Source: Amycolatopsis thermoflava N1165 (lineage in GTDB: Bacteria; Actinomycetota; Actinomycetes; Mycobacteriales; Pseudonocardiaceae). From it: a stretch of DNA of 64,000 nt. The stretch spans positions 617,980 through 681,979 of the forward strand of contig NZ_KI421511.1 of the NCBI RefSeq assembly GCF_000473265.1, in the 5' to 3' direction. Shown one piece after another: positions 1 to 64,000 of this stretch. Each line of letters opens with the position of its first letter. Position 1 is the stretch's first letter. The position numbers and the translations under genes were made by a program. The notes under the pieces are model-generated. The model was not told the DNA's origin, searched no databases, and saw only the letters and a program-made list of their open reading frames with translations.

Positions 1-41
1 CCAGCGTGGCGCCCAGGTGCTGCCGTGATAAGGGCATTCTG

Positions 42-71
42 CGGGGCATCCCGGGGCAAACCGGGGCATCC
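42..71. repeat. Three 10-bp direct repeats upstream of XRE gene
   Basis: Three near-identical decamers run head to tail at 42-51, 52-61 and 62-71; all begin CGGGGCA and the first and third are identical (CGGGGCATCC). The 10-bp period places them on one face of the helix. They lie just upstream of a possible -10 box (TACAGT, 88-93) of the XRE gene, so a regulator site overlapping the -35 region is plausible but unproven. Confidence 0.45.
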
Positions 72-116
72 TCGCTGGTCCGCGAGCTACAGTGGGATGC
101 CGATCGGGAGGGGATC

Positions 117-1424
117 ATGGACGAGCCGAACGACAAGCTCCGCGCCGCACGCCGCGCAACCCCCTCCCGGCGCGCGCCCGGCGAACCCATCAGCCCGGGC
201 GAGCTGGCCGACGAGGTGAACCGCTACCTCTGGGACACCACCGGCCAGCGCTACCAGCTCGACGGGCACGCCATCGCCCGCTACGAACGCGGAAAGGTCC
301 GCTGGCCCAGCGCCCCCTACCGAGCCGGACTCCGCGCGGTCCTCGGCGCCGGCAGCGACGCCGACCTCGGCTTCCGCCCCACCAGACGCGGCAACACCAG
401 CGACACCGCACTGGCTCACTCCAAACCAGGTGAGCTCCGCGCAGTCACCCTCGGACGTTCCCCCGCCGAGTTTCTGGCGGACACGACGGTGGAGACCCCG
501 GTCCCGGCCAGCGTCGGCTGGAGCGACGTCGACCAGGTCCGCACCACCACGCGCGCGGTCGCGCTCGCCGAGAACCTCTTCGGCGGCGGCCTGTCCGCCG
601 AAGCCGCCCTCGGCCAGCTGCGCTGGGCGGGCAACCTCCTCGACGCCCGCGCCACCACCGGGGTGCGACGCGACCTGCACGAAGCCGTCGGCAACCTGGC
701 CGGCGTCGTCGCGTTCGCGGCATTCGACATCGCTGACTACCGGGCCGCCGACCGCTGCTTCGACTTCGCGCTCTGGGCGGCCGAGCAGGCCAGCTCCTGG
801 GCGCTTCGCGCGAACACGCTGGCCGAGATGTCCCGCAAAGCCGCCTACCTCAACGACCTCGACGACGCGCTGTCCTTGATCGAATTCGCCCAGGTCCGCG
901 CCGACCGGCTCACCGCCACCGCCCGCGCCATGCTGTGGACACTGCACGCCCGCATCCTCGCACTCACCGGACGGCACCGCGAAGCCGAAGACGACATCCG
1001 CCGCGCCGACGAACACTTCGCCCACCGCGACCCCGCCGCCGACCCGCCCTGGCTGGTCTACTACGACGACGCCGAACACCAAGGCAGCACCGGCAAAGCC
1101 CTCATCCCCCTCGCCCGCCACCGCAAGCAGCCCGAACTCGCCGCCGGCCGCCTGCAAGCCGCCATCGACCGGCAAGGCGACACCTACCCCCGCTCCCGCG
1201 CGTTCTCCCGCACCCGACTGGCCGCGTTGATGATGGCCGTCGGCGACATCGACGAAGCCGTCCCCATCGGCCGCCAGGCCGTCGACGCCGCGGCCACCCT
1301 GCGATCGCGACGCGTCGCCGACGAACTCCGCGGCCTCGCGCTCGCGTCCCGGAAACATGCGCAGGTCAGCGACGTCCGAGAGCTGCAGCGCGGGATCGCG
1401 GCCGTGACCAACACCTTCGCCTGA
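117..1424 (+). CDS. XRE-family regulator with TPR-like C-terminal half
   Basis: The ~435-residue protein has an N-terminal helix-turn-helix-like segment (about residues 25-75, with GHAIARYERGKVRWP typical of the XRE recognition region) followed by a long alanine-rich all-helical region of TPR type. This is the common actinomycete XRE-TPR architecture. I chose the ATG at 117 because a strong GGGAGGGG ribosome-binding site precedes it and a -10-like TACAGT lies at 88-93; the open frame continues upstream to 6 but those residues look non-coding. It is followed after 4 bp by a phosphotransferase-fold gene, so the two are probably co-transcribed. Its ligand and targets are unknown. Confidence 0.8.
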   Translation: MDEPNDKLRAARRATPSRRAPGEPISPGELADEVNRYLWDTTGQRYQLDGHAIARYERGKVRWPSAPYRAGLRAVLGAGSDADLGFRPTRRGNTSDTALAHSKPGELRAVTLGRSPAEFLADTTVETPVPASVGWSDVDQVRTTTRAVALAENLFGGGLSAEAALGQLRWAGNLLDARATTGVRRDLHEAVGNLAGVVAFAAFDIADYRAADRCFDFALWAAEQASSWALRANTLAEMSRKAAYLNDLDDALSLIEFAQVRADRLTATARAMLWTLHARILALTGRHREAEDDIRRADEHFAHRDPAADPPWLVYYDDAEHQGSTGKALIPLARHRKQPELAAGRLQAAIDRQGDTYPRSRAFSRTRLAALMMAVGDIDEAVPIGRQAVDAAATLRSRRVADELRGLALASRKHAQVSDVRELQRGIAAVTNTFA

Positions 1425-1428
1425 GAGC

Positions 1429-2325
1429 ATGCACGGCGTGACGACCGACTCGAAACCCGCCTGGGACGTACTCGGAGCCGCGGCTACCGAAGCCGGGATC
1501 GAGAGCGAGGGCGCGCAACTCATGCGCGACGGCTCCAACGTGATGTACCGCCTCCCTGGGGGCATAGTCGCCAGGATCGGCCGCCGCGGCACCGCAGACA
1601 CTGCGCGCCGAGAAGTCGAGACAGCCACTTGGCTGGCCGACCAAGGCATCCCCACAGTCAAGGTCGTCGAGGGCGTGCGGCAGCTCGTTGTCGTCGCCGA
1701 GCGACCCGTCACCTGGTGGCACCTACTCCCGCCGCACCGCCCGGCCACCCCCGCAGAACTCGCCACCGTACTCAAAGCCGTCCACAGCCTGAACGTCCCA
1801 GCCCGCCCAGAACTCCCGCTACACAACCCGTTCGCCGACATCGCACCTCGCATCCACACAGCGACCAGCATCAACGCCGACGACCGCGACTGGCTCCTGC
1901 ACCGGCTCGACCAACTCCAAGCCGACTACCGCCAACTCGAAACGGCCCAAGGCCAGTTCGTCCTGCACGGAGACGCCTGGCAAGGCAACGTCGCCGTCCC
2001 CGAGAACGGCCAGCCGATCCTGCTCGACCTCGAAGCATTCTCGATCGGCCCCAAACAGTGGGACCTCGTGCAAATCGCCGTCGACTACACCGACTTCGCC
2101 CGCCTCACCGACGCCGACTACAAGGCCTTCCTCACCGCCTACGGCGACGACGACATCACTCAAACCCCCGAATTCCGCACCTTCGCTGACATCCAGGAAC
2201 TGCGCTGGGTCGCCTTCGCCGCCAGCAAAGCCACCAGTAACCCCAACGCTGCCCACGAGACCCGCCACCGAATCGCCTGCCTTCGAGGTGAAGAGGCACG
2301 ACCGTGGACCTGGTCGGCACTCTGA
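1429..2325 (+). CDS. Aminoglycoside phosphotransferase (APH)-fold family protein
   Basis: A 298-residue APH/choline-kinase-fold protein. The catalytic loop HGDAWQGN (around residue 183) matches the HxDxxxxN brotein-kinase-like motif, and LLDLE about 15 residues later supplies the metal-binding acid. An N-terminal nucleotide-binding segment (VMYRLPGGIVARIGRR) also fits. Members phosphorylate small hydroxylated or amino molecules; many actinomycete copies have unknown substrates and need not confer drug resistance. It begins 4 bp after the XRE-TPR regulator, which suggests one operon. A similar combination (XRE-TPR regulator with an APH-fold gene) recurs at 36-39 kb. Confidence 0.85.
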   Translation: MHGVTTDSKPAWDVLGAAATEAGIESEGAQLMRDGSNVMYRLPGGIVARIGRRGTADTARREVETATWLADQGIPTVKVVEGVRQLVVVAERPVTWWHLLPPHRPATPAELATVLKAVHSLNVPARPELPLHNPFADIAPRIHTATSINADDRDWLLHRLDQLQADYRQLETAQGQFVLHGDAWQGNVAVPENGQPILLDLEAFSIGPKQWDLVQIAVDYTDFARLTDADYKAFLTAYGDDDITQTPEFRTFADIQELRWVAFAASKATSNPNAAHETRHRIACLRGEEARPWTWSAL

Positions 2326-2338
2326 TAAGGCGAGCGGT

Positions 2339-2824
2339 CTAAGGACCGAACTTGCCAGTCGTGCGCTTGGATTCCCAACGATCGAGTTGATGCAAGCTGT
2401 CATTGTCGTAGCCGAGCGAAGCCATTGCATCCCTGATGCCCTCCAGACCAAGTCCGGCCTCGAGTAGATTGTTCAGCACCTTGGGCATGAGCTCCTCGCT
2501 CTGCGGGTTCCGTGCCCAGCCGTTGTTGCCAAGGTGATCAAGGAAGTCCCGCAGCCGCCCTGCGCCTCGGTGAAACCTGACCAGGAATGGCCCGGCGGTT
2601 TTCGGCTCATCGAACCAAGATACCTTGCAGCGGCATCGCTCCCATCTTTATGGGCACGTGGCATGCATGGGTTACTGCAGGTCCTGCGCGTTGGCGCAAT
2701 CCAGGCCGACATCGGTAACTCGGGAAGATATCGGGGCGCCGCCGAATTTCAGCGGCTGGGCGTCCATCACCACGTAGGGGGCACCATCCCGCCTCACGAT
2801 GTTGCTACCGATGCGGATCTCGTT
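2339..2824 (-). pseudogene. Remnant of an unrecognised gene, in two pieces
   Basis: The 620 bp between the phosphotransferase gene and the transposase hold no intact gene. On the minus strand two open stretches read like protein: 2672-2824 (about 50 residues, including GAPYVVMDAQPLKFGG) and 2339-2647 (about 102 residues, including AGPFLVRFHRGAG and LRDFLDHLGNNGW). Both lack a good start and are separated by stops, so they look like pieces of one or two broken genes beside the insertion sequence. I do not recognise the family. The G+C content of this stretch is visibly lower than its surroundings. Confidence 0.4.
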
Positions 2825-2888
2825 CTAGGTGTGCTGTTCGGGGACGTTGGTGATGGGCTGACACGCTGAGGATGATCTTGATGTGGGT

Positions 2889-2947
2889 GAGGACCTCCGG
2901 GTTCGGTGTGGATTGCGACATCAACACCCGCATACCAGGAGGTCCTC
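2889..2947 (+). promoter_or_regulatory. Inverted repeat burying the transposase ribosome-binding site
   Basis: GAGGACCTCC at 2889-2898 is the exact reverse complement of GGAGGTCCTC at 2938-2947. The second arm contains the AGGAGG ribosome-binding site of the transposase (ATG at 2949). A transcript entering from outside would fold this 10-bp stem and hide the site; a transcript starting inside the loop would not. Several insertion sequences are known to protect themselves from read-through this way, so that role is inferred here. Confidence 0.55.
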
Positions 2948-2948
2948 G

Positions 2949-3906
2949 ATGGTCCACCGTAACGCCTCGTTGACCCCGACGGGCCGGCTGCGGCTTGCCC
3001 TGTGTGTCGTGGAGCAGGGATGGTCGCTGCGTCGGGCAGCGGAGCGGTTTCAGGTCAGTCACACCACCGTGGCCCGCTGGGTGGGCCGTTATCGCCAGCA
3101 CGGCCCGGCGGGGATGAACGACCGGTCCAGCCGGCCGCATCACAGCCCGAACCGCACGTCGCCTGAGGTGGAGGCTCTGGTCGTGATGTTGCGGCAGGAG
3201 CACAAGATCGGCCCGGTTCGCCTGTCGGTGCGGGCCGGGGTGGCGCCCTCGACCGCCCATGCGATCCTGCGGCGCCACGGGGTGCCGGTGCTGGCCGCGT
3301 GTGACCGCGCCACCGGCGAGCCGATTCGCCGCTACGAACGCGCTACTCCGGGCGAGCTGGTACACGTCGATGTCAAGAAACTCGGCCGTATCCCCGACGG
3401 TGGTGGGCACAAGGTCCTGGGCCGTGCCCAAGGCCGAGCCAACCAGGTCCGCACCGCCGGCGGCGGCTACCTCTGTCTGCACACCGCTCTGGATGATCAC
3501 TCGCGCCTGGCCTACACCGAGATCCTGCTCGACGAGAAAGCCGCCACCTGCGCAGCCTTCCTACGCCGCGCGCACGCCTGGTTCGCCAGCCACGGCATCA
3601 CCATCGAGCGGGTGCTGACCGACAACGCCTGGGCCTACCGCAAAACCACCTGGCACACCACCTGCACCGACCTGCACACCCCGTTTCACCCGCCCCTGGC
3701 GGCCCCAGACGAACGGGAAGGTGGAACGCTTCCACCGCACCCTGCTCGACGAATGGGCCTACCACCAGCCCTACACCTCAGAAACCCAACGACAAGCCGC
3801 CTTCCCCGACTGGCTCGACTGGTACAACTACCACCGACCCCACACCGGCATCGGCGGCAACACCCCCGCCAGCCGCGGAACCAACCTCACCAAACAGCAC
3901 AACTAG
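2949..3906 (+). pseudogene. IS481-family DDE transposase, frameshifted
   Basis: The N-terminal part has a helix-turn-helix (SLRRAAERFQVSHTTVARWV) and the integrase core with the first catalytic Asp in VHVDVKKLG and the second in LTDNAWAY. The frame then drifts into nonsense. The rest of the core, with the catalytic Glu in NGKVERFHRTL and the conserved ending WYNYHRPHTG, is in another frame up to the stop at 3906. The switch fits one extra C in the CCCC run at 3679-3682; with three Cs the frame reads cleanly through to the Glu motif. This could be a dead copy or a sequencing error. Starting at 2949 uses the AGGAGG site 5 bp upstream. Terminal repeats could not be identified. Confidence 0.8.
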
Positions 3907-3993
3907 GGCGCCGAGTCAGGCGCTTGACCGAGGGCAAGGCGTCACGGGTGCCTGCCAGCCGCCGGTCGAGGGAGTGATCGCGTTCTGGCTCGA

Positions 3994-4428
3994 TCATTCC
4001 GCCCGCTCAAGCCTGCGGACGAGCCGGTCCAACTCGCTTTCAACGTCGACGTCGAGTTGCGCCTGACCTTGACGGCGCGCACCGCCTCGGCGACTGCGAG
4101 CAGTGTGGCGATCGGTTCGTCGACGATCTGGCGGGGGGAGTGCCGCGATGCGGTCGGCGGTCCGGCGGTGCGGCCGTGATCGTGACGCCCGGCCGTCGCT
4201 GGCGCGCCCGGGCGTGTCGAAGGTGATCAGCGAGGCGACGGCGAGGATCGAGCCGCGGATCCACACCGCATCGGTGACGATGCCGGGATTGCCGCTGAAC
4301 ACCACGATCGCGAGCAGGGTCAGCACGCTCACGGCCGCGTAGCCGCCGAGCAGCACCCGGGCGATGTGCAGCTTCTCGCGGGCGTCGGGATCGGTCACGG
4401 TCACGGCCGGGGTGGTCTGTTTCGTCAT
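3994..4428 (-). CDS. Small two-helix membrane protein, probably altered C-terminus
   Basis: The first ~70 residues look real: a hydrophilic start, a membrane helix (LLGGYAAVSVLTLLAIVVF, about residues 27-45) and a second hydrophobic segment (GSILAVASLITF, about 60-71). After that the composition becomes Arg/Pro/Asp-rich in a way typical of out-of-frame high-GC DNA, until a natural-looking charged tail ending RLVRRLERAE. I infer one or more frameshifts, or a fusion made when the neighbouring insertion sequence arrived. Actinomycete relatives with this start are uncharacterised integral membrane proteins with more helices. Function unknown. Confidence 0.45.
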   Translation of the reverse strand: MTKQTTPAVTVTDPDAREKLHIARVLLGGYAAVSVLTLLAIVVFSGNPGIVTDAVWIRGSILAVASLITFDTPGRASDGRASRSRPHRRTADRIAALPPPDRRRTDRHTARSRRGGARRQGQAQLDVDVESELDRLVRRLERAE

Positions 4429-4443
4429 GCCCGCAATGCTGAT

Positions 4444-4465
4444 CTACCCGTGTTCTCGCGGGTAG
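4444..4465. promoter_or_regulatory. Palindrome upstream of the small membrane protein gene
   Basis: CTACCCG (4444-4450) and CGGGTAG (4459-4465) form perfect 7-bp arms around an 8-bp spacer, 16 bp upstream of the start at 4428. The position suits an operator for that gene; no regulator can be assigned. Confidence 0.35.
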
Positions 4466-4535
4466 CGATGTTGCCCATCACCTCGTCGTGGCATCCGTCA
4501 GAAACCGGACGTGCTGTACAGGGTCAGGGCGCAGT

Positions 4536-4997
4536 CACGGCATCGTCATCTGCCCGGAGATCCACGCGCCGACGCCCATCCGGCACGAGGTCGTCGACGG
4601 CTACCTCGCCTTCCTCGAACGCACCGGCACCAAGAACTTCGGCCTGCTCATCGACACCGGGATCTTCCAGCGCGCCCCGGTGACCGCCAAGCACGAAGGA
4701 CTGTCCGAAGAGGCGCAGGAAGCGGGCTGGCGGCGCCCGCTCGCCGTGCCGATGGCCGACCTCGCCGAGATCCTCCCGCACGTCGTGTTCATCCAGGCCA
4801 AGTTCTTCGACATCGATGCCGACCTGGTGGACGCGACCATCCCGTGGCGGGAGATCCTGACGACGCTCGACGGGCACGGCTGGAGCGGCTGGCTGTCCAG
4901 CGAGTACGAGGGCGACCGCGCGCCCTACCGCTCGCTGGAACAGGTGCGCCGCCAGCACGCGCTCCTGCGCTCGATCGAGGCGGAGCTCCGGGACTGA
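4536..4997 (+). pseudogene. C-terminal fragment of a sugar phosphate isomerase/epimerase
   Basis: About 150 residues match the C-terminal half of the xylose-isomerase-like TIM-barrel family (AP endonuclease family 2): PEIHAPTPI, then TGTKNFGLLIDTGIF, then HVVFIQAKFFDID and a closing GWLSSEYEG. The expected N-terminal ~150-200 residues with the first barrel strands are missing; upstream of HGIVICPE the frame carries unrelated residues (ATG at 4488). The gene has lost its 5' end and is probably inactive. It lies at the edge of the decay zone next to the IS481-type element, so deletion linked to that element is a reasonable inference. Confidence 0.7.
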
Positions 4998-5006
4998 GCG
5001 CCCCCG

Positions 5007-6104
5007 TCAGCCGGCGGTGGGGCCGAACTGCTCGGTGAAGCGGCCGGTGAACAGGTCGGCGCCCTTGTACTGCCGGACGATGTCGGCCGTGACGACCGAA
5101 GGGCCGTCCGGGGAGGGCAGCTGACCGACTCCGCCGCCCGATCCGAGCGGGAGCAGGATCATCGGGAAGGGGAGTGGCCGGTAGGTCTCGGTGGGCCGAC
5201 CGCCACGCAGCTGGGCGGTGATGTTCTTCGCCACCACCTCCGCGTGCTGCATCGCGTACCCGGCCATCTTGGCCTCGGGCACGTCGGTGATGTCGCCGAC
5301 GGCGTAGACGTGGTCGTACCCGGCCACGTTGAGGGTGTCGGTGACCCGGACCGCGCCGTCCGGCGTGCGGGTGGTCAGCTTGCTGTCGGCGAGGTAGTCG
5401 CTGTTGACGTTCGTGCCGAACGCGCGGAACCAGATGTCGGCGGTGATCCGGTCACCGCCGGTGGTGGCGACCGTGAAGGTTCCGGTCTCGCCGGGCCGGT
5501 TCGACGGCGGCGCCACCAGGCCGGTGCCCAGCCGCACGTCGACGCCCAGTTCGGCGAGCTGGCGCTGCAGATCGGCCCGCACCTCCGGCTGGAAACCGGG
5601 CAGGAGCTCCTCGGCCGGGGCGACGACGGTCACCTGCTTGTCCGGCCAGACCTCCTTGATCTCCCCGGCCAGTTCCAGGCCGACCGGTCCGGCGCCCAGG
5701 ATGAGCACCCGGTCCGAGCCCGCCAGTTCCTTGTGGGTCCGGCGGAAGTCGTTCAACGCCTCGTCGACGGAGTCCGCGGCGGGGTGGGCGGGGTAGGCGT
5801 AGCGGGAACCGGTGGCCAGGACCAGGTAGTCCGCCGCGACCCGGCGGCCCGAGGCCAGGGTGACACCCTCCGCGTCGACCGAGACCGCGCGGTCCCGGAT
5901 CACCGTGGCCCGGGTGAGCATCGTGTCGAAGGGGAAGAACATGTTGCCCGCCCAGTCTGGCTGAGCCACCGCCCGCAACGACCCGGCGACGTTGACGAAC
6001 GCGTCCCGTGGGTCGACCAACACGACGTCGGCCTCCTCTTCGAGCGCCTTGGCGACCGAGGCGCCCCCGTATCCGCCACCGATGACGACGACGGTCCGAC
6101 TCAT
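5007..6104 (-). CDS. FAD-dependent NAD(P)H oxidoreductase (AIF/FSP1/NDH-2-like)
   Basis: A 365-residue pyridine nucleotide-disulfide oxidoreductase-fold flavoprotein. It starts with the FAD-binding GGGYGG dinucleotide motif, has the second Rossmann motif LILGAGPVGLELAGEI near residue 135, and the FAD-contacting VYAVGDITDVPE near residue 285. No redox-active CxxC is present, as expected for NDH-2 or FSP1/AIFM2-like enzymes that pass electrons from NAD(P)H to quinones. The ATG at 6104 has an AAGGAG site 9 bp upstream. Two palindromes centred 36 and 58 bp upstream of the start suggest tight repression. Quinone or electrophile detoxification is likely but inferred. Confidence 0.88.
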   Translation of the reverse strand: MSRTVVVIGGGYGGASVAKALEEEADVVLVDPRDAFVNVAGSLRAVAQPDWAGNMFFPFDTMLTRATVIRDRAVSVDAEGVTLASGRRVAADYLVLATGSRYAYPAHPAADSVDEALNDFRRTHKELAGSDRVLILGAGPVGLELAGEIKEVWPDKQVTVVAPAEELLPGFQPEVRADLQRQLAELGVDVRLGTGLVAPPSNRPGETGTFTVATTGGDRITADIWFRAFGTNVNSDYLADSKLTTRTPDGAVRVTDTLNVAGYDHVYAVGDITDVPEAKMAGYAMQHAEVVAKNITAQLRGGRPTETYRPLPFPMILLPLGSGGGVGQLPSPDGPSVVTADIVRQYKGADLFTGRFTEQFGPTAG

Positions 6105-6132
6105 GATCTCACACTCCTTGGTTCGTCTTTCA

Positions 6133-6170
6133 GTTCGTAGTGCGAACCATATTAGTTCGCAGTACGAACT
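6133..6170 (-). promoter_or_regulatory. Tandem palindromic operators over the oxidoreductase promoter
   Basis: GTTCG-N5-CGAAC (6133-6147) and AGTTCG-N5-CGAACT (6154-6170) are perfect, share one half-site and are 22 bp apart centre to centre, two helical turns. Between and overlapping them, read on the minus strand, is a -10-like TAATAT (about 6148-6153). This is the layout of a repressor binding cooperatively to both sites; MarR, HxlR or TetR types would fit. No such regulator gene is adjacent. Confidence 0.6.
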
Positions 6171-6297
6171 GCAACGCCTCTGTGGTGCGGGCCACAGCGG
6201 GCTGTCGGAGTGGTAGGTCTGGACAACCGGCGATGGAGCTTGGCGGTCGTCGGTCGTGGTGAGGAAGTCAGCCGCGGCGCGAGTACCGCGCGGTTGC

Positions 6298-8942
6298 TCA
6301 TTCGCCTCGGTCAGCCGCCGGCGGTCGCCTCGGGTGGATGCCGAGCAGGCCGGCGTACTCGGAGCGGTTGGTGGTGCCGAGTTTGGCGGACGCGCGGTAC
6401 AGGTGGCCTTCGACCGTGCGCACGGAAACCACCAAACGGTCCGCGATCTGGCGGTTGGACAGGCCACGGGCGGCCAGACTGACGATCTCCCGTTCGCGGT
6501 CGGTCAGGGGCAGCGGCCGTGCCGCCGCGGCCAGGGCAGGCGTGCTGGCGCCTTCGCATTCGCCGGCCAGTGCGTGTGCCCGCGCGGCCGCGGCGTGCCC
6601 GGCGGTGCGGCGCCCCTTGGCGAGGTGGCCGGCCGCCGCTTGCGCGGCGGCGTCAGCGGCAGCGAGCACGTCGCCGATCTCTTCCAGCGCGGAGGACGCC
6701 GCGAGCAACGCGTCGCCGTCGTCGGCGGCGAGAGCTGCGGCGTGCGCGGCGACGGCCGGCGCGAGCGGACTGTGCACCTGGCCGGCCAGCGCGGCGAGCC
6801 GGCCGGCCACCGAGCGGTCGCCGAACCGCGCGGCCGTGTGCAGCGCCAGGACGACGTGAGCGAACTGGCCGCGGCCGTCGGCCAGCTCCGCAGCCTCGTG
6901 AGCGAGCTCGACGCCCCGTCGACCGCGGTGACCCAGGCGCGCGCGAGAACCATCTCGGGATCGAGGAAGGCGAGCCCGGGATGCCGGTGCCTGCCCAGGT
7001 CGGCCAGCGCCTCGTGCGCGCCTTCGACGTCACCGCTCACCGCCAGAGCCCGGGTCAACGCGATGAGCGTGGCGTACCGCCAGCCGCGGGCGTCGCCGAA
7101 CCGCTCGATACCCGCGCGTCCCTCCCGCAGCCAGCGCGCCGCCGTCGCCACCCGGCCCAGGGCGAGCTCGGACTCGCCCACCAGGTAGCAGCCGATCTGG
7201 GCGCCGATCGGGACGTCCTTGACCTGCGCCCGGCAGTCGGCAGCGATCCGGGCGGCGTCGCCGAGGTGGCCTGCCAGGCGCAGGTCGGTGATCTGCAACG
7301 CGACGAGCGGTAGCCGGAACTCGGCGCGCTCGGTCGACCGGGCGGCCGCCTCGACCCCGCGGGCGACGTGCGGGCCCATCTGATCGGCCCGGCCCGTCAC
7401 GGCCAGCGCCGCCACCAACCCGCAGCACGCCATCAGGACCGCGTCCTCCGTCGCACCACCGGACCGCAACACGCTCAGTGCGGCCTGTTCGGCTCGGTCC
7501 GGCCGCCCCAGCTGACCGTCGATCACGGCCCGCAGGGCGACGAGCGGCATCCGTTCCCCGGCCGTCACCACCCGCGCCGCCGCTTCGTCGAGGACGGCCT
7601 CAGCCTGATCCACGCGAGCGAGCATCCAGGTGAGGAACGTGGCCCGGTTCACCGCTGCCCGCACCAGCTCGGCGTCGCTGCCCGCGAGCCGCGTCAGGAC
7701 GGCCAATTCGGCGTCGGCCTCGTCCGCCGGGCCGAGGAAAGCGGTCGAGTTGGCGACGATGGCCTGCGCCGGGAAACCGCCACCCGCCACCACCGCCGCC
7801 CGGCCGAGCCGCAGCGCCAGCGGCAGGTCGTCCAGGTACGAAGCCCGCTCGGCAGCGGCCACGAGCAGGCCCGGGTCTCTGTCCAGATCGGAGTCGAGCA
7901 TCAGCACCGCCCGGCGCAGGACGTCGTCGGCCCGGCGAGCACCGGTGTTCGACAACGCCGTCGCGATCCGGCTGCGCAGACGGCGTGCGCGCAGCCGTCC
8001 CATCGCGGCCCGCCGCACCTCGCCGTACAGCGGGTGCGCCAGCCGGGCCTGCACGCGCCGGCCGTCCGTGTCGACCCGGACGATGCCGCGGTTCTCGGCA
8101 TCCTCCACCGCGTCCGGTTCGGTCAGCCCGGTCAGCAGGCCGACGCCCAGCGGCTCGTTCACGGCCAGCACATCCACCACCTCGCGCACCGCCGCCGGCA
8201 ACGCCCCCACGCGAGCCGCGACCAGCTCGACCAATCCGGGGGTGACCCGCGGGGGCTCGGCCAGACGCCACACCCCTCGTTCGACGCGCAACGCGCCGTT
8301 CTCGACCGCGCCGTCGACGAGCTGCCGGAGGTAGAGCACGTTGCCCTGGCACATCGCCCACAGCCGGCTGACCGAGGCCTGCTCGACGTGCCCGCCGAGC
8401 ACGGACTCCAACAGCGTGGTGACCTCCCGCTCGGACAGGGGCTGAACCTCGAGCCGGTCGAGGTCGCGGTCCTTCCACAACGCCGTCACGGCGTCCGGCG
8501 CCGGCTCGCCCGTGCGCACGGTGACCAGCACCGTGGCGGCCCGTCGCAGCACCAGCTGGTGGATCACGGTGGCGGAAAGCTCGTCCAGCAGGTGGGCGTC
8601 GTCGACACCGATGACCACACCGGCCCGGCCAGCGCCCGCCAGCAGCGCGGCGGCGGCGCGGGGCAGCAGCTGCGCCGGTTCGCGCCCGAGGTCGCCGAGC
8701 TCGCCCAGCAACCCGCCGAACGCCCCGAGCGGCAACGGCCGCGACGACGCGGTCGCGATGGCCCGCCGGACCGTCATCCCCCGCTGCCCGGCCTCAACCA
8801 GCGCCTCGCCGGCCAACCGGGTCTTGCCCACTCCCGCGGCACCGGCCAGCACCACGCCCCGCGGACCCGAGCGCGAGCGCAGAGCCGTGGCCACGAAGCG
8901 GAGCTCGTCGGCTCGTCCGACCAACGGCCATCCCGTTGCCAC
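6298..8942 (-). pseudogene. LuxR-family LAL-type regulator, frameshifted
   Basis: This would be an ~880-residue LAL regulator: N-terminal AAA+ ATPase with Walker A GAAGVGKT and Walker B VVIGVDDAHLL, a long helical TPR-like middle, and a C-terminal LuxR helix-turn-helix (LTDREREIVSLAARGLSNRQIA...VRTVEGHLYR). The frame carrying the ATPase loses sense after WVTAVDG near 6918, and the frame with the DNA-binding domain begins sensibly right after it (VELAHEAAELADG). One missing base in the G run (CCCC at 6914-6917 on the plus strand) explains the break. As written the protein would lack its DNA-binding domain. The GTG at 8942 is a tentative start. Confidence 0.8.
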
Positions 8943-8996
8943 GTCAAGATCGTAGAGGCGAAGCCACGCCGGCGACAGGTGGCGATTGGACGGACG

Positions 8997-9200
8997 TCAG
9001 CCCGGCGCGTCCTCGCCACGGACAGCGGCGAGTTTGGCCTCGGCCACCACGAGCATCGGGCCGACCGCCTCCGGTTCGACGCCCACCCGCTCGGCGATCA
9101 CGTGCTTCGGCAAGCCCGCATCACGCAGGCGCAAGACCACCGAGTACACCGCGGGCAGCCGTCGCAGAGCCTCCGCCCGTGAATCCTCCGCACCAGACAT
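8997..9200 (-). CDS. Small helix-turn-helix protein, sigma region 4-like
   Basis: A short protein (about 67 residues from the ATG at 9200) with one helical domain: ALRRLPAVYSVVLRLRDAGLPKHVIAERVGVEPEAVG. The pattern of a leading helix, a turn and a recognition helix resembles sigma factor region 4 or small HTH proteins. It precedes the LuxR/LAL regulator in the same direction with a 54-bp gap, so it may belong to that unit. The start is uncertain: the GGGAGG before the 9200 ATG is unusually close, and in-frame GTGs exist upstream (to 9257). Role unknown. Confidence 0.5.
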   Translation of the reverse strand: MSGAEDSRAEALRRLPAVYSVVLRLRDAGLPKHVIAERVGVEPEAVGPMLVVAEAKLAAVRGEDAPG

Positions 9201-9272
9201 CCTCCCACCATCCCGGTGCGACACGGTGCCGTCACGAATGGACGGCCACTCGAGCACCGCCGCGGCCGAAAT

Positions 9273-9290
9273 CGAGTAGCCGACTACTCG
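9273..9290. promoter_or_regulatory. Perfect palindrome in the divergent intergenic region
   Basis: CGAGTAG-CCGA-CTACTCG at 9273-9290 has 7-bp perfect arms. It lies 73 bp upstream of the small HTH gene (9200) and 87 bp upstream of the collagen-like gene (9377), which are divergent, so it could be an operator for either. Confidence 0.35.
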
Positions 9291-9376
9291 TGCCCGCAGC
9301 CCGCCGGTGGCCGACCGTGATCAGCCATGAACACAACGACCGCGGTCCTGGCGGCGTGATCGAACTTGGAGGATCC

Positions 9377-10186
9377 ATGAACCGGAAGCGGACCATCGTC
9401 ATCGTCACCGGTGCCGTTCTCGCGCTGACCGCGGGCGGTGTGGCATGGGCGAGCGTTCCCGGCGACGACGGCGTGATCCATGCCTGCTACGCCAAGAACG
9501 GGGGCGCGTTGCGCGTCTCCGACACCGGCTCGTGCAAGGCCGGCGAGGTCGCGCTGAGCTGGAACAACGTCGGACCCGCCGGGCTCACGTGGAAGGGTGA
9601 GTGGGCGCCCGGCGCGGCCTACCAGCCGCGCGACGCCGTGCTGTACCAAGGCTCCAGCTACATCGCGATCTTCCCGAGCACCGGCAGTGCGCCGCCGAAC
9701 AGCAACTGGATGCTGCTCGCGGCGAAGGGGGACAAGGGCGACCGGGGTGAGGACGGAGCGGTCGGTGCCGCCGGCCCCGCGGGACCCGCCGGACCGGCCG
9801 GGCCGCAGGGCGAGAAGGGCGACCCCGGCACGCCGGGCGTGAGCGACGCCTACCAGGCCGGCCAGAGCGGCACGATGAACGTCACCGCCGCCGCGGTGCC
9901 GATCGTGTCGCTCAACCTCCCGCCGGGCAACTACGTGCTCCAGGGCAAGGTTTCCGTGGAACAGGACGACGCGAGCAGCTTCACCTACGGCAACTGCCAG
10001 CTCGAGGGCGACGTCGGCAAGTTCGACTTCCTCGACGACGACCCCCAGGGCAGCACGGTCAGCTTGGTGACCACCCTGGCGGCCACCACGTCCCGGACGG
10101 TCACCATCACCTGCGCGGCCGCCGGCAGCGGTGTCGACGTCAGCGACGGACGGATCGTGGCGACCAAGGTGGGTGCGGTGCACTGA
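9377..10186 (+). CDS. Secreted protein with carbohydrate-binding-like and collagen-like segments
   Basis: The 269-residue protein has a clear signal peptide (MNRKRTIVIVTGAVLALTAGG, cleavage near VAWA). Next comes a small domain with HACYAKNGGALRVSD, then a CBM5/12-like stretch (WAPGAAYQPRDAVLYQGSSYIAI) common in chitin- or polysaccharide-binding modules. A run of Gly-X-Y triplets follows (about 12 triplets, with GPAGPAGPAGP and GEKGDPG), then a C-terminal domain reminiscent of collagen-tip beta folds. It is probably an extracellular adhesin or surface protein. The ATG at 9377 has TTGGAGGA upstream. It is monocistronic. Confidence 0.8.
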   Translation: MNRKRTIVIVTGAVLALTAGGVAWASVPGDDGVIHACYAKNGGALRVSDTGSCKAGEVALSWNNVGPAGLTWKGEWAPGAAYQPRDAVLYQGSSYIAIFPSTGSAPPNSNWMLLAAKGDKGDRGEDGAVGAAGPAGPAGPAGPQGEKGDPGTPGVSDAYQAGQSGTMNVTAAAVPIVSLNLPPGNYVLQGKVSVEQDDASSFTYGNCQLEGDVGKFDFLDDDPQGSTVSLVTTLAATTSRTVTITCAAAGSGVDVSDGRIVATKVGAVH

Positions 10187-10294
10187 TCCACCTGGCCGCC
10201 GGCGCGCCCCCCGTCAGGCCCGCTGCTCGCGGCCGGCGGGGGAGCCGCGCTTTTCGCCGGACTCGTCCCACCGTGGTGAGTATCGTCCGCTGAT

Positions 10295-10984
10295 GTGGAA
10301 ATCATCGACGCCGGGTTGATGGGCGTGCGGTCCGCGGTGCTGCGCGTCAGCCGCCGCCAGACCCCGCTGCGGTTCACGATCTACCCGATGGTCCACCTCG
10401 GCGAGCAGTCCTTCTACGACGAGGTTTCCCGCCGGCTGCGGGACCACGACCTGATCGTCGCCGAGGGCATCATCGGCGCCTCGGCCGGCGCGCGCAAGCT
10501 CACCAGGACCTACCGGCACGCGGGTGGGCACCGCAAGCTCGGCCTCGTCGAGCAGTCGACAAGCGTGGTGGACGTCGGCGTCCCGGTCGTGTGGGCGGAT
10601 CTGACCGGCAGCGAGTTCGACGACGGCTGGCGCGAGGTTCCGTTCACCGAACGCGCGATCGCCACCGTCGGGGCCCCGCTGGTGGCGGGTTACCTGCGGA
10701 TGTTCGGCTCGCGCGAGGTCCTGGCCCGGCATCTGAAGCTCGACGACGACATCGCCATCGACCGCTGGGATCCCGATTCGGGACTGGACCGGCTGGTCTC
10801 CGACGAGCGCGAGGCGCGGCTGGTGCGCGCTCTCCAGGACATCTACGAGCGGCGCCACGACGAACGCATCGACGTGGCAGTGGTCTACGGGGCGGCGCAC
10901 GCGCTGCCGGTGGTCCAGTTCCTGATGGCCAAGCTGGGTTATGTCGTCTCGTCGGCGGACTGGGTCACCGTCTTCACCTACTGA
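10295..10984 (+). CDS. TraB-like domain protein
   Basis: A 229-residue soluble protein. The segment LRFTIYPMVHLGEQSFYDEVSRRLRDHDLIVAEGI near the start and VAVVYGAAHALPVVQFL near the end have the spacing and histidine placement of TraB/GumN-type (erythromycin esterase-like) hydrolase folds. The catalytic role of this family is poorly known; some members are metalloproteases. The GTG at 10295 is supported by a TATCGT -10 box at 10281-10286, 8 nt before it, suggesting a nearly leaderless mRNA. A strong terminator follows. No operon partner. Confidence 0.6.
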   Translation: MEIIDAGLMGVRSAVLRVSRRQTPLRFTIYPMVHLGEQSFYDEVSRRLRDHDLIVAEGIIGASAGARKLTRTYRHAGGHRKLGLVEQSTSVVDVGVPVVWADLTGSEFDDGWREVPFTERAIATVGAPLVAGYLRMFGSREVLARHLKLDDDIAIDRWDPDSGLDRLVSDEREARLVRALQDIYERRHDERIDVAVVYGAAHALPVVQFLMAKLGYVVSSADWVTVFTY

Positions 10985-11018
10985 CCCCGCTGAACCGGCA
11001 TCCCTGCGAGCCGATGGG

Positions 11019-11055
11019 GCTGCCGCCGGCCCCGGGGCAGGGGGCCGGCGGCAGC
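11019..11055. terminator. Bidirectional hairpin terminator
   Basis: Perfect 15-bp arms (GCTGCCGCCGGCCCC at 11019-11033; complement at 11041-11055) enclose a 7-nt loop. It sits between convergent genes ending at 10984 and 11063, so it can serve both. Confidence 0.75.
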
Positions 11056-11062
11056 GTGGCTC

Positions 11063-11296
11063 CTACTCGATCCGGGCGATCACCGCGCCCTGCTTGACCA
11101 CCTCCCCCTCCTCGACGAGCAGCCGCAGCACACCCGCGGCCGGGGCGGGCACCTCCACGTCCACCTTGTCGACCGCGACCTCCGCGATCAGGTCGCCCTC
11201 GCCGACCTGATCGCCGTCGGCGGCGAACCACGTCGCGAGCACGCCCTCGGCGTCGGGCTCGTTGTCGGAGATGTGGGGGAAGGCGATATCGGTCAT
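11063..11296 (-). CDS. Single-domain lipoyl (biotinyl/lipoyl attachment) protein
   Basis: A 77-residue protein consisting only of a lipoyl domain. The modification lysine is in VAVDKVDVEVPAP (Lys44), within the typical beta-hairpin, and the two half-repeats GDQVGEGDLIAEV and EGEVVKQGAVIARI flank it symmetrically. Normal E2 subunits continue into a subunit-binding and acyltransferase domain; here the gene stops after the carrier domain. Its ATG overlaps the stop of the E1 beta gene (ATGA), so it is translationally coupled to it. It should carry the acyl or aldehyde intermediate for the E1 enzyme upstream; the acyltransferase and E3 must come from elsewhere or be unnecessary. Confidence 0.85.
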   Translation of the reverse strand: MTDIAFPHISDNEPDAEGVLATWFAADGDQVGEGDLIAEVAVDKVDVEVPAPAAGVLRLLVEEGEVVKQGAVIARIE

Positions 11297-12339
11297 GCGC
11301 TCACCAGGCCGAGAACAGCCCGGCGGATCCGGTCCGGCGTCGGCAGCACGGCGTACTCCAGCGGGCGGGCGTACGGGATCGGGACATCGGGCACGGCCAC
11401 CCGGGCGGCCGGAGCGCGCAGCAGACCCGGGTCGCGCTCGGCGACGCGGGCGATGACCTCCCCGGACAGCCCGAACGACAGGTAGTCCTCGTCGACGACG
11501 AGCAGCCTGCCGGTGCGGCCCACCGACTCCAGGACCGTGTCGGTGTCCAGCGGCACCACGCTGCGCAGGTCCACGACCTCGCAGTCGATCCCCCGCGGCG
11601 CGAGCTCCTCGGCCACGTCCAGCGCGTGGTGCACCGACAAGGACAGCGTCACGATCGTGACGTCGCTGCCCGGCCGCACGACGTTCGCCTTCCCGATCGG
11701 CACCACGTGGTCGCCCTCGGGCACCGGCCCGATCGACCGGCGGTTCTTGGCCATCCACGGCAGGCCCATCACGCCCTTGTGGAACAGGTACACCACCGGG
11801 TTGTCGTCACGGATCGCGGCGGTCATCAGGCCCTTGGCGTCGGCCGGGTTGCTGGGCGCGACCACCTTCATCCCGGGCAGGTGCGCGAAGGTGCCCCACA
11901 GGCACTGCGAGTGCTGCGCGCCGTCCGAATACCCGCCGCCCACCGCGGCGGTCAGCACCATCGGCACGGTGACGTTGCCGCCCGACTCGAAGTGGATCTT
12001 CGCCATGTGGTTGTAGATCTGGTCCATGCACACGCCGAAGAAGTCGACGAACATCAGCTCCACGACCGGCCGCATGCCCTCCACCGCGGCGCCGATGGCC
12101 GCGCCGATGAACGCGGTCTCCGAAATGGGCGTGTCCATCACGCGCCGCGGCCCGAACTTGTCGAGCAGGCCGGTGGTGGAGCTGAAGATGCCGCCGTAGG
12201 CGCCGACGTCCTCGCCGAGCACGAAGACGTCCTCGTCGCGCTCCATCTCCTGCGCGATGGCCTCGACCATGGCCTTGGCGGTGCTGAGCTTGCGGTGTGC
12301 GGGTGCGGAGGACGATGCCGAGGCATCCGTGAGCGTCAT
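11293..12339 (-). CDS. 2-oxoacid (acetoin/pyruvate-type) dehydrogenase E1 beta subunit
   Basis: This 348-residue transketolase-like protein has the E1 beta hallmarks: VFVLGEDVGAYGGIF near the start, RVMDTPISETAFIGAAIGAA, then VELMFVDF and the C-terminal transketolase domain with EVVDLRSVVPLDTDT. With the alpha subunit it binds thiamine diphosphate and decarboxylates a 2-oxoacid or cleaves acetoin, passing the product to a lipoyl arm. GAGGAG lies a few bases before the ATG at 12339. It sits 24 bp after the alpha gene and overlaps the lipoyl gene downstream. The substrate cannot be fixed from sequence; acetoin-type systems (AcoB) are the closest match in style. Confidence 0.9.
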   Translation of the reverse strand: MTLTDASASSSAPAHRKLSTAKAMVEAIAQEMERDEDVFVLGEDVGAYGGIFSSTTGLLDKFGPRRVMDTPISETAFIGAAIGAAVEGMRPVVELMFVDFFGVCMDQIYNHMAKIHFESGGNVTVPMVLTAAVGGGYSDGAQHSQCLWGTFAHLPGMKVVAPSNPADAKGLMTAAIRDDNPVVYLFHKGVMGLPWMAKNRRSIGPVPEGDHVVPIGKANVVRPGSDVTIVTLSLSVHHALDVAEELAPRGIDCEVVDLRSVVPLDTDTVLESVGRTGRLLVVDEDYLSFGLSGEVIARVAERDPGLLRAPAARVAVPDVPIPYARPLEYAVLPTPDRIRRAVLGLVSA

Positions 12340-12363
12340 TGCTTCTCCTCGTCGGTGGTGGGA

Positions 12364-13344
12364 TCAGGCCTGCGCGAACACGAAGTCCAGCGCGGTGTCC
12401 GGGTCGGGCTCGGGGCTGCGCTTGGCGAACGCGACCGCAGCCTCGACGCGGTCACGGGCCTGCGCGGCGATCGACGACACCGCGGCGTCGTCCAGCATGC
12501 CCGCGGCGAGCAGCTCCTTCTCGTAGGTGGGCAGCGGATCGCGGCCCGGCACACCCTCCAGATCGGACCGGTAGCCCTGCGCGTCGCCCTCGAAGTGCCC
12601 CCACAGCCGCAGCGTGTGCACCTCGATCAGGCTCGGCCCGTCGCCGGCGCGCGCCCTCGCCACCGCTTCGCCCGCGACTTCGTGCACCGCCTCCACCGAG
12701 TTGTCCTCGACCCGGTGACCGGGAATGCCGTAGCCGGCGGCCCGCACGGCGTTCGACGTCACGCACGTCGAAGCGCTGCGCGGGACCGAGATGCCCCAGT
12801 CGTTGTCCTCCACCACGAACACCACCGGCAGCTTCCACAGCGCCGCCAGGTTGAGCGCTTCGTGGAACGCGCCCTGGTTCGCCGCGCCCTCACCGGTGAC
12901 GGCGACCGCGACCCGGTCGGTGCCGCGCCGCTGGAACGCCAGAGCCTGCCCCACCGCGGGCGGATAACCCTCGGCGATGATGCCCGAGCACGAGAAGTGC
13001 GTCGCGGGGTCGAACAGGTGCATGTGCCCGCCACGGCCCCGGCCGAGACCGTCCACCCGGCCGAAGATCTCGGCCGTCATCTTCTCCAGGTCCACCCCGT
13101 GCGCGATGGCGAAGTGGTGGGGCCGGTGGGTGGCTGTGACGGCGTCGTCGGCGCTCAGGTGCGCGCACACCCCGGCGGCGACCGGTTCCTGCCCGGCGGA
13201 GAGGTGCATCTCGCCCGGGATGAGCCCGGCGCCGATGTCGAACACGGGTTTCTTGTCCGCGTGGTACTCGCGGAGGATCGTCTCCTCGTAGGTGCGGATC
13301 AGGACCATCATGCGGTACAGGCCCAGCCTGTCCTCCGGTTCCAT
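12364..13344 (-). CDS. 2-oxoacid (acetoin/pyruvate-type) dehydrogenase E1 alpha subunit
   Basis: A 326-residue E1 alpha protein. The thiamine diphosphate motif GEGAANQGAFHEALNLAALW...VEDN is complete, and the substrate-channel segment RGRGGHMHLFDP and the GLIPGEMHLSAGQE stretch are typical of the AcoA/PdhA family. The ATG at 13344 follows GGGAGGTCAC; an upstream TTG is less likely. It is the first gene of a three-gene unit (alpha, beta, lipoyl carrier). An IclR regulator lies directly upstream in the same direction, 98 bp away, and is the likely controller. Confidence 0.9.
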   Translation of the reverse strand: MEPEDRLGLYRMMVLIRTYEETILREYHADKKPVFDIGAGLIPGEMHLSAGQEPVAAGVCAHLSADDAVTATHRPHHFAIAHGVDLEKMTAEIFGRVDGLGRGRGGHMHLFDPATHFSCSGIIAEGYPPAVGQALAFQRRGTDRVAVAVTGEGAANQGAFHEALNLAALWKLPVVFVVEDNDWGISVPRSASTCVTSNAVRAAGYGIPGHRVEDNSVEAVHEVAGEAVARARAGDGPSLIEVHTLRLWGHFEGDAQGYRSDLEGVPGRDPLPTYEKELLAAGMLDDAAVSSIAAQARDRVEAAVAFAKRSPEPDPDTALDFVFAQA

Positions 13345-13442
13345 GTGACCTCCCAATCGGTGTGGGAGTCACTGTCGCGGCGGGCGCGGGCCGCGGACAA
13401 CGGTGCGGATTTCAGATGGTGATAAACGCCGGTTTCCGCAGA

Positions 13443-14180
13443 TCAGGACAGCAGCGCGAAGGCACGGGACACCCGCCGCGACGCCCGCTCCAGGGACACC
13501 GGCTCCACCGCCGGCAGCCGGCGCGCCGGCAGCGAGATCGCCACCGCACCGACCACCCCGGGCGCGCGCACCGGGGTGGCCAGGCAGGCCGTGCCCAGCA
13601 GGTACTCCTCGCGGTCGTTGAAGACCGCGCCGCCCTCGGCCAGCCGCTGCTCCAGCACTCGCGTGTCGGTGATGGTGTGCGGGGTGAGGTCGGCGAGCCG
13701 GTACCGCGAGAGGTGGTCGCGCCGCGCCTCGGGGTCCAGGCACGACAGGATGCACTTGCCGAACGCGGTGGCGTGCGCCGCCTCCTGCACGCCCACCCAC
13801 AGGTCCACCGCGGGCAGCTCGGGAGCGTCGACGATGTCGATCAGCTTGATCTCGCCGCCGGAGTACAGCGACAGGTAGGCCGCGCCACGGACCTCGTCCC
13901 GCAGCGCGCGCAGCACCGGCCGGATCTTGGGCAGCAACGCGTGCAGCGAGTTGTGCTTGCGCAGCGCGCCGACCTGCTCGCCGAGCACGTAGCCGTCATC
14001 GAGCTTGCGGAGATAACCCTCGTGCAGCAGGGTGCGCAGCAGGTGGTAGGTCGTCGGCAGGGGGAGACCGACACCGCGGGCCAGCGCCTTGGCCGTGACC
14101 GGCCGTTCGCTCGCGCCGACCGCGTCGAGCAGGTGCAGTGCCCGCTGTACGGAGCCGATCAGTGTCGGTCCAGCAGCCAT
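13443..14180 (-). CDS. IclR-family transcriptional regulator
   Basis: This 245-residue protein has the N-terminal winged helix (SVQRALHLLDAVGASERPVTAKALARGVGLPLPTTYHLLRTL cut across residues 9-50) and the C-terminal IclR effector domain (KLIDIVDAPELPAVDLWVG, then AFGKCILSCL and ATPVRAPGVVGAVAISLP). It precedes the E1 alpha/beta/lipoyl genes in the same orientation and probably regulates them in response to a small carboxylic acid or ketone. The start ATG at 14180 is supported by a nearby purine-rich GAGGTGAGG stretch. Confidence 0.9.
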   Translation of the reverse strand: MAAGPTLIGSVQRALHLLDAVGASERPVTAKALARGVGLPLPTTYHLLRTLLHEGYLRKLDDGYVLGEQVGALRKHNSLHALLPKIRPVLRALRDEVRGAAYLSLYSGGEIKLIDIVDAPELPAVDLWVGVQEAAHATAFGKCILSCLDPEARRDHLSRYRLADLTPHTITDTRVLEQRLAEGGAVFNDREEYLLGTACLATPVRAPGVVGAVAISLPARRLPAVEPVSLERASRRVSRAFALLS

Positions 14181-14294
14181 CCCGCCTCACCTCCGCCGCC
14201 CCGTTGCCGCGCACCCAGGATGCCCGGTGCCGCGGGTCACCGGCAAGGCACCAGGCCCGACCCGGTGACCCGCCGTGGCCGGCACACTCACGGC

Positions 14295-14480
14295 GTGGGG
14301 GCCGCGGACCTGAACGTATCCGCGCTGGTGCAGGCGGCGATTGCGGACGAACTGCCACGCCGCGCCACGGACGCCTGGCTGGGCGCCCTCCCGTCGCCGC
14401 GGCGAACAGTCTCGCACGAGGCTGCTGTCGAGGCTTTGGACGGCGCTCGCGCGGAGCTGGCCGGTGCCGAGGATGAGTGA
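14295..14480 (+). pseudogene. Truncated antitoxin of a VapBC-type module
   Basis: The 61-residue frame (from GTG at 14295) carries AADLNVSALVQAAIADELPRRATDAWLGALP followed by VSHEAAVEALDGARAEL, which is the middle and C-terminal part of a CcdA/VapB-like antitoxin common in streptomycetes and relatives. The usual N-terminal DNA-binding strand (a VNVYLPDDLA-like sequence) is absent; upstream residues are unrelated. It overlaps the downstream toxin remnant by 8 bp, the normal arrangement of such pairs. I read it as 5'-truncated. Confidence 0.6.
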
Positions 14481-14604
14481 CGCGCCGGCGGAGATCGCGG
14501 TCCTGGACGCGTCGGTGCTTGTGGACCTGCTGCACACCAGGGTCCTCACCACCGATCACCGCCTCGCGCGGGCGACCTCCCTCGCCGAAGGGATCAGCCG
14601 GTAA
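14473..14604 (+). pseudogene. Internally deleted VapC (PIN) toxin
   Basis: Only 43 residues remain. The start EIAVLDASVLVDLL is the first PIN-domain strand with the first catalytic Asp, and the end TRVLTTDHRLARA is the last strand with the final acidic residue. The ~80 residues between, holding the other two acidic positions, are missing with the frame kept. The toxin cannot be active. Together with the truncated antitoxin in front, this is a clean example of a decaying toxin-antitoxin locus. Confidence 0.65.
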
Positions 14605-14707
14605 TACGCGGCCCAGGGGTGCGGCTCGAGCCGCTCACGATGTTCGCGGCGGCAGGGGCGCGGCGTCTCCTGGAACGGGCGAGCACCTACGCCATGGCGG
14701 CGCGGCC

Positions 14708-15565
14708 TCAGATTCGCGCTGCGGTCACCAGGCGGCTCAAGGCCGCCGCGGCATCGCGCACGGCGGCGGCTCGCGCCTCGCCCTCGGTGCCGGTGAAGTC
14801 CTCGCTCCGGCCGCCGAGGCTGAGGGTCGCCACCAGCGAGTCGTTCGCGCCCAGGACCGGGGCGGCCACCGCGGACACCCCGTCCAGGTAGTCGTCCCGG
14901 CTGAACGACACGCCCTCGGCCCGCACCTGGTCGAGGTAGGCCGCCAGCTCGTCTCGGTCGGAATGCGTCGTCGCGGTGAAGGCGGGCAGCGGCCCGTCCA
15001 GGACGCGGGCCCGCAGTTCCGGGTCGAACGCCGCCATCGCCACCGGCGCCGCCGCCGCGTGGTAGGGCAGCACCGCGCCGATCCCGATCGCGGCCAGCAC
15101 CAGCGGCTTGCCACCCTCGACCCGGTCGATGCACACGGCGCCGGCGTCGGCGGGAACCATCAGGAACGCGGTGTCCCCGAAGCGCCCCGCCAGCTCCTCC
15201 AGCACCGGCCGCGCCGACTCGCGCAGGTCGAACTCGGCGAGCGCGGCCGCGCCGATCGTGAACACCGGCATCTGGATTCGGTAGGCCCCGGCGTGGTCGC
15301 GATGCACCCACCCGGCCTCGACGAACGAGCTCATCAGCCGGTGCACCGTCGGCTTGTTCAGCCCGCTCGCCGCGGTCAGCTCGGCGAGCGTGATCACCGG
15401 CCGGTCCGGGCCGAACTGGCCGAGCAGCTGGCACGCCCGCAGGACCGCGGTGACGGTCTCCCGGGTCCCGTTGCCCTCGGGCACCGCTTCGGCCACCGGC
15501 ACCTCCTCCATCGCCCGCCCGGTTCGCCCCAGGTTATCCACCGGCGGCGAAGCACGTCTTGACAT
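14708..15565 (-). CDS. IclR-family regulator of the dimethylmalate-like operon
   Basis: An IclR regulator of about 285 residues with an N-terminal winged helix (TVTAVLRACQLLGQF ... LAELTAASGLNKPTVHRLM) and an effector domain (VCIDRVEGGKPLVLAAIGIG ... SLVATLSLGGRSEDF). It is divergent from the lyase gene at 15631, and a perfect palindrome in the 65-bp gap is the probable shared operator. I chose the ATG at 15565; ATGs at 15511 and 15610 are in frame and possible. It probably senses the operon's branched dicarboxylate or its cleavage product. Confidence 0.85.
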   Translation of the reverse strand: MSRRASPPVDNLGRTGRAMEEVPVAEAVPEGNGTRETVTAVLRACQLLGQFGPDRPVITLAELTAASGLNKPTVHRLMSSFVEAGWVHRDHAGAYRIQMPVFTIGAAALAEFDLRESARPVLEELAGRFGDTAFLMVPADAGAVCIDRVEGGKPLVLAAIGIGAVLPYHAAAAPVAMAAFDPELRARVLDGPLPAFTATTHSDRDELAAYLDQVRAEGVSFSRDDYLDGVSAVAAPVLGANDSLVATLSLGGRSEDFTGTEGEARAAAVRDAAAALSRLVTAARI

Positions 15566-15598
15566 GCCCTGCCCCTCTCGCGCACAGTTTCGGAACGC

Positions 15599-15615
15599 GT
15601 ATCGCATCACGATAC
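15599..15615. promoter_or_regulatory. Palindromic IclR operator candidate
   Basis: GTATCG-CATCA-CGATAC at 15599-15615 is a perfect 6-5-6 palindrome in the short gap between the divergent IclR and lyase genes, 16 bp from the lyase start. Position and size fit an IclR dimer site controlling both directions. Confidence 0.6.
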
Positions 15616-15630
15616 ACAGAGAGGTGAGTT

Positions 15631-16482
15631 GTGGAACTGCGCGAGATGATCTCCGACCGTCTGGTGTTCGCCCCCGGTGTCTGGGACGGGCTGACCGCCC
15701 GCCTCGCCGAACAGGCGGGCTTCTCCGCGCTGTGCGCCTCGGGCTTCGCGATCTCCGCCGCGCTCGGCTACCCCGACGCGGAGCTGTACACGATGTCGGA
15801 GAACCTGACCGCCGTCCGGACCATCCGGGAAGCCAGCGGCCTGCCGCTGATCGCCGACATCGACACCGGCTACGGCAACGCCGTCAACGCCGCCCGCACC
15901 GCCCGCCGCTTCGCCGCCGCCGGGGTGTCGGCGGTGTTCCTCGAAGACCAGCGCTCGCCCAAACGCTGCCCGCTCATCCCCGGCGCCGAGGTCGAGCTGT
16001 CCGACCTCGCCGAGGCCGAGGGCAAGGTCCGCGCTGTCAAGGACGCGGCGGGCGACATGCTCGTCATCGCCCGCACCGACGCCACGGGCGAAGAGGCCCT
16101 GCGCCGCGCCGAAGCCTACGTCCGCGCCGGCGCCGACCTGATCATGCCGGTCACCAAGACCTTCGCCAGCGTCGAGGAATGGGCGCGCTGCCACGAAACC
16201 GTCGGCGTCCCGCTGATGGCGACCCTCACCGCCTCCGCGTGGACCGAACGCGAATTCACCCCCGAGGTCATGGAGCAGATCGGCGTGCGCATCGCGCTGC
16301 TGCCGACCCAGATCCTGATGGCCGTCACCGGAGCCGCACAAGCCACGCTGCGCCGCCTCGCCGCGGGGGAGCCGCCCGCCGAGGTGAGCGCGGACGCCTT
16401 GCCACACCACGACTTCGTCGCCCTCATCGGCATGGACGAGATCGAGCGCCAGCAGCACAAGTACCTGCCGGCGGCGGTCTGA
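15631..16482 (+). CDS. Isocitrate lyase/PEP mutase-family carbon-carbon lyase
   Basis: A 283-residue member of the ICL/PEPM superfamily. FAPGVWDGLTARLAEQAGFSALCASGF opens the barrel, PLIADIDTGYGN holds the Mg-binding Asp pair, and VFLEDQRSPKRCP is the flexible catalytic loop with the active Cys and Glu seen in methylisocitrate, oxaloacetate and 2,3-dimethylmalate lyases. It is the first gene of an operon with aconitase-like subunits, an MHS transporter and an acyl-CoA ligase. The neighbours favour cleavage of a 2-hydroxy dicarboxylate, such as a dimethylmalate or methylisocitrate type. The GTG at 15631 has GAGAGG upstream. Confidence 0.88.
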   Translation: MELREMISDRLVFAPGVWDGLTARLAEQAGFSALCASGFAISAALGYPDAELYTMSENLTAVRTIREASGLPLIADIDTGYGNAVNAARTARRFAAAGVSAVFLEDQRSPKRCPLIPGAEVELSDLAEAEGKVRAVKDAAGDMLVIARTDATGEEALRRAEAYVRAGADLIMPVTKTFASVEEWARCHETVGVPLMATLTASAWTEREFTPEVMEQIGVRIALLPTQILMAVTGAAQATLRRLAAGEPPAEVSADALPHHDFVALIGMDEIERQQHKYLPAAV

Positions 16483-16483
16483 C

Positions 16484-17752
16484 ATGGGCCACACGATCGC
16501 CGAAAAGATCCTCGCCCGGGCGGCCGGCCGCGACAGCGTGCGCGCGGGGGAGAGCCTGCCGGTGCGCCCCGACTACATGATCGCCTACGACTTCCCCGGC
16601 TACACCGACGTCATGTTCCGCCAGATGCACGACGACTTCGGCATCCGCGAGCTCGACGAGCCCGGCCGCTACGTCGTGTTCATCGACCACATGCTCACCA
16701 AGGGCAACGACAAGGAACAGCAGGTCCACCAGGTCACCCGCGACTGGTGCGAGTTCTACGGCATCGAACTGCACGAGGCGCGCGGCATCGGCCACCAGGT
16801 CATGGCCGAACTCGGCTACGCCCTGCCCGGCAACTTCCTCATCCACTTCGACGGCCACATCTCCGGCGCGGGCGCGTTCGGCGCGCTCGGCTGGGGCGTG
16901 CGCCGCGACCTGCTGGAAGCGTGGGTGTCCGGGCAGATCTTCCTCGACGTGCCCGCCACCACCCGGTTCGAGCTGACCGGCGAGTTCGCGCCCGGCGTGG
17001 ACAGCCGCGACCTGGTGCACCAGATCATCGCCGACCACGGCGCCGACGGCTGCGCCCACCAGGTCATGGAGTACGCCGGGCCGGGCGCGCGGGCGATGTC
17101 CATCGACCGCAGGCAGGGCCTGTGCGGCATGGCGATGTTCACCGGCGCGGTGTCGGCGGTGTTCGAACCGGACGAGGCGGCGCTGGCCTACGCGCGCCGG
17201 GTCGCCCGCACCGGGTTCACCCCGCAGCAGCCGGACGCCGACGCCGACTACGTCGCCGTGCACTCCTACGACCTGTCGCAGGTGCGTCCCCGGGTCGTGC
17301 TGCCCGGTTCCGCCCGCGCCGCCAACACCCGCGACGCCGCCGAACTCGCCGGCACCCCGGTGACCAAGGCGTTCATCGGATCCTGCGCCAGCGGCCGGAT
17401 CGAGGACATCCGCGCGGCCGCGCTCGTCCTCGACGGGCGGCAGGTCGCGCCCGGCGTCGAGCTCAACGTCGTCCCGACCTCCGAGGCGGTGCACCGCCAG
17501 GCCGAGGAGGAAGGCCTGTTCGACGTGCTGCGCGCCGCCGGGGCGAAGATCGCCCGGTCCAGCTGCGACTTCTGCTTCGGCTACCAGAAACCGTTGCAGG
17601 ACGGCGAGAACTGCATCTCCACCGGGGTGCTCAACATCTCCGGCCGGATGGGCAGCACGCAGGCCAACATCTACCTGGGATCGGCCTTCACCGTCGCCGC
17701 GAGCGCGGTCGCGGGCGCCATCAGCTCCGCCGAGGAGGTGTCGCGGTCGTGA
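16484..17752 (+). CDS. Aconitase-family dehydratase large subunit (LeuC/DmdA-like), divergent
   Basis: This 422-residue iron-sulfur dehydratase subunit resembles 3-isopropylmalate or 2,3-dimethylmalate (dimethylmaleate) dehydratase large chains. Cluster cysteines are visible in IGSCASGRIED and SSCDFCFG. These differ from the usual GSCTNGR and GCSMCLG, and the region normally reading VGTDSHT is here FDGHISGAGAFG, so it is a distant branch with its own substrate. It starts 1 bp after the lyase stop and overlaps the small-subunit gene, so the three are one unit. Hydration of an unsaturated branched diacid or the reverse is the expected reaction. Confidence 0.82.
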   Translation: MGHTIAEKILARAAGRDSVRAGESLPVRPDYMIAYDFPGYTDVMFRQMHDDFGIRELDEPGRYVVFIDHMLTKGNDKEQQVHQVTRDWCEFYGIELHEARGIGHQVMAELGYALPGNFLIHFDGHISGAGAFGALGWGVRRDLLEAWVSGQIFLDVPATTRFELTGEFAPGVDSRDLVHQIIADHGADGCAHQVMEYAGPGARAMSIDRRQGLCGMAMFTGAVSAVFEPDEAALAYARRVARTGFTPQQPDADADYVAVHSYDLSQVRPRVVLPGSARAANTRDAAELAGTPVTKAFIGSCASGRIEDIRAAALVLDGRQVAPGVELNVVPTSEAVHRQAEEEGLFDVLRAAGAKIARSSCDFCFGYQKPLQDGENCISTGVLNISGRMGSTQANIYLGSAFTVAASAVAGAISSAEEVSRS

Positions 17753-18279
17753 GCGCCGCGCGGGACTACCCGCCCCCGCCGGACGTCATCCGCGGCCGGG
17801 TCGCCTGGGTCTTCGGCGACGACTTCGACATCGACCTGGTGATCGGTGTGGAAAACATCAAGTCCTACGACGCGGACTTCCTGCGCAGCAAGGTGATGCG
17901 GGCCTACGACCCCGGGTTCGCCGACCGCGTCCAGCCCGGCGACGTCATCGTCGGCGGCCGCAACTTCGGCTACGGCCACCCGCACTACCCGCCGATGGTC
18001 GCGCTGCGCGACCTCGGCATCGCCGCGGTGATCGCCGAATCGTTCTCCCCGGGCTTCTGGCGCGGCGAAACCTACAACGGCGTCCCGCTGATCACCGTGC
18101 CCGGCATCGCCACCGCCGTCACCACCGGCGACGCCATCGCCCTGGACTGGCGCGCGGCCACCGTGGACCTCGGCGACGGCCGCGTCCTGCACGGCACCCC
18201 GCCCAGCGCGCGGGTCGTCCGCGTCATCGAAGCGGGCGGATCGCTCAAGCTGCTGCTCGCCGAACACGCCCGCACCTGA
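17749..18279 (+). CDS. Aconitase-family dehydratase small subunit (LeuD/DmdB-like)
   Basis: A 176-residue swivel-domain protein. GRVAWVFGDDFDIDLVIG at the front and GDVIVGGRNFGYGHPHYPPMVALRDLGIAAVIAESF contain the substrate-binding GRNFGxG loop. Length and organisation match LeuD/DmdB small chains, which dock on the large subunit to close the active site. The GTG at 17749 overlaps the TGA of the large-subunit gene (GTGA), so the two are translationally coupled. The transporter gene follows after 33 bp. Confidence 0.85.
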   Translation: MSAARDYPPPPDVIRGRVAWVFGDDFDIDLVIGVENIKSYDADFLRSKVMRAYDPGFADRVQPGDVIVGGRNFGYGHPHYPPMVALRDLGIAAVIAESFSPGFWRGETYNGVPLITVPGIATAVTTGDAIALDWRAATVDLGDGRVLHGTPPSARVVRVIEAGGSLKLLLAEHART

Positions 18280-18312
18280 GAACCGCCCCCCACCGCTCAA
18301 CGAGGAGCCGAC

Positions 18313-19626
18313 ATGGCCGACACCACCACCCGCGCGGGCACCTCCGCCAAAACCAGCACCCCGTCCGCGCGCCGCGCCGCGATCGCCGGCGGCGTGGGCA
18401 CGCTGATCGAGTACTACGACTTCAGCGTCTACGCCTTCCTCGCGGTCACCCTCGGGCCGCTGTTCTTCCCCAGCGACCAGCCCGCCGTGTCGGTGCTGCT
18501 GACCCTGGCCGTGTTCGGCTCGGCCTACGTGATGCGGCCGCTGGGCGGCTGGTTCTTCGGCAGGCTCGGCGACCGCCGCGGACGGCGGCACGCCCTCGTC
18601 GTCACCGTCGTGACGATGGGCGTGTTCTCCGGCGTGCTGGGGATCCTGCCCAGCTACGCCTCGGCCGGGGTGATCGCACCGGTGCTGCTGGTGCTCGTCC
18701 GGCTTGCGCAGGGCTTCTCGGCAGGCGGCGAGATTGGCGGCGCCGCGACCTACGTCGCCGAGTCCGCGCCGCCGGGCAAGCGCGGCCTGTTCGGCTCGCT
18801 CACCCCGGTCGGCTCCACGCTCGGGTTCTCCGTCGCCGCCGCGGTCGTCGGGCTGATGACCGCAGTGACCACCACCGAGCAGATGGCGGCGTGGGGATGG
18901 CGGATCCCGTTCCTGATCTCGCTGCCGCTGGCCGTGATCTGCCTGTGGGTGCGGGTGCGGCTGGAGGACACCGCGGAGTTCGCGGAGATGGCGCAGCGCT
19001 CAGAGGTCGTGCGCAGCCCGCTGCTCGCCGTGGTGAAGGAAAAGCCGCTGTCCGTGCTGCGGGTCATCGGCATCGCGATCGCCATGAACGGCACCGGCTA
19101 CATCGGGCTCACCTACTTCTCCACCTACCTGATCCAGACGCAGGGATTCGGCAAGCAGGCCGTGTACTGGGCGTCGGCGATCGGGATCGCGCTGGCGTGC
19201 GCCACCTACCCGCTCGCCGGGATGCTCACCGACCGCTTCGGGCGCAAACCCGTGCTCATCACCGCCTACGTCGCCTACCTGGTGCTCGCCTGGCCCGCGT
19301 TCGCGCTGCTCGGCGCCACCTCCAGCATCGTGGTCGTCACCGTGATCTACGTGGTCTACATGGCGGTCAACGGGCTGGCGCAGGTGCCGGCGTTCCCGCA
19401 GTTCACCGAGCTGTTCCCGCGCCGCATCCGCTACACCGGGGTGGCGCTGGGCTTCAACGTCGGCACGATCATCGCCGGCGGGTCGGCCCCCTACGTCGCG
19501 GCGCAGCTCGTGGAGAGCACCGGCAACCCGATGTCACCCGCGTTCTGGGTGCTCGGCGTGGCGGTGGTCGGCCTGATCACGGTGCTGACCCTCCGCGAGA
19601 CCGGTCGCGATCGGCTGCCCGTCTGA
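18313..19626 (+). CDS. MHS-family (metabolite:H+ symporter) MFS transporter
   Basis: The 437-residue protein has about 12 hydrophobic helices and the MHS signatures: GTLIEYYDFSVYAFLA in helix 1, GRLGDRRGRRHAL in the helix 2-3 loop and LRLAQGFSAGGEIGGAATYVAE-like helix 4 residues (VRLAQGFSAGGE). MHS proteins (KgtP, ShiA, ProP types) import organic acids with protons. Its place between the dehydratase and the CoA ligase suggests that it imports the operon's diacid substrate. GAGGAG precedes the ATG at 18313. Confidence 0.9.
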   Translation: MADTTTRAGTSAKTSTPSARRAAIAGGVGTLIEYYDFSVYAFLAVTLGPLFFPSDQPAVSVLLTLAVFGSAYVMRPLGGWFFGRLGDRRGRRHALVVTVVTMGVFSGVLGILPSYASAGVIAPVLLVLVRLAQGFSAGGEIGGAATYVAESAPPGKRGLFGSLTPVGSTLGFSVAAAVVGLMTAVTTTEQMAAWGWRIPFLISLPLAVICLWVRVRLEDTAEFAEMAQRSEVVRSPLLAVVKEKPLSVLRVIGIAIAMNGTGYIGLTYFSTYLIQTQGFGKQAVYWASAIGIALACATYPLAGMLTDRFGRKPVLITAYVAYLVLAWPAFALLGATSSIVVVTVIYVVYMAVNGLAQVPAFPQFTELFPRRIRYTGVALGFNVGTIIAGGSAPYVAAQLVESTGNPMSPAFWVLGVAVVGLITVLTLRETGRDRLPV

Positions 19627-21209
19627 TGATCATCCGCAGTCCGTTCCCGGACATCGACATCCCGGACGTCACGCTCACCGAGCTGCTGTTCTCCGGCGAA
19701 CCGTCCGGCGCGCCCGCCCTGATCGACCCCGAGGGACGGATCACGACCCGGCGGGAGCTGGACGAGTCGGTCCGCCGCATCGCCGCCGGTCTGCACGGCC
19801 GCGGCGTCGGCCGGGGCTCGGTGGTCGGGCTGTTCGCGCCCAACTCGCCGGAGTGGGTCGCCGCGTTCCACGGCATCCTGCGCGCCAACGCGGTCGTGAC
19901 CAGCGCGAACGTGTTGTATACAGCCGATGAACTGGCGCACCAGCTGGCCGATTCCGGCGCCCGCCTGCTGGTCACCACCGCGGACTTGCTCGACGTCGCC
20001 GAGACCGCCGCGGCGAAGGCCGGCATCGAGGAGGTCCTGACGCTGGACGACGCGCCGGGGCGCCCGCGCCTCGACACGCTGCCCGGCGGGGAGCCGCCGC
20101 CGCTGGTGACCGGGCCCGGCGACATTGCGGTGCTGCCGTACTCCTCCGGCACCACCGGCCGCGCCAAGGGTGTCGTGCTGACGCACCGGAACCTGGTGGC
20201 CAACGTGCTGCAGTTCTCCCGCATGGGCCGCACCGCGCCCTCGACGGTGCTGCTGGCGGTGCTGCCGTTGTTCCACATCTACGGGATGACCGTGCTGATG
20301 AACCACGCGCTGCATCAGCGGGTTCCGCTGGTCACGATGCCGCGGTTCGACCTGGCCAACATGCTCCGGCTGATCGAGCGGCACCGCGTCACCAAGCTCT
20401 ATCTCGCGCCACCCACCGCGCTGCTGCTGGCGAAGAGCCCGCTTGTCGACGGGGCCGATCTGTCCAGTGTGGAGCTGGTGTTCAGCGGCGCGGCGCCACT
20501 GGACGGCGAGCTGGCGCGCGCGGTCGCGAACCGGCTGGACTGCAAGATCCTGCAGGGCTACGGGATGACCGAGATGTCGCCGGTCTCGCACGCCATTCCC
20601 GAGGACCGCCCGGACACCGACCCGGCGAGCGTCGGGTACGCGCTGCCCAACGTCGAATGCCGGCTCGTGGACTCCGCCGGGCGGGACGCCGACCGGGGCG
20701 AGCTGTGGGTGCGCGGCCCGAACGTGATGACCGGCTACCTGAACAACCCGGCGGCGACGGCGGCCACCCTCGACGCCGACGGCTGGTTGCACACCGGCGA
20801 CATCGCGACCGTGACCGCGGACGGCGTGTTCACCATCGTCGACCGGGTGAAGGAGCTGATCAAGTACAAGGGCTACCAGGTGCCGCCCGCCGAACTGGAG
20901 GCGCTGCTGCTGACCCACGAGGGAATCGACGACGCCGCGGTGGTCGGCGTGCCGGACGAGGAGGGGGAGGAGATCCCGAAGGCGTTCGTGGTCCGCCGCC
21001 CCGGCGCCCGGCTGGACGCCGCCGAGGTCATGGGCTACGTCGCGGCGCGGGTGTCACCGCACAAGAAGGTGCGGCGCGTGGAATTCCTCGACAGCATCCC
21101 GAAATCCGCGTCGGGCAAGATCCTGCGAGCGGTCCTGCGCCGACGGCCGGCTGTGCAAGAGGTGCCTTCGGGGACTCAGCCCGGACCGCCGGGATGGGCG
21201 AGGTCGTAG
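19626..21209 (+). CDS. Acyl-CoA synthetase (AMP-forming, 4-coumarate-CoA ligase-like)
   Basis: A 527-residue ANL-superfamily enzyme with P-loop YSSGTTGRAKGV, LQGYGMTEMSP (A5 motif), GWLHTGDIA and VDRVKELIKYKGYQV (A7-A8) and the catalytic Lys in PKSASGKILR. It makes an acyl-CoA from a carboxylate and ATP. The ATG overlaps the transporter stop (TGATG). In this operon it could activate the carboxylic acid released by the lyase (for example propionate or a branched acid) or the substrate itself. The final ~15 residues overlap the convergent MmcQ/YjbR gene. Confidence 0.9.
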   Translation: MIIRSPFPDIDIPDVTLTELLFSGEPSGAPALIDPEGRITTRRELDESVRRIAAGLHGRGVGRGSVVGLFAPNSPEWVAAFHGILRANAVVTSANVLYTADELAHQLADSGARLLVTTADLLDVAETAAAKAGIEEVLTLDDAPGRPRLDTLPGGEPPPLVTGPGDIAVLPYSSGTTGRAKGVVLTHRNLVANVLQFSRMGRTAPSTVLLAVLPLFHIYGMTVLMNHALHQRVPLVTMPRFDLANMLRLIERHRVTKLYLAPPTALLLAKSPLVDGADLSSVELVFSGAAPLDGELARAVANRLDCKILQGYGMTEMSPVSHAIPEDRPDTDPASVGYALPNVECRLVDSAGRDADRGELWVRGPNVMTGYLNNPAATAATLDADGWLHTGDIATVTADGVFTIVDRVKELIKYKGYQVPPAELEALLLTHEGIDDAAVVGVPDEEGEEIPKAFVVRRPGARLDAAEVMGYVAARVSPHKKVRRVEFLDSIPKSASGKILRAVLRRRPAVQEVPSGTQPGPPGWARS

Positions 21210-21526
21210 GCGCGGGAGACCTTCTGGGGCACCACCATGCGCCACGCGTCCACGACGAACTCGCGGGCCTCGGCCGGTTCCAGCGCGGCGAGCACGGCGC
21301 GGACCCAGTTGAACCGCATGTCCGACTGCGCGGGGAGCCGGAACTTCTCCGGCTCGCCCGCGACGAGCGCGGCGCGTTCCTCCTTCGGGAACGCGAACTC
21401 CATCACCGTCTCGTCGGCGGAGAACGCGACGTAGACGATTTGCCCGACGCGGCTGCCGCGCACGTAGACCGGATAGGAGCGCTCGAGTTCCGTGCCGAGC
21501 GCGCGAACGTCGTCGAGCACCGCCAT
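21176..21526 (-). CDS. MmcQ/YjbR-family protein
   Basis: A 116-residue protein of the MmcQ/YjbR family (double-wing DNA-binding-like fold, function unknown). The family features are AFPKEERAALVAGEPEKF and the aromatic core RFNWVRAVLAAL with the terminal VPQKVSRAYDLAHP. The ATG at 21526 follows GGGGAGGTG. Its 3' end overlaps the convergent acyl-CoA ligase gene by 34 bp. No functional link to its neighbours is visible. Confidence 0.8.
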   Translation of the reverse strand: MAVLDDVRALGTELERSYPVYVRGSRVGQIVYVAFSADETVMEFAFPKEERAALVAGEPEKFRLPAQSDMRFNWVRAVLAALEPAEAREFVVDAWRMVVPQKVSRAYDLAHPGGPG

Positions 21527-21593
21527 GACGCACCTCCCCAGCCGGAAACCGACCATCGTAGCCGACCACCGGTGGCCTCGGGTGGAGCGCGCT

Positions 21594-22673
21594 TCAGGAT
21601 CCACGCGGCAAACCCGCCGCGCGGAGCACGATCCGGCCGCCCACGCCGCCGTTCGCCAGCCTGTCCAGGGCCTCGCGCACGGAGTCGGCCGTGAGGGGAG
21701 CGTCGATGACGGGGATGTGCGGCAGCGCGCCGCGCCGGGCCAGGTCCACGAGCGCGGACAGCTCGGCCGGGGTGCCGACGAAACTGCCGCGAATCGTGAT
21801 CATCTTCAGGGCCATCAGCGCGGTGGGCACGGTCAGCTCGCCGCCGAACAGTCCTACCTGGACGAGCTGCCCGTTCTTGCGGAGGGCGTCGAAGGCCGCG
21901 GTGGCGGTGGCCCCGTTGTTGACGAAGTCGATCGCCGCGGCCACGGGGCCACCGCACGCCCTGACGATGTCCTTGCTCGTGGCGCCGTGAGTGGCCACGA
22001 CGGTGGTGGTGGCGCCCAGTTCCGCCGCGACCGCCAGGTTCTCCGCCGACAGGTCGACGGCGCAGATGGCCGCGTGGCCCAGGGCTTTCAGGGTCGCGAT
22101 GGCGGTGAGCCCGACGCCGCCCGCGCCGATCACGACCACCGGCTCGTCCGGGGGCAGCGGGAGTACTTTGTGGACGGCGCTGAAGGCCGTCAGGCCGGAA
22201 CACGCCAGTGTGGCAGCCCAGCCCGGGTCGAGCCCCTCGATCCCGACCAGGTACTTTTCGTCGGGCACCAGGATGTACTCGGCGTAGCCGCCATGCCGGG
22301 CGACACCGAGGTTCCGGCCTGCGGCGCAGTGGTTGTCCCGCCCGTGCCCGCATTCGGTGCACTCGCCGCACCCGATCCACGGGTACACCAGGCGCACGTC
22401 GCCCGGGCGGTGCCCGGTCACCTGGTCGCCGATGCGCACCACCGTGCCGACCACCTCGTGCCCCATCACCAGCGGATACGTCATGCCGCGGTCCGCCAGC
22501 CGGAGGCTGCCGCGACCGCCGAGGTCGTAGAAGCCCTGACGCAGGTGCGTGTCGGTGTGGCAGACGCCGGACCGTTCGACCCTGAGGAGAACCTCGTGGC
22601 CGCCTGGCTCCGGAGTCGGCACTTCCACGTCGGTGACGTCGGAGCCTTCTCCGGTGACCGCGAACGCGTGCAT
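21594..22673 (-). CDS. Zinc-dependent alcohol dehydrogenase of the ketone cluster
   Basis: A 359-residue medium-chain alcohol dehydrogenase. Catalytic zinc ligands are in SGVCHTDTH and MGHEVVG, the four-cysteine structural zinc site is CGECTECGHGRDNHC, and the NAD-binding motif is VVIGAGGVGLTAI. It is divergent from the aldehyde dehydrogenase at 22820, and a shared palindrome of the cluster type lies between them. By analogy with ChnD in cyclohexanol breakdown it would oxidise the hydroxy acid or alcohol released after ester or lactone hydrolysis. The ATG at 22673 follows GAGGTGGAAG. Confidence 0.9.
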   Translation of the reverse strand: MHAFAVTGEGSDVTDVEVPTPEPGGHEVLLRVERSGVCHTDTHLRQGFYDLGGRGSLRLADRGMTYPLVMGHEVVGTVVRIGDQVTGHRPGDVRLVYPWIGCGECTECGHGRDNHCAAGRNLGVARHGGYAEYILVPDEKYLVGIEGLDPGWAATLACSGLTAFSAVHKVLPLPPDEPVVVIGAGGVGLTAIATLKALGHAAICAVDLSAENLAVAAELGATTTVVATHGATSKDIVRACGGPVAAAIDFVNNGATATAAFDALRKNGQLVQVGLFGGELTVPTALMALKMITIRGSFVGTPAELSALVDLARRGALPHIPVIDAPLTADSVREALDRLANGGVGGRIVLRAAGLPRGS

Positions 22674-22737
22674 GTTCTTCCACCTCACATCGGGAACTGG
22701 CCGGTGGATCTTTGGTACCAGCGCGGCCACGGCCGGA

Positions 22738-22760
22738 AGGTGTCCCGATTCGGAACACCT
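22738..22760. promoter_or_regulatory. Ketone-cluster operator, single copy
   Basis: AGGTGTCCC-GATTC-GGAACACCT is a 9-5-9 palindrome with one mismatch, between the divergent alcohol and aldehyde dehydrogenase genes. Its core, GTnCC-N5-GGAAC, matches the two sites at 26078-26120, so the same regulator, probably the AcoR-like protein encoded at 24254-26014, likely acts here. Confidence 0.65.
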
Positions 22761-22819
22761 CGGTGGTGTCCGTCCTGCCGCATGCTCGCCATGACCCGCC
22801 GCACCGAAACGAGGAGACC

Positions 22820-24202
22820 ATGAGCGGTTACCGCACCATCAACCCGGCGACCGGCGAGCTCGTCAAGGAGTTCCCGGCGGCCTCCGACCAGGAGGTGGAG
22901 CACGCCCTGGCCCGGGCGCACGCCGCCTACCGGTCGTGGCGCGAGGTGCCAACCGGGCAGCGCGCGGCCCTGCTGCGGCGCATCGCGCAGCTGCACCGGG
23001 AGCGGGCGGACGAACTCGCCGCGATCCTGACCCTGGAGGTGGGAAAGCCGATCACCCAGGCGAAGGGCGAGGTCGCGCTGGTCGCGTCCATCTACGAGTA
23101 CTACGCCGAGCACGGCGCGCGGTTCCTGGCGGATCGGCAGCTGGACGTCGCGGGCGGCGGCGAAGCGGTCGTGCGCACCGAGCCGATCGGTGTGCTGGTG
23201 GGGATCATGCCGTGGAACTTCCCCTACTACCAGGTGGCACGGTTCGCCGCGCCGAACCTGGTGCTCGGCAACACGATCCTGCTCAAGCACGCGCGGAACT
23301 GCCCGCAGGCGGCCCTGGCGGTCGAGGCCCTCATCGCCGAGGCCGGCGCGCCGGACGGGGCCTACGTCAACCTGTTCGCCGACAGCGGGCAGATCGCGCA
23401 CCTCATCGGCGACCCACGAGTGCAGGGCGTGTCCCTGACCGGTTCCGAACGTGCCGGTTCCGCGGTCGCTGAGATCACCGGCCGCCACCTGAAGAAGTAC
23501 GTGCTCGAACTCGGCGGTTCCGACCCGTTCATCGTGCTCGACGGCGAAAACCTGGACAGCACGGTCGACGACGCGGTCGGCGGCCGCCTGTTCAACGGCG
23601 GCCAGGCGTGCACCGCGTCCAAACGGTTCATCGTGCTGGCGGACGTCTACGCCGCGTTCCTCGACAAGTTCGTCGCCAGGATGCGGCAGTGGCGGCCGGG
23701 GGAGCCCGCCGACCCGGCGACCCGGCTGGGGCCCCTGTCCTCGCACCAGGTGGTGGACGACCTCGAAGAGCAGGTGGCGGACGCGCTGGCGAAGGGGGCG
23801 ACGTTGCACACCGGCGGCCGCCGCGGTGACGGTCCCGGCGCCTGGTACGAGCCCACGGTGCTCACGGACGTGACGCCCGGGATGCGGGCCTACTCCGAGG
23901 AGCTGTTCGGTCCCGTTGCCGTGGTGCACCAGGCCGGATCGGTGGAGGAAGCGGTGGCGCTGGCGAACGAGTCGCCGTACGGGCTGGCGGCCTCGATCTA
24001 CACCGCCGACGTCCAGCGGGCCCGCGCGCTGGCCCGGGACCTGGAATGCGGCATGGTGTGGATCAACGGCACGAGCAAGAGCTCACCGGATCTGCCGTTC
24101 GGCGGCGTGAAGCGGTCGGGCGTCGGGCGGGAGCTGTCCGAGCTGGGCATCAGCGAGTTCGCCAACAAGAAGCTCGTCCGGATCCCGCGCGTCCGCGCGT
24201 GA
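22820..24202 (+). CDS. NAD(P)-dependent aldehyde dehydrogenase (succinate-semialdehyde type)
   Basis: This 460-residue aldehyde dehydrogenase resembles the SSADH/ChnE group. The general-base segment [13 protein letters not shown] and the catalytic Cys in [11 protein letters not shown] are intact, as are the cofactor loop [13 protein letters not shown] and the C-terminal [25 protein letters not shown]-type ending ([10 protein letters not shown]). It would convert a semialdehyde acid into a dicarboxylate, the step after the neighbouring alcohol dehydrogenase. GAGGAG sits before the ATG at 22820. A terminator follows. Confidence 0.9.
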
Positions 24203-24212
24203 GTCCGGTCCC

Positions 24213-24242
24213 GGCCGGCAGCTCATCGACGGGCTGCCGGCC
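24213..24242. terminator. Terminator between convergent genes
   Basis: GGCCGGCAGC (24213-24222) pairs perfectly with GCTGCCGGCC (24233-24242) around a 10-nt loop, between the aldehyde dehydrogenase end (24202) and the regulator end (24254). Confidence 0.75.
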
Positions 24243-24253
24243 GGGTGGTCCGC

Positions 24254-26014
24254 TCAGGTGATCCCGAACTCCCGCATCTTGCGGTAAAGGGTGTTGCGGC
24301 CGATGCCGAGCGCCTGGGCTGCGCGGCTGCGGTTGCCGCCCGCGGCGTGCAGCGCTTCGACCACCGCCGTGCGCTCGGCGGACTCCAGCAGGCTCAGCGA
24401 GCGCCGGGGCGTGCGCAGCTCGTCGGGCAGGTCGTCGACGTCGACGGTGCTCCCGCAGGCGCGGCGGGCGAGCAAGCCCACGGTGTTGCGGAGTTCGGCG
24501 AGGTTGCCCGGCCAGTGCCAGGACATCAGCCGGTCCCACGCCGGCGCGGCGAACGTGGTCGCCGACTCCGGTTCCGGAAGTTCGGCGAGCACGGTCCGGA
24601 CCAGCGCGGGCAGGTGTTCGAGGCTGTGCGCGAGGGCCGGCAGCCGCACGGTGGTGGCGACCTGCCGCACCAGGCCGACTGCCGCGTCGCCGGCGGCGTC
24701 GAGGTCCACGGTGAACGCGAGCGGGACCCCCGGTGCGGCGAGGGCCCGCACCTGCGCCACCGACGGGACGGGGTCGTGGTGGATCCTGCGGATCACCAGG
24801 CCGCGTCCGTCCGCGACAGCCGCCGCGGCGTCCCCGAACCAGCCGGGCTCCAGGTGGGGTTCGACGACGAGCGGATCAGGGGCGCCTTGCCGGCCCAGCA
24901 CGCGCAGTGCGGTGCGGAGCTTCCCGGTGCCGCTCGGCCCCGTCAGGGCGATCAGTTCGCGGTGCCGGACGGCGGTCTCGAGTTGCCGGTTGACCTGGTC
25001 GTCGAAGTGCAGCAGGTCACCGACGACGGGCGGGGTGACCGCGCCGGTGGCGCCGCCGCCTGCCGGCGGGCTCGGGTGCCGGGACAACAGTTTCACGCTG
25101 TAGGCGACTTTGCCGGCGTCCCGGATCGGTTCGACCAGGGCGTCGTGCGGGCCGTCGGCGAGTGGCACCCGCATGCGCCGGGTCCGGTCCGGGCCGTGTT
25201 CGCTCAGGTACCGCCACAGCAACGGGTGCAACTCCGGCCCGGTGTGGCTGAGCCCGAGGCGGTTGGCGAGCACGGTGTCCTCGTCGACGACGAGTGTGGC
25301 GGTGTTCGCGCGGTCCAGGGACAGGTAGGCGTGCACGAGCCGGCGGCGCCGGTCCCCGGCCTCGTCCAGGAGCCGCGCCTCGATCTGGCGTCCGATGTCC
25401 CCGGCCATCACCGCCATCAGCGGGTGGACGTCGCGCGTCGAGCAGGCCAGTGAGAACGAGCCGATGACGCGGCCGGTGCCGGGCTCGATGATCGGGGTGC
25501 CGGCGCAGGTGAGGTCCTCGAGCAGGGCGTTGTAGTGCTCGGGGCCGCGAACCAGCACGGGGCGCCGTTCGACGAGCACCGTGCCGATGCCGTTCGTGCC
25601 GATCGATCGTTCCGAGTAGTCGAACCCTTCGGCGGCCCGTGCCCGGTCCATCACCTCGCGCTGACGGCGCACCGCGGCGTGGCGCACCACGATCCGGCCG
25701 GTGGCGTCGGACAGCACCATGGCAACCGGCACGTCGGCAAGGCTGTCCTTCAGTCGTTCCAGCACCGGCTCGGCGGCGCGGCTCAGCGTCGTCCGGTTGT
25801 CCTCCGGTTCGCGGTAGTCGACGTGGTCGGGCGTGACCGGCACCGCCTCGCCCACACATCGCCGCCAGCTCTGCTCGATGTGCCGCGGCACGCCGCTGCG
25901 ACCCGGCGGCGCGGCCAGCAGCCCGCCGCGGACGAGCGCCTCCCGGGTGCGGCGGATCCGTTCCCGCTGGTCCCGCGACAGGTCCGGCAAGTGGGGGATG
26001 TCGTCTCGACGCAT
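24254..26014 (-). CDS. AcoR-like GAF/AAA/Fis regulator of the ketone cluster
   Basis: A ~586-residue activator: N-terminal GAF-type sensor (about residues 70-240, with SIGTNGIGTVLVERRPVLVRG-like sequence, characteristic of AcoR), a degenerate AAA+ core (GPSGTGK near residue 345, WHWPGNLAELRNTV later) and a C-terminal Fis helix-turn-helix (AAGGNRSRAAQALGIGRNTLYRKM). The sigma54-contacting GAFTGA loop is missing, as usual in actinobacteria, so it should act with a housekeeping-type sigma factor. It is divergent from the hydrolase/monooxygenase genes, with two palindromes in the gap. The ATG at 26014 is preceded by CGAGG. Confidence 0.88.
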   Translation of the reverse strand: MRRDDIPHLPDLSRDQRERIRRTREALVRGGLLAAPPGRSGVPRHIEQSWRRCVGEAVPVTPDHVDYREPEDNRTTLSRAAEPVLERLKDSLADVPVAMVLSDATGRIVVRHAAVRRQREVMDRARAAEGFDYSERSIGTNGIGTVLVERRPVLVRGPEHYNALLEDLTCAGTPIIEPGTGRVIGSFSLACSTRDVHPLMAVMAGDIGRQIEARLLDEAGDRRRRLVHAYLSLDRANTATLVVDEDTVLANRLGLSHTGPELHPLLWRYLSEHGPDRTRRMRVPLADGPHDALVEPIRDAGKVAYSVKLLSRHPSPPAGGGATGAVTPPVVGDLLHFDDQVNRQLETAVRHRELIALTGPSGTGKLRTALRVLGRQGAPDPLVVEPHLEPGWFGDAAAAVADGRGLVIRRIHHDPVPSVAQVRALAAPGVPLAFTVDLDAAGDAAVGLVRQVATTVRLPALAHSLEHLPALVRTVLAELPEPESATTFAAPAWDRLMSWHWPGNLAELRNTVGLLARRACGSTVDVDDLPDELRTPRRSLSLLESAERTAVVEALHAAGGNRSRAAQALGIGRNTLYRKMREFGIT

Positions 26015-26077
26015 CGTTGCCTCGTAGTCCGTCCCGAGCTGTCCGGACACACCGTAGCCGCCGCCGCGACCGCGTGC

Positions 26078-26120
26078 GGTGTTCCGTTCTGGAACACCCG
26101 TGATCGTTCCGAAACGGAAC
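26078..26120. promoter_or_regulatory. Two GTTCC-N5-GGAAC operators in the regulator/hydrolase gap
   Basis: GGTGTTCC-GTTCT-GGAACACC (26078-26098) is perfect with 8-bp arms. GTTCC-GAAAC-GGAAC (26106-26120) is a second, 5-bp-arm copy, centred 25 bp away. They lie 64 bp upstream of the regulator start and 87 bp upstream of the hydrolase start. The same motif occurs at 22738-22760. They are the likely binding sites of the AcoR-like regulator. Confidence 0.7.
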
Positions 26121-26206
26121 AACCGGCGGCGCCGCCCGCTCGCCACAGTGAGTCCCACCCCACAGCGGCCGCCGCACGGCCCCTGACGAGTTCGAGGAGG
26201 AACCAG

Positions 26207-27136
26207 ATGACAACGGCGCCATCGACCCGCCCGCCGGGCACCTCGGCGGGAGCGGACGCCCTGCGCGCGCTCTACGCGGACTGGGCGGGCATCATCGCCA
26301 CCACGCCAGGCCTGACCACGCGCCTGTTCCGCAGCATCTTCGACGAGTGGCACCAGCCCACGCGGGAGCCCGAGGACGTCACCTACCGCGAGGACACCGT
26401 TGGCGGCGTGCCCGGGATCTGGGCGCTGCCGGCCGGCGCGGACCGCTCCCAGGTGATGCTGTACACCCACGGTGGCGGCTTCGCCGTCGGCTCGGCGTCC
26501 AGCCACCGCAAGCTGGCCGCGCACGTGGCCAAGGCCGCCGGCGTCACCGCCTTCGTCCTCGACTACCGGCGGGCGCCCGAGCACCCCCACCCCGCCCAGG
26601 TCGAGGACGGTGTCGCGGCGTTCACGGCACTGACCGAGCGGGGCATCCGCCCGCAGGACATCACCACGATCGGCGACTCGGCTGGCGGGAACCTCGCCAT
26701 CGCCATCCCGCTGGCGCTGCGGGAGCGGGGCCTGCCCCTGCCGGGGCGGGTGATCGCGTTCTCACCGTGGCTGGACATGGAGAACTCCGGCGAGACGCTG
26801 GTGACCAACGACGCGACCGACGCCCTGATCAGCGTGCCGCTGCTCGACGGCATGATCGCCGGCGTGCTCGCGGACGGCGAGATCGATCCGCGCACGCCGC
26901 TGGCGAACCCGCTGTACGCCGACTTCACCGGCTTCCCCCGGCTCTACGTCAACGCCGGCTCGGCCGAATCCCTGCTCGACAACGCCACCCGGGTCGCGGC
27001 GAAGGCCGAGGCGGCGGGCGTCGACGTCACCCTGTCGATCGGCGAGGGCATGCAGCACGTCTTCCCGTTCCTGGCCGGCAACGCGCCCGAGGCCGACGCG
27101 GAGATCGCCGCCATCGCGAAGTGGTACCGCGGCTGA
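26207..27136 (+). CDS. Alpha/beta hydrolase (HSL type), probable ester/lactone hydrolase
   Basis: A 309-residue hormone-sensitive-lipase-family hydrolase. The oxyanion motif is THGGGFAVGS, the nucleophile serine is in IGDSAGGNLA, the acid lies in the LYVNAGSAESLLDN region and the histidine is in GMQHVFPF. It directly precedes the monooxygenase gene (32 bp gap), as lactone or ester hydrolases do in cyclohexanone (ChnC) and methyl-ketone pathways. It should open the lactone or ester made by that enzyme. GAGGAGG precedes the ATG at 26207. Confidence 0.9.
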   Translation: MTTAPSTRPPGTSAGADALRALYADWAGIIATTPGLTTRLFRSIFDEWHQPTREPEDVTYREDTVGGVPGIWALPAGADRSQVMLYTHGGGFAVGSASSHRKLAAHVAKAAGVTAFVLDYRRAPEHPHPAQVEDGVAAFTALTERGIRPQDITTIGDSAGGNLAIAIPLALRERGLPLPGRVIAFSPWLDMENSGETLVTNDATDALISVPLLDGMIAGVLADGEIDPRTPLANPLYADFTGFPRLYVNAGSAESLLDNATRVAAKAEAAGVDVTLSIGEGMQHVFPFLAGNAPEADAEIAAIAKWYRG

Positions 27137-27168
27137 GCCGCGCCCGTCCCCGACTCCAAGGAGCGACC

Positions 27169-28794
27169 ATGAGCACCACCCGTACCCCGGACGTCGACGC
27201 GATCGTCATCGGCGCCGGATTCGGCGGCATCTACATGCTGCACAAGCTGCGCAACGAACTCGGCCTGTCCGTCACGGCCTTCGAGAAGGGCGGCGGCGTC
27301 GGCGGCACCTGGTACTTCAACCGGTACCCGGGCGCCAAGTCCGACACCGAGGGGTTCGTCTACCGCTACTCCTTCGACAAGGATCTGCTGCGGGAGTGGA
27401 ACTGGACGACCCGCTACCTGGAGCAGGCGGACGTGCTCGCCTACCTCGAGCACGTCGTCGAGCGTTTCGACCTCGGCCGCGACATCCGGCTGAACACCGA
27501 GGTGACCGGCGCGGTCTTCGACGAGGAGAGCGACCTGTGGACGGTCACCACCGCCACCGGGGAGACCACCACGGCGCGCTACCTGGTCAACGCGCTCGGC
27601 CTGCTGGCCAGGAGCAACATCCCCGACATCCCGGGCCGGGACGGCTTCGCCGGCCGCCTGGTGCACACCAACGCCTGGCCGGACGACCTGGACATCACCG
27701 GCAAGCGCGTCGGGGTGATCGGCACCGGGTCGACCGGCACCCAGTTCATCATCGCGGCCGCGAAGACGGCGAGTCACCTCACCGTCTTCCAGCGTTCGCC
27801 GCAGTATTGTGTGCCGTCCGGCAACGGTCCGGTGGACCAGACCGAAGTGGACCGCACCAAGGAGAACTTCGACGCCATCTGGGACCAGGTCCGCAACTCC
27901 GTCGTCGCGTTCGGGTTCGAGGAGAGCGGCGTCGAGGCGATGAGCGTGTCCGAAGAGGAACGTCGCAAGGTGTTCCAGGAAGCCTGGGATAAGGGCAACG
28001 GCTTCCGGTTCATGTTCGGCACGTTCTGCGACATCGCCACGAACCCGGAAGCGAACGCGGCCGCCGCGGCGTTCATCCGAGCCAAGATCGCCGAGATCGT
28101 CGACGACCCGGAGACCGCGCGCAAGCTCACCCCGACCGACCTCTACGCCAAGCGCCCGCTGTGCAACGAGGGCTACTACGAGACCTACAACCGGGACAAC
28201 GTCGAACTGGTTTCGATCAAGGAGAACCCGATCCGCGAGATCACCCCGGCCGGTGTGCGCACCGCGGACGGGATCGAGCACCCACTCGACGTCCTGGTGT
28301 TCGCCACGGGGTTCGACGCGGTCGACGGCAACTACCGGGCGATGGACCTGCGCGGCCGCGGTGGGCGGCACATCAGCGAGCACTGGACCGGCGGGCCGAC
28401 CAGCTACCTCGGCGTGTCCACCGCCGGTTTCCCGAACATGTTCATGATCCTGGGGCCGAACGGGCCGTTCACCAACCTGCCGCCGAGCATCGAAACCCAG
28501 GTCGACTGGATCGGCGAGCTGATCCGCCACGCCGAGCGAACCGGGGTGCGGACGGTCGAGCCGACCGCGGCCGCGGAGGAGGCGTGGACGGCCACGTGTG
28601 CGGAGATCGCGGACATGACCCTGTTCCCGAAGGCCGATTCGTGGATCTTCGGGGCGAACATCCCCGGCAAGCGCAACGCCGTGATGTTCTATCTCGCGGG
28701 GCTCGGCGCCTACCGGGCGAAGCTGCGTGAGGTCGCCGACGCCGGATACACCGGCTTCGAGCTGACCCGGGAGAACGCGACGGCGGCCGTCTGA
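27169..28794 (+). CDS. Baeyer-Villiger monooxygenase (cyclohexanone monooxygenase-like)
   Basis: A 541-residue class B flavoprotein monooxygenase. FAD motif VIGAGFGGIY is at residues ~13-22, NADPH motif VIGTGSTGTQ near ~185, and the type I Baeyer-Villiger fingerprint FAGRLVHTNAWPD near ~162 matches FxGxxxHxxxWP. Length and the GTWYFNRYPGAKSD segment place it in the CHMO branch. It inserts oxygen next to a ketone carbonyl using NADPH and O2, giving an ester or lactone for the hydrolase upstream. AAGGAG precedes the ATG; a terminator follows. Cyclic versus linear ketone substrate is open. Confidence 0.92.
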   Translation: MSTTRTPDVDAIVIGAGFGGIYMLHKLRNELGLSVTAFEKGGGVGGTWYFNRYPGAKSDTEGFVYRYSFDKDLLREWNWTTRYLEQADVLAYLEHVVERFDLGRDIRLNTEVTGAVFDEESDLWTVTTATGETTTARYLVNALGLLARSNIPDIPGRDGFAGRLVHTNAWPDDLDITGKRVGVIGTGSTGTQFIIAAAKTASHLTVFQRSPQYCVPSGNGPVDQTEVDRTKENFDAIWDQVRNSVVAFGFEESGVEAMSVSEEERRKVFQEAWDKGNGFRFMFGTFCDIATNPEANAAAAAFIRAKIAEIVDDPETARKLTPTDLYAKRPLCNEGYYETYNRDNVELVSIKENPIREITPAGVRTADGIEHPLDVLVFATGFDAVDGNYRAMDLRGRGGRHISEHWTGGPTSYLGVSTAGFPNMFMILGPNGPFTNLPPSIETQVDWIGELIRHAERTGVRTVEPTAAAEEAWTATCAEIADMTLFPKADSWIFGANIPGKRNAVMFYLAGLGAYRAKLREVADAGYTGFELTRENATAAV

Positions 28795-28810
28795 GCAGCC
28801 CTCACCCGGT

Positions 28811-28838
28811 GGGGGTGCCGGCCGGGACCGGCACCCCC
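28811..28838 (+). terminator. Terminator after the monooxygenase gene
   Basis: GGGGGTGCCGG (28811-28821) and CCGGCACCCCC (28828-28838) form a perfect 11-bp stem with a 6-nt loop, 16 bp after the monooxygenase stop. Confidence 0.75.
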
Positions 28839-28932
28839 GCTGTCCTGCCGGGTTGGTTCAGGGTGGCCCGTGGGCTGTGCCGCGCCTACCGTGGAACGAC
28901 AACGTCACGCACTCGTCGACGAGGACGGACCG

Positions 28933-30408
28933 ATGGCGGAGCTGGAGCGCTTCAAGCTGGTGATCGGTGGCAAGCCGGTCGACGCGACGTCCGGGGCGAC
29001 GTTCCGGTCGGTGAACCCCTACACCGGCCAGGCGTGGGCCGAGCTGGCCGACGCCGCGCCGGTGGACGTGGACGCGGCGGTCGCGGCCGCCCGGTCGGCG
29101 TTGACGGGGGAGTGGGGCGCCACGACCGGGTTCGCCAGGGCCCGGCTGATGCGGCGGGCCGCGGAGGTGATCGCCGGCAACGCCGAACGCCTGGCCCGGC
29201 TGGAGGTCAGCGACTCCGGCAAGCTGTACCGCGAGATGATCGGCCAGATGACCGGGCTGAGTTCCTGGTTCCACTACTACGCGGGCCTGGCCGACAAGGT
29301 CGAGGGACGGCAGATCCCCGCGCCCAACCCGGACTACCTCGTCTACACCCGTAAGGAGCCCATCGGGGTGGTCGCCGCGATCACGCCGTGGAACTCGCCC
29401 CTGCTGCTGCTCACCTGGAAACTCGCGCCCGCGCTCGCCGCCGGCTGCACGGTGGTCGTCAAACCGTCCGAACACGCCCCCGCTTCCACGGTCGCGTTCG
29501 CGGAGCTGTTCGACCAGGCCGGGTTCCCGCCCGGCGTGGTCAACGTCGTCACCAGCCAGGACCCGCAGGTGGGTGCCGCGCTGGCCGGGCACCCCGGTGT
29601 CGACAAGGTCGCGTTCACCGGCTCCACCGCCACCGGGCGCCGCGTCGCGCACGCCGCGGCGGACAACCTCAACCCGGTGACGCTGGAACTGGGTGGGAAG
29701 TCGCCGCAGATCGTCTTCGCCGACGCCGACCTGGTTGCCGCGGCCAACGGTGTCGTCGCCGGGATCTTCGCCGCGACGGGGCAGACCTGCATGGCCGGCT
29801 CGCGTCTCGTCGTGCACGAGTCGGTGCACGACGAACTGGTGCGGCTGGTGGCCGACAGCGCCGCGACGATCGCACTCGGCGACCCGATGGACCCCGGCAC
29901 CGAGATGGGCCCGGTCGCCAACGCACCTCAATACGCCAAGGTCATGCACTACCTGAAGACCGCGCAGGAGGAAGGCGCGACCATCGCCTACGGCGGCGCC
30001 GCCGACGCGGGGCTCGGCGGGTTGTTCGTCAAACCGACCGTGCTGACCGGGGTCGGTCCGGAGTCCACGGTCGTGCGCGAGGAGGTCTTCGGCCCGGTGC
30101 TGTCCACCCTGACCTTCCACGACGAGGACGAGGCGGTCGAACTGGCCAACGACACCGCGTTCGGCCTCGCGGGCGCGGTGTGGACCAAGGACGTGCACCG
30201 GGCGCACCGCGTCGCGGCCAGGGTCCGGGCCGGCACGGTGTGGATCAACGCCTACCGGGTCGTGGCGCCCAGTGTCCCCTTCGGCGGTTACGGCCAGTCC
30301 GGCATCGGCCGGGAGAACGGTGTGGACGCGATCGAGGCCTACACCCAGACGAAGTCGGTGTGGGTCGAGCTGAGCGGCGGCACGCGCGACCCGTTCACGC
30401 TCGGCTGA
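28933..30408 (+). CDS. Aldehyde dehydrogenase (second copy in the ketone cluster)
   Basis: A 491-residue aldehyde dehydrogenase with AITPWNSPLLL (cofactor loop), VTLELGGKSPQIVF (general base) and the catalytic Cys in TGQTCMAGSR. It is closer to broad aldehyde dehydrogenases (AldA/betaine-aldehyde style) than to the SSADH-like copy at 22820. It lies behind its own ~95-bp upstream region, so it may be expressed apart from the monooxygenase. It may handle the aldehyde from the alcohol side of the cleaved ester. GAGGACGGACCG precedes the ATG. Confidence 0.88.
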   Translation: MAELERFKLVIGGKPVDATSGATFRSVNPYTGQAWAELADAAPVDVDAAVAAARSALTGEWGATTGFARARLMRRAAEVIAGNAERLARLEVSDSGKLYREMIGQMTGLSSWFHYYAGLADKVEGRQIPAPNPDYLVYTRKEPIGVVAAITPWNSPLLLLTWKLAPALAAGCTVVVKPSEHAPASTVAFAELFDQAGFPPGVVNVVTSQDPQVGAALAGHPGVDKVAFTGSTATGRRVAHAAADNLNPVTLELGGKSPQIVFADADLVAAANGVVAGIFAATGQTCMAGSRLVVHESVHDELVRLVADSAATIALGDPMDPGTEMGPVANAPQYAKVMHYLKTAQEEGATIAYGGAADAGLGGLFVKPTVLTGVGPESTVVREEVFGPVLSTLTFHDEDEAVELANDTAFGLAGAVWTKDVHRAHRVAARVRAGTVWINAYRVVAPSVPFGGYGQSGIGRENGVDAIEAYTQTKSVWVELSGGTRDPFTLG

Positions 30409-30430
30409 GCCTGTCTGCCCCGCTGCCTGG

Positions 30431-31036
30431 TCAGTCCTCCGCGCGGAGTCCCGCGAAGGCGGCGTCGATCGCGGCGGTGGCGGTCGCGGGGTCGGTTCCC
30501 GTGCGCGCCAGGAGCGAGGTGCCCTGGGCGAGGACGAGCAGGAGTTGCGCTTGCGCTTCGGGTGGGGAGGCGGTGCTGACTTCCCCGCGTTCCTGGGCTT
30601 GCCGGAGCGGTTCGATCAGCAAGTCGGCGAACCGGGCGAACGCGTCGGTGACGAGGGCGGTGGCTTCGGCGTCGTGGGGGACGAGTTCGGCGATGGTGTT
30701 GCCCATCATGCAGCCGTGCGGGGCCTGCGGGTCGGACGCCACGGTTCCGAGTTGCGCGGGCATCACCAGGACCTCCCGCAACGCGGGGAGCAGCGGGATC
30801 TGCGTGAGCGCTGACCGGAGGGTCTTTTCGTACTCGGCCCAGTACAGCTTCACCGTCTCGAAGTACAGCCGGCGCTTGTCGCCGAACGCGGCATAGAGGC
30901 TCCCGCGTTCGAGTCCGACGCCGTCGACGAGCGCCTGGATCGAGGTTCCGCCGTAGCCGGACGCCCAGAAGATGCTCTGCGCCGTGGCCAGCGCTTCCGC
31001 CGGGTCGAAGGCTCTGGGCCGCCCTGTCCTTGCCAT
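30431..31036 (-). CDS. TetR-family repressor of the SDR/oxidoreductase pair
   Basis: This 201-residue regulator has a TetR helix-turn-helix (GYGGTSIQALVDGVGLERGSLYAAFGDKRRLY cut over residues ~27-60) and a variable C-terminal ligand domain with GCMMGNT, typical of the AcrR/NemR-like group. It is divergent from the SDR gene at 31150. A perfect palindrome covers both promoters. The minus-strand -10 TAGACT ends 6 nt before the ATG at 31036, so its mRNA is probably leaderless. It likely represses itself and the two enzymes, with an electrophile or quinone as inducer (inferred). Confidence 0.9.
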   Translation of the reverse strand: MARTGRPRAFDPAEALATAQSIFWASGYGGTSIQALVDGVGLERGSLYAAFGDKRRLYFETVKLYWAEYEKTLRSALTQIPLLPALREVLVMPAQLGTVASDPQAPHGCMMGNTIAELVPHDAEATALVTDAFARFADLLIEPLRQAQERGEVSTASPPEAQAQLLLVLAQGTSLLARTGTDPATATAAIDAAFAGLRAED

Positions 31037-31046
31037 GTCCCCAGTC

Positions 31047-31084
31047 TATGACTTCTTGACTGCACGTTCAAGAAGTCGTAGAGT
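31047..31084. promoter_or_regulatory. Divergent overlapping promoters under a TetR operator
   Basis: GACTTCTTGA (31050-31059) and TCAAGAAGTC (31068-31077) are perfect 10-bp arms around 8 bp. Plus strand: TTGACT (31056-31061), 17-bp spacer, TAGAGT (31079-31084). Minus strand: TTGAAC, 17 bp, TAGACT. Both promoters use the palindrome as their -35 and spacer, so a single repressor dimer would block both. Confidence 0.8.
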
Positions 31085-31149
31085 CGCGGACGACTTCTGG
31101 AACGCTTGCACGGAAATCGGGGCGTTCCCCGGCACAGACAGGAACCACC

Positions 31150-31962
31150 ATGAAAGACCTGCGCACCTACGGCGCCTACGCGGTCGTCACCGGAGCGTCC
31201 TCCGGCATCGGCGAGCAGTTCGCGCGGCAGCTGGCCGCCGCGGGCGTGAACCCCGTCCTGGTCGCGCGCCGGAAGGACCGCCTCGAGGCGCTGGCCGCGG
31301 AGCTCTCCGGCGCCTACGGCGTCGACAGCTTGGTCGTCGCGCTCGACCTCCTTGAAGACGGCGCCGTCGACGAGCTGTCGCGACAGGTCAGCGGCCTGGA
31401 CATCGGGATCGTCGTCGCGAACGCCGGCATCTTCCACGCCGGCCCGTTCGTGGGCAACGAGCTGTCCGACGAGCTGGACGTCCTGGCCCTGGACGGGGCG
31501 CTGCCGCTGCGGCTGGCGCACCGGTTCGGGCGGGAGTTCGTCGGCCGCCGTCGCGGCGCCCTGATCCTGGTGGCGTCGAGCCTCGCGGCCAGCCCGGTGC
31601 CCTTCCAGGCCAACTACGCCGCGGTGAAGGCGTATGTGCTGTCGCTCGGGCAGGCGCTCAACCACGAGTGGAAGAAGCACGACGTCGACGTCCTCGTCGT
31701 CTCGCCGGGCCCGACGCGCACCGAGGGTCTGGACAACGCGGTCGGCATCGACTTCGGCAAGCTCGGCGGGCGCAAGATGGACCCCGCCGTGGTCGCGCGC
31801 ACAGCACTGCGGCAGCTTGGCCGGAAGGCGCACGTGATCCCCGGCTTGATGAACAACCTCGCCGACCTGGCGGGGAAGTACCTGCTTCCGCGGTCGGCGT
31901 CGGTCCGGCTGTACGGGCGGATCATCGAGCAGGCCCTCACCGGACCGGGGACCGCGGCATGA
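31150..31962 (+). CDS. Short-chain dehydrogenase/reductase
   Basis: A 270-residue SDR of the classical type with cofactor motif TGASSGIGEQ near residue 15, NAG motif VANAGIF, and the active-site Ser and Tyr/Lys in ILVASSLAA and YAAVKAY. The family (DltE-like SDRs) reduces carbonyl compounds with NAD(P)H. It is followed by an overlapping quinone-oxidoreductase-like gene and controlled by the divergent TetR. AGGAACC lies before the ATG at 31150; the leader is about 60 nt. Confidence 0.88.
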   Translation: MKDLRTYGAYAVVTGASSGIGEQFARQLAAAGVNPVLVARRKDRLEALAAELSGAYGVDSLVVALDLLEDGAVDELSRQVSGLDIGIVVANAGIFHAGPFVGNELSDELDVLALDGALPLRLAHRFGREFVGRRRGALILVASSLAASPVPFQANYAAVKAYVLSLGQALNHEWKKHDVDVLVVSPGPTRTEGLDNAVGIDFGKLGGRKMDPAVVARTALRQLGRKAHVIPGLMNNLADLAGKYLLPRSASVRLYGRIIEQALTGPGTAA

Positions 31963-32885
31963 GCCGGGCCGTCCTCCGCGACGCGTTCGGCGGGCCGGAA
32001 GTGCTTCAGGTGCGCGAGGTTCCCGAACCGCACGCAGGTCCCGGCGAGATCCGCGTCGCCGTCCGCGCGGCCGGCCTGAACCCGATGGACTGGCAGATCG
32101 CGGGTTCCGCCCGCCACGCGGCCATGTTCGGCATCACCGGGCCGTCCGGCTTCGGCTGCGACCTCGCCGGCGTCGTGGACGAGGTCGGGCAGGGCGTCAC
32201 CGAGTTCGCCCCGGGCGACCGCGTGTACGGCGGGGTGCTCGTGGGTGCGGTCGCCGACTACGTCGTGCTGCGCGTGCCGCTGGCGCCGCCGAACCTGTTG
32301 CTGCGCACCCCCGACGGCATCGACGACACCACTGCGGCGGCGTTGCCCACCCCCGGGCTCACCGCGGCCGCTGCCCTCGATGCGATTCGGGTCGGCCCGT
32401 CGGACACCGTCCTGATCGGCGGCGCCGCCGGCGGTGTTGGCGTCCTGGCCGTGCAGCTGGCCCGGCTGGCCGGGGCGACCGTGATCGGCACCGCGTCCCC
32501 GGGAACGTTCGACTTCCTGGAGCGTCTGGGCGCCGTGCCGGTGACCTACGGCGCCGGCCTCGCGGACCGGGTACGCGCGCTCGCCCCGGACGGCATCACC
32601 GCCGCGACCGACCTGCACGGCACGGAAACCGCCGAGACGGCCCTCGCGCTCGGCGTGCCCCCGGCGCGAATCTCGACCATCGCCGCGGACCGTCAGCTCC
32701 CGGGCGTGCACGCGACGGGCGCCTTCGGCGCGGACCCGGCCGCACTGGAGCGCATCGCCGACTTGGTCGCCGCCGGAGCGGTCACCGTGCCCATCGCGGA
32801 GTCGTTCCCGCTCGACCGGATCCGGGAGGCTGTCGCGCTGCAGGCGGGCGGCCACGTGCACGGGAAGATCGTGGTGACGCTGTAA
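31959..32885 (+). CDS. Zinc-free medium-chain NADP oxidoreductase (quinone reductase-like)
   Basis: A 308-residue MDR enzyme without zinc-binding cysteines, as in QOR/zeta-crystallin relatives. AAGLNPMDWQIA at the front and the cofactor motif LIGGAAGGVGVLAVQLARLAG are characteristic. It probably reduces quinones or activated double bonds with NADPH. Its ATG overlaps the SDR stop (ATGA), so they are translationally coupled and share the TetR-controlled promoter. Confidence 0.88.
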   Translation: MSRAVLRDAFGGPEVLQVREVPEPHAGPGEIRVAVRAAGLNPMDWQIAGSARHAAMFGITGPSGFGCDLAGVVDEVGQGVTEFAPGDRVYGGVLVGAVADYVVLRVPLAPPNLLLRTPDGIDDTTAAALPTPGLTAAAALDAIRVGPSDTVLIGGAAGGVGVLAVQLARLAGATVIGTASPGTFDFLERLGAVPVTYGAGLADRVRALAPDGITAATDLHGTETAETALALGVPPARISTIAADRQLPGVHATGAFGADPAALERIADLVAAGAVTVPIAESFPLDRIREAVALQAGGHVHGKIVVTL

Positions 32886-32953
32886 CGACGGGGCATGAGC
32901 GCCGTTGCCTGTCCGCTTTGCCCTGAAACGCAGATCGTCCGGGTCTCCATCAC

Positions 32954-32959
32954 TAGTGT
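32954..32959 (+). promoter_or_regulatory. -10 box giving a leaderless deaminase mRNA
   Basis: TAGTGT at 32954-32959 is followed by 7 nt and then the ATG at 32967. Transcription would begin at the start codon. No clear -35 is seen. This selects 32967 over the in-frame ATG at 32895, which lacks a ribosome-binding site. Confidence 0.5.
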
Positions 32960-32966
32960 GCGGTTC

Positions 32967-33707
32967 ATGGTGCCCGTCCAGGAGCTGGCTCTGGGCCTGA
33001 GGCGCGTGTTGGCGCTGATCACCGCCGCGCGGGAGGTGCTTGCCCGGGCACACGAGCTGGTCGGCGAGGCCACGCAGGTGTGGAAGGCTGCCTTGGACGG
33101 CACCGCCGACCCCGAACTCGCGCAACTACCCTCGCAGGGTGAGGCGGCAACTTCGGCGATTACGGAGCGGATCGCGACGTTGCGACAAGCCGAGCACGTG
33201 CTACGTACCTATCTCGGCAGTCTCGGTGTCGGTGAGGACTCGCCCGCCCCTCCGGCCGTACAGCCACATCGGAGGAGCCCCGAACTCGGTGTGCGGGTGG
33301 AGCAGGCGAGGCAGCGTGTCGGTCGGGCGACGGCCGCTGGGAGTGAGGCGCGCGGCGAGTGGGCGCGCTCTGATGGCTGGTCAGTCCGGGTCACCAGCGG
33401 CTTGAGCGACGAGCATCATGACGCCGTGGTGCGCTTCGCGCGGAGCAGTAGACTCCCGCCCGCCGTGACCCGGCTGGCGCGGCACGTCGAGGTCAAGGTG
33501 GCGGTCGCGATGCGTGAACAGGGGTTGCGGGACGAGACGGTGGTGATCGACCGCCAGATATGTGGGACGCGACCATTCGACCAGGCGCAGCCGTTCACCT
33601 GTGACAAGTACCTTGCGCGTTTCCTCCCTCCGGGAGCGCGGTTGCGCGTGGTGCAGGCGGACGGCACGGTAGCTACCTACACCGGGAAGGACGAGGGATC
33701 CGAATGA
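32967..33707 (+). CDS. DddA/SCP1.201-like nucleic acid deaminase toxin
   Basis: A 246-residue protein. The first ~90 residues are helical and resemble the N-terminal helical module of small actinomycete secreted toxins. A linker follows, then a C-terminal deaminase domain of the SCP1.201-like family (the DddA double-stranded DNA cytosine deaminase group): zinc/catalytic HVE at residues 173-175, then VAVAMREQGL and the closing KYLARFLPPGARLRVV. The second zinc pair is Cys199 and Cys212, a C-x12-C spacing instead of the short C-x2-C or C-x3-C usual in the family. No signal peptide is seen. Its stop overlaps an immunity-like gene. Confidence 0.75.
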   Translation: MVPVQELALGLRRVLALITAAREVLARAHELVGEATQVWKAALDGTADPELAQLPSQGEAATSAITERIATLRQAEHVLRTYLGSLGVGEDSPAPPAVQPHRRSPELGVRVEQARQRVGRATAAGSEARGEWARSDGWSVRVTSGLSDEHHDAVVRFARSSRLPPAVTRLARHVEVKVAVAMREQGLRDETVVIDRQICGTRPFDQAQPFTCDKYLARFLPPGARLRVVQADGTVATYTGKDEGSE

Positions 33708-34078
33708 CGCTCATGGCGGCTGTGCCCACGTTTCGCGATGGTGTGCCGGGTGGTGAGACCGTCGACGTCACAGGTGATGAGGACGTGACACGCCTGGTCG
33801 AACTGCTGGCGCAGCCGTGGGCGGACACGGGCAGCATTCAGACCGATGACGCGGTTCTGGACGTGCACGTGCACGAGGGCTGGGGGTATCTGCTCTACTC
33901 CGGCGCGGCTGGATATCTCGTCACCGATGGGGATCCGGAATCGCCCTCCGCGCCGTCGGAGACGGGGTTTCCCGCTGGGAGCGGGCTTCCTCTCGAGCGG
34001 ATCACCGAAGCCGTTCGCGAATTCGTTCGGACCCGGCGGCTGCCAGGTGCTGTGCCCTGGCGTGACATGGGTGCATGA
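33704..34078 (+). CDS. Imm1-like immunity protein for the deaminase toxin
   Basis: This 124-residue acidic protein begins inside the toxin stop (ATGA overlap), the usual toxin-immunity arrangement. DAVLDVHVHEGWGYLLYSGAAGYLVTDG and the C-terminal RITEAVREFVRTRRLPGAVPW fit the Imm1 family, found next to SCP1.201-like deaminases. It should bind and block the deaminase in the producing cell. Family assignment is by pattern and context. Confidence 0.7.
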   Translation: MTLMAAVPTFRDGVPGGETVDVTGDEDVTRLVELLAQPWADTGSIQTDDAVLDVHVHEGWGYLLYSGAAGYLVTDGDPESPSAPSETGFPAGSGLPLERITEAVREFVRTRRLPGAVPWRDMGA

Positions 34079-34092
34079 CACCTGGTGGAAAA

Positions 34093-34131
34093 GGGGCTGC
34101 CGCCCCCTGGAAGGCAGGAGGCGGCAGCCCC
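34093..34131. terminator. Bidirectional terminator
   Basis: GGGGCTGCCGCC (34093-34104) pairs with GGCGGCAGCCCC (34120-34131), a perfect 12-bp stem with a 15-nt loop between the convergent immunity gene and the DUF11 protein gene. Confidence 0.75.
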
Positions 34132-34141
34132 AGGATCGAGG

Positions 34142-35416
34142 TCAGCGGCTGCTGTTCCGGCGGCGGCGCAGCGCGAAACGGCCACCGGCGAGCGCCAGCG
34201 CTCCCGCCGCCAGCGGCGCCGCGAACATCGGCACCACCACGGTCGTCACCGTGTTCGAGTTGTCGTTGTCCGGGTTCGGATCCTCCTCGTTGCCCCGCAC
34301 CTTCGCGGTGTTGAACAGGGTCTGCACACTGCCGTCGGCAGTGCCGGACACCGTGATCGTCGTGCTGTCACCCACACCGAGCGAGCCGCCGGTGCAGGTC
34401 AACACCATGTTGGCCACCGCGCAGCCGGGCGAACTCGTCGTCACGTTCGTCAGGCCCGCCGGAATCGAATCCGTCACGGTGTAACCGCTCGACGTGCCCG
34501 GGCCGTTGTTCAGCACCGTGAGCGTGTAGGTGACGGTCTCACCGTTGTTCACCTGCGCCGGACCGTCCTTGACGATCCCCAGGTCCGTCGGCTGCGCGAC
34601 GCACGAGGCCGCGTCGTTGCCGCCGGAGGCCGGGCCCGTCTGGGTGGAGATGATCTGGAAGGCCGGGTTCGCGGAGGCGGGGTTGGTCACCTGCAGCCGG
34701 TAGAGCGTGCCGTTGTTCTCGTACATGCCGAGGTCGCCGTTGCCGTAGGCGAACACGCCGCCGAAGGTCCCGGCGGGCAGGCCGGCGTTGAAGTTCTCGA
34801 CCGCGCCGGTGTTCGGGTTGACCCGCGTCACGGTGCCGTTGGTCGCGACACCCCACAGATAGCCGTCGGCGAACACGAAGTCGGCGTAGGAGGTGCTGCC
34901 GTTGAGGTCGATGCGCTTGACCACGCTGTTCGTCACAGGGTCGACGACCCAGATGTACGGTGCGGTCCCCAGCGCCACGTAGAAGTTGCCCTGGTCGTCG
35001 AACGTACCGACGTTGTAGCCGGTGATCGTCACCCCGTTGACGACCGTGCCAGGTGCGGGCAGCCCGGCCGGCGGGCCGAACCCGGTCGCGGTGCCGTCGG
35101 AGTTGATCCGCCACAGCCCGCCGTTGGTGCCCCGGATGCCGTAGAGGTAGTTGTCGACCGTGTTGTAACCGATCGCGTTGTAGTTGTCGATCGCCGGAGC
35201 ACCGATCGGGCTGAAGGTGATGTTGCCCTCGCCGAAAGTGCCGCCGTAGAGCTGCCCCTGCGTGTTGTTGTTCACCGCCTGCGCCAGGAAAACCTGGCCG
35301 GTGCAGACGAACGGCGCGGCCGACGCCGTGCCCGCGCCGGTGAACACCAACCCGCCCGCCATCGCGGACGCGGCCAGGGTCAGCATCCCCGCGCGCTTCA
35401 ACTGTTGAACGACCAC
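34142..35416 (-). CDS. Secreted surface protein: beta-propeller-like domain plus DUF11
   Basis: A 424-residue exported protein. Residues ~1-33 are a signal peptide ending near GTASAAP. The next ~250 residues form repeats of the DUF6923/six-bladed propeller type (for example LYGIRGTNGGLWRINSDGT and GNFYVALGTAPYIWVVD). A DUF11 domain follows (DLGIVKDGPAQVNNGETVTYTLTV, cut across residues ~285-310), then a C-terminal hydrophobic helix (MFAAPLAAGALALAG) and an Arg-rich tail, a cell-surface anchor pattern without LPXTG. The GTG at 35416 has GGAAGGA 5-6 bp upstream. It may act in adhesion or the cell envelope. Confidence 0.85.
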   Translation of the reverse strand: MVVQQLKRAGMLTLAASAMAGGLVFTGAGTASAAPFVCTGQVFLAQAVNNNTQGQLYGGTFGEGNITFSPIGAPAIDNYNAIGYNTVDNYLYGIRGTNGGLWRINSDGTATGFGPPAGLPAPGTVVNGVTITGYNVGTFDDQGNFYVALGTAPYIWVVDPVTNSVVKRIDLNGSTSYADFVFADGYLWGVATNGTVTRVNPNTGAVENFNAGLPAGTFGGVFAYGNGDLGMYENNGTLYRLQVTNPASANPAFQIISTQTGPASGGNDAASCVAQPTDLGIVKDGPAQVNNGETVTYTLTVLNNGPGTSSGYTVTDSIPAGLTNVTTSSPGCAVANMVLTCTGGSLGVGDSTTITVSGTADGSVQTLFNTAKVRGNEEDPNPDNDNSNTVTTVVVPMFAAPLAAGALALAGGRFALRRRRNSSR

Positions 35417-36028
35417 TGATCTTCCTTCCGGTGTGCGGAACGGTCATCCGGAAGGACAGGACGATCTAGAGCGAACATGTCGCGTTCCCCCGCGGAGGGG
35501 AGGCCCCGACGGGGTGTCCTTTGCGGTTGTCGCGGCTCTGCCGCCCGGGGCAAGGGGCATCCCGGCCGTGCCCGTTCATTAAGTTCCCCGCGCGGTGCCC
35601 GCGCGCTCGTGCACCGCATCGGGGAGCGGATCCAAGCGGACACCCGGCTCCTGAACAGTCTGCGGCGCGCGGGGGTGCGGCCCGGCGCGGTCGTGAGTGA
35701 CGTCGTCACCCAACGGGTGTTCGTCGGCGCCGGCAGGGAGACCGCCGAACTCCGTCAGCAGGCCGCCTCGCGCGTCTAAGTGGTCAAGTGGTGAACCGAG
35801 CCTGCCCCGGCTCGTCGGGTCCGGCCTCGACGAGGTGGCCTGATTGGTTTCGGACCCAGTGTCGCGAACGAAGGGAGACCCTTCTCGGCGGCGGAGACAT
35901 GGGGTGGCCGGGTCATGGCAGGCAGGCAGCACAAGGGGCGGGCCGCTGGCGCTGCCCCGGGAGCGGGGTGCGATCCGGGGCGATCACTCGGTCGTCCATC
36001 GCCGTTGGTTTCGCCGTGGGCAGCTGAC
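35417..36028. other. Long intergenic stretch with a possible protein remnant
   Basis: About 610 bp without a convincing intact gene. On the plus strand near 35610-35779 the frame reads RIGERIQADTRLLNSLRRAG followed by VRPGAVVSDVV and ends at 35779; it resembles the C-terminal SH3-like part of a DtxR-type metal regulator, but the N-terminal 150 residues are absent, so at best it is a remnant. I see nothing convincing from 35780 to 36028. Confidence 0.3.
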
Positions 36029-36061
36029 GCCGAGGAGCCGGTTGTTGCCCGGCTCCTCGGC
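36029..36061 (-). terminator. Terminator of the minus-strand XRE unit
   Basis: GCCGAGGAGCCGG (36029-36041) and its complement (36049-36061) form a perfect 13-bp stem with a 7-nt loop, 22 bp after the stop of the duplicated-motif gene at 36084. Confidence 0.75.
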
Positions 36062-36083
36062 GAGAGCCTCAACGCCCGATGCG

Positions 36084-36443
36084 CTACACGGATTGTTCGA
36101 TGTGCTCGAAGATGTCCGCGTCGGTGGCTTTCTGCCAGTCGGGAAGGTCGTGCCAGTCGGCGACGTAGGAGGGTTTCGGGTCGGGAAAGTGCTTGAAGAT
36201 CTGGCCGATCCAGCAGAGCGCGACGAATCGTCCTTTTTGGTCGCGGGTCAGCTTGCTGGTAGCGCCGCCGGTCGCCGTGACGAAGGCACGGACTTGGTCG
36301 TACACCGCGGCAGCCGCCTCCCGTTCCCAGTCCGGGGTGTCCTCCCAGGGCGCGATATAGCCGGGCTTGGGCTGGCCGGGGTAGTGCTTGTTGACGCCGG
36401 CGATCCAGGCTTCCCGGAAGGTGCGGCCTCCGTCGTGTGTCAT
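36084..36443 (-). CDS. Hypothetical protein with an internal duplication
   Basis: A 119-residue soluble protein made of two related halves. Each contains K-H-aromatic-P, then PKPxY and WxDxPDW: KHYPGQPKPGYIAPWEDTPDW in the first, KHFPDPKPSYVADWHDLPDW in the second, each followed by an acidic helix. I do not recognise a named family. It starts 13 bp after the XRE-TPR regulator stop with AAGGAGCACG before the ATG, so it is probably co-transcribed with it. A nucleic acid or protein binding module is possible, but nothing here proves it. Confidence 0.65.
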   Translation of the reverse strand: MTHDGGRTFREAWIAGVNKHYPGQPKPGYIAPWEDTPDWEREAAAAVYDQVRAFVTATGGATSKLTRDQKGRFVALCWIGQIFKHFPDPKPSYVADWHDLPDWQKATDADIFEHIEQSV

Positions 36444-36456
36444 TCGTGCTCCTTGC

Positions 36457-37746
36457 TCACGTCAGGGTGCTGAGTGCGTGGATGTCGGCGGTCAACTGCC
36501 GGATCCGCGGGTGCGCAGGCGTGCGGGAGAGGTGTTGCTGGAGTACCTGCAGTTTGCGGATCACGACGGCGGAGCCGGTTTGGCGGGCGATGGACACGGC
36601 GGTGCCGGCGTAGGCGGCGACTTGGTCCGGATCTTGCCGCTTCAGCCCGAGAAGTGCGAGGTCGGTGACCACGGCGGCTTCGCGCCGCAGGGTCAGGCCC
36701 GACTGGAGCGCGTCGGTCAGCGCCCTTTCGGCGAGGTCGGTCCGGCCGAGGGAGAGGTAGCAGGTGCCGCGCAGTTCGGGCAGGCGTGAGCCATCGAACC
36801 GCAGCCAACCCCGGTTGGACGGGGGCTGCGGGAGCTGCAGCACTTCGGTTGCGGTGTCGAGCGCCCGCTGGCAGGCGTCGAGATCGCCCAGCCCAGCGTG
36901 AGTTTCTGCTTGCACAGCGGCGATCCAGTGCCGGGTGGGCAGACTGGGATCACCTCGCCGGGCAAGCGTTGCGGCGAGGTCGAGGAGAGGGGCCGCGTCG
37001 CTGAACCGGCGTTCGTAGACGGCGATGTAGGCGTGCCGGGTCAGCGCGCACGCCCACAGGTCGATCGCGCTCGATTCTTTGCCGGCGGTGGCCGCCAAGG
37101 TGTAGCAGTGTGCGGCGTCGCCATAGCGGTCCGCGTCGAAGAGGATTTCGCCGGCCAGCTGGAAGAGGTCAGCCGCGAGTGCGCAGAGGTGCTGCCGGGT
37201 GTGAGGGGTCTGTGCCTGCGTCAAGGCTTCGGACAGGATCTCGAGCTGCGCACGAACCGGCGGCAGCACCGTGCCCTTGCTCGGAGCGAGCGCGTAGGCC
37301 CGCCACAGGTACCGGTTGAGCTGGGAGTAGGCTGCGACCGTGGCCGAGTTGGCGGTGGTGCGGCCGACGGATTCGGTGACAGCGTCCGCGGGTTCCGGGA
37401 GACTCAGGAAGGCTCCGGCCATGCTGAACAGCCGCAGCAAACTTCGCCGGTTCATATCGTCTTCCTCTGACGGATCGCCGGGCGGCACGTGCACCACCCG
37501 CTGCTCAGAAGGGGCCGGCCTCTGGCTGTTCCGGCGGATGTCCGGAGACAGCAAGGCTCCGAGTTCCTCGAGCGTGACACCAAGGGCCTTGGCGATGCGC
37601 CCTCGACGCCAGGGCTGCGGGGTCAACTCGCCGCGTTCCCACCGTCCCACGGTGGTGAACTCGACACCCACCGCCGTCGCGAACGCTTCCTGGGTGTAGC
37701 CCATCAGGCAGCGTTGCGCGATGAACGCATCCCGTCGCTCACCCAT
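36457..37746 (-). CDS. XRE-family regulator with TPR-like region
   Basis: A ~429-residue protein. The N-terminal helix-turn-helix (GYTQEAFATAVGVEFTTVGRWERGELTPQPW) is a textbook XRE domain, followed by a Pro-rich linker and a helical TPR-type region with repeats such as LAALGDLDACQRALDTATEV-like units (GLGDLDACQRALDTA). The ATG at 37746 follows AGGGGAAG; an upstream frame to 37800 is unlikely. It is divergent from a glycine-rich-domain-like gene, and the duplicated-motif gene follows it in the same unit. Ligand unknown. Confidence 0.85.
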   Translation of the reverse strand: MGERRDAFIAQRCLMGYTQEAFATAVGVEFTTVGRWERGELTPQPWRRGRIAKALGVTLEELGALLSPDIRRNSQRPAPSEQRVVHVPPGDPSEEDDMNRRSLLRLFSMAGAFLSLPEPADAVTESVGRTTANSATVAAYSQLNRYLWRAYALAPSKGTVLPPVRAQLEILSEALTQAQTPHTRQHLCALAADLFQLAGEILFDADRYGDAAHCYTLAATAGKESSAIDLWACALTRHAYIAVYERRFSDAAPLLDLAATLARRGDPSLPTRHWIAAVQAETHAGLGDLDACQRALDTATEVLQLPQPPSNRGWLRFDGSRLPELRGTCYLSLGRTDLAERALTDALQSGLTLRREAAVVTDLALLGLKRQDPDQVAAYAGTAVSIARQTGSAVVIRKLQVLQQHLSRTPAHPRIRQLTADIHALSTLT

Positions 37747-37883
37747 ATCGGCTTCCCCTCTCGTCCTCGGGAGCCACGATAACGAGCAACCGAAGGTCAC
37801 TGATCACCGACCGGGCATCGGCACCTGATCGGACCAACGGCCGCGCTGACGTTGTTTTCGCAGCTCAGCGCAGTGTCGCCGCG

Positions 37884-37911
37884 TTGACGCCGTGTCGACG
37901 CATCCTGTACG
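37884..37911 (+). promoter_or_regulatory. Sigma70-type promoter candidate
   Basis: TTGACG (37884-37889), a 16-bp spacer and TGTACG (37906-37911) lie 88 bp upstream of the gene starting at 37999, in the gap between divergent units. Confidence 0.4.
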
Positions 37912-37998
37912 CGCTGGGTGCGGAGAGGGGCGCCCGCTCTACTGGATCCGTCAGCGGCCGAGCAGCGGCCGGTGACAACTGACCGAATGGAGGAGCGC

Positions 37999-38475
37999 AT
38001 GACCGCGGTGATGAATGGTCCGGTGACCGGCCGCTCGCTCGTCTCGCACGAGCTGTTCAACCGCCTTGCCCGTCGCCTCGCCGTCGAGGAGAAGCTGGAT
38101 CCGGGACTGTCGGAGCGCATCGTGGATCAGGCTCTGGCATTCCTGGCGGCCTGCGCGACCAACTGCGGTGCACCGCTGGCTCCCAGTGAACTGGTCGACC
38201 TGGGCTGGCACACCTTCGTCCTGCACACCAAGGACTACGCCGAGTTCTGTGACCGCGTGGCGGGACGTTTCCTCCACCACGTCCCGACCGACGAGAGCGA
38301 CCCGAGCGCCGGCGGCCCTGCCGCCCGGGACACCCTGGTTCGTACGATGTCCGCGATCAGGGGAGCGGGCTACACCCTGGACGTTGACCTCTGGCCCCAC
38401 TCGGATGCCGATCACGTCAACTGCTCACAATGCAAGAATGGCTGCTACGACGACCCGCCGCCGGCGCAGTGCTAG
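37999..38475 (+). CDS. Glycine-rich-domain (GRDP/DUF1399)-like small protein
   Basis: A 158-residue protein with the segment LVDLGWHTFVLHTKDYAEFCDRVAGRFLHHVP (residues ~70-100), whose WHTF..LHT..YAEFC pattern is that of the glycine-rich domain-containing/DUF1399 family. A Cys-rich tail (CSQCKNGC) ends it and could bind a metal. The ATG at 37999 is chosen because GGAGG is 5 bp upstream; the ATG at 37987 would remove it. It is divergent from an XRE-TPR regulator and followed after 11 bp by an APH-fold gene. Biochemical role unknown. Confidence 0.7.
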   Translation: MTAVMNGPVTGRSLVSHELFNRLARRLAVEEKLDPGLSERIVDQALAFLAACATNCGAPLAPSELVDLGWHTFVLHTKDYAEFCDRVAGRFLHHVPTDESDPSAGGPAARDTLVRTMSAIRGAGYTLDVDLWPHSDADHVNCSQCKNGCYDDPPPAQC

Positions 38476-38486
38476 AGGGGGATTCG

Positions 38487-39410
38487 ATGGTTAGTCGGCC
38501 GTGGGGTGAGTTGCCCGTCGCGGCGCGCGCGGCGATCGAACGGCGAACGGGGCCGGTCGTGCGTGCCGAAATCCCGTCGGCGGGCCGCAACTCCGATTTC
38601 TCGGCGACGCTGCATCTGCGCGATGGCGGCCGGGTTTTCTGCAAGGGCATCGCCGACGCTGGTGGCCGCCGGGGCGCGATGCACCGCCACGAGGCCGAGG
38701 TCAACGCATGCCTACCCGCCGTGATCGCGCCGCGGTTGCTGTGGCGGGTCGAGGTCGGGGAGTGGCTGCTGCTGGGGTTCGAGTGCGTTGCCGGTCGGCA
38801 CACCGACCTCGCGCCGGGGTCGCCCGATCCGGCGACGATCGTGCCCGTGCTCGACGTCATGGCCGAGGAGCTGGCGGCGTGCCCGGTGAAAGCGCCGCTG
38901 CTGGCCGAGCAGTGGGGGCGGCTGGCGGCGTGGCGCAGGCTGGCGAAGGACCTTCCGCCCGGTCTGGACCCGTGGGCCCAGGACCATCTCGACGAGCTGG
39001 TGGCGGGGGAGGCGCGCGCGATCGAGCTGGTCGCCGGTGACCACCTGGTGCACACCGACCTGCACTCGCTCAACATCCTTGTCGGCGACGGCGGCGCTCG
39101 GGTGGTGGACTGGGCCTGGTCGCGGCGGGGCAACCCGGCCGTGGACACGGCGTTCCTCATACCCCGGCTCATCGCCGCGGGCCACGAGCCGGAAGCTGCG
39201 GAACGGTGGGCCGAGGCGGTGCTGTGCTGGCGGGCCACGCCAGCCGCGGCACGGACCGCGTTCGCCATCGCCATCTGGGGTATCTGGCAACTGCTCGAAC
39301 GGGACCATCCACTGCCGCACCGACCGGCCCTCACCGCTGCCGCGCGGGCGTGGGCGCTCCACCGTCTCGACCAGCGCGACCATGGCCCGACCGGCGGTGG
39401 CCAAGGTTGA
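38487..39410 (+). CDS. Aminoglycoside phosphotransferase (APH)-fold family protein
   Basis: The 307-residue protein has the catalytic HTDLHSLNIL (HxDxxxxN) near residue 190 and ARVVDWAWSRRGNPAVD (metal-binding Asp) shortly after. The N-terminal lobe has FSATLHLRDGGRVFCKG for nucleotide binding. The substrate is unknown; it could phosphorylate a metabolite or an antibiotic. GAGGGGG precedes the ATG at 38487. It lies in a unit with the GRDP-like gene and its stop codon falls inside the operator of the following toxin-antitoxin pair. Confidence 0.85.
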   Translation: MVSRPWGELPVAARAAIERRTGPVVRAEIPSAGRNSDFSATLHLRDGGRVFCKGIADAGGRRGAMHRHEAEVNACLPAVIAPRLLWRVEVGEWLLLGFECVAGRHTDLAPGSPDPATIVPVLDVMAEELAACPVKAPLLAEQWGRLAAWRRLAKDLPPGLDPWAQDHLDELVAGEARAIELVAGDHLVHTDLHSLNILVGDGGARVVDWAWSRRGNPAVDTAFLIPRLIAAGHEPEAAERWAEAVLCWRATPAAARTAFAIAIWGIWQLLERDHPLPHRPALTAAARAWALHRLDQRDHGPTGGGQG

Positions 39411-39435
39411 CCAACCTGGGTTGGTCAAGTACCGT
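39407..39435 (+). promoter_or_regulatory. Promoter and operator of the Phd/VapC pair
   Basis: TTGACCAACC (39407-39416) and GGTTGGTCAA (39419-39428) are perfect 10-bp arms with a 2-bp gap. TTGACC (39407-39412), 17 bp and TACCGT (39430-39435) form a good sigma70-type promoter, so the palindrome fills the spacer. The antitoxin GTG is 7 nt after the -10, implying a leaderless mRNA and autorepression. Confidence 0.75.
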
Positions 39436-39442
39436 TGACCTG

Positions 39443-39670
39443 GTGGAGCGGACGGTGAAGGTGCAGGAGGCCAAGACGCGGCTGTCCGCGATCCTGGCGG
39501 ACGTCGAGCGGGGCGAGGAGGTCGTCATCGCACGAGGGGATGTGCCGGTGGCCCGGCTGGTGCCGTTCCAGGAGCCGCCGGAAAGGGAGTTGGGGTTCGT
39601 CCCCTACCGGGTTCCGGACTCGTTCGACGAGCCGCTTCCCGAGGACGAACTCGCGGCATGGGAGGCGTGA
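39443..39670 (+). CDS. Phd/YefM-type antitoxin
   Basis: A 75-residue antitoxin. The N-terminal VKVQEAKTRLSAILADVERGEEVVIARGDVPVARLVP (residues ~4-40) is the Phd/YefM DNA-binding fold, and the acidic C-terminal tail (DSFDEPLPEDELAAWE) is the usual toxin-wrapping region. It should neutralise the PIN toxin downstream and repress the shared promoter. The GTG at 39443 is fixed by the -10 box 7 nt upstream. The toxin ATG lies within its last codons. Confidence 0.88.
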   Translation: MERTVKVQEAKTRLSAILADVERGEEVVIARGDVPVARLVPFQEPPERELGFVPYRVPDSFDEPLPEDELAAWEA

Positions 39671-40065
39671 CGCCGCGACGGTTGATGCTCGACACGCACG
39701 TGCTGCTGTGGGCGTTGACCGATCCGGACCGGCTCTCCGATCAGGTCCGCGCCGCGGTCGCCGATCGCCGCACGGAGCTGTTCGTCTCCGCGGCCTCGGC
39801 GTGGGAGATCGCGACCAAGCAACGACTGGGCAAGCTGCCGCAAGCCGAGGTGCTGGTGCGCGCGTACCGGCAGCACCTCGCGCGACTGGCCGTGGACAGT
39901 GTCCCTGTGACGGACGAGCACAGTCTTCTCGCGGGCTCGATGGAGTGGAAGCACCGCGACCCGTTCGACCGGATGATCGCCGCGCAGTGCATGACGGAAT
40001 CGCTGCCGCTGGTGACCGCCGACGAGGCCTTCCAGACCGTGGCTGGGGTTCAGGTGCTGTGGTGA
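39658..40065 (+). CDS. VapC-type PIN-domain ribonuclease toxin
   Basis: A 135-residue PIN-domain protein. All four acidic positions are present: LMLDTHVLLWAL, SAWEIATK, DPFDRMIAAQ and TADEAF. PIN toxins cut RNA, often tRNA or rRNA, when the antitoxin is lost. The start is uncertain: ATG at 39658 or GTG at 39667 (overlapping the antitoxin TGA). This pair looks intact, unlike the broken one at 14.3 kb. Confidence 0.9.
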   Translation: MGGVTPRRLMLDTHVLLWALTDPDRLSDQVRAAVADRRTELFVSAASAWEIATKQRLGKLPQAEVLVRAYRQHLARLAVDSVPVTDEHSLLAGSMEWKHRDPFDRMIAAQCMTESLPLVTADEAFQTVAGVQVLW

Positions 40066-40120
40066 TCGTGCCGAACCGAGTTCGCCGAGCATCGCGCCGG
40101 ATCAGGGCGCACAACTGAGG

Positions 40121-40194
40121 GGTTCTGAGAGAACCTCCCACCCACCGGGCTTGCGGTGCTTCCCTGGATCGTGAAAGACATCCGAACGATCCAG
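40121..40194. promoter_or_regulatory. Two dyads before the CAD-type alcohol dehydrogenase
   Basis: GGTTCT-GAG-AGAACC (40121-40135) could be a weak terminator of the toxin gene. CTGGATCGT (40164-40172) and ACGATCCAG (40186-40194) are perfect 9-bp arms with a 13-bp spacer, 13 bp before the dehydrogenase start, suited to an operator or a leader hairpin. Confidence 0.4.
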
Positions 40195-40206
40195 TGAAGG
40201 ACCTTG

Positions 40207-41253
40207 ATGACTGCTGTGCACGCCTACATCGCCCGATCCGCGACCGGGCCGCTGGCACCGGGGACGATCGAGCGACGTGCGGTCGGCCCGAAGGATGTGC
40301 GCATCGACATCCGCTGGGCCGGCATCTGCCACTCCGACATCCACACCGTGCGCGGTGACTGGGGCCCGCAGCCGTACCCGCTGACTGTGGGGCACGAGAT
40401 CGCGGGCGTGGTCGCCGAGGTCGGCTCCGAGGTGACCCGCTACCAGGTCGGCGACCGGGTCGGCGTCGGCTGCATGGTCAACTCCTGCGGCAAGTGCGTC
40501 AACTGCCAGGCCGGTGACGAGCAGTACTGCACCGAGGGCATGGTCGCCACCTACGGCGCGGTCGACCGGGACGGCACCATCACCCAGGGCGGTTACTCCA
40601 CCGGGGTGGTCGTGGACGAGGACTTCGTGCTGCGCATCCCGGAGGCGATCCCGTTCGACAAGGCCGCGCCACTGCTGTGCGCGGGCATCACCACCTACTC
40701 GCCGCTCAAGCGGTGGGGCGCCGGCCCCGGCAAGAAGGTCGCGGTCGTCGGCATGGGCGGCCTCGGCCACATGGCCGTGAAGTTCGCGCACGCGATGGGC
40801 GCCGAGGTGACCGTGCTGTCCCGGACGCTGAGCAAGCGCGAGGACGGGCTGCGGCTCGGCGCGGACCACTACCACGCCACCAGCGACCCGGCGACGTTCG
40901 AGACCCTGGCCGGCCGGTTCGACCTGATCGTCAACACGGTCAGCGCCCCGATCCCGGTGGATGCCTACCTCGGCCTGCTCGCCGTGGACGGCGCTCTGGT
41001 CAACGTCGGCGCGCCGGCCGAGCCGCTGAGCCTGCAGGTCATGTCGCTGATCGGAGGCCGGCGCTCCTACGCCGGGTCGATGATCGGCGGCATCGCCGAG
41101 ACCCAGGAGATGCTCGACTACTGCGCCGAGCAGGGCATCGCTCCCGAGGTCGAGATCATCCCCGCCGATCAGATCAACCAGGCGTGGGACCGGGTCCTGG
41201 CCTCGGACGTGCGGTACCGGTTCGTGATCGACACCACCACTCTCGCCGCCTGA
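40207..41253 (+). CDS. CAD-type zinc alcohol dehydrogenase (aldehyde reductase, YahK-like)
   Basis: A 348-residue zinc alcohol dehydrogenase of the cinnamyl-alcohol group. Catalytic zinc ligands are in [13 protein letters not shown] and GHEIAG, structural zinc cysteines in [15 protein letters not shown], and the cofactor motif is [15 protein letters not shown]. This group usually reduces aldehydes to alcohols with NADPH. GAAGGA precedes the ATG at 40207. It is a single gene with its own terminator, lying just before the IS5 element. Confidence 0.9.
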
Positions 41254-41266
41254 GTGGACACCACGT

Positions 41267-41300
41267 GCGGGTGGGGGGCTCGCCAGGGCCCCCCACCCGC
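41267..41300 (+). terminator. Terminator of the CAD-type dehydrogenase gene
   Basis: GCGGGTGGGGGGC (41267-41279) pairs perfectly with GCCCCCCACCCGC (41288-41300) around an 8-nt loop, 13 bp after the stop. Confidence 0.8.
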
Positions 41301-41315
41301 GCCCGGACCGATTTA

Positions 41316-42200
41316 CAACTCGTTTCAAAATGATCGGCGCGTCTGCTGGCCGTAGTTGATCAAGTGTGGGCATGCTGATGTGGTGATTGAGAAGTTGGTT
41401 CCCGACAGTCTGTGGCAGCGGGTGGAGCCGTTGCTGCCGCCGAGGCCTGTGCGGCGGAGTCGGTATCCGGGTCGGTTGCCGGTGGATGACCGGGCGGCGT
41501 TGGCGGGGATCGTGTTCGTGCTCAAGACCGGGATCTCGTGGCGGGAGCTGCCGCGTGAGGTGTTCGGCTGCTCCGGGGTGACCTGTTGGCGTCGGTTGCG
41601 GGCCTGGACCGAGGCCGGGGTGTTCGACGCGGTGCACAAGCTCTTGCTTGACCAGCTGCGAGCGCTGGATCGGCTCGATCTGGATGTGGCGGTGGTGGAT
41701 GGGTCGCATGTACGGGCGTTGAAAGGGGGGAAGCGACGGGCCCCTCGCCCGTCGATCGGGCTCGGCTCGGTTCCAAGCACCATGTGATCACCGACGGCAA
41801 CGGTATTCCGCTCGTGGTGTCTGTTACTGGTGGCAACCGGCACGACAGCACGCAGCTCATACCGCTGGTCGAGGCGCTTCCAGTGATCCGCGGGAAACGC
41901 GGCCGGCCTCGTCAGCGCCCGCGCTGGCTCTACGGCGACCGCGGCTATGACTACGACCATCACCGCAAGACCCTGCGAGACAAGGGCATCGTCCCGCGAA
42001 TCGCTCGCAAGAACACCGCTCACGGCTCCGGTCTCGGCAAGATCAGATGGGTAGTTGAGCGGATGTTCGCCTGGCTGCACCAGTTCAAGCGTTTACGGAT
42101 CCGCTGGGAACGCCGAGCCGACATCCACCTTGGCCTCATGCACCTGGCCTGCGTCCTCATCTGCTACCGCAAGCTGCCGACTTCATTATGAAACGAGTTG
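41316..42200 (+). mobile_element. IS5-family insertion sequence, 885 bp, complete
   Basis: The element has terminal inverted repeats (CAACTCGTTTCAAAATG at 41316-41332 and CATTATGAAACGAGTTG at 42184-42200, one mismatch in 17) and a 3-bp target duplication TTA (41313-41315 and 42201-42203). It carries one transposase encoded in two overlapping frames. Intact ends and clean duplication suggest a recent insertion. It sits 14 bp before the start of an MmyB-like regulator and 12 bp after a terminator. Confidence 0.9.
41380..42191 (+). CDS. IS5-family transposase made by -1 ribosomal frameshifting
   Basis: Frame A (to the stop at 41787) has the N-terminal domain and the first catalytic Asp in AVVDGSHVRA. 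Frame B (to 42191) carries the second Asp in YGDRGYDYD and the Glu in VVERMFAWLHQFKRL. The slippery run AAAGGGGGG at 41722-41730 lies exactly where a -1 shift joins LKGG to EATGPSPVDRARLGSKHH, the normal internal sequence of this family. So the full ~270-residue DDE transposase needs a -1 slip, as in the IS427 subgroup. I place the start at the GTG at 41380; a TTG at 41356 is also in frame. Confidence 0.85.
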
Positions 42201-42214
42201 TTAGCGTGGACGGT

Positions 42215-43114
42215 ATGAGCAAGAAGGACGAGGTGCGGGAGTTCCTGATCTCCCGGCGCGCGCACGTTACCCCCGAGCAGGTGGGACTGCCCGACGTCGG
42301 CGGGGAACGGCGGGTGCCGGGGCTGCGGCGGGAGGAGGTTGCCCAGCTCGCCGGTGTCAGCCTCGATTACTACACCAGGCTGGAGCGGGGCAACATCCGT
42401 GGCGCGTCGGAGAGCGTGCTGAACGCGATCGCGCGGGCGCTGCGGCTCAACGACGTGGAGCGGGAGTACCTGTTCGACCTGGCCCGCACCGCGCCCGGTC
42501 CGGCCCGCAAGGTGAAGTCGTCCAAGGCCCGGGTGCGGGCCTCGGTGCAGCGGGTGCTGGACACGATGAGCGTGCCGGCGGTGGTGTGGAACGCGCAGCA
42601 GGACCTGATCGCCTCGAACCTGATGGGACGGGCGCTGTTCGCGCCGCACTTCGAGGCCGAGCGACCCAACTTCGCCCGGTTCATCTTCCTCGACCCGCGC
42701 GCCAGGGACTACTACGTGGACTGGCCGCTGGCCCGCCGGATGACCGCGGCGATGCTGCGCCTGGAAGCCGGGCGTGACCCGCTCAACCGCGAGCTCACCG
42801 CGCTTATCGGTGAACTGTCCACATTGTCCCTGGAGTTCCGCGGGAACTGGGCCGAACACCACGTCCACGAGCACCGGACCGGGCACAAGCAGTACCGCCA
42901 CCCCGAGGTCGGTGTCCTGGACATCACCTTCGACGTGTTCGAGATGCCCGGCGAGCCGGGGCTGTCCATCGGGACCTACAGCGTCGACGAGGGCAGCGAA
43001 TCCGCCGAGAAGTACGCGCTGCTGGCCAGCTGGGCGGCGACCCAGGAGTTCGGCCGGCACGCGGGCGAGCCGGAGCGGGCCGAGGACGCCCCGTCCGGCA
43101 CGCCGGACCCCTGA
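42215..43114 (+). CDS. MmyB-like XRE-family regulator
   Basis: A 299-residue regulator. The XRE helix-turn-helix (RREEVAQLAGVSLDYYTRLERGNIRGASESVLNAIARAL spread over ~40-80) is followed by the MmyB-like ligand domain (LIASNLMGRALFAPHF, ARFIFLDPRARDYYVDW, RLEAGRDPLNRELTALIGEL). Such regulators usually control adjacent exporter or redox genes, here the SDR and MFS genes directly downstream. The ATG at 42215 has TAGCGT (42202-42207) 7 nt before it, so it is probably leaderless. The IS5 element ends inside that promoter region. Confidence 0.88.
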   Translation: MSKKDEVREFLISRRAHVTPEQVGLPDVGGERRVPGLRREEVAQLAGVSLDYYTRLERGNIRGASESVLNAIARALRLNDVEREYLFDLARTAPGPARKVKSSKARVRASVQRVLDTMSVPAVVWNAQQDLIASNLMGRALFAPHFEAERPNFARFIFLDPRARDYYVDWPLARRMTAAMLRLEAGRDPLNRELTALIGELSTLSLEFRGNWAEHHVHEHRTGHKQYRHPEVGVLDITFDVFEMPGEPGLSIGTYSVDEGSESAEKYALLASWAATQEFGRHAGEPERAEDAPSGTPDP

Positions 43115-43127
43115 TCCGAAAGGAAGC

Positions 43128-43802
43128 ATGACCACCATCGCCATCGTCGGCGCGGGCCGCGGACTCGGCGCCGCCGTCGCCAGGAAGTTCGGCTCCGAGG
43201 GCTTCGACATCGCTCTCATCTCCCGCAGTCAGGAGCGCCTCGACGCCCTGGCCACTGATCTCGAGGCCGAGGGTTTGGCCGCCCGCGGCTACGCGGCCAA
43301 CGTGCGCGAGCCGAAGTCGCTGATCGCGGCACTGGATCGGGCCGGACAGGAGCTCAGCCCGACCGAGGTGCTCCAGTACAGCCCGTTGCCGCAGAAGGAG
43401 TTCCTCCGCCCGGTCCTGGAGACCACTGTGGACGATCTGGCCGGTGCGATCGAGTTCGCCGTCTACGGTCCCGTCGTCGCCGTGCACCAGGTGCTGCAGG
43501 GCATGCGGTTCCTCGGCCGCGGGACGATCCTGTTCGTCAACGGCGGCTCCGGCGCCGTGCCCAACCCGAACGTCGCCGGCACCTCCATCGCATTCGCGGG
43601 GGAGAGCGCCTTCGCGCGCATGCTGCACGACACGCTGAAGGCCGAGAACATCGGCGTCGGCCAGCTCATCATCCCCGGCGCGATCGAGCCCGGGCACCCC
43701 GACAACGACCCGGCCGTGCTCGCCGGAAAACTGTGGCACCTGCACGCCCATCCCGGGGAGTTCCGCGTCCACTCGGACGCGCGCCCGGACGGCCAGCGAT
43801 GA
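43128..43802 (+). CDS. Short-chain dehydrogenase/reductase
   Basis: A 224-residue SDR-fold protein. The cofactor motif AIVGAGRGLGAAVARKFGSEG is at the start and LFVNGGSGAV occupies the position of the active-site strand. The usual catalytic Tyr-x-x-x-Lys is not obvious (the region reads SIAFAGESAFARML), so it may be an atypical or inactive member. AAAGGAAGC precedes the ATG. It overlaps the MFS gene downstream and follows the MmyB-like regulator, forming one unit. Confidence 0.78.
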   Translation: MTTIAIVGAGRGLGAAVARKFGSEGFDIALISRSQERLDALATDLEAEGLAARGYAANVREPKSLIAALDRAGQELSPTEVLQYSPLPQKEFLRPVLETTVDDLAGAIEFAVYGPVVAVHQVLQGMRFLGRGTILFVNGGSGAVPNPNVAGTSIAFAGESAFARMLHDTLKAENIGVGQLIIPGAIEPGHPDNDPAVLAGKLWHLHAHPGEFRVHSDARPDGQR

Positions 43803-45004
43803 CGCTGGACCAGAAACCCGCGGACCGCACGACGACCAGGCTGCCGCTGCTGACCTACGTCCTCGCCGCCGGCACGTTCCTGATGGGGACCACTGAGTTC
43901 GTCGTCGCGGGCCTGTTGCCGGAGATGGCGCGGGATCTCGACGTGTCCGTCGCCCGGGCGGGCCTGCTGATCACCGGGTTCGCGCTCGGGATGATCGCCG
44001 GGCCGCCCGCGATGGCGATCCTGACCAGGCGGCTGCCGCCCCGGTGGACGCTGAGCCTCGCGCTGGTCGTGTTCGCCGCCGGGCACGTGGTCGTCGCGGT
44101 CGGATCGATCTTCACCGTGCTCCTGCTGGCCCGGTTCGTGACCGCGCTGGCCACCGGCGCGTTCTGGGCGGTCGCCGCGGTGGTGGGCGCCCGCGCCGCC
44201 GGTCCCGGCGCCAGTTCGCGGGCGCTGGGGGTGGTGCTGGGCGGCGGGATGCTGGCGAACGTCGCCGGCGTGCCACTCGGGACGTTCGCCGGTCAGCTGA
44301 TGGGCTGGCAGGGCCCGTTCTGGGCGCTCGCGGTGCTGGCGGCCTTGGGCGCGGTGGGGATCCGGCGGTTCGTGCCGGGCGAGGGGCCGCAGCACCAGGT
44401 CTCCTCGGTGAGGTCCGAGCTGGTCGCCCTGCGCTCGGGCCGGTTGTGGCTGACGCTGGCGGCGTGTGCTGCCACCACCGGCGGTGTGCTGTCGGCCTAC
44501 AGCTACCTCTCGCCGCTGCTGACGCAGCGCGCCGGTGTCGCGAGCGCGCTGGTGCCGCTGGTTCTGGCCGGCTTCGGCGCGGGTGCTCTGATCGGTTCGC
44601 TGGTGGGCGGACGGCTCGGCGACCGGCGGCCGTTCCACGTGATGGTCGGAGCGGCGTCGGCGACCGTGGTGGTGCTGGCGGCGCTGTGCGTGCTGGCCGA
44701 TGAGGCCGTACCGGTGGTTGTGCTCGTGACGCTGCTGGGGCTGGTCGGGTTGACCGCGAACCCGGTGCTGGTCGGTTTCGCCGTCCGGTTCGGGGGTGCC
44801 GCGCCCACCCTCGCTTCGGGGCTTAGCACGGCGGCGTTCAACTTCGGCACGGCCGTCGGCTCGTGGGTGGCGGGCGTGGCTCTCGAGTCGTCGCTCGCCG
44901 AGACCGGCCCGACCGTTGTCGGCACGGTCATCGCCGCGTCGACACTTGTGCCGGTGGTGGCGCTAATCCGCGCGCAGCGGCGCTCGACTTCAGCGCCCAG
45001 GTGA
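43799..45004 (+). CDS. MFS exporter, DHA1 family (AraJ/YdhP/CmlR-like)
   Basis: A 401-residue protein with about 12 hydrophobic segments. The helix 1 signature TFLMGTTEFVVAGLLPEMARDL is characteristic of DHA1 drug or sugar efflux proteins of the AraJ/YdhP/CmlR type. The ATG overlaps the SDR stop. With the regulator and SDR it looks like an inducible detoxification unit: sensing, reduction, export. The exported compound is unknown. Confidence 0.88.
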   Translation: MTLDQKPADRTTTRLPLLTYVLAAGTFLMGTTEFVVAGLLPEMARDLDVSVARAGLLITGFALGMIAGPPAMAILTRRLPPRWTLSLALVVFAAGHVVVAVGSIFTVLLLARFVTALATGAFWAVAAVVGARAAGPGASSRALGVVLGGGMLANVAGVPLGTFAGQLMGWQGPFWALAVLAALGAVGIRRFVPGEGPQHQVSSVRSELVALRSGRLWLTLAACAATTGGVLSAYSYLSPLLTQRAGVASALVPLVLAGFGAGALIGSLVGGRLGDRRPFHVMVGAASATVVVLAALCVLADEAVPVVVLVTLLGLVGLTANPVLVGFAVRFGGAAPTLASGLSTAAFNFGTAVGSWVAGVALESSLAETGPTVVGTVIAASTLVPVVALIRAQRRSTSAPR

Positions 45005-45078
45005 TAGGCCCATCCCGCGTCACGGTGCCGTCGTTTTCCCGCCAGCGTTGTCGCCGCGCCACTTCTACCGTCGTCGCC

Positions 45079-46266
45079 GTGGACACTGATCTTTCGACGC
45101 CCCGGCCGGTGCTTCGCGCGCCGGTGGTGGCATTTCTGACGCTCGCCGCCGCGCTGGGCACCGCGACCCTGTATCCCCTGCAGCCCTCGATCGCGGAGGT
45201 CGCGGGGTCGCTGGACGTCCCGGCGGCCGTCGTCGGCACGGTGCTTGCCTGCGGACCGGCCGGGTATCTCGCCGGGCTCGCGGTGCTGGTCCCGCTGGTG
45301 GACCGGTTCCCGCCGAGGACGGTGGTGGCCGCGCAGTTCGCCGCGCTCGCCGTCGCCTTGGCGCTGGCCGCCGCCGTGGGTTCGGCGGCGCTGCTCGGGC
45401 TCGTTCTCGCCGTGATCGGCGCCGGCTCCGCAGTGGGGGCGCAGCTGAGTTCCGTGGCGGGACGGTTCGCCGAGCCGCAGCGGCGGGCGACGGTGCTCGG
45501 CGTGGTGACCGCCGGGATCTCCGCGGGCATCCTCGCCGGGCGGATCGGCGGCGGCTGGCTGACCGGGCTGATCGGCTGGCGTCCCATGCTGCTGGTGTTC
45601 GCGCTCGCGTGCGCGGTCATCGCGGTCGCCGCCCGTCTGGCGTTGCCCGCCACACCCGGCCGCGCCGGAACCGGGTACCTGGCCACGCTGCGCGGGCTTC
45701 CGGGGCTGTACCTGAGGTTCCCGGTGCTGCGGCTGGCCGCCGGGCGCGGCGCCCTCTGGTTCTTCGCGTTCTGCGCGGTGTGGGCGGGTATCGCGGTCGC
45801 GCTGTCCCAGCCGCCGTTCTCGTATTCGCCGGAACGGATCGGCCTGTACGGGGCGGCCGGGCTGCTGGGCATCGTCGCCACCCGCATCGCCGGGGTGTGG
45901 ACCGACCGCATCGGCGCGCGCCGGGTGATCCTCATCGGACTCGCGCTCGCCGCCGCGGCGGCGCTGACACTCGGCCTCTGCCTGCCGAACACGCCACTCA
46001 CGCTGGTCTGCCTCGGCCTGTTCGACGCCGGGCTGTTCGCCGCGCAGGTGGCCAACCAGAGCACGGTGCTCGCGCTCGACCCGGCGGCGCCCGCCCGATT
46101 CAACAGCGCCTACATGGTCGTCTACTTCGTGGGCGGCAGCCTCGGCACGGCGGCCGGCGCGGCCGCGGTCGACTGGTTCGGCTGGACCGCTACCGCGGCG
46201 GCCTGCGCGGTGGCGATCGTGGTCGCCGCGGGAATCACCGCGAGGCGCCGCACCGGATCACGCTGA
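45079..46266 (+). CDS. MFS transporter
   Basis: A 395-residue MFS protein with about 12 membrane segments and the motif VPLVDRFPPRTVVAAQ between helices 2 and 3, and GVWTDRIGARRVI in the second half. Its composition resembles the YnfM-type putative efflux group. The GTG start at 45079 is supported by a TACCGT box at 45066-45071, 7 nt upstream, indicating a leaderless transcript separate from the previous MFS gene. It overlaps the convergent TetR gene by 9 bp. Confidence 0.82.
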   Translation: MDTDLSTPRPVLRAPVVAFLTLAAALGTATLYPLQPSIAEVAGSLDVPAAVVGTVLACGPAGYLAGLAVLVPLVDRFPPRTVVAAQFAALAVALALAAAVGSAALLGLVLAVIGAGSAVGAQLSSVAGRFAEPQRRATVLGVVTAGISAGILAGRIGGGWLTGLIGWRPMLLVFALACAVIAVAARLALPATPGRAGTGYLATLRGLPGLYLRFPVLRLAAGRGALWFFAFCAVWAGIAVALSQPPFSYSPERIGLYGAAGLLGIVATRIAGVWTDRIGARRVILIGLALAAAAALTLGLCLPNTPLTLVCLGLFDAGLFAAQVANQSTVLALDPAAPARFNSAYMVVYFVGGSLGTAAGAAAVDWFGWTATAAACAVAIVVAAGITARRRTGSR

Positions 46267-46848
46267 CGCGCGCAACGTCTGGGACAGCGCGTCGACGGTC
46301 ACGCCCACGATGGCCCGCAGCTGCGCCGGGCCGGCTCCGGCTCTGCTCATGACGGCGAGGGACTGGTTCACGGCCGCGGCGTGCACGGCGAAGGCTTCGG
46401 CGTCCCGGTCGGTCAGCCCGCTGGTCTTCAAGGCGGCGCGCAGGCGCAGGCGCTGGCGACCGAGCGCCTGCTTGGCGTGCGCGGCGACGCGCGGGCTCAG
46501 GGCCGGGATCGCCATGGCCGACTGGGCGATCAGGCATCCGTCGGGCAGTGCGGGATCGGCGATGCGGTCGAGGGTGACGTCGAAGAACGCGCGAACGGCG
46601 GCGACCGGGTCGGAGTCCACACGCGACAGGGCGGCGTCGTACTTGTCGCCGTAGCGCGCGGCGTAGCGGTCCAGGCAGCGCAGGAAGAGCGTGTCCTTGT
46701 CGCCGAGGGAAGAGTAGATGGAGCTGCGGTTCAGGCCGGTCGCCCTGGACAGGTCGTCGAGCGAGGTGTCGGCGTAACCCGCGCGCCAGAACTGGATCAT
46801 CGCCGCATCGAGCGCGGCGTCGGTGTCGAACTGCTTCTTGCCTGCCAC
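46258..46848 (-). CDS. TetR-family repressor of the adjacent hydrolase
   Basis: This 196-residue regulator has a TetR helix-turn-helix (TSLDDLSRATGLNRSSIYSSLGDKDTLF over ~28-55) and a C-terminal domain with DGCLIAQSAM, similar to the AcrR-like group. It is divergent from an alpha/beta hydrolase. A 38-bp near-perfect palindrome covers both promoters. The minus-strand -10 TAGCCT ends 6 nt before the GTG at 46848, so it is leaderless and the GTG is the start. It likely represses itself and the hydrolase. Confidence 0.9.
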   Translation of the reverse strand: MAGKKQFDTDAALDAAMIQFWRAGYADTSLDDLSRATGLNRSSIYSSLGDKDTLFLRCLDRYAARYGDKYDAALSRVDSDPVAAVRAFFDVTLDRIADPALPDGCLIAQSAMAIPALSPRVAAHAKQALGRQRLRLRAALKTSGLTDRDAEAFAVHAAAVNQSLAVMSRAGAGPAQLRAIVGVTVDALSQTLRASA

Positions 46849-46857
46849 GCGACCAGG

Positions 46858-46895
46858 CTAACACATCTTGGACTGCTCAGTTCAAGATGTGTTAG
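46858..46895. promoter_or_regulatory. 38-bp TetR operator over divergent leaderless promoters
   Basis: CTAACACATCTTG (46858-46870) and CAAGATGTGTTAG (46883-46895) are perfect 13-bp arms; inner ACTG and CAGT extend the dyad. TAGCGT (46893-46898) on the plus strand and TAGCCT on the minus strand are the -10 boxes. One operator controls both genes. Confidence 0.8.
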
Positions 46896-46905
46896 CGTCG
46901 CCGGC

Positions 46906-47814
46906 GTGCTCATGAACAACCCCGTCCACGACCTGCCCCTGCAACATCTGACCGGATTCACCCACCGCTGGGTCGACGCGGACGGCGTGCGCCTGCACGC
47001 CGTCGAAGGCGGACGGACGGGCGGCCCGGCCGTCGTCCTGCTCGCCGGATTTCCGCAAACCTGGTGGGCCTGGCGGAAGGTGATGCCCCGCCTCGCCGAA
47101 CGGTTCCACGTCATCGCGATCGACCTGCCGGGCCAGGGCCACTCCGAGCGTCCGGAGCGCGGCTACGACACGCACACGGCCGCCGCCCACGTCCACGCCG
47201 CCGTGACCGCCCTGGGCGTGTCGAGCTATTCGCTGGCCGCCCACGACATCGGTGCCTGGGTCGCGTTCTCCCTCGCCCTCGGCTTCGAAAACCACCTGCG
47301 CCGGGTCGCGCTGCTCGACGCCGGAATTCCCGGTGTCACGCTCCCGGAGACGATTCCCACCGATCCGGACCGGGCGTGGAAGACCTGGCATTTCGCGTTC
47401 CACACCGTGCCCGAGCTACCTGAGACGCTCCTCGCCGGCCGCGAACGCGAGTACGTCGGCTGGTTTCTGACAGTGAAAGCCTTGTCTCCCAGCACCTTCG
47501 ACGACACCGAACTCGACCACTACGCGGCCGCCGTCGCCGCCGACGGCGGACTGCGAGCTTCCCTCGCCTACTACCGGGACGCTGCGGAGTCGGCGCGCAA
47601 GAACCGCGAGGCGCTCCAGCAGCGGCGCCTGACCGTGCCCATCCTTGGAATCTCCAGCAGCCATGGGTCCATTCCGGACATGGCCGCCTCCCTCAGCCCG
47701 TGGGCCGACAACACCACCGGGATCGTCGTGCCGGACGCCGGACACTTCATCCCCGACGAACAGCCCGACGCCGTCGCCGACGCGCTGGCCGAGTTCCTCA
47801 CCGACGCCCGCTGA
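46906..47814 (+). CDS. Alpha/beta hydrolase, epoxide hydrolase-like
   Basis: A ~302-residue alpha/beta hydrolase. LLAGFPQTWWAWRKVMPRLA carries the oxyanion HGxP-equivalent (AGFPQTW), AAHDIGAWVAF has an Asp nucleophile (HDxGA) as in epoxide hydrolases and haloalkane dehalogenases, and PDAGHFIPDEQPD the catalytic His. A role in detoxifying epoxides or esters is likely. The GTG at 46906 is 7 nt after the -10 box; an ATG at 46912 is also in frame. Its promoter is under the divergent TetR. Confidence 0.85.
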   Translation: MLMNNPVHDLPLQHLTGFTHRWVDADGVRLHAVEGGRTGGPAVVLLAGFPQTWWAWRKVMPRLAERFHVIAIDLPGQGHSERPERGYDTHTAAAHVHAAVTALGVSSYSLAAHDIGAWVAFSLALGFENHLRRVALLDAGIPGVTLPETIPTDPDRAWKTWHFAFHTVPELPETLLAGREREYVGWFLTVKALSPSTFDDTELDHYAAAVAADGGLRASLAYYRDAAESARKNREALQQRRLTVPILGISSSHGSIPDMAASLSPWADNTTGIVVPDAGHFIPDEQPDAVADALAEFLTDAR

Positions 47815-47851
47815 CGCCCGCCGAGACCGTTGTGCTCGTAGACCCCGTGTG

Positions 47852-48745
47852 TCAGCTCCGGGTGGCCGCGTCGGCGGTGGCCGCCCAGCTGGCGAGCAAC
47901 TGGAGCCGTTCGGCGGAGGGTGAGCCGGGCTCAGCCGCGTAGGCGGTGAGTGTGAGTCCGGCGTCGGCGGTCAGGTCCATCGCTTCGAAGTTCACCGTGA
48001 ATTCGCCGACGACGGGGTGCCGGAAGGATTTGGTGCCGGTGCGGTGGAGGCGCACGTCGTGGGCGGCCCAGCGGGTGCGGAAGTCGTCGCTGCGGGTGCA
48101 CAGTTCGCCGATGAGGTCGGTGAGGTCCCGGTTGTGGGGGTCGCGGCCGGCTTCGGTGCGCAGGATCGCCACCGAGGTGTGGCAGGAGGCGTCGTAGTCG
48201 GGGAAGTAGTCGTGCGCGGCGGGGTCCAGGAACCCGAACCGGGCGAGGTTGGGTGGTGCGACCTCACTGGTGCGCGTGGGGCTGTCGAAGACGGGGGAGT
48301 AGAGAGCGCGGCCGAGCAGGTTGGTGCCGAGGATGTCGAGGCGTCCGTTGCGGACGAATGCGGCGGTGGTGGTCATGCTGTCGAGGATCTGCTGCACGAC
48401 CGGCCGTATGCGCTGGGGCGGGCGGCGGCGCTGCGCGGCGTTGCGGGGGCGTCCGGCGGCGTTCGCGGTGCGGGCGAGGTCGAACAGGTAGACCCGTTCG
48501 GCTTCGTCGAGCTGGAGGGCGCCGGCGATGGCGTCGAGGACGCTGTCGGACACGCCCGCGAGGTTGCCCTTCTCCAGTCGCGTGTAGTAGTCGGCGGAGA
48601 CACCGGCGAGCATCGCGACCTCTTCGCGGCGCAGGCCGGGTACCCGGCGGTTGCCGCCGTAGTGCCGCAGTCCGGCCTGGTCGGGGGTGATCTTGGCCCG
48701 GCGGGTGACCAGGAAGTCGCGGGCCTCGGTGCTCTTGGCGTTCAC
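47852..48745 (-). CDS. MmyB-like XRE-family regulator
   Basis: A 297-residue regulator with helix-turn-helix RREEVAMLAGVSADYYTRLEKGNL and MmyB-like ligand domain (ILGTNLLGRALYSPVFD, ARFGFLDPAAHDYFPDYD, RTEAGRDPHNRDLTDLIGELC). It is divergent from a four-gene unit (DHA2 exporter, CMD protein, alcohol dehydrogenase, cupin), which it probably represses or activates. TACCGT ends 7 nt before the GTG at 48745, fixing the start and indicating a leaderless mRNA. It is a paralogue in style of the regulator at 42215. Confidence 0.88.
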   Translation of the reverse strand: MNAKSTEARDFLVTRRAKITPDQAGLRHYGGNRRVPGLRREEVAMLAGVSADYYTRLEKGNLAGVSDSVLDAIAGALQLDEAERVYLFDLARTANAAGRPRNAAQRRRPPQRIRPVVQQILDSMTTTAAFVRNGRLDILGTNLLGRALYSPVFDSPTRTSEVAPPNLARFGFLDPAAHDYFPDYDASCHTSVAILRTEAGRDPHNRDLTDLIGELCTRSDDFRTRWAAHDVRLHRTGTKSFRHPVVGEFTVNFEAMDLTADAGLTLTAYAAEPGSPSAERLQLLASWAATADAATRS

Positions 48746-48846
48746 GCCTTCCACGGTACGATGGGGCCTGCGCGCGAGGGGGGTTCTGTCAGGACCCGGA
48801 TAGACGTGACCTGCCACGCGCGTGCGGAGCCGCGTTTCCTCGTGGT

Positions 48847-50232
48847 GTGACCACATCCGGAACGACCCTGCCGCAGGCCGGGCAGCACACGGGAAGCCCC
48901 AGCCGCACACTGCTGGCCGCGCTGCTCGGGTTCTTCGTCGTCACCCTGGACGCGGTCGTGATCAACATCGCGCTGCCGGCGATCCGGACCGACCTGGGCG
49001 GCGGCATGGCGGGGCTGCAATGGGTGGTCGACGGCTACACGCTGGTGTTCGCCGCGTTCCTGCTCACGGCGGGGTCGCTGACCGACCGGATCGGGGCGAA
49101 ACGGGCGTTCGGCCTCGGCGTGGCCGGGTTCGCGCTCGCGTCGGCGGCGTGCGTGCTCGCACCAGGGCTCGGGGCGCTGGTGACGTTCCGATTTGTCCAG
49201 GGCGCGGCGGCCGCGGTTGTCATGCCGTCGTCGATGGCCCTCATCGGTCAGGCATACCCCGATCCGGGGAAACGGGCGCGGGCGGTCGCGCTGTGGGCGA
49301 TGGGCGGCGCGCTGGCCTCGTCGGCGGGACCGGTGCTCGGCGGAGTGCTCGCTCTGGCGAGCTGGCGGTGGATCTTCGTGATCAACCTTCCGGTGGGCGC
49401 GGTGGCGCTGGTCCTGCTGGCCGGGGCGGCGCGCTCGGGCACGCACCGGGTGCCGTTCGACCTGGCCGGCCAGGTCACCGGGGTGATCGCGATGGCGGCG
49501 CTGGTCTACGGGGCGATCGAGGCGGGCCGCAGCGGGTTCGCCGACACCGGGGTGCTGGTGGCGCTGGTTGTGGCCGTGGTGGCGGTGGTCGCGTTCGTCG
49601 TGGTCCAGGTGCGGGGCGCCCACCCGATGGTGCCGCCCGTGCTGTTCCGCTCCCGCACCGTGGTGACCGCGGTGGTCATCGGGCTCGCGTTCATGGTCGC
49701 CTACTACGGGATGCCGTTCGTGATGAGCCTGGTCCTGCAGGACCGCGGTCTGTCGTCCCTGACCACCGGGGTGGTGTTCGTGCCGATGATGCTGGCTGGG
49801 CTCGTACTGACCCCGATCGTGCCCCGGCTGGTGGAACGAACCGGCGCCCGTGCCGTGGTGGTGACCGGCCTGGGCCTCATGACTGCCGGGCTGGTCGCGC
49901 TCGCCCTCGTTCCGGCCACCACACCCACGTGGGCTGTGGCCGCGCTGATGATGCTGGTCGGCCTGGGCGGGCCCACCGTCATCCCACCGGTGATCGCGGT
50001 GCTGCTGGACGCGGTGCCCGCGCACCGGGCGGGCACCGCGAGCGGGGTCCTCAACACCAGCAGGCAGCTCGGCGGTGCGCTGGCCGTCGCCGTGTTCGGC
50101 GCTCTGCTCACCGCGCCCTCCGGGATGCGGGTGAGCCTGCTGCTGGCCGCAGCGGTCACCGTCGTGGCGGCCCTCATCGCGGTGGCGGGTTTACGCGTCC
50201 ACCACCAGGACCATCCAAAGGAAACACATTGA
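48847..50232 (+). CDS. DHA2-family (14-helix) MFS drug exporter
   Basis: A 461-residue MFS protein with about 14 membrane segments. LDAVVINIALPAIRTDLG in helix 1, LQWVVDGYTLVFAAFLLTAGSLTDRIGAKR and GPVLGGVLA (motif C) are the DHA2/EmrB-QacA signatures. It should export a hydrophobic compound using protons. The GTG at 48847 has no obvious ribosome-binding site. The next gene begins at its stop (TGATG overlap), so it heads the unit controlled by the divergent MmyB-like regulator. Confidence 0.9.
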   Translation: MTTSGTTLPQAGQHTGSPSRTLLAALLGFFVVTLDAVVINIALPAIRTDLGGGMAGLQWVVDGYTLVFAAFLLTAGSLTDRIGAKRAFGLGVAGFALASAACVLAPGLGALVTFRFVQGAAAAVVMPSSMALIGQAYPDPGKRARAVALWAMGGALASSAGPVLGGVLALASWRWIFVINLPVGAVALVLLAGAARSGTHRVPFDLAGQVTGVIAMAALVYGAIEAGRSGFADTGVLVALVVAVVAVVAFVVVQVRGAHPMVPPVLFRSRTVVTAVVIGLAFMVAYYGMPFVMSLVLQDRGLSSLTTGVVFVPMMLAGLVLTPIVPRLVERTGARAVVVTGLGLMTAGLVALALVPATTPTWAVAALMMLVGLGGPTVIPPVIAVLLDAVPAHRAGTASGVLNTSRQLGGALAVAVFGALLTAPSGMRVSLLLAAAVTVVAALIAVAGLRVHHQDHPKETH

Positions 50233-50552
50233 TGTCTGACAAGGAACCCTCCGGGGCGGAGAAGATGTTCGGCGACTTCGCGCCCGCACTGGTGCACTTC
50301 ACCGACGACGTGCTCTTCGGCGAGGTGTGGCGGCGCACCGGGCTGACACCGAAGGAGCGCAGCCTGGTGACCGTGGCCGCGTTGGCGACCAACGGCAACA
50401 CCGAGCAGCTGGTGTTCCACCTCAACCTGGCCAAGGAGAACGGCAACACCGAAGCCGAACTGATCGAAGCGTTGACCCACCTGGCCTTCTACGCGGGCTG
50501 GCCGCAGCCGATGGCCGCAATGGCCGTGGCCAAGCAGGTCTTCACCGCCTGA
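50232..50552 (+). CDS. Carboxymuconolactone decarboxylase (CMD)-family protein
   Basis: A 106-residue CMD-fold protein. RSLVTVAALATNGNTEQLVFHLNLAKENG followed by ALTHLAFYAGWPQPMAAM is typical of gamma-carboxymuconolactone decarboxylase-like proteins. The AhpD redox CxxC is absent, so peroxidase activity is unlikely; a decarboxylase, isomerase or binding role fits better. Its ATG overlaps the exporter stop. The grouping CMD, alcohol dehydrogenase and cupin beside an MmyB-like regulator is common and hints at quinone or aldehyde detoxification. Confidence 0.85.
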   Translation: MSDKEPSGAEKMFGDFAPALVHFTDDVLFGEVWRRTGLTPKERSLVTVAALATNGNTEQLVFHLNLAKENGNTEAELIEALTHLAFYAGWPQPMAAMAVAKQVFTA

Positions 50553-50571
50553 CCATCGAAAGGAATTCATT

Positions 50572-51591
50572 GTGCGTGGAGCTGTTCTGCACGCCCCCGG
50601 CGATGTCCGGATCGAGGAGCGTGCCCACCCGGCGATCGAGGCGCCCACCGACGCGGTGATCCGCCTGTCCGCGACCTGCGTGTGCGGGTCGGACCTGTGG
50701 CCCTACCGCGGGATCGAGCAGGTGCACGGGCCCACCCCGATCGGGCACGAGTACGTCGGGATCGTCGAGGAGGTCGGCGGCGAGGTCACCACGATCAAGC
50801 CCGGCCAGTTCGTCGTCGGCTCGTTCTTCGCCTCCGACAACACCTGTGAGATCTGCCGCGCCGGGTTCCAGACCTCGTGCGTGCACCGCGAGTTCGTCGC
50901 GGGCGGCGCTCAGGCGGAGTACCTGCGGGTCCCGCTGGCCGACGGCACCCTGGTCGCCACGCCGGAGGCGCCCTCCGACGACCTGGTCCCGAGCCTGCTG
51001 GCGGCGTCTGACGTGCTGGGCACCGGCTGGTTCGGCGCCGTGGCCGCGGACGTGCAGCCGGGTTCGACCGTGGCCGTGGTGGGTGATGGCGCGGTCGGGC
51101 TGCTCAGCGTACTGGCTGCACGGGAGCTGGGGGCGGAGCGGATCATCGCGATGAGCCGCCACGAGTCGCGGCAGAAGCTGGCCACCGAGTTCGGCGCCAC
51201 CGACATCGTGGCCGAACGCGGTGGCGAGGGCGTGGCCGCGGTGAAGGAACTGACCGGCGGGCTGGGGGCGCACTCGGTCATCGAGGCCGTGGGTACGCAG
51301 GAGTCGATGATGCAGGCGATCCGGTCGGCCCGCCCCGGTGGCGCGGTCGGCTACGTGGGTGTTGCCCACGAGGTGTCGCTCCCGGGGGAGGAGTTGTTCT
51401 TCTCCCACGTCCGGCTGCTCGGTGGCCCGGCCCCGGTGCGGCGGTTCCTGCCCGACCTGATCGAGCGCATCCTGCGCGGCGCGATCGACCCGGGCAAGGT
51501 CTTCGACCTCGAACTGCCGCTCGACCAGGTCGCCGAGGGCTACCGCGCGATGGACGAGCGTCGCGCGATCAAGACCCTCCTACGCCCGTAA
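50572..51591 (+). CDS. Zinc-dependent alcohol dehydrogenase
   Basis: A 339-residue zinc alcohol dehydrogenase. Ligands are in ATCVCGSDLWPYRG and IGHEYVG; the structural zinc lobe is partly kept (CEICRAGFQTSC). The cofactor motif is VVGDGAVGLLSVLAA. It lies 19 bp after the CMD gene in the same unit; AAAGGA precedes the GTG at 50572. The substrate is likely the compound handled by the neighbouring exporter and cupin, or an aldehyde derived from it. Confidence 0.88.
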   Translation: MRGAVLHAPGDVRIEERAHPAIEAPTDAVIRLSATCVCGSDLWPYRGIEQVHGPTPIGHEYVGIVEEVGGEVTTIKPGQFVVGSFFASDNTCEICRAGFQTSCVHREFVAGGAQAEYLRVPLADGTLVATPEAPSDDLVPSLLAASDVLGTGWFGAVAADVQPGSTVAVVGDGAVGLLSVLAARELGAERIIAMSRHESRQKLATEFGATDIVAERGGEGVAAVKELTGGLGAHSVIEAVGTQESMMQAIRSARPGGAVGYVGVAHEVSLPGEELFFSHVRLLGGPAPVRRFLPDLIERILRGAIDPGKVFDLELPLDQVAEGYRAMDERRAIKTLLRP

Positions 51592-51601
51592 GGACGAAGA
51601 C

Positions 51602-52006
51602 ATGGACCTCATCCCGGTCAACGACACCGTCAAGACCCCGGCCGAGCGATTCACCGGCGACGTCTACCTGACCATGATCAAGACGCCGGAACCGCCGTCG
51701 CGGCTGGTCGCCTCGCTGGTCAGGTTCACCCCCGGCGCCCGCACCAACTGGCACTCCCACGCGGTCGGCCAGACCTTGCACGTCACCGAGGGCGTGGGAC
51801 TGGTCGTCACCCGCCACGGCACCGTGATCCGCATGCGTGCGGGTGACACGGTGTGGACGCCGCCAGGGGAGGAACACTGGCACGGCGGCACGAACACGAA
51901 CTGCATGAGCCACATCGCCATGCTCGAAGGCACCGAAGACGGCGACGGCACCACCTGGCTCGAGCCCGTCACCGACGAGGAGTACGCCGCCGCCCACCAG
52001 GCTTGA
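51602..52006 (+). CDS. Cupin-domain protein
   Basis: A 134-residue single cupin. TNWHSHAVGQTLHVTEGVGLV gives the first metal motif (HxH...E) and GDTVWTPPGEEHWHGG the second with its His. The family includes quercetinase-like and YhhW-like metal proteins. It is the last gene of the MFS/CMD/alcohol dehydrogenase unit, 10 bp after the dehydrogenase. AGGACGAAGAC precedes the ATG. It may act on a quinone or phenolic compound; that is an inference from company. Confidence 0.88.
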   Translation: MDLIPVNDTVKTPAERFTGDVYLTMIKTPEPPSRLVASLVRFTPGARTNWHSHAVGQTLHVTEGVGLVVTRHGTVIRMRAGDTVWTPPGEEHWHGGTNTNCMSHIAMLEGTEDGDGTTWLEPVTDEEYAAAHQA

Positions 52007-52084
52007 CTCCCGCAGCCGTCGCGGGCCAGGACGGAGGCGAGGCCAACACGAGCTGTCCCAGCAGGGTCTTGGTCCCTCGCCAGT

Positions 52085-52570
52085 GATCACCCGGCGCGCG
52101 TTGGACAAGGGATCGGCGAAGCGGGCCAGACCGAGCACCCGTCGCCGAGGCTCCCGAGCAGGCCGCAACGCCAGAGCATCACGACCCCCGATCGCCCCGA
52201 CCGGGAACCCGCTGCCGATGACCTTGCCCACGGACACGAGGTCGGGCCGGATGCCGTATCGCTGGTGCAGCTCGCCTTCGTGCAGGCGGAACGTGTTGAC
52301 CTCGTCGACCGCGAGCAGCGCGCCGTGCTGCCGCATCGTCGCACGCAATTGCCGGCAGGTCGTTCTACAGCAACACCAGCACCTAGCCGGGCACCACGCC
52401 GGGCGCGCCGGGAGAGACGACGGCGTCACCGGTGCCGTGGTAGTTGCCCTCGAACCGCACGATCAGCTCCCGCCCGGTGTGGACCAAGGTCGCGCGCAGG
52501 AGCAGAGCACCGCCTCGGGGCCCGACGAATCGGCCGGCGACGGCGAACCCCGTGCGGCGACCGGGTCGTT
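52085..52570 (-). pseudogene. Decayed class III aminotransferase (HemL-like)
   Basis: The 670 bp between the cupin and RraA genes contain no intact gene, but the minus strand carries class III aminotransferase pieces in the right order. HTGRELIVRFEGNYHGTGDAVV lies near 52400-52480. After a stop and a frame change come HGALLAVDEVNTFRLHEGELHQRYG and PDLVSVGKVIGSGFPVGAIGGRDAL near 52140-52330; the latter holds the PLP-lysine region (SVGKVIGSGFP). These match glutamate-1-semialdehyde aminomutase-like enzymes. Stops and frame changes between them show it is dead. It sits at the end of the lactam-type operon. Confidence 0.65.
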
Positions 52571-52678
52571 GTGGCTCGTGACGGGAGGGTGATCGCGCGC
52601 ATCGTGCGCTCCCAACGCACCGACGCCGAGGACTCCACCGCGTGCTCGGCGGTGGAGTCCTCGGCGACATCGGCCGGG

Positions 52679-53350
52679 TCACCCCTCGATGACGAGTCCC
52701 TTCGCTTCGAGGACGCCGGCGAGGTTGCTGACCTCGATGACGCTGCGGCCCGAGCGGTACGCGGCGATGTAGGCGGCTTCCGCCTCTTCGCGCTTGCGGG
52801 CCTGCTCGATCGCGTACGCCAGGTCCTCGCGGCGCACCACGACCAGGCCGTCGGCGTCACCGCGGATCACGTCGCCGGGCCGGACCAGTTCGCCGCCGAT
52901 CTGGATCGGCTCGGCCAGTGGGCCGACGGTCTCCTTGACCGTGCCCTTGATGGACACGCTGTAGGAGAAGACCGGGAACCCCAGCTTGCGCAGCTCCGCC
53001 GTGTCGCGCACGCCGGTGTCGGTCACCAGCCCGGCGAGCCCCTTCGCCTGGCAGGCGTTGGCCAGCACGTCCCCGAACGAACCGGCCTCGGCGTACTCGC
53101 CGGCCGACACCACGACGACGTCACCGGGCTGGGCGTGGGCGATCGCCACCTGCAGCATCAGGTTGTCCCGCGGCGCGCAGCGCACGGTGAACGCCGGGCC
53201 GCACAACGACATGGCCGGGTCGACCGGTTTGAGTGCCGAGCTCAGCGCGCCCAAGCGCCCCTGGGCTTCGTGGATCGTGGCGGACGAGAAACGGGCCAGC
53301 TGCTCGACGAGCGCCGGGTCCGGGCGGTCGAACTTCGTGTTGACGCGCAA
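52679..53350 (-). CDS. RraA-family aldolase (4-hydroxy-4-methyl-2-oxoglutarate aldolase-like)
   Basis: A ~223-residue RraA/HMG-aldolase-family protein. Key features are SSATIHEAQG near the start, the phosphate or carboxylate-binding GEYAEAGSFGDVLANACQAKGLAG and the metal-binding GLVTDTGVRDTAEL with the conserved Arg-Asp. Enzymes of this type split 4-hydroxy-4-methyl-2-oxoglutarate (HMG) or 4-carboxy-4-hydroxy-2-oxoadipate into pyruvate plus a second acid, and also decarboxylate oxaloacetate. It is the last gene of the pxp operon. I favour the TTG at 53350, with GAAAGGA before it; GTG at 53365 is also in frame. Confidence 0.88.
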   Translation of the reverse strand: MRVNTKFDRPDPALVEQLARFSSATIHEAQGRLGALSSALKPVDPAMSLCGPAFTVRCAPRDNLMLQVAIAHAQPGDVVVVSAGEYAEAGSFGDVLANACQAKGLAGLVTDTGVRDTAELRKLGFPVFSYSVSIKGTVKETVGPLAEPIQIGGELVRPGDVIRGDADGLVVVRREDLAYAIEQARKREEAEAAYIAAYRSGRSVIEVSNLAGVLEAKGLVIEG

Positions 53351-53361
53351 GGGAAATCCTT

Positions 53362-54561
53362 TCACGACAGGCGGGCGCAGGCGCGGGCGATGGCCTCGCA
53401 CGCCTCGTCCAGGACGGCGGTGGAGGTGGCGAAGGAGATCCGGAAGTAACCGGGTGTCCCGTAGGCGGCGCCGTGGATCACGGCCACCCGCTCGAACTCC
53501 AGCAGGTAGCGGGCGAACTCCTCGTCGGTGCGCAGCACGTCCCTGGCGGGAGTGCGCTTGCCGAGCAGCCCGCCGCAGTTGACGAAGAGGTAGAACCCGC
53601 CGCAGGGTGCGGTGACCGACAGCCCGGGAACGTCGGCCAGCAGCTTGGCGACCCGGTCCCGGCGGCCGCGGTAGGTGGCGACCGTCGTGGCCACGAAGTC
53701 CTGCGGACCGGTCAGCGCCGCGACCGCCGCCGCCTGGCTGACCGAGGAGGGGCAGGACGACATCTGGGACTGCAGCTTGTTGATCGCGCCGACGAGCTCA
53801 CGCGGGCCGGCGCCGTAGCCGATGCGCCACCCGGTCATCGCGTACGTCTTCGACACGCCGTTGGTGAGGAACACCCGGTCCCGCAGCCGTGGTTCCACGG
53901 CCGCGAGCGTGGGCACGCTCTCCGGCTCATACCAGATTTCGTCGTAGATCTCGTCGGTGAGGACGTGCACCTGCGGGTGGGCCAGCAGCACGCCGGCCAG
54001 CGCGCGCAACTCCTCCGCCGAGTAGGCGGCGCCGGTCGGGTTGCCGGGGGAGTTGAGCACCAGCCACCGCGTCCGTGGCGTGATCGCCGCCTCCAGCCGC
54101 GCGGGGGTGAGCTTGAACCCGTCGGACTCGGGGCAGTCGACGATGACCGGTGTCCCGTCGTTGGCCAGCACCATGTCCGGGTAGGACACCCAGTACGGCG
54201 CGGGGATGACGACTTCGTCGCCGCTGTCGACCGTGGCCATCAGCGCGAGGAAGATGACCTGCTTGGCGCCACCGCCGACGGTGATCTCCTCGTCCGGGTA
54301 GTGCAGGCCGTGACGGTGGCCGAGTTTGGCCCGGATCGCCACCCGCAGTTCGGGGGTGCCGTTGACGGGCGTGTACTTGGTCTCGCCGCGTTCGACGGCG
54401 GCGATCGCGGCGGCCTTGACGTGGTCCGGTGTGTCGAAGTCCGGTTCGCCGACGGTCAGGTCGAGGATCCGCTGCCCCTGAGCGGTCAGCTCGCGCACGC
54501 GTTGCGCCGCCGCCGAGCTGGGCGAGGGCTTGATCCGGGCTACTCGTGCGGCCGTGGTCAT
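53362..54561 (-). CDS. Class I PLP-dependent aminotransferase (aspartate type)
   Basis: A 399-residue fold-type I aminotransferase of the AspC/thermophile group. ILDLTVGEPDFDTPDHV at the N-terminus, LVLNSPGNPTGAAYS (cofactor Asn), LTDEIYDEIWY and the PLP lysine in NGVSKTYAMTGWRIGY are all present, and YFRISFATS carries the substrate-carboxylate Arg. It would convert a glutamate-like amino acid to its 2-oxo acid. It starts 1 bp after the SDR gene and its stop lies next to the aldolase start, so amino donor removal followed by aldol cleavage is a natural reading. Confidence 0.92.
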   Translation of the reverse strand: MTTAARVARIKPSPSSAAAQRVRELTAQGQRILDLTVGEPDFDTPDHVKAAAIAAVERGETKYTPVNGTPELRVAIRAKLGHRHGLHYPDEEITVGGGAKQVIFLALMATVDSGDEVVIPAPYWVSYPDMVLANDGTPVIVDCPESDGFKLTPARLEAAITPRTRWLVLNSPGNPTGAAYSAEELRALAGVLLAHPQVHVLTDEIYDEIWYEPESVPTLAAVEPRLRDRVFLTNGVSKTYAMTGWRIGYGAGPRELVGAINKLQSQMSSCPSSVSQAAAVAALTGPQDFVATTVATYRGRRDRVAKLLADVPGLSVTAPCGGFYLFVNCGGLLGKRTPARDVLRTDEEFARYLLEFERVAVIHGAAYGTPGYFRISFATSTAVLDEACEAIARACARLS

Positions 54562-54562
54562 G

Positions 54563-55306
54563 TCAGTCCGCCCGCCTCTCGAAGTTCAGCCCGCCGGGCA
54601 CCTGGAAGGTCGGCAGGATCTCGATGTGGCCGACGTTGACGTGGCGCGGCGAGGCGATCGCGAACTCGATCGCGTCGGCGATGTCCTCCGGTTTGAGCGA
54701 CTCGTACCCGTCGTAGTACTCCCGCTGGGCGCGGTCCATGTCGCCGAGCAGGCGCCCGAAGATCTCGGTCTCGACCCGGCCAGGGCAGATCTCGGTGACG
54801 CGGACGCGCCTGCCGAAGGCGTCGACGCGGAGCTGGCGGGACAGCGTGTGCACGGCGGACTTCGTGGCGTGGTAGATGGTGTTGCCGCCGAAGTTGTAGA
54901 CCCCGGCGATCGAGCTGATGTTGACGATGTGCCCGAGGTCCCGCTCGACCATGCCGGGCATGACCAGCCGCACGAGGTGCAGGACGGCCTGGATGTTCAC
55001 CGCGACCTGCTCGTCGACGGCGAACTCGTCGGCGGTGAGGATGTTCCCGGTGCGCGAGACGCCGGCGTTGTTGACCAGGACGTCGATCTCGAGACCGTCG
55101 ACGAGCTCGGTCAGGGCCGCGGTGGAGGTGACGTCGACGGCGTGCGGGACGCACCCGGTGCGCCGGGCCAGCTCGTCGAGCCGTTCGGCGTTGCGGGCGA
55201 CGGCGTGGACCCGCAGGCCCTGTTTGGCCAGTCGTTCCACGACCTCGGCGCCGATGCCGGTCGAGGCGCCGGTGACCAGGGCGGTCTTGTAGTCGGAAAA
55301 CGGCAT
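54563..55306 (-). CDS. Short-chain dehydrogenase (YdfG/serine dehydrogenase-like)
   Basis: A 247-residue classical SDR with TGASTGIGAEVVERLA at the N-terminus, NNAGVSRTG, the active-site Ser in VNISSIAGVYNF and Tyr/Lys in YHATKSAVH. YdfG-type enzymes oxidise 3-hydroxy acids such as serine, threonine or 3-hydroxyisobutyrate. In this operon it may oxidise or epimerise the hydroxyl group of the substrate before cleavage. It is 26 bp after the transporter gene and 1 bp before the aminotransferase. Confidence 0.9.
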   Translation of the reverse strand: MPFSDYKTALVTGASTGIGAEVVERLAKQGLRVHAVARNAERLDELARRTGCVPHAVDVTSTAALTELVDGLEIDVLVNNAGVSRTGNILTADEFAVDEQVAVNIQAVLHLVRLVMPGMVERDLGHIVNISSIAGVYNFGGNTIYHATKSAVHTLSRQLRVDAFGRRVRVTEICPGRVETEIFGRLLGDMDRAQREYYDGYESLKPEDIADAIEFAIASPRHVNVGHIEILPTFQVPGGLNFERRAD

Positions 55307-55332
55307 TGTCCAGTGCTCCTTGGTGGGTCGGG

Positions 55333-56640
55333 TCAGGCGTCGTGCAGGGGTTCGTGGGCCCGGTCGCGCACCCTGGACACCGCGATGAGCGTGCCCAGCG
55401 CGGTGAGGACGGCGTAGTAGGCGGGGATGTGGACGTCGCCGGTCTGTCCGATGAGGAACGTCATCAGCAGTGGCGCGGTGCCGCCGAAGACGGCGGAGGA
55501 GATGTTGTAGCCCAGCCCGTAGGCGGAGTAGCGCACGCGGGTGGGGAAGAGCTCGACCAGCAGGATGTGGATGACGCCCGTGTGCCCGGCGAAGATGACC
55601 GCCATGACGCTGGCGCCCACGATCGCGAGTGCGACGTTGCCGGTGCCGATGAGCAGGTAGCAGGGGACACCCGCGAGGGCCATCGCGATGGCGGCGCCGG
55701 CGATGACCTTCTTGCGGCCGACCTTGTCCGAGAGGGCTCCCATGAACGGGATCGCCACGGAGATCGCCACGAGGCTCACCGCAGTCACCAGGAGACCTTC
55801 GACCTTGCCGAAGTGCAGCTCCTTGCTCATGAAGGTGGGCATGTAGGTGAACAGGACGTAGTAGCCGGAGCCGTTCATGAGCGGGATGAACAAGGCCAGC
55901 AGCATCGCGCGCCGATGCCGGGGCGAGGAGAACGCCTCCTTCAGCGGGTTGCGTGCCAGGCCGCCTTCCTCCTGGAGCCGCGTGAAGTTGGGGGTGTCGG
56001 AGATGCGGCGGCGGATGTAGAGGCCGGTGATGCCGAGCGGGATCGCGAGCAGGAACGGGATCCGCCAGCCGAAGGACTGCATCCGCTCGGCCCCGAGGCC
56101 GCTGGTCATCGCGGCGGCGATCAGCGTGCCGGTCAGCAGCGACAGGAACGACGCGATCTGGGCGTAGCTGGTGTAGAGGCCGCGTTTGCCCGGTGGGGCG
56201 TGCTCGGCGAGGAACGTCATGGCGCCCGCGGCTTCACCGCCGACCGAGAACCCCTGCAGGACCCGCAACAGGATCAGCAGGATCGGCGCCGCGATCCCGA
56301 TCGCGGCGTAGGTGGGAAGGAGGCCGATGGCGGCGGTGGCGACGCTGATCAGCATGATGACGAACACGAGCATCCGCTGACGGCCGATCCGGTCGCCGAG
56401 GTGGCCGCAGATGATCCCGCCGAGCGGGCGGAAGAAGAACGAGATCGCGTAGCCGACGAAGACCAGCATCACGGCGTTGGCCGAGTCCGGGAAGAACACC
56501 GCGGCGAGCGTGCCCGCCATGAACCCGAAGATGCCGTTGTCGTAGAGCTCGGCGAAGATGCCGACGCAGCCGGCCAGGGTCACCTTGCGGGCGGTCCTGG
56601 GATCGACCACGTTCGACTGTGATGACGCCACGGTACTCAT
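55333..56640 (-). CDS. MHS-family MFS transporter of the lactam-type operon
   Basis: A 435-residue MFS protein with 12 helices and MHS signatures: GIFAELYDNGIFGFMAG in helix 1, GHLGDRIGRQRML between helices 2 and 3 and RVLQGFSVGGEAAGAMTFLAEHA in helix 4. MHS carriers take up organic acids and betaines with protons, so it probably imports the cyclic amide or its acid. AAGGAG lies before the ATG at 56640; 11 bp separate it from pxpC. It belongs to the seven-gene unit 59134-52679. Confidence 0.9.
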   Translation of the reverse strand: MSTVASSQSNVVDPRTARKVTLAGCVGIFAELYDNGIFGFMAGTLAAVFFPDSANAVMLVFVGYAISFFFRPLGGIICGHLGDRIGRQRMLVFVIMLISVATAAIGLLPTYAAIGIAAPILLILLRVLQGFSVGGEAAGAMTFLAEHAPPGKRGLYTSYAQIASFLSLLTGTLIAAAMTSGLGAERMQSFGWRIPFLLAIPLGITGLYIRRRISDTPNFTRLQEEGGLARNPLKEAFSSPRHRRAMLLALFIPLMNGSGYYVLFTYMPTFMSKELHFGKVEGLLVTAVSLVAISVAIPFMGALSDKVGRKKVIAGAAIAMALAGVPCYLLIGTGNVALAIVGASVMAVIFAGHTGVIHILLVELFPTRVRYSAYGLGYNISSAVFGGTAPLLMTFLIGQTGDVHIPAYYAVLTALGTLIAVSRVRDRAHEPLHDA

Positions 56641-56651
56641 GGTGGACTCCT

Positions 56652-57638
56652 TCATCGGCGGGTAAGGACGGGGATGTCGAGGGACTGCAGCACCGCGGCG
56701 GCGCGGTGCCGGACCGCGCGGATGACGGCGCGTTCGGCCCGGTGCGCGGCGACCGCCTCGGCGACCGAGCGGCGGCGGAAGCGGATGGTGTGCCCGGGTC
56801 TGGCCTGCCCGAGCGGGGAGAGGCTGGTCGAGGTGACCACGGCGAGCACCGGATAACCGGCGGTGACGCCCCGGCCGCGGTGCAGGACCAGGAGTTGATC
56901 GCCGGCGGGGACTTCCACGGCGCCGACAGGCACACCGCGGGAGAGGACCTCGCCGGAGACGGCCCGCTGGGGCACCGGGCCGCTCATCCGCAACCCGATG
57001 TGGTTGCTCGACGGTGTCACGACGTAGGCGGCAGACAGCAGGCGCCCGGCCGAGTCGCCGAACTCGGCGACGTCGGGGCCGTCGGTCACGTCGATCGTCC
57101 AGCTCTCGCCGAACCGGGGCCGGGGCGGCCGGATGCGGAACAGCGGGTGCCGGAACTGCGGGTGCCCGATCGGCGGGCACTGCGCCCGGAGCGCGAGGTC
57201 GTCCCCGGGCCGCAGGAAGCGGCCGAATCCCAGGATGGTGTCGGGCGCGCAGCTGCCGAGCAGGGACTCGGCGTGGATCGAGCCGTAGACCGCCAGGTAC
57301 ACGCGCAAACCCAGCCGGATCCCCGTGACCGCCAGCGTCTGGCCGCCCCGGACGGCGAGCGGCTCCCACTGGGGCTGCGGGATCCCGTCGACCGTGACGT
57401 CGGCGGGGGCGCCGGTGACGGCGACGAGCACGTCGGTGGACGGTGTGCAGCTGAAGTCGAGTGCGGTGATCTCGATGAGCGGATCGGTGTCGTCGTTGCC
57501 GCACAGGGCGTTGGCGACACGTGCGGAGTACTGGTCGAGCGCGCCGTTGACGGGCAGGCCGTAGCGGGAGCGGCCGGGCCTGCCGAGGTCCTGGACGGTG
57601 GCGTGGCCGCTCTGCCGGACGGTCAGGGTGTCAGCCAT
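56652..57638 (-). CDS. pxpC: 5-oxoprolinase subunit C (biotin-dependent carboxyltransferase fold)
   Basis: A 328-residue PxpC/KipA-type protein. VRQSGHATVQDLGRPGRSRYGLPVNGALDQYSARVAN near the start, WTIDVTDGPDVAEF in the middle and SSNHIGLRMSGPVP then GDQLLVLHRGRGVTAGYPVLAVV are the family hallmarks. With PxpB and PxpA it forms the bacterial ATP-dependent 5-oxoprolinase that opens the pyroglutamate ring. The ATG at 57638 overlaps the pxpB stop by 8 bp. A transporter gene follows 11 bp later. Confidence 0.92.
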   Translation of the reverse strand: MADTLTVRQSGHATVQDLGRPGRSRYGLPVNGALDQYSARVANALCGNDDTDPLIEITALDFSCTPSTDVLVAVTGAPADVTVDGIPQPQWEPLAVRGGQTLAVTGIRLGLRVYLAVYGSIHAESLLGSCAPDTILGFGRFLRPGDDLALRAQCPPIGHPQFRHPLFRIRPPRPRFGESWTIDVTDGPDVAEFGDSAGRLLSAAYVVTPSSNHIGLRMSGPVPQRAVSGEVLSRGVPVGAVEVPAGDQLLVLHRGRGVTAGYPVLAVVTSTSLSPLGQARPGHTIRFRRRSVAEAVAAHRAERAVIRAVRHRAAAVLQSLDIPVLTRR

Positions 57639-58341
57639 GGTGGGCCACCAGGGCAGAGCCGGCGTAGTCGTCCCACGTCGCGGGGTCGATCGGCACGAAC
57701 CGGAACTCATCCCCCGGCTGGTAGGGGGTGAGCTGCTCGGATCCCAGGTCGAGGATGCGCAACGGCGTCCGTCCCAGCAGCGGCCAGCCGCCGGGGGAGC
57801 GCAGCGGGCAGATCACGGCCTGCCGTCCGGCCACGGCGATCGATCCGGGCGGGACGCTGGTGCGCGGCGAGGCCAGGCGGGGCACCGGGCGGGGGAACGG
57901 CGGACCGTCCATCATGGGCGCGCCGACCGGGGCGCCCAGGCACCGCACGGTCAGGACGGTGCCGGAGTGGATCTCCACGACCTCCCGTTCGGTGATGCCC
58001 AGCTGCGCCGCGACCTCGGGCAGATCGGGCCCGTGCTCGCCGCCGTACACCACCGGCACGACGAATCGCTTCGGCGCGCGACGGCGGCTCGAACCGTGCT
58101 GTGCGCCCGCTGCCCGCCGGACCATCCGCCGCACGGCGCCGTGGTCGGTGAGGCCAGGGTCGAACTCCACCAGAAGCGAGTCGTAGGTCGGCACGACCCC
58201 GTGGACACCGGCCAGGCCGGCGTCTTCGATCGCGTCGGCGAGCCTGTGCACGACCCGCCACCGGTGCTCGGTGTCCCCGTCCAGGGCCTTCACCACGATC
58301 GCGGAGTCGCCGCAGTCGGCGATCAGGGCGCCCTCAGCCAT
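57631..58341 (-). CDS. pxpB: 5-oxoprolinase subunit B (allophanate hydrolase subunit 1 fold)
   Basis: A 236-residue PxpB/KipI-type protein. Features are GVHGVVPTYDSLLVEFDP, the motif VVPVVYGGEHGPDLPEVAAQLG and a C-terminal PLLGRTPLRILDLG. It partners PxpC in the ATP-using part of 5-oxoprolinase. Both ends overlap neighbouring genes by 8 bp (pxpA and pxpC), so the three subunits are translationally coupled and made together. Confidence 0.92.
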   Translation of the reverse strand: MAEGALIADCGDSAIVVKALDGDTEHRWRVVHRLADAIEDAGLAGVHGVVPTYDSLLVEFDPGLTDHGAVRRMVRRAAGAQHGSSRRRAPKRFVVPVVYGGEHGPDLPEVAAQLGITEREVVEIHSGTVLTVRCLGAPVGAPMMDGPPFPRPVPRLASPRTSVPPGSIAVAGRQAVICPLRSPGGWPLLGRTPLRILDLGSEQLTPYQPGDEFRFVPIDPATWDDYAGSALVAHHG

Positions 58342-59134
58342 GACACCACCCCGCCCCGGCCCGGGAAGCCAGGACCTCGGTCAGGGCCGCGATGACGACG
58401 CCGGCGCGGGTCAGCTCGTCCCGGATCCGGTGGGCCAGGGAAATCGCGCCCGCGGTGTCGCCGTGCACCAGCACGGTGTCGCACTCGACGGGCAGATCGG
58501 TGTCGTCGACGGTCCGGACCACCCCTTCGGTCACCATGCGCACGGTGCGCCGGGCGATCTCGTCCGGGTCGTCGATCACCGCGCCCGGTGCGCTGCGCGG
58601 GACCAGGGTGCCGTCGGCGCGGTAGGCGCGGTCGGCGATACCCACGATCGCGACGGGCAGGCCGCGGGTGCGGGCGGCGACGGCGAGCTCACCCTGCTGC
58701 GCCAGCACGATCAGCGAGGGATCCACGGCGGCCACGGCGTCGGCGACCGCGTCGGCGTAGTCACTGCGGGTCGCGACGAGGTTGCCGAGCCTGCCGTGCG
58801 GCGCGACGTGGCGCACGCGGGTTCCGTGGGCGGTGGCGAAGGCCTGCAACGCGCCGATCTGGTACAGCACGTCGGTCCGCACCTCGTCGGGCGTCAGGTC
58901 CATCGCGCGGCGGCCGAACCCCACCAGATCGGGGAAGCTCGGGTGCGCGCCCACGGCCACGCCGCGGCGGACGCACGAGGCGACGGTCGCGTCCATGATC
59001 CGCGGGTCGCCGGCGTGGAAACCGCAGGCGACGTTCGCCGACGTCAGGAGGTCCAGGAGGGCCTCGTCGTCGCCCATCCGGTAGGCGCCGAACCCTTCGC
59101 CGAGATCGGCGACGAGATCCACCATGCGGGTCAT
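58334..59134 (-). CDS. pxpA: 5-oxoprolinase subunit A (LamB/YcsF family)
   Basis: A 266-residue PxpA protein. LVADLGEGFGAYRMGDDEALL, ANVACGFHAGDPRIM, GVAVGAHPSFPDLVGFGRR and HVAPHGRLGNLVA are the conserved metal- and substrate-binding segments; the last is HGRLGN where many homologues read KPHGALYN, a small but notable change. It is the first gene of the unit; LysR at 59369 is divergent. ATG at 59134 or 59125. The changed loop may mean a substrate other than plain 5-oxoproline. Confidence 0.9.
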   Translation of the reverse strand: MTRMVDLVADLGEGFGAYRMGDDEALLDLLTSANVACGFHAGDPRIMDATVASCVRRGVAVGAHPSFPDLVGFGRRAMDLTPDEVRTDVLYQIGALQAFATAHGTRVRHVAPHGRLGNLVATRSDYADAVADAVAAVDPSLIVLAQQGELAVAARTRGLPVAIVGIADRAYRADGTLVPRSAPGAVIDDPDEIARRTVRMVTEGVVRTVDDTDLPVECDTVLVHGDTAGAISLAHRIRDELTRAGVVIAALTEVLASRAGAGWCHG

Positions 59135-59284
59135 CTCACCCTCCGGAAAAATGCGCGGAAATGTTCTCGGAAAAACTGAGGCAATCTGCTCGAAACATCC
59201 TGTCCGAGCCCCGGGAATCCGGTGTTTCGCTGACTTTAAGCTCGGGGCCGCGGCCGGACAAATACGCGATCCGCGTGATGTGAT

Positions 59285-59338
59285 CGGGATCCGTTATGGC
59301 AGCGGATCCCGGGCCGGCGGCGGTGGTGGCGTTACGAT
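59285..59338 (+). promoter_or_regulatory. LysR regulatory region: dyad and -10 box
   Basis: CGGGATCCG (59285-59293) and CGGATCCCG (59303-59311) are perfect 9-bp arms with a 9-bp spacer. TACGAT (59333-59338) is a -10-like box for the LysR gene. The dyad overlaps the expected -35, the usual place for LysR autoregulation, while the pxp operon promoter lies on the other side. Confidence 0.5.
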
Positions 59339-59368
59339 GGGTCACCATTCGACCGGGAAGGGGCACGC

Positions 59369-60268
59369 ATGGACACCCGGCGTCTGTACTCGTTCGTCAA
59401 GATCGTCGACGCCGGCAGCATCACCCGCGCCGCCGACATCCTGCGCATCGCGCAGCCCGCGCTGAGTCAGCACGTGTCCATGTTGGAGCGGGACTTCAAG
59501 CAGCAGTTGCTGATCCGCAGCAAGCGTGGTGTCGCCCCGACCGAGGCCGGCCGGGCCCTGTACCGGCACGCGCAGCTGATCCTGCGCCAGGTCGAACAGG
59601 CCCAGGCCGCCGTCAGCGTCTCCGGCCGGGCCCCGGCGGGCAGTGTGTCGGTCGGCCTGGCCCCCTACAGCACCGGTGCGGCGCTGGCGCTGCCGCTGCT
59701 GCGGGCCGTCCGCGAGCGCTATCCGGACATCGTGCTGCACATCAACGAGAACTTCGGCGGCGTGATCAGCGAGGCGATCATGACCGGGCGCATGGACATG
59801 GCCTTCATCTACGACGCCGGGCCGATCCGGGGTGTGCAGTTCGAGCCGATGCGCACCGAGGAGCTGTTCCTGGTCGCGGGGCCGGGCTGCGCGGTCCCGG
59901 GCGGGGACGAGGTCGCGGCCGGCGACCTGGCCGAGGTCGGCCTGCTGCTGCCCAGCCGCATCCACACCATCCGGCGCGTGGTGGAGGCGGCCTTCGCCCG
60001 CGCGGAGGTGGAGCCGCGGGTGGTCGGCGAGATCGAGTCGGTGCTCACGCTGGTCAGCGCGGTCGGCGCCGACCTGGGCGCGACGGTCCTGCCGTGGTCG
60101 GCGGCGCGCGCGATCCTGGACACCGAGCACCTGATGGTGCGCCGGATCGTCGATCCGGTGATCGAGGTGAAGCTGTCGCTGTGCACCTCCGATCACCAGC
60201 CGTTGTCGGAGGCGGCGCTGGCCGTCCACGACCTCTTCCACGAGCTGATCGCCACTTTCCGGCCATGA
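59369..60268 (+). CDS. LysR-family regulator of the lactam-type operon
   Basis: A 299-residue LysR protein. The helix-turn-helix (SFVKIVDAGSITRAADILRIAQPALSQHVSMLERDF over ~8-43) and a periplasmic-binding-like effector domain (PAGSVSVGLAPYSTG, DMAFIYDAGPIRG) are complete. It resembles Nac/Cbl-like nitrogen or sulfur regulators in layout. It is divergent from pxpA and should control the seven-gene operon in response to its substrate. GGGAAGGGG precedes the ATG at 59369. Confidence 0.9.
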   Translation: MDTRRLYSFVKIVDAGSITRAADILRIAQPALSQHVSMLERDFKQQLLIRSKRGVAPTEAGRALYRHAQLILRQVEQAQAAVSVSGRAPAGSVSVGLAPYSTGAALALPLLRAVRERYPDIVLHINENFGGVISEAIMTGRMDMAFIYDAGPIRGVQFEPMRTEELFLVAGPGCAVPGGDEVAAGDLAEVGLLLPSRIHTIRRVVEAAFARAEVEPRVVGEIESVLTLVSAVGADLGATVLPWSAARAILDTEHLMVRRIVDPVIEVKLSLCTSDHQPLSEAALAVHDLFHELIATFRP

Positions 60269-60371
60269 CCCATCAGCGGATCCGATAACGTCAGCCGGAA
60301 TCGCTATTTGTGCCGCCGCGGAATCGCTCGATAACGTCGTGCGAACAGTTTGTTTTCGCGAGGAGTGCGGT

Positions 60372-61349
60372 ATGAAACAGCGTGTCCTGAGCACCCGCGG
60401 ACACCTGCCCGGAACGGGGCTGGAGCGCCTGGCCGGGCGGGTCGAGCTCGTGCGCGGGCCGGGCGACAAGCCGGGGGCCGGCGAGCTGGCGGACCTCGCG
60501 CGCGGCGTCGACGGCATCCTGTGCCTGGGCAACGACCGGATCGACGCCGCGCTGCTGGATGCCGCCGGCCCCGGGCTGAAGGTGGTGAGCCTGGCCAGCA
60601 TGGGTTTCGACGCCGTCGACCAGCGTGCCGCTGCCGATCGCGGCGTCGTGGTGACCCACACCCCGGGGGTGCTGGCCGAGACCACCGCGGACCTGGCGTG
60701 GGCCCTGATCCTGATGGCCCGCCGTCGTCTCGGCGCGGCCCGTGACCGGCTGCACGCCGGCGCCTGGACCGTGTTCCGCATGGACGACTTCCTCGGGCTG
60801 GACGTGCACGGCGCCACCCTCGGCCTGGTCGGCTACGGCCAGATCGGCCGCGCGGTCGCCCGCCGCGCCGCCGGGTTCGGCATGCGCGTGCTGCACCACG
60901 ACCCGTTCAGCACCGCCGGCGACGAGCTGTCACAGCCGGCGGACCTGCACACCCTGCTGGCCGAATCCGACATCGTGTCGATGCACGTGCCGCTGACCGA
61001 GGCGACCCACCACCTCATCGGCCCGGCCGAGCTGGGCAGCATGAAGACCACCGCGACCTTGATCAACACCTCGCGGGGTGGTGTCGTGGACGAGGCCGCG
61101 CTGCTGCACGCCCTGCGCGAGGGCGTCATCCACTCCGCCGGGCTCGACGTGTTCGAACACGAGCCGCGCGGGGCGGACGTCGCCGACCTGGTCGCGCAGG
61201 CGAAGCTGGTGGCCCTCCCGCACGTCGGGTCCGCCACCGAGGCGACCCGCGCGGCGATGGTGGACCTGGCCGTCGACAACCTCCTCGACGTCCTGTCCGG
61301 CCGGCCGGCGCGCACCCCGATCCCCGGCGCCGTGGCGGTGGCGCGGTGA
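60372..61349 (+). CDS. D-2-hydroxyacid dehydrogenase (glyoxylate/2-ketogluconate reductase type)
   Basis: A 325-residue member of the D-isomer 2-hydroxyacid dehydrogenase family. The cofactor motif LGLVGYGQIGRAVARRA is at ~150, the catalytic Arg in LINTSRGGVVDE, the Glu in DVFEHEP and the His in LPHVGSATE. The GhrB-like group reduces glyoxylate, hydroxypyruvate and 2-ketogluconate. With the idonate and gluconate 5-dehydrogenase-like genes behind it, 2-ketogluconate to gluconate is the best guess. AGGAG precedes the ATG at 60372. Confidence 0.88.
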   Translation: MKQRVLSTRGHLPGTGLERLAGRVELVRGPGDKPGAGELADLARGVDGILCLGNDRIDAALLDAAGPGLKVVSLASMGFDAVDQRAAADRGVVVTHTPGVLAETTADLAWALILMARRRLGAARDRLHAGAWTVFRMDDFLGLDVHGATLGLVGYGQIGRAVARRAAGFGMRVLHHDPFSTAGDELSQPADLHTLLAESDIVSMHVPLTEATHHLIGPAELGSMKTTATLINTSRGGVVDEAALLHALREGVIHSAGLDVFEHEPRGADVADLVAQAKLVALPHVGSATEATRAAMVDLAVDNLLDVLSGRPARTPIPGAVAVAR

Positions 61350-62116
61350 GCCACCCGCTGTTCGACATCCGCGGCCGCGTCGCCCTGGTCACCGGGTCCA
61401 GCCGCGGCATCGGGCGCGCGCTGGCCCAGGGGCTGGCGGAGGCGGGGTGCGTGGTCGTCCTCAATGGACGTGACCGGGCCGCGCTCGACCGGACCCGTGC
61501 CGAGCTGGCCGAGCGCACCGGGGCCACGGTGCACGCGCAGGCGTTCGACGTCACCGATCCGGGCGCGGTCGCCGAGGCGATCCCGCGCCTGGAGGAGCTC
61601 GCGGGTCCCGTGGACATCCTGGTCAACAACGCCGGGATGCAGCACCGGGCGCCGTTCACCGAGTTCCTGACCGAGGACTGGCATCGCCTGCTCGAAACCA
61701 ACCTCAGCAGCGCTTTCCTCGTCGGCCGCGAGGTCGCGCGGCGGATGACCGCCCGCGGCTCGGGCAAGATCGTCAACATCTGCTCGGTGCAGAGCGAGGT
61801 GGTCCGCCCCGGCATCGCGCCCTACTCGGCGACCAAGGGCGGGCTGAAGATGCTCACCAAGGGCATGTGCGCCGACCTCGGCCCGGCCGGGATTCAGGTC
61901 AACGGGCTCGCCCCGGGCTACTTCGACACCGAGCTCACCGCCGCGCTCGTCGCGGACGAGGATTTCAGCGCCTGGGTGCGCGGCCGCACCCCCGCCGGAC
62001 GGTGGGGCCAGGTGGGCGACCTCGTCGGTGCGCTGATCTTCCTGTGCTCGCCGGCGTCGGATTTCGTCAACGGCCAACTGCTCTACGTCGACGGTGGCAT
62101 GACCTCCGTCCTGTGA
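61346..62116 (+). CDS. Gluconate 5-dehydrogenase-like SDR
   Basis: A 256-residue SDR close in style to IdnO/Gno. ALVTGSSRGIGRALAQGLAEAG, NNAGMQHRAPFTEF, the Ser in VNICSVQSE and Tyr/Lys in YSATKGGLK, and the terminal LYVDGGMTSVL are all present; the NNAGMQHR segment is typical of gluconate 5-dehydrogenases. It should interconvert 5-ketogluconate and gluconate. The GTG start overlaps the preceding stop (GTGA). It is the middle gene of a three-gene sugar-acid unit. Confidence 0.88.
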   Translation: MSHPLFDIRGRVALVTGSSRGIGRALAQGLAEAGCVVVLNGRDRAALDRTRAELAERTGATVHAQAFDVTDPGAVAEAIPRLEELAGPVDILVNNAGMQHRAPFTEFLTEDWHRLLETNLSSAFLVGREVARRMTARGSGKIVNICSVQSEVVRPGIAPYSATKGGLKMLTKGMCADLGPAGIQVNGLAPGYFDTELTAALVADEDFSAWVRGRTPAGRWGQVGDLVGALIFLCSPASDFVNGQLLYVDGGMTSVL

Positions 62117-62130
62117 AGCGAGGAGAACCC

Positions 62131-63144
62131 ATGCTTGCGTGTGTCGTGCACGGCGCCGGGGACCTTCGGGTCGAGAACCGTGCGCCGGCGGAACCGGGCG
62201 AGGGCGAGATCGCCGTGGACGTCTCCTTCGGCGGCATCTGCGGATCGGACCTGCACTACTACCACCGCGGCGCGGTCGGCGACTTCCACGTGCGGGAACC
62301 GCTGGTGCTCGGTCACGAGGTCGTCGGTCACGTCGCGGCCCTCGGCTCCGATGTGGACGGTCCGGCGGGCGGTACGCCGGTGGCCGTCCACCCGGCCACA
62401 CCCTGCGACGACTGTCCGGAATGCACCGGCAACCACCGGAACGTCTGCGCCGACACGCGCTACCTCGGCAGCGCGGCCCGGTTGCCCCACGTGCACGGCG
62501 GGTTCGCGCAGCGCATCACGGTGCCGGCGGCACAGGTGCGCGCGCTTCCGCCCGGGCTCGAACTCGAACGGGCCGTGCTCGCGGAACCGTTGTCGGTGGC
62601 GCTGCACGCGGTGCGCCGGGCCGGTGACGTCACCGGCCGGCGCGTCCTGGTCACCGGTGCCGGGCCGATCGGTTGCCTCCTGGTGGCCGCACTGCGCCGG
62701 GCCGGCGCGGCCGAGGTCGTGGTCAGCGACCTGCTGGACGCGCCACTCGCTCTGGCGTCGAAGGTCGGCGCCACCTCGGTGGTGCGGGCGGACGATCCGG
62801 CGGGGCCGGGGGAGGCGGACATCGCCATCGAGGCGTCCGGGTCCCCGGCCGGGCTGCGCACCTGTCTGGAACGGGTGCGCCGCGCCGGCCGGGTCGTCCT
62901 GCTCGGACTGCTGCCGCCCGGTGAGGTCGGATTCCTCGGCAACGTGGTCGTCACGCGGGAACTGACCCTCGCCGGAGCGTTCCGGTTCGACCGCGAATTC
63001 GACGAGGCGCTCACCCTGCTCGCCGACGGCCTCCCGGTTGATCCGGTCGTCACCCACACGTTCCCGCTTGAGCGGGCCACGGAGGCGTTCGACGTGGCCG
63101 GCAACCGCGCGGTCGCGTCGAAGGTCCTGCTCGACCTGAGCTGA
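62131..63144 (+). CDS. L-idonate 5-dehydrogenase-like zinc enzyme
   Basis: A 337-residue zinc polyol dehydrogenase similar to IdnD. GGICGSDLHYYHRGAVGDFHVREPLVLGHEVVG carries the catalytic zinc ligands and is nearly diagnostic for L-idonate 5-dehydrogenase; the structural zinc cysteines are in CDDCPECTGNHRNVC. The cofactor motif is LVTGAGPIGCLLVAALRRAG. It would oxidise L-idonate to 5-ketogluconate, which the SDR upstream then reduces to gluconate. GAGGAG precedes the ATG. No transporter or regulator lies in the unit. Confidence 0.9.
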   Translation: MLACVVHGAGDLRVENRAPAEPGEGEIAVDVSFGGICGSDLHYYHRGAVGDFHVREPLVLGHEVVGHVAALGSDVDGPAGGTPVAVHPATPCDDCPECTGNHRNVCADTRYLGSAARLPHVHGGFAQRITVPAAQVRALPPGLELERAVLAEPLSVALHAVRRAGDVTGRRVLVTGAGPIGCLLVAALRRAGAAEVVVSDLLDAPLALASKVGATSVVRADDPAGPGEADIAIEASGSPAGLRTCLERVRRAGRVVLLGLLPPGEVGFLGNVVVTRELTLAGAFRFDREFDEALTLLADGLPVDPVVTHTFPLERATEAFDVAGNRAVASKVLLDLS

Positions 63145-63197
63145 TCAACCAGAGGGGGCCCTTGCCGCCGGCTCGACACGGTGGCTGTGCCCGGCCG

Positions 63198-64000
63198 TCA
63201 CGGGTGGAGGCCGGTGACGGCGGCGCCGGATTCGGGGTTGTAGGGGAACGAGAGGTGCTGGTGGATCAGCTGCCATTCGCCGTCGCGTCGCTGGAACACC
63301 CGGGTGCCGCGGGACCAGCTTTCGGTGGTCGTGCCGCCGGTGTCCTCGGCGATCATCCGGTTGAGTCCCCAGGCCACGGCGAGGTCACCGCGGACCAGGA
63401 CGGTCATGTCGGGCACCTCCCACCGGACCACCGCGTCCGACCAGTCGAGCCCCCGCCGGCACACCTCCCGCACGGCGTCCCGGCCGAGGTGCTGCAGGGG
63501 CGTGTCGTGCTCGTAGGAGACGACGTCCTTGGCGATGGGGGCCATCAGCCCGTCGAGATCCTTGCGGGTGGTGGCCGCGAACCACCGTTCGTGCAGGGCC
63601 CGCACCTCGGCTTCCGCGTCCGTGCCGTCGTCCTGGTCGGCATGCGGGAACGAGTGGTGTTCGTGCGCCACGGTCCAGCGGTCGTTCTCCTTCCGCAGGC
63701 CCAGGGTGAGCCGCAGGCGCCGGGCGGGGTGCCGGGCGAGTTCGTCCGGGGTGCCGCAGCGCAGCAGGGCGTGGGCGAACGCGACGTCCGCACCGGCGGT
63801 GATCTCCACGGACTCGAGGTCGAACACCGCGCCCTGGGCCTGCCAGGAGAAGAAGGCAGGCCAGGTGTCCCGGTAGGCGTCGAGGCCCCGAACGCCCGTG
63901 TCCGGCGGCGGCACGTCGAACATCACGATGTCGCCGGCGTGGCCGGCGAGCACTCCCTCGAGGTCGCCCCTGTGCACGGCGCCTGCCCAGTGCTCGATCA
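63198..64000 (-). CDS. Tandem NTF2/SnoaL-like domain protein, 5' end outside the window
   Basis: The frame stays open to the window end, so the start is missing. Two NTF2-like domains follow each other. The first has MFDVPPPDTGVRGLDAYRDTWPAFF and closes with RWTVAHEHHSFPH; the second has YEHDTPLQHLGRDAVREVC and closes with WQLIHQHLSFPYNP. The repeated HxHxSFP ending is typical of SnoaL-3-type ketosteroid-isomerase-like proteins annotated as DUF4440-like. Function unknown; such proteins may be isomerases, hydrolases or binding proteins. It converges on the idonate unit. Confidence 0.8.
   Translation of the reverse strand, partial: IEHWAGAVHRGDLEGVLAGHAGDIVMFDVPPPDTGVRGLDAYRDTWPAFFSWQAQGAVFDLESVEITAGADVAFAHALLRCGTPDELARHPARRLRLTLGLRKENDRWTVAHEHHSFPHADQDDGTDAEAEVRALHERWFAATTRKDLDGLMAPIAKDVVSYEHDTPLQHLGRDAVREVCRRGLDWSDAVVRWEVPDMTVLVRGDLAVAWGLNRMIAEDTGGTTTESWSRGTRVFQRRDGEWQLIHQHLSFPYNPESGAAVTGLHP

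Follow-up and report, generated by a model that had tools for sequence, protein, structure and literature searches.

In the 64,000-nucleotide stretch of Amycolatopsis thermoflava N1165 DNA analysed here (the window), we find a gene set, conserved among soil actinobacteria, that probably digests an unusual ring compound other than ordinary pyroglutamate. Our preferred reading, to which we assign a probability of roughly 45%, is that the locus catabolises a 5-oxoproline (a gamma-lactam) bearing a C4 hydroxyl and a polyhydroxylated carbon chain, which would be cleaved to pyruvate and a 2-ketohexonate.

Layout and recurrence of the locus

The initial annotation described a seven-gene operon divergent from a LysR gene, and all seven genes were confirmed to be intact and to run the same way along the minus strand, in the order pxpA-pxpB-pxpC-MHS-SDR-AT-RraA from 59134 to 52679. 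Overlaps of 8 bp join both pxpA/pxpB and pxpB/pxpC, and no gap exceeds 26 bp (pxpC/MHS, 11 bp; MHS/SDR, 26 bp; SDR/AT, 1 bp; AT/RraA, 11 bp). However, the extent given for the operon was too short, as the locus runs on past LysR. The divergent genes LysR-HADH-IdnO-IdnD (59369-63144, plus strand) are part of the same locus, and the unit is eleven genes, not seven. Its features are as follows.

58334..59134, minus strand: pxpA-like (LamB/YcsF) subunit; PF03746, 308.8 bits; family-constant residues replaced (N8V, A54C, K111A, A115R, E164V)
57631..58341, minus strand: pxpB-like subunit (CT_C_D); PF02682, 169.2 bits; TIGR00370, 127.8 bits, below the cut-off of 145.55
56652..57638, minus strand: pxpC-like subunit (CT_A_B); PF02626, 216.5 bits; NF045499 (PxpC), 149 bits, below the cut-off of 500
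55333..56640, minus strand: MHS-type metabolite/H+ symporter; TIGR00883, 351 bits, below the cut-off of 443.45
54563..55306, minus strand: SDR oxidoreductase, YdfG-like (3-hydroxyacid dehydrogenase type); PF00106, 160.2 bits; best NCBIfam PRK10538 (YdfG), 153.5 bits, below the cut-off of 411
53362..54561, minus strand: class I aspartate-type aminotransferase (AT); NF004769 (PRK06107), 658.7 bits, above the cut-off of 617; closest PDB chains 6f77 (E 4e-133) and 6f35 (E 1.3e-131), aspartate aminotransferases A and B
52679..53350, minus strand: RraA-family HMG/CHA-type aldolase, TTG start; NF006731, 217.6 bits, above the cut-off of 179; PDB 3noj, E 3.5e-48
59369..60268, plus strand: LysR-type regulator; PF00126/PF03466; NF008410 (NAC), 359.3 bits, above the cut-off of 309
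60339..61349, plus strand: D-2-hydroxyacid dehydrogenase (HADH), glyoxylate/2-ketogluconate reductase type; PF02826, 182.1 bits; best NCBIfam glyoxylate reductase, 259.7 bits, below the cut-off of 455; an ATG 11 codons inside, at 60372, is possibly the real start
61346..62116, plus strand: IdnO-like SDR (gluconate 5-dehydrogenase type); closest PDB chain 5u9p, named gluconate 5-dehydrogenase, E 9e-88; NF005983 (PRK08085), 303.6 bits, below the cut-off of 408
62131..63144, plus strand: IdnD-like Zn-type dehydrogenase (L-idonate 5-dehydrogenase type); best match NF007375 (PRK09880), 293 bits, below the cut-off of 469; PDB 6dkh, E 6.3e-68
59259..59298, minus strand: operator-like site 1, LysR/pxpA gap; 46.0 bits
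60271..60310, plus strand: operator-like site 2, between LysR and HADH; 34.0 bits

Two further candidates were rejected as parts of the locus. Downstream of rraA lies the remnant of a class III aminotransferase gene, whose frames are interrupted by stops and of which about 63 residues match. An ADH gene and a cupin gene at 50.6-52.0 kb are convergent to the operon and unmatched beside it in loci L035 and L036.

Synteny of all 11 genes is kept between the window and L035, L036, L042, L085, L086 and L087, and it spans Amycolatopsis, three further genera of the same family and one Streptomyces. The gene association is not due to chance, as genera including Streptomyces and Rhodococcoides also carry the set. 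The linkage of pxpABC to RraA and aminotransferase genes, for which the initial annotation had proposed a genome search, is conserved. IdnD lies within the pxp operon elsewhere (SDR-IdnD-AT in L052; AT-IdnD-RraA in L039 and L041), directly before RraA in the type II clusters L100, L101 and L103, within the cluster of the metagenome-assembled genome L104, and convergent to RraA-AT in L108. Type II clusters also add an M24 hydrolase-like protein, and their extra genes are not accounted for by our best model. In a Streptomyces sample, IdnD was present in 13/13 genomes with this PxpA and in 41/186 without it (p = 1.3e-8, or 4.9e-8 without the centre genome, by Fisher tests that take no account of relatedness or genome size), a count that includes genomes with IdnD away from the pxp genes. 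Such separate IdnD genes adjoin IdnO in eight of nine loci (L109-L117).

We found no IdnD in the stretch examined around Arthrobacter L048 and L050, S. spinosa L045 and several Streptomyces loci. The two Arthrobacter loci keep pxp, AT, RraA and SDR with no sugar arm within that stretch, and their AT and RraA genes remain paired, apart from the others. L079 has this PxpA type but, at 45 bits, no homologue of AT, RraA or IdnD.

A 40-bp operator-like block lies ahead of each arm, giving two copies in the window. The sites were scored with a matrix built from 12 other loci, with which the best non-operator site reached 3.9 bits and the best of 20 shuffles 10.5. A pattern derived from sites 1 and 2 matched nowhere else in the 8.69-Mb genome. 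Operator-like sites also precede AT in L052 and SDR in L086. In L048 and L050 they stand before the AT/RraA pair, scoring 10.7 and 13.7 bits where the best shuffle reached 10.5. No such site was found in type II clusters L100 and L103 or in L045, nor within 1.5 kb on each side of the IdnD genes located elsewhere in Arthrobacter (L048/L050), S. spinosa and several Streptomyces.

A remodelled PxpA and a kept aldolase site

All three subunits of a PxpABC set are encoded in the one operon. At the sequence level, PxpA strongly matches chains of known structure, and the same holds for the aldolase. The altered LamB/YcsF loop (HGRLGN) noticed initially is confirmed, with APHGRLGN in the window PxpA replacing the canonical KPHGALYN. 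Beyond the loop, N8, A54, K111, A115 and E164 (window numbering) are constant in 20/20 canonical PxpA proteins and replaced in 41/41 clade members, where the two groups were split on residue 111. The window PxpA lies above two NCBIfam subfamily cut-offs (NF003814, 336.2 of 226 bits; NF003816, 231.7 of 213) and below three equivalog cut-offs (263.2 of 392, 260.9 of 337 and 234.4 of 378); PxpB and PxpC also fall below theirs. Because the five family-constant PxpA residues are replaced, we do not file this PxpABC as a 5-oxoprolinase, though it may work similarly. The host genome carries another pxpABC (L083), which has the ordinary loop and adjoins an MHS gene whose product is 35% identical to the window transporter. 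It is therefore improbable that the window operon is the one for plain 5-oxoproline.

The window RraA keeps 11 of the 12 HMG/CHA-aldolase residues compared (R40, N71, G101, D102, R123, D124, G144, T145, K147, R195 and E199), including D102, which we take to be functional in these aldolases. The twelfth, H75, is Q here and in 16/16 other members. Essential Arg-123, metal-binding Asp-124 and Glu-199, and the pyruvate-pocket residues are kept both in the window and in 16/16 members from other genomes, the catalytic and metal-binding roles being those named for the Pseudomonas putida HMG/CHA aldolase in the available part of its description (PMC5065237). The family likeness to the P. putida F1 enzyme (3NOJ; PMC5065237, as far as its available text goes) is accompanied by the H75-to-Q difference and by a lactam/sugar-acid-type gene setting rather than gallate/protocatechuate cleavage. 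The protein falls below the TIGR02798 LigK cut-off (197.5 of 304.5 bits).

In the sugar-acid arm, IdnD, IdnO and HADH, like the SDR, score below NCBIfam equivalog cut-offs. By both NCBIfam and PDB matches, HADH is closer to glyoxylate reductases than to 2-ketogluconate reductase; in the PDB it matches glycerate dehydrogenase/glyoxylate reductases best (2cuk, E 1.9e-63), and 9m0t, a 'probable 2-ketogluconate reductase', follows at E 1.2e-56.

Candidate substrates and competing readings

Ring opening, transamination and aldol cleavage, put forward in the initial annotation to follow import, are supported as logic by the conserved linkage and the kept aldolase residues, but the substrate suggested there left the sugar-acid arm unaccounted for. 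We infer every substrate and reaction of the following route. The MHS symporter would import a 4-hydroxy-4-(polyhydroxyalkyl)-5-oxoproline, and the remodelled PxpABC, with ATP, would open this lactam to a 4-hydroxy-4-substituted glutamate. The SDR would adjust the side chain's oxidation state, probably by reducing a ketone adjoining C4; AT would convert the substituted glutamate to a 2-oxoglutarate analogue; and RraA would cleave this to pyruvate and a 2-ketohexonate, e.g., 2-keto-L-gulonate. HADH could then reduce the 2-ketohexonate to L-idonate, which IdnD would oxidise to 5-keto-D-gluconate and IdnO would reduce to D-gluconate, for entry into central metabolism. Note that for each dehydrogenase we can only guess which cofactor it prefers and in which direction it works. 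LysR would govern both arms by binding operator-like sites 1 and 2.

The boldest substrate candidate, which we regard as unlikely, is ascorbalamic acid, which is reported from plants and in which alanine is attached to C2 of vitamin C. According to a 1973 study in Phytochemistry, its lactam form reportedly would be a 4-hydroxy-4-acyl-5-oxoproline. Each gene would then have one job: PxpABC would open the ring, the SDR would reduce the former ascorbate C3 ketone, AT would transaminate, RraA would release pyruvate and 2-keto-L-gulonate, and HADH, IdnD and IdnO would lead through L-idonate and 5-keto-D-gluconate to D-gluconate. To our knowledge, no microbial pathway for carbon-alkylated ascorbates has been described. 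The available literature text gives the formula as C9H13NO8, and searches of such text by name, by ascorbate-dehydroalanine adducts and by alkylated ascorbates found no structure.

The substrate suggested initially, 4-hydroxy- or 4-hydroxy-4-methyl-pyroglutamate (or glutamate), would yield pyruvate and glyoxylate, or two pyruvates, with HADH reducing glyoxylate and IdnO/IdnD being neighbours for gluconate/idonate use. The glyoxylate-reductase likeness of HADH and the Arthrobacter loci that lack a sugar arm in the stretch examined fit this proposal. As the whole answer, however, it is not supported, and it leaves the 2-ketoacid-reductase-like, L-idonate-5-dehydrogenase-like and gluconate-5-dehydrogenase-like genes unexplained. 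IdnD sits inside the pxp operon or beside RraA in several lineages and co-occurs even when placed elsewhere in the genome, and HADH-IdnO-IdnD too is preceded by the repeated site; we hold this substrate to be an unlikely one. An alternative that is quite unlikely invokes the lactam of an amino sugar acid (e.g., a 5-amino-5-deoxyhexonate lactam), which would be opened and transaminated straight to 5-ketogluconate for IdnO/IdnD. A single transamination would thereby account for both dehydrogenases, and the changed PxpA residues would be consistent with such a ring, but AT belongs to an aspartate transaminase family, AT and RraA stay paired behind an operator-like site in Arthrobacter, and RraA, left to act on a side product, would lack a role.

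A very unlikely reading is an N-substituted, opine- or Amadori-like conjugate of pyroglutamate with a sugar acid, each half being handled by its own arm. Candidate enzymes for both halves are present, and the M24 hydrolase-like protein of type II clusters also speaks for it, but the 11-gene type has no gene resembling a hydrolase or oxidase that would split such a compound, and an HMG/CHA-type aldolase would presumably be without a role on plain glutamate. Highly improbable is an ordinary 5-oxoproline operon with passenger genes. Although pxpABC with a transporter is a known set, as described in the available text on Corynebacterium glutamicum pxpTABC (PMC13274462), and the window PxpA scores above the cut-offs of two curated PxpA subfamilies, it has lost residues that all 20 canonical PxpA proteins examined share, the partner genes are conserved alongside, and the genome has its other pxpABC and MHS genes.

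Relation to known systems

The window shares with C. glutamicum pxpTABC a PxpABC-type opener, a linked transporter and a divergent regulator. In contrast, that system, in the available portion of its report (PMC13274462), has an APC-superfamily transporter, a GntR regulator and plain 5-oxoproline as substrate, whereas the window has MHS, LysR and a remodelled PxpA and adds AT, the aldolase and sugar-acid-type dehydrogenases. The sugar-acid arm resembles the fungal D-glucuronate route, in which a 2-keto-L-gulonate reductase (GluC, of the D-2-hydroxyacid dehydrogenase family, as is HADH) and an L-idonate 5-dehydrogenase (GluD-GluE) act in series; conversion of 2-keto-L-gulonate via L-idonate to 5-keto-D-gluconate by these two enzyme types is established in the parts of the reports available (PMC4870679, PMC5306355). 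Fungal GluF reportedly provides the 5-ketogluconate reductase step (PMC5814732), for which the window has an IdnO-like counterpart, and the E. coli idn pathway, as cited in the same portions of PMC4870679 and PMC5306355, has similar serial steps. Unlike these routes, the sugar-acid arm of the window is coupled with a lactam/transamination/aldol arm, next to a single LysR gene. Our literature text search found no paper joining 5-oxoprolinase with 4-hydroxy-4-methyl-2-oxoglutarate aldolase, nor L-idonate, aldolase and gluconate 5-dehydrogenase together with 5-oxoproline. Broadening the first of these led to a paper that, judging from its title, concerns Sulfolobus.

If our preferred reading is true, the PxpABC family would not consist solely of 5-oxoproline enzymes, one branch having been recruited for substituted lactams, and RraA-type aldolases would gain a role beyond the gallate and protocatechuate pathways. 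The named substrate class is specific and testable, and it would link amino-acid-like lactams to the idonate/gluconate route.

Gene content and residues of the two arms

The seven genes grouped in the initial annotation are intact and share a strand; neighbours overlap by 8 bp or are no more than 26 bp apart. The families that the annotation had named were backed by Pfam and NCBIfam searches of the seven proteins. The genes are real, but the unit is larger than had been described, since three dehydrogenase genes lie past the LysR gene.

41356–42191 (+): two adjoining ORFs, which we take to resemble a transposase split over two frames
48847–52006 (+): MFS transporter, small protein (presumably carboxymuconolactone-decarboxylase-like), Zn-type dehydrogenase and cupin, directed towards the operon and probably a separate operon
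51950–52550 (−): class III aminotransferase remnant (glutamate-1-semialdehyde aminomutase-like) with stops and frame changes, directly downstream of rraA
52679–59134 (−): the seven-gene operon, with the aldolase start codon, TTG, at 53350
59369–60268 (+): LysR gene
60339–63144 (+): D-2-hydroxyacid dehydrogenase (HADH), IdnO-like SDR (IdnO) and IdnD-like Zn-type dehydrogenase (IdnD)
63198–63977 (−): protein with two SnoaL-like stretches, adjoining the end of the IdnD gene

In the operon, the genes for the PxpA, PxpB and PxpC domains precede those for an MHS transporter and a YdfG-like SDR. The last two encode an aminotransferase (AT) of the aspartate type, which scores over its NCBIfam cut-off, and an HMG/CHA-type aldolase (RraA) that scores over the NF006731 cut-off and under that of LigK. 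PxpA met two PxpA subfamily cut-offs and missed three equivalog cut-offs. In the second arm, the closest solved relative of IdnO is named gluconate 5-dehydrogenase and the nearest of IdnD is L-idonate 5-dehydrogenase; the dehydrogenases score below the NCBIfam equivalog cut-offs, and HADH is most like glyoxylate reductases.

The window's PxpA has the loop APHGRLGN in place of the ordinary KPHGALYN. We compared 41 PxpA sequences of the altered type with 20 canonical ones, the groups being split on residue 111. The canonical sequences are invariant at positions 8, 54, 111, 115 and 164, and Lys at 111 is also kept in the four solved PxpA chains found. In the altered clade, N8 is V and A54 is C in all 41, K111 is A, T or C (38, 2 and 1), A115 is R or K (39 and 2), and E164 is V, L or I (39, 1 and 1). 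Residue 166, F or Y in canonical proteins, is I in 38 and L, A or F in one each. We infer that the replaced residues line the active site. The window's own genome has four PxpA genes, and the ordinary Lys is kept in L082, L083 and L084.

RraA was compared with the P. putida enzyme at 12 positions; the window's protein is the same at 11 and has Q in place of H75. Among 16 RraA proteins from other genomes, R123, D124, E199, N71, G101, D102, G144, T145, K147 and R195 occur in all, R40 in 15, and the H75 to Q change in all. Eleven of the positions, all but D102, are named in PMC5065237, which describes the P. putida pocket as quite large for its substrate.

Related loci and co-occurrence

A PxpA scan yielded 38 loci, 23 with the altered loop, or 24 altered-loop loci with the window's own short L003. 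The PxpA proteins of L035 (A. tucumanensis) and L036 (A. deserti) are 97–98% identical to the window's. The co-occurrence of pxpABC with AT and RraA genes, a check proposed in the initial annotation, was borne out: at ≥100 bits, pxpB and pxpC occur in all 24 loci, AT in at least 21, RraA and HADH each in at least 16, IdnO in at least 10 and IdnD in at least 6, these being lower bounds because three loci (L003, L040 and L054) are short or break off early and because L046, L047, L049, L051 and L053, of a second cluster layout (type II), stop inside the cluster. The 15 ordinary-PxpA loci gave AT in 2, RraA, HADH and IdnO in 1 each and IdnD in none, although the fixed cut-off favours the clade because most ordinary loci are from other phyla. 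L045 has a weak AT (37%), encoded on the opposite strand. A search past the locus ends, with L047 and L053 left out, located RraA beyond L049 and L051 and, by position only, L046. The altered type is rare: 5 of 394 genomes in the class sample match at E≤1e-75, and 3 of these, own genome included, have the altered loop. A Cupriavidus locus (L060:3071–18018) has an ordinary PxpA, yet nearby lie an AT with 53% identity, an HADH-like gene and a pair of RraA-like genes; this grouping may reflect chance or convergence.

The window, L035, L036 and L042 share the full divergent 11-gene order with L085, L086 and L087, which come from three further genera of the family. In L039, L041 and L052 IdnD lies inside the pxp operon, and HADH-IdnO-IdnD is convergent with RraA-AT in L108. 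Two loci count against a conserved layout: L045, with the order pxpABC-RraA-MHS, and L079, described below. At L089:8600–9387 all that is left of RraA and IdnD is a C-terminal fragment of each, side by side; this relative appears to have lost the interior of the locus in one internal deletion. Type II clusters (L100, L101, L103 and L104) comprise pxpABC, AT, MHS, HADH, SDR, IdnD, RraA and LysR genes, with an M24-like gene, an AKR of DkgA type and a xylose-isomerase-like TIM barrel as extras, besides a HIBADH-like gene seen in L100 and L103. RraA directly follows IdnD in L100, L101 and L103, and the order is rearranged in L104. Both cluster types occur in the genome of L044 (also L103) and that of L049 (also L102).

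Among 199 Streptomyces genomes, 13 have the altered PxpA and 54 have IdnD (E≤1e-90), which is present in 13/13 with that PxpA versus 41/186 without (Fisher p = 1.3e-8, uncorrected for relatedness and genome size). Counted in the 13 are G599, the centre genome, plus G598 and G600, known beforehand; p is 4.9e-8 without G599 and 7.0e-7 without all three. Six Streptomyces genomes, each of them one of the 13, have IdnD copies at least 73% identical (p = 2.1e-8; 3.3e-7 without G599). In a family sample of 200 genomes (PxpA in 7, IdnD in 18), IdnD accompanies PxpA in 6/7 versus 12/193 without it (p = 1.5e-6, or 1.4e-5 minus the own genome), likewise uncorrected and with the two genes linked there; the exception is G112, the S. 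spinosa locus.

Candidate operators

The aligned LysR/pxpA gaps share a conserved block, from which a 40-column matrix was trained on 12 loci with the window, L036, L041 and L055 left out. Its two best sites in the window score 46.0 bits (at 59259) and 34.0 bits (at 60271); the next-best reaches 3.9, and the best in 20 shuffled 64-kb windows is 10.5. A pattern built from these two sites (≤1 mismatch) matches only those two positions in the 8.69-Mb genome, with no control matches. First-site scores of training loci are high by construction. A second site, of 18.9–37.0 bits, lies between LysR and HADH in 10 of 19 scanned loci (L035, L036, L037, L039, L042, L043, L056, L085, L086 and L087). L086 has a third before the SDR (32.0 bits), L052 one before AT (21.2) and L104 one in the LysR/pxpA gap (12.0). 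Sites before AT in Arthrobacter L048 and L050 are weak (10.7 and 13.7 bits, near the shuffle maximum), and others lie in the LysR gaps of these loci. The matrix found no site in L045, L100, L103, L079 or the own genome's L083 (best 4.7 bits), nor any of 10 bits or more within 1.5 kb on either side of the separately located idnD genes L109–L117. LysR may bind the repeated sites, which are candidate operators.

Proposed pathway

An AT followed by an aldolase points to a 4-hydroxy-2-oxo acid as intermediate, and because lactam opening precedes both, the substrate would be a 4-hydroxy-5-oxoproline. Since three enzymes resemble those of the 2-ketohexonate, idonate, 5-ketogluconate and gluconate series, the other aldol product would be a 2-ketohexonate. 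The remodelled PxpABC would open the lactam, AT would convert the opened product to the 4-hydroxy-2-oxo acid and RraA would then cleave it, with the second arm taking the 2-ketohexonate through idonate and 5-ketogluconate to gluconate. A speculative candidate substrate is ascorbalamic acid, which by derivation may take the form of a 4-hydroxy-4-acyl-5-oxoproline; its formula is C9H13NO8, the formula sum of ascorbate and dehydroalanine. The D-2-hydroxyacid dehydrogenase GluC from A. niger converts 2-keto-L-gulonate to L-idonate (PMC4870679), GluE oxidizes L-idonate to 5-ketogluconate (PMC5306355), and the same intermediates occur in ascorbate breakdown of some plants (PMC11066805).

At L079:7528–10144 an altered-loop PxpA adjoins pxpB and pxpC, yet at 45 bits the locus has no homologue of AT, RraA or IdnD. 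Its surroundings are genes that we take to be CoA-transferase-, aldehyde-dehydrogenase-, ThDP-enzyme- and SDR-like, and therefore the altered PxpA branch may have further substrates.
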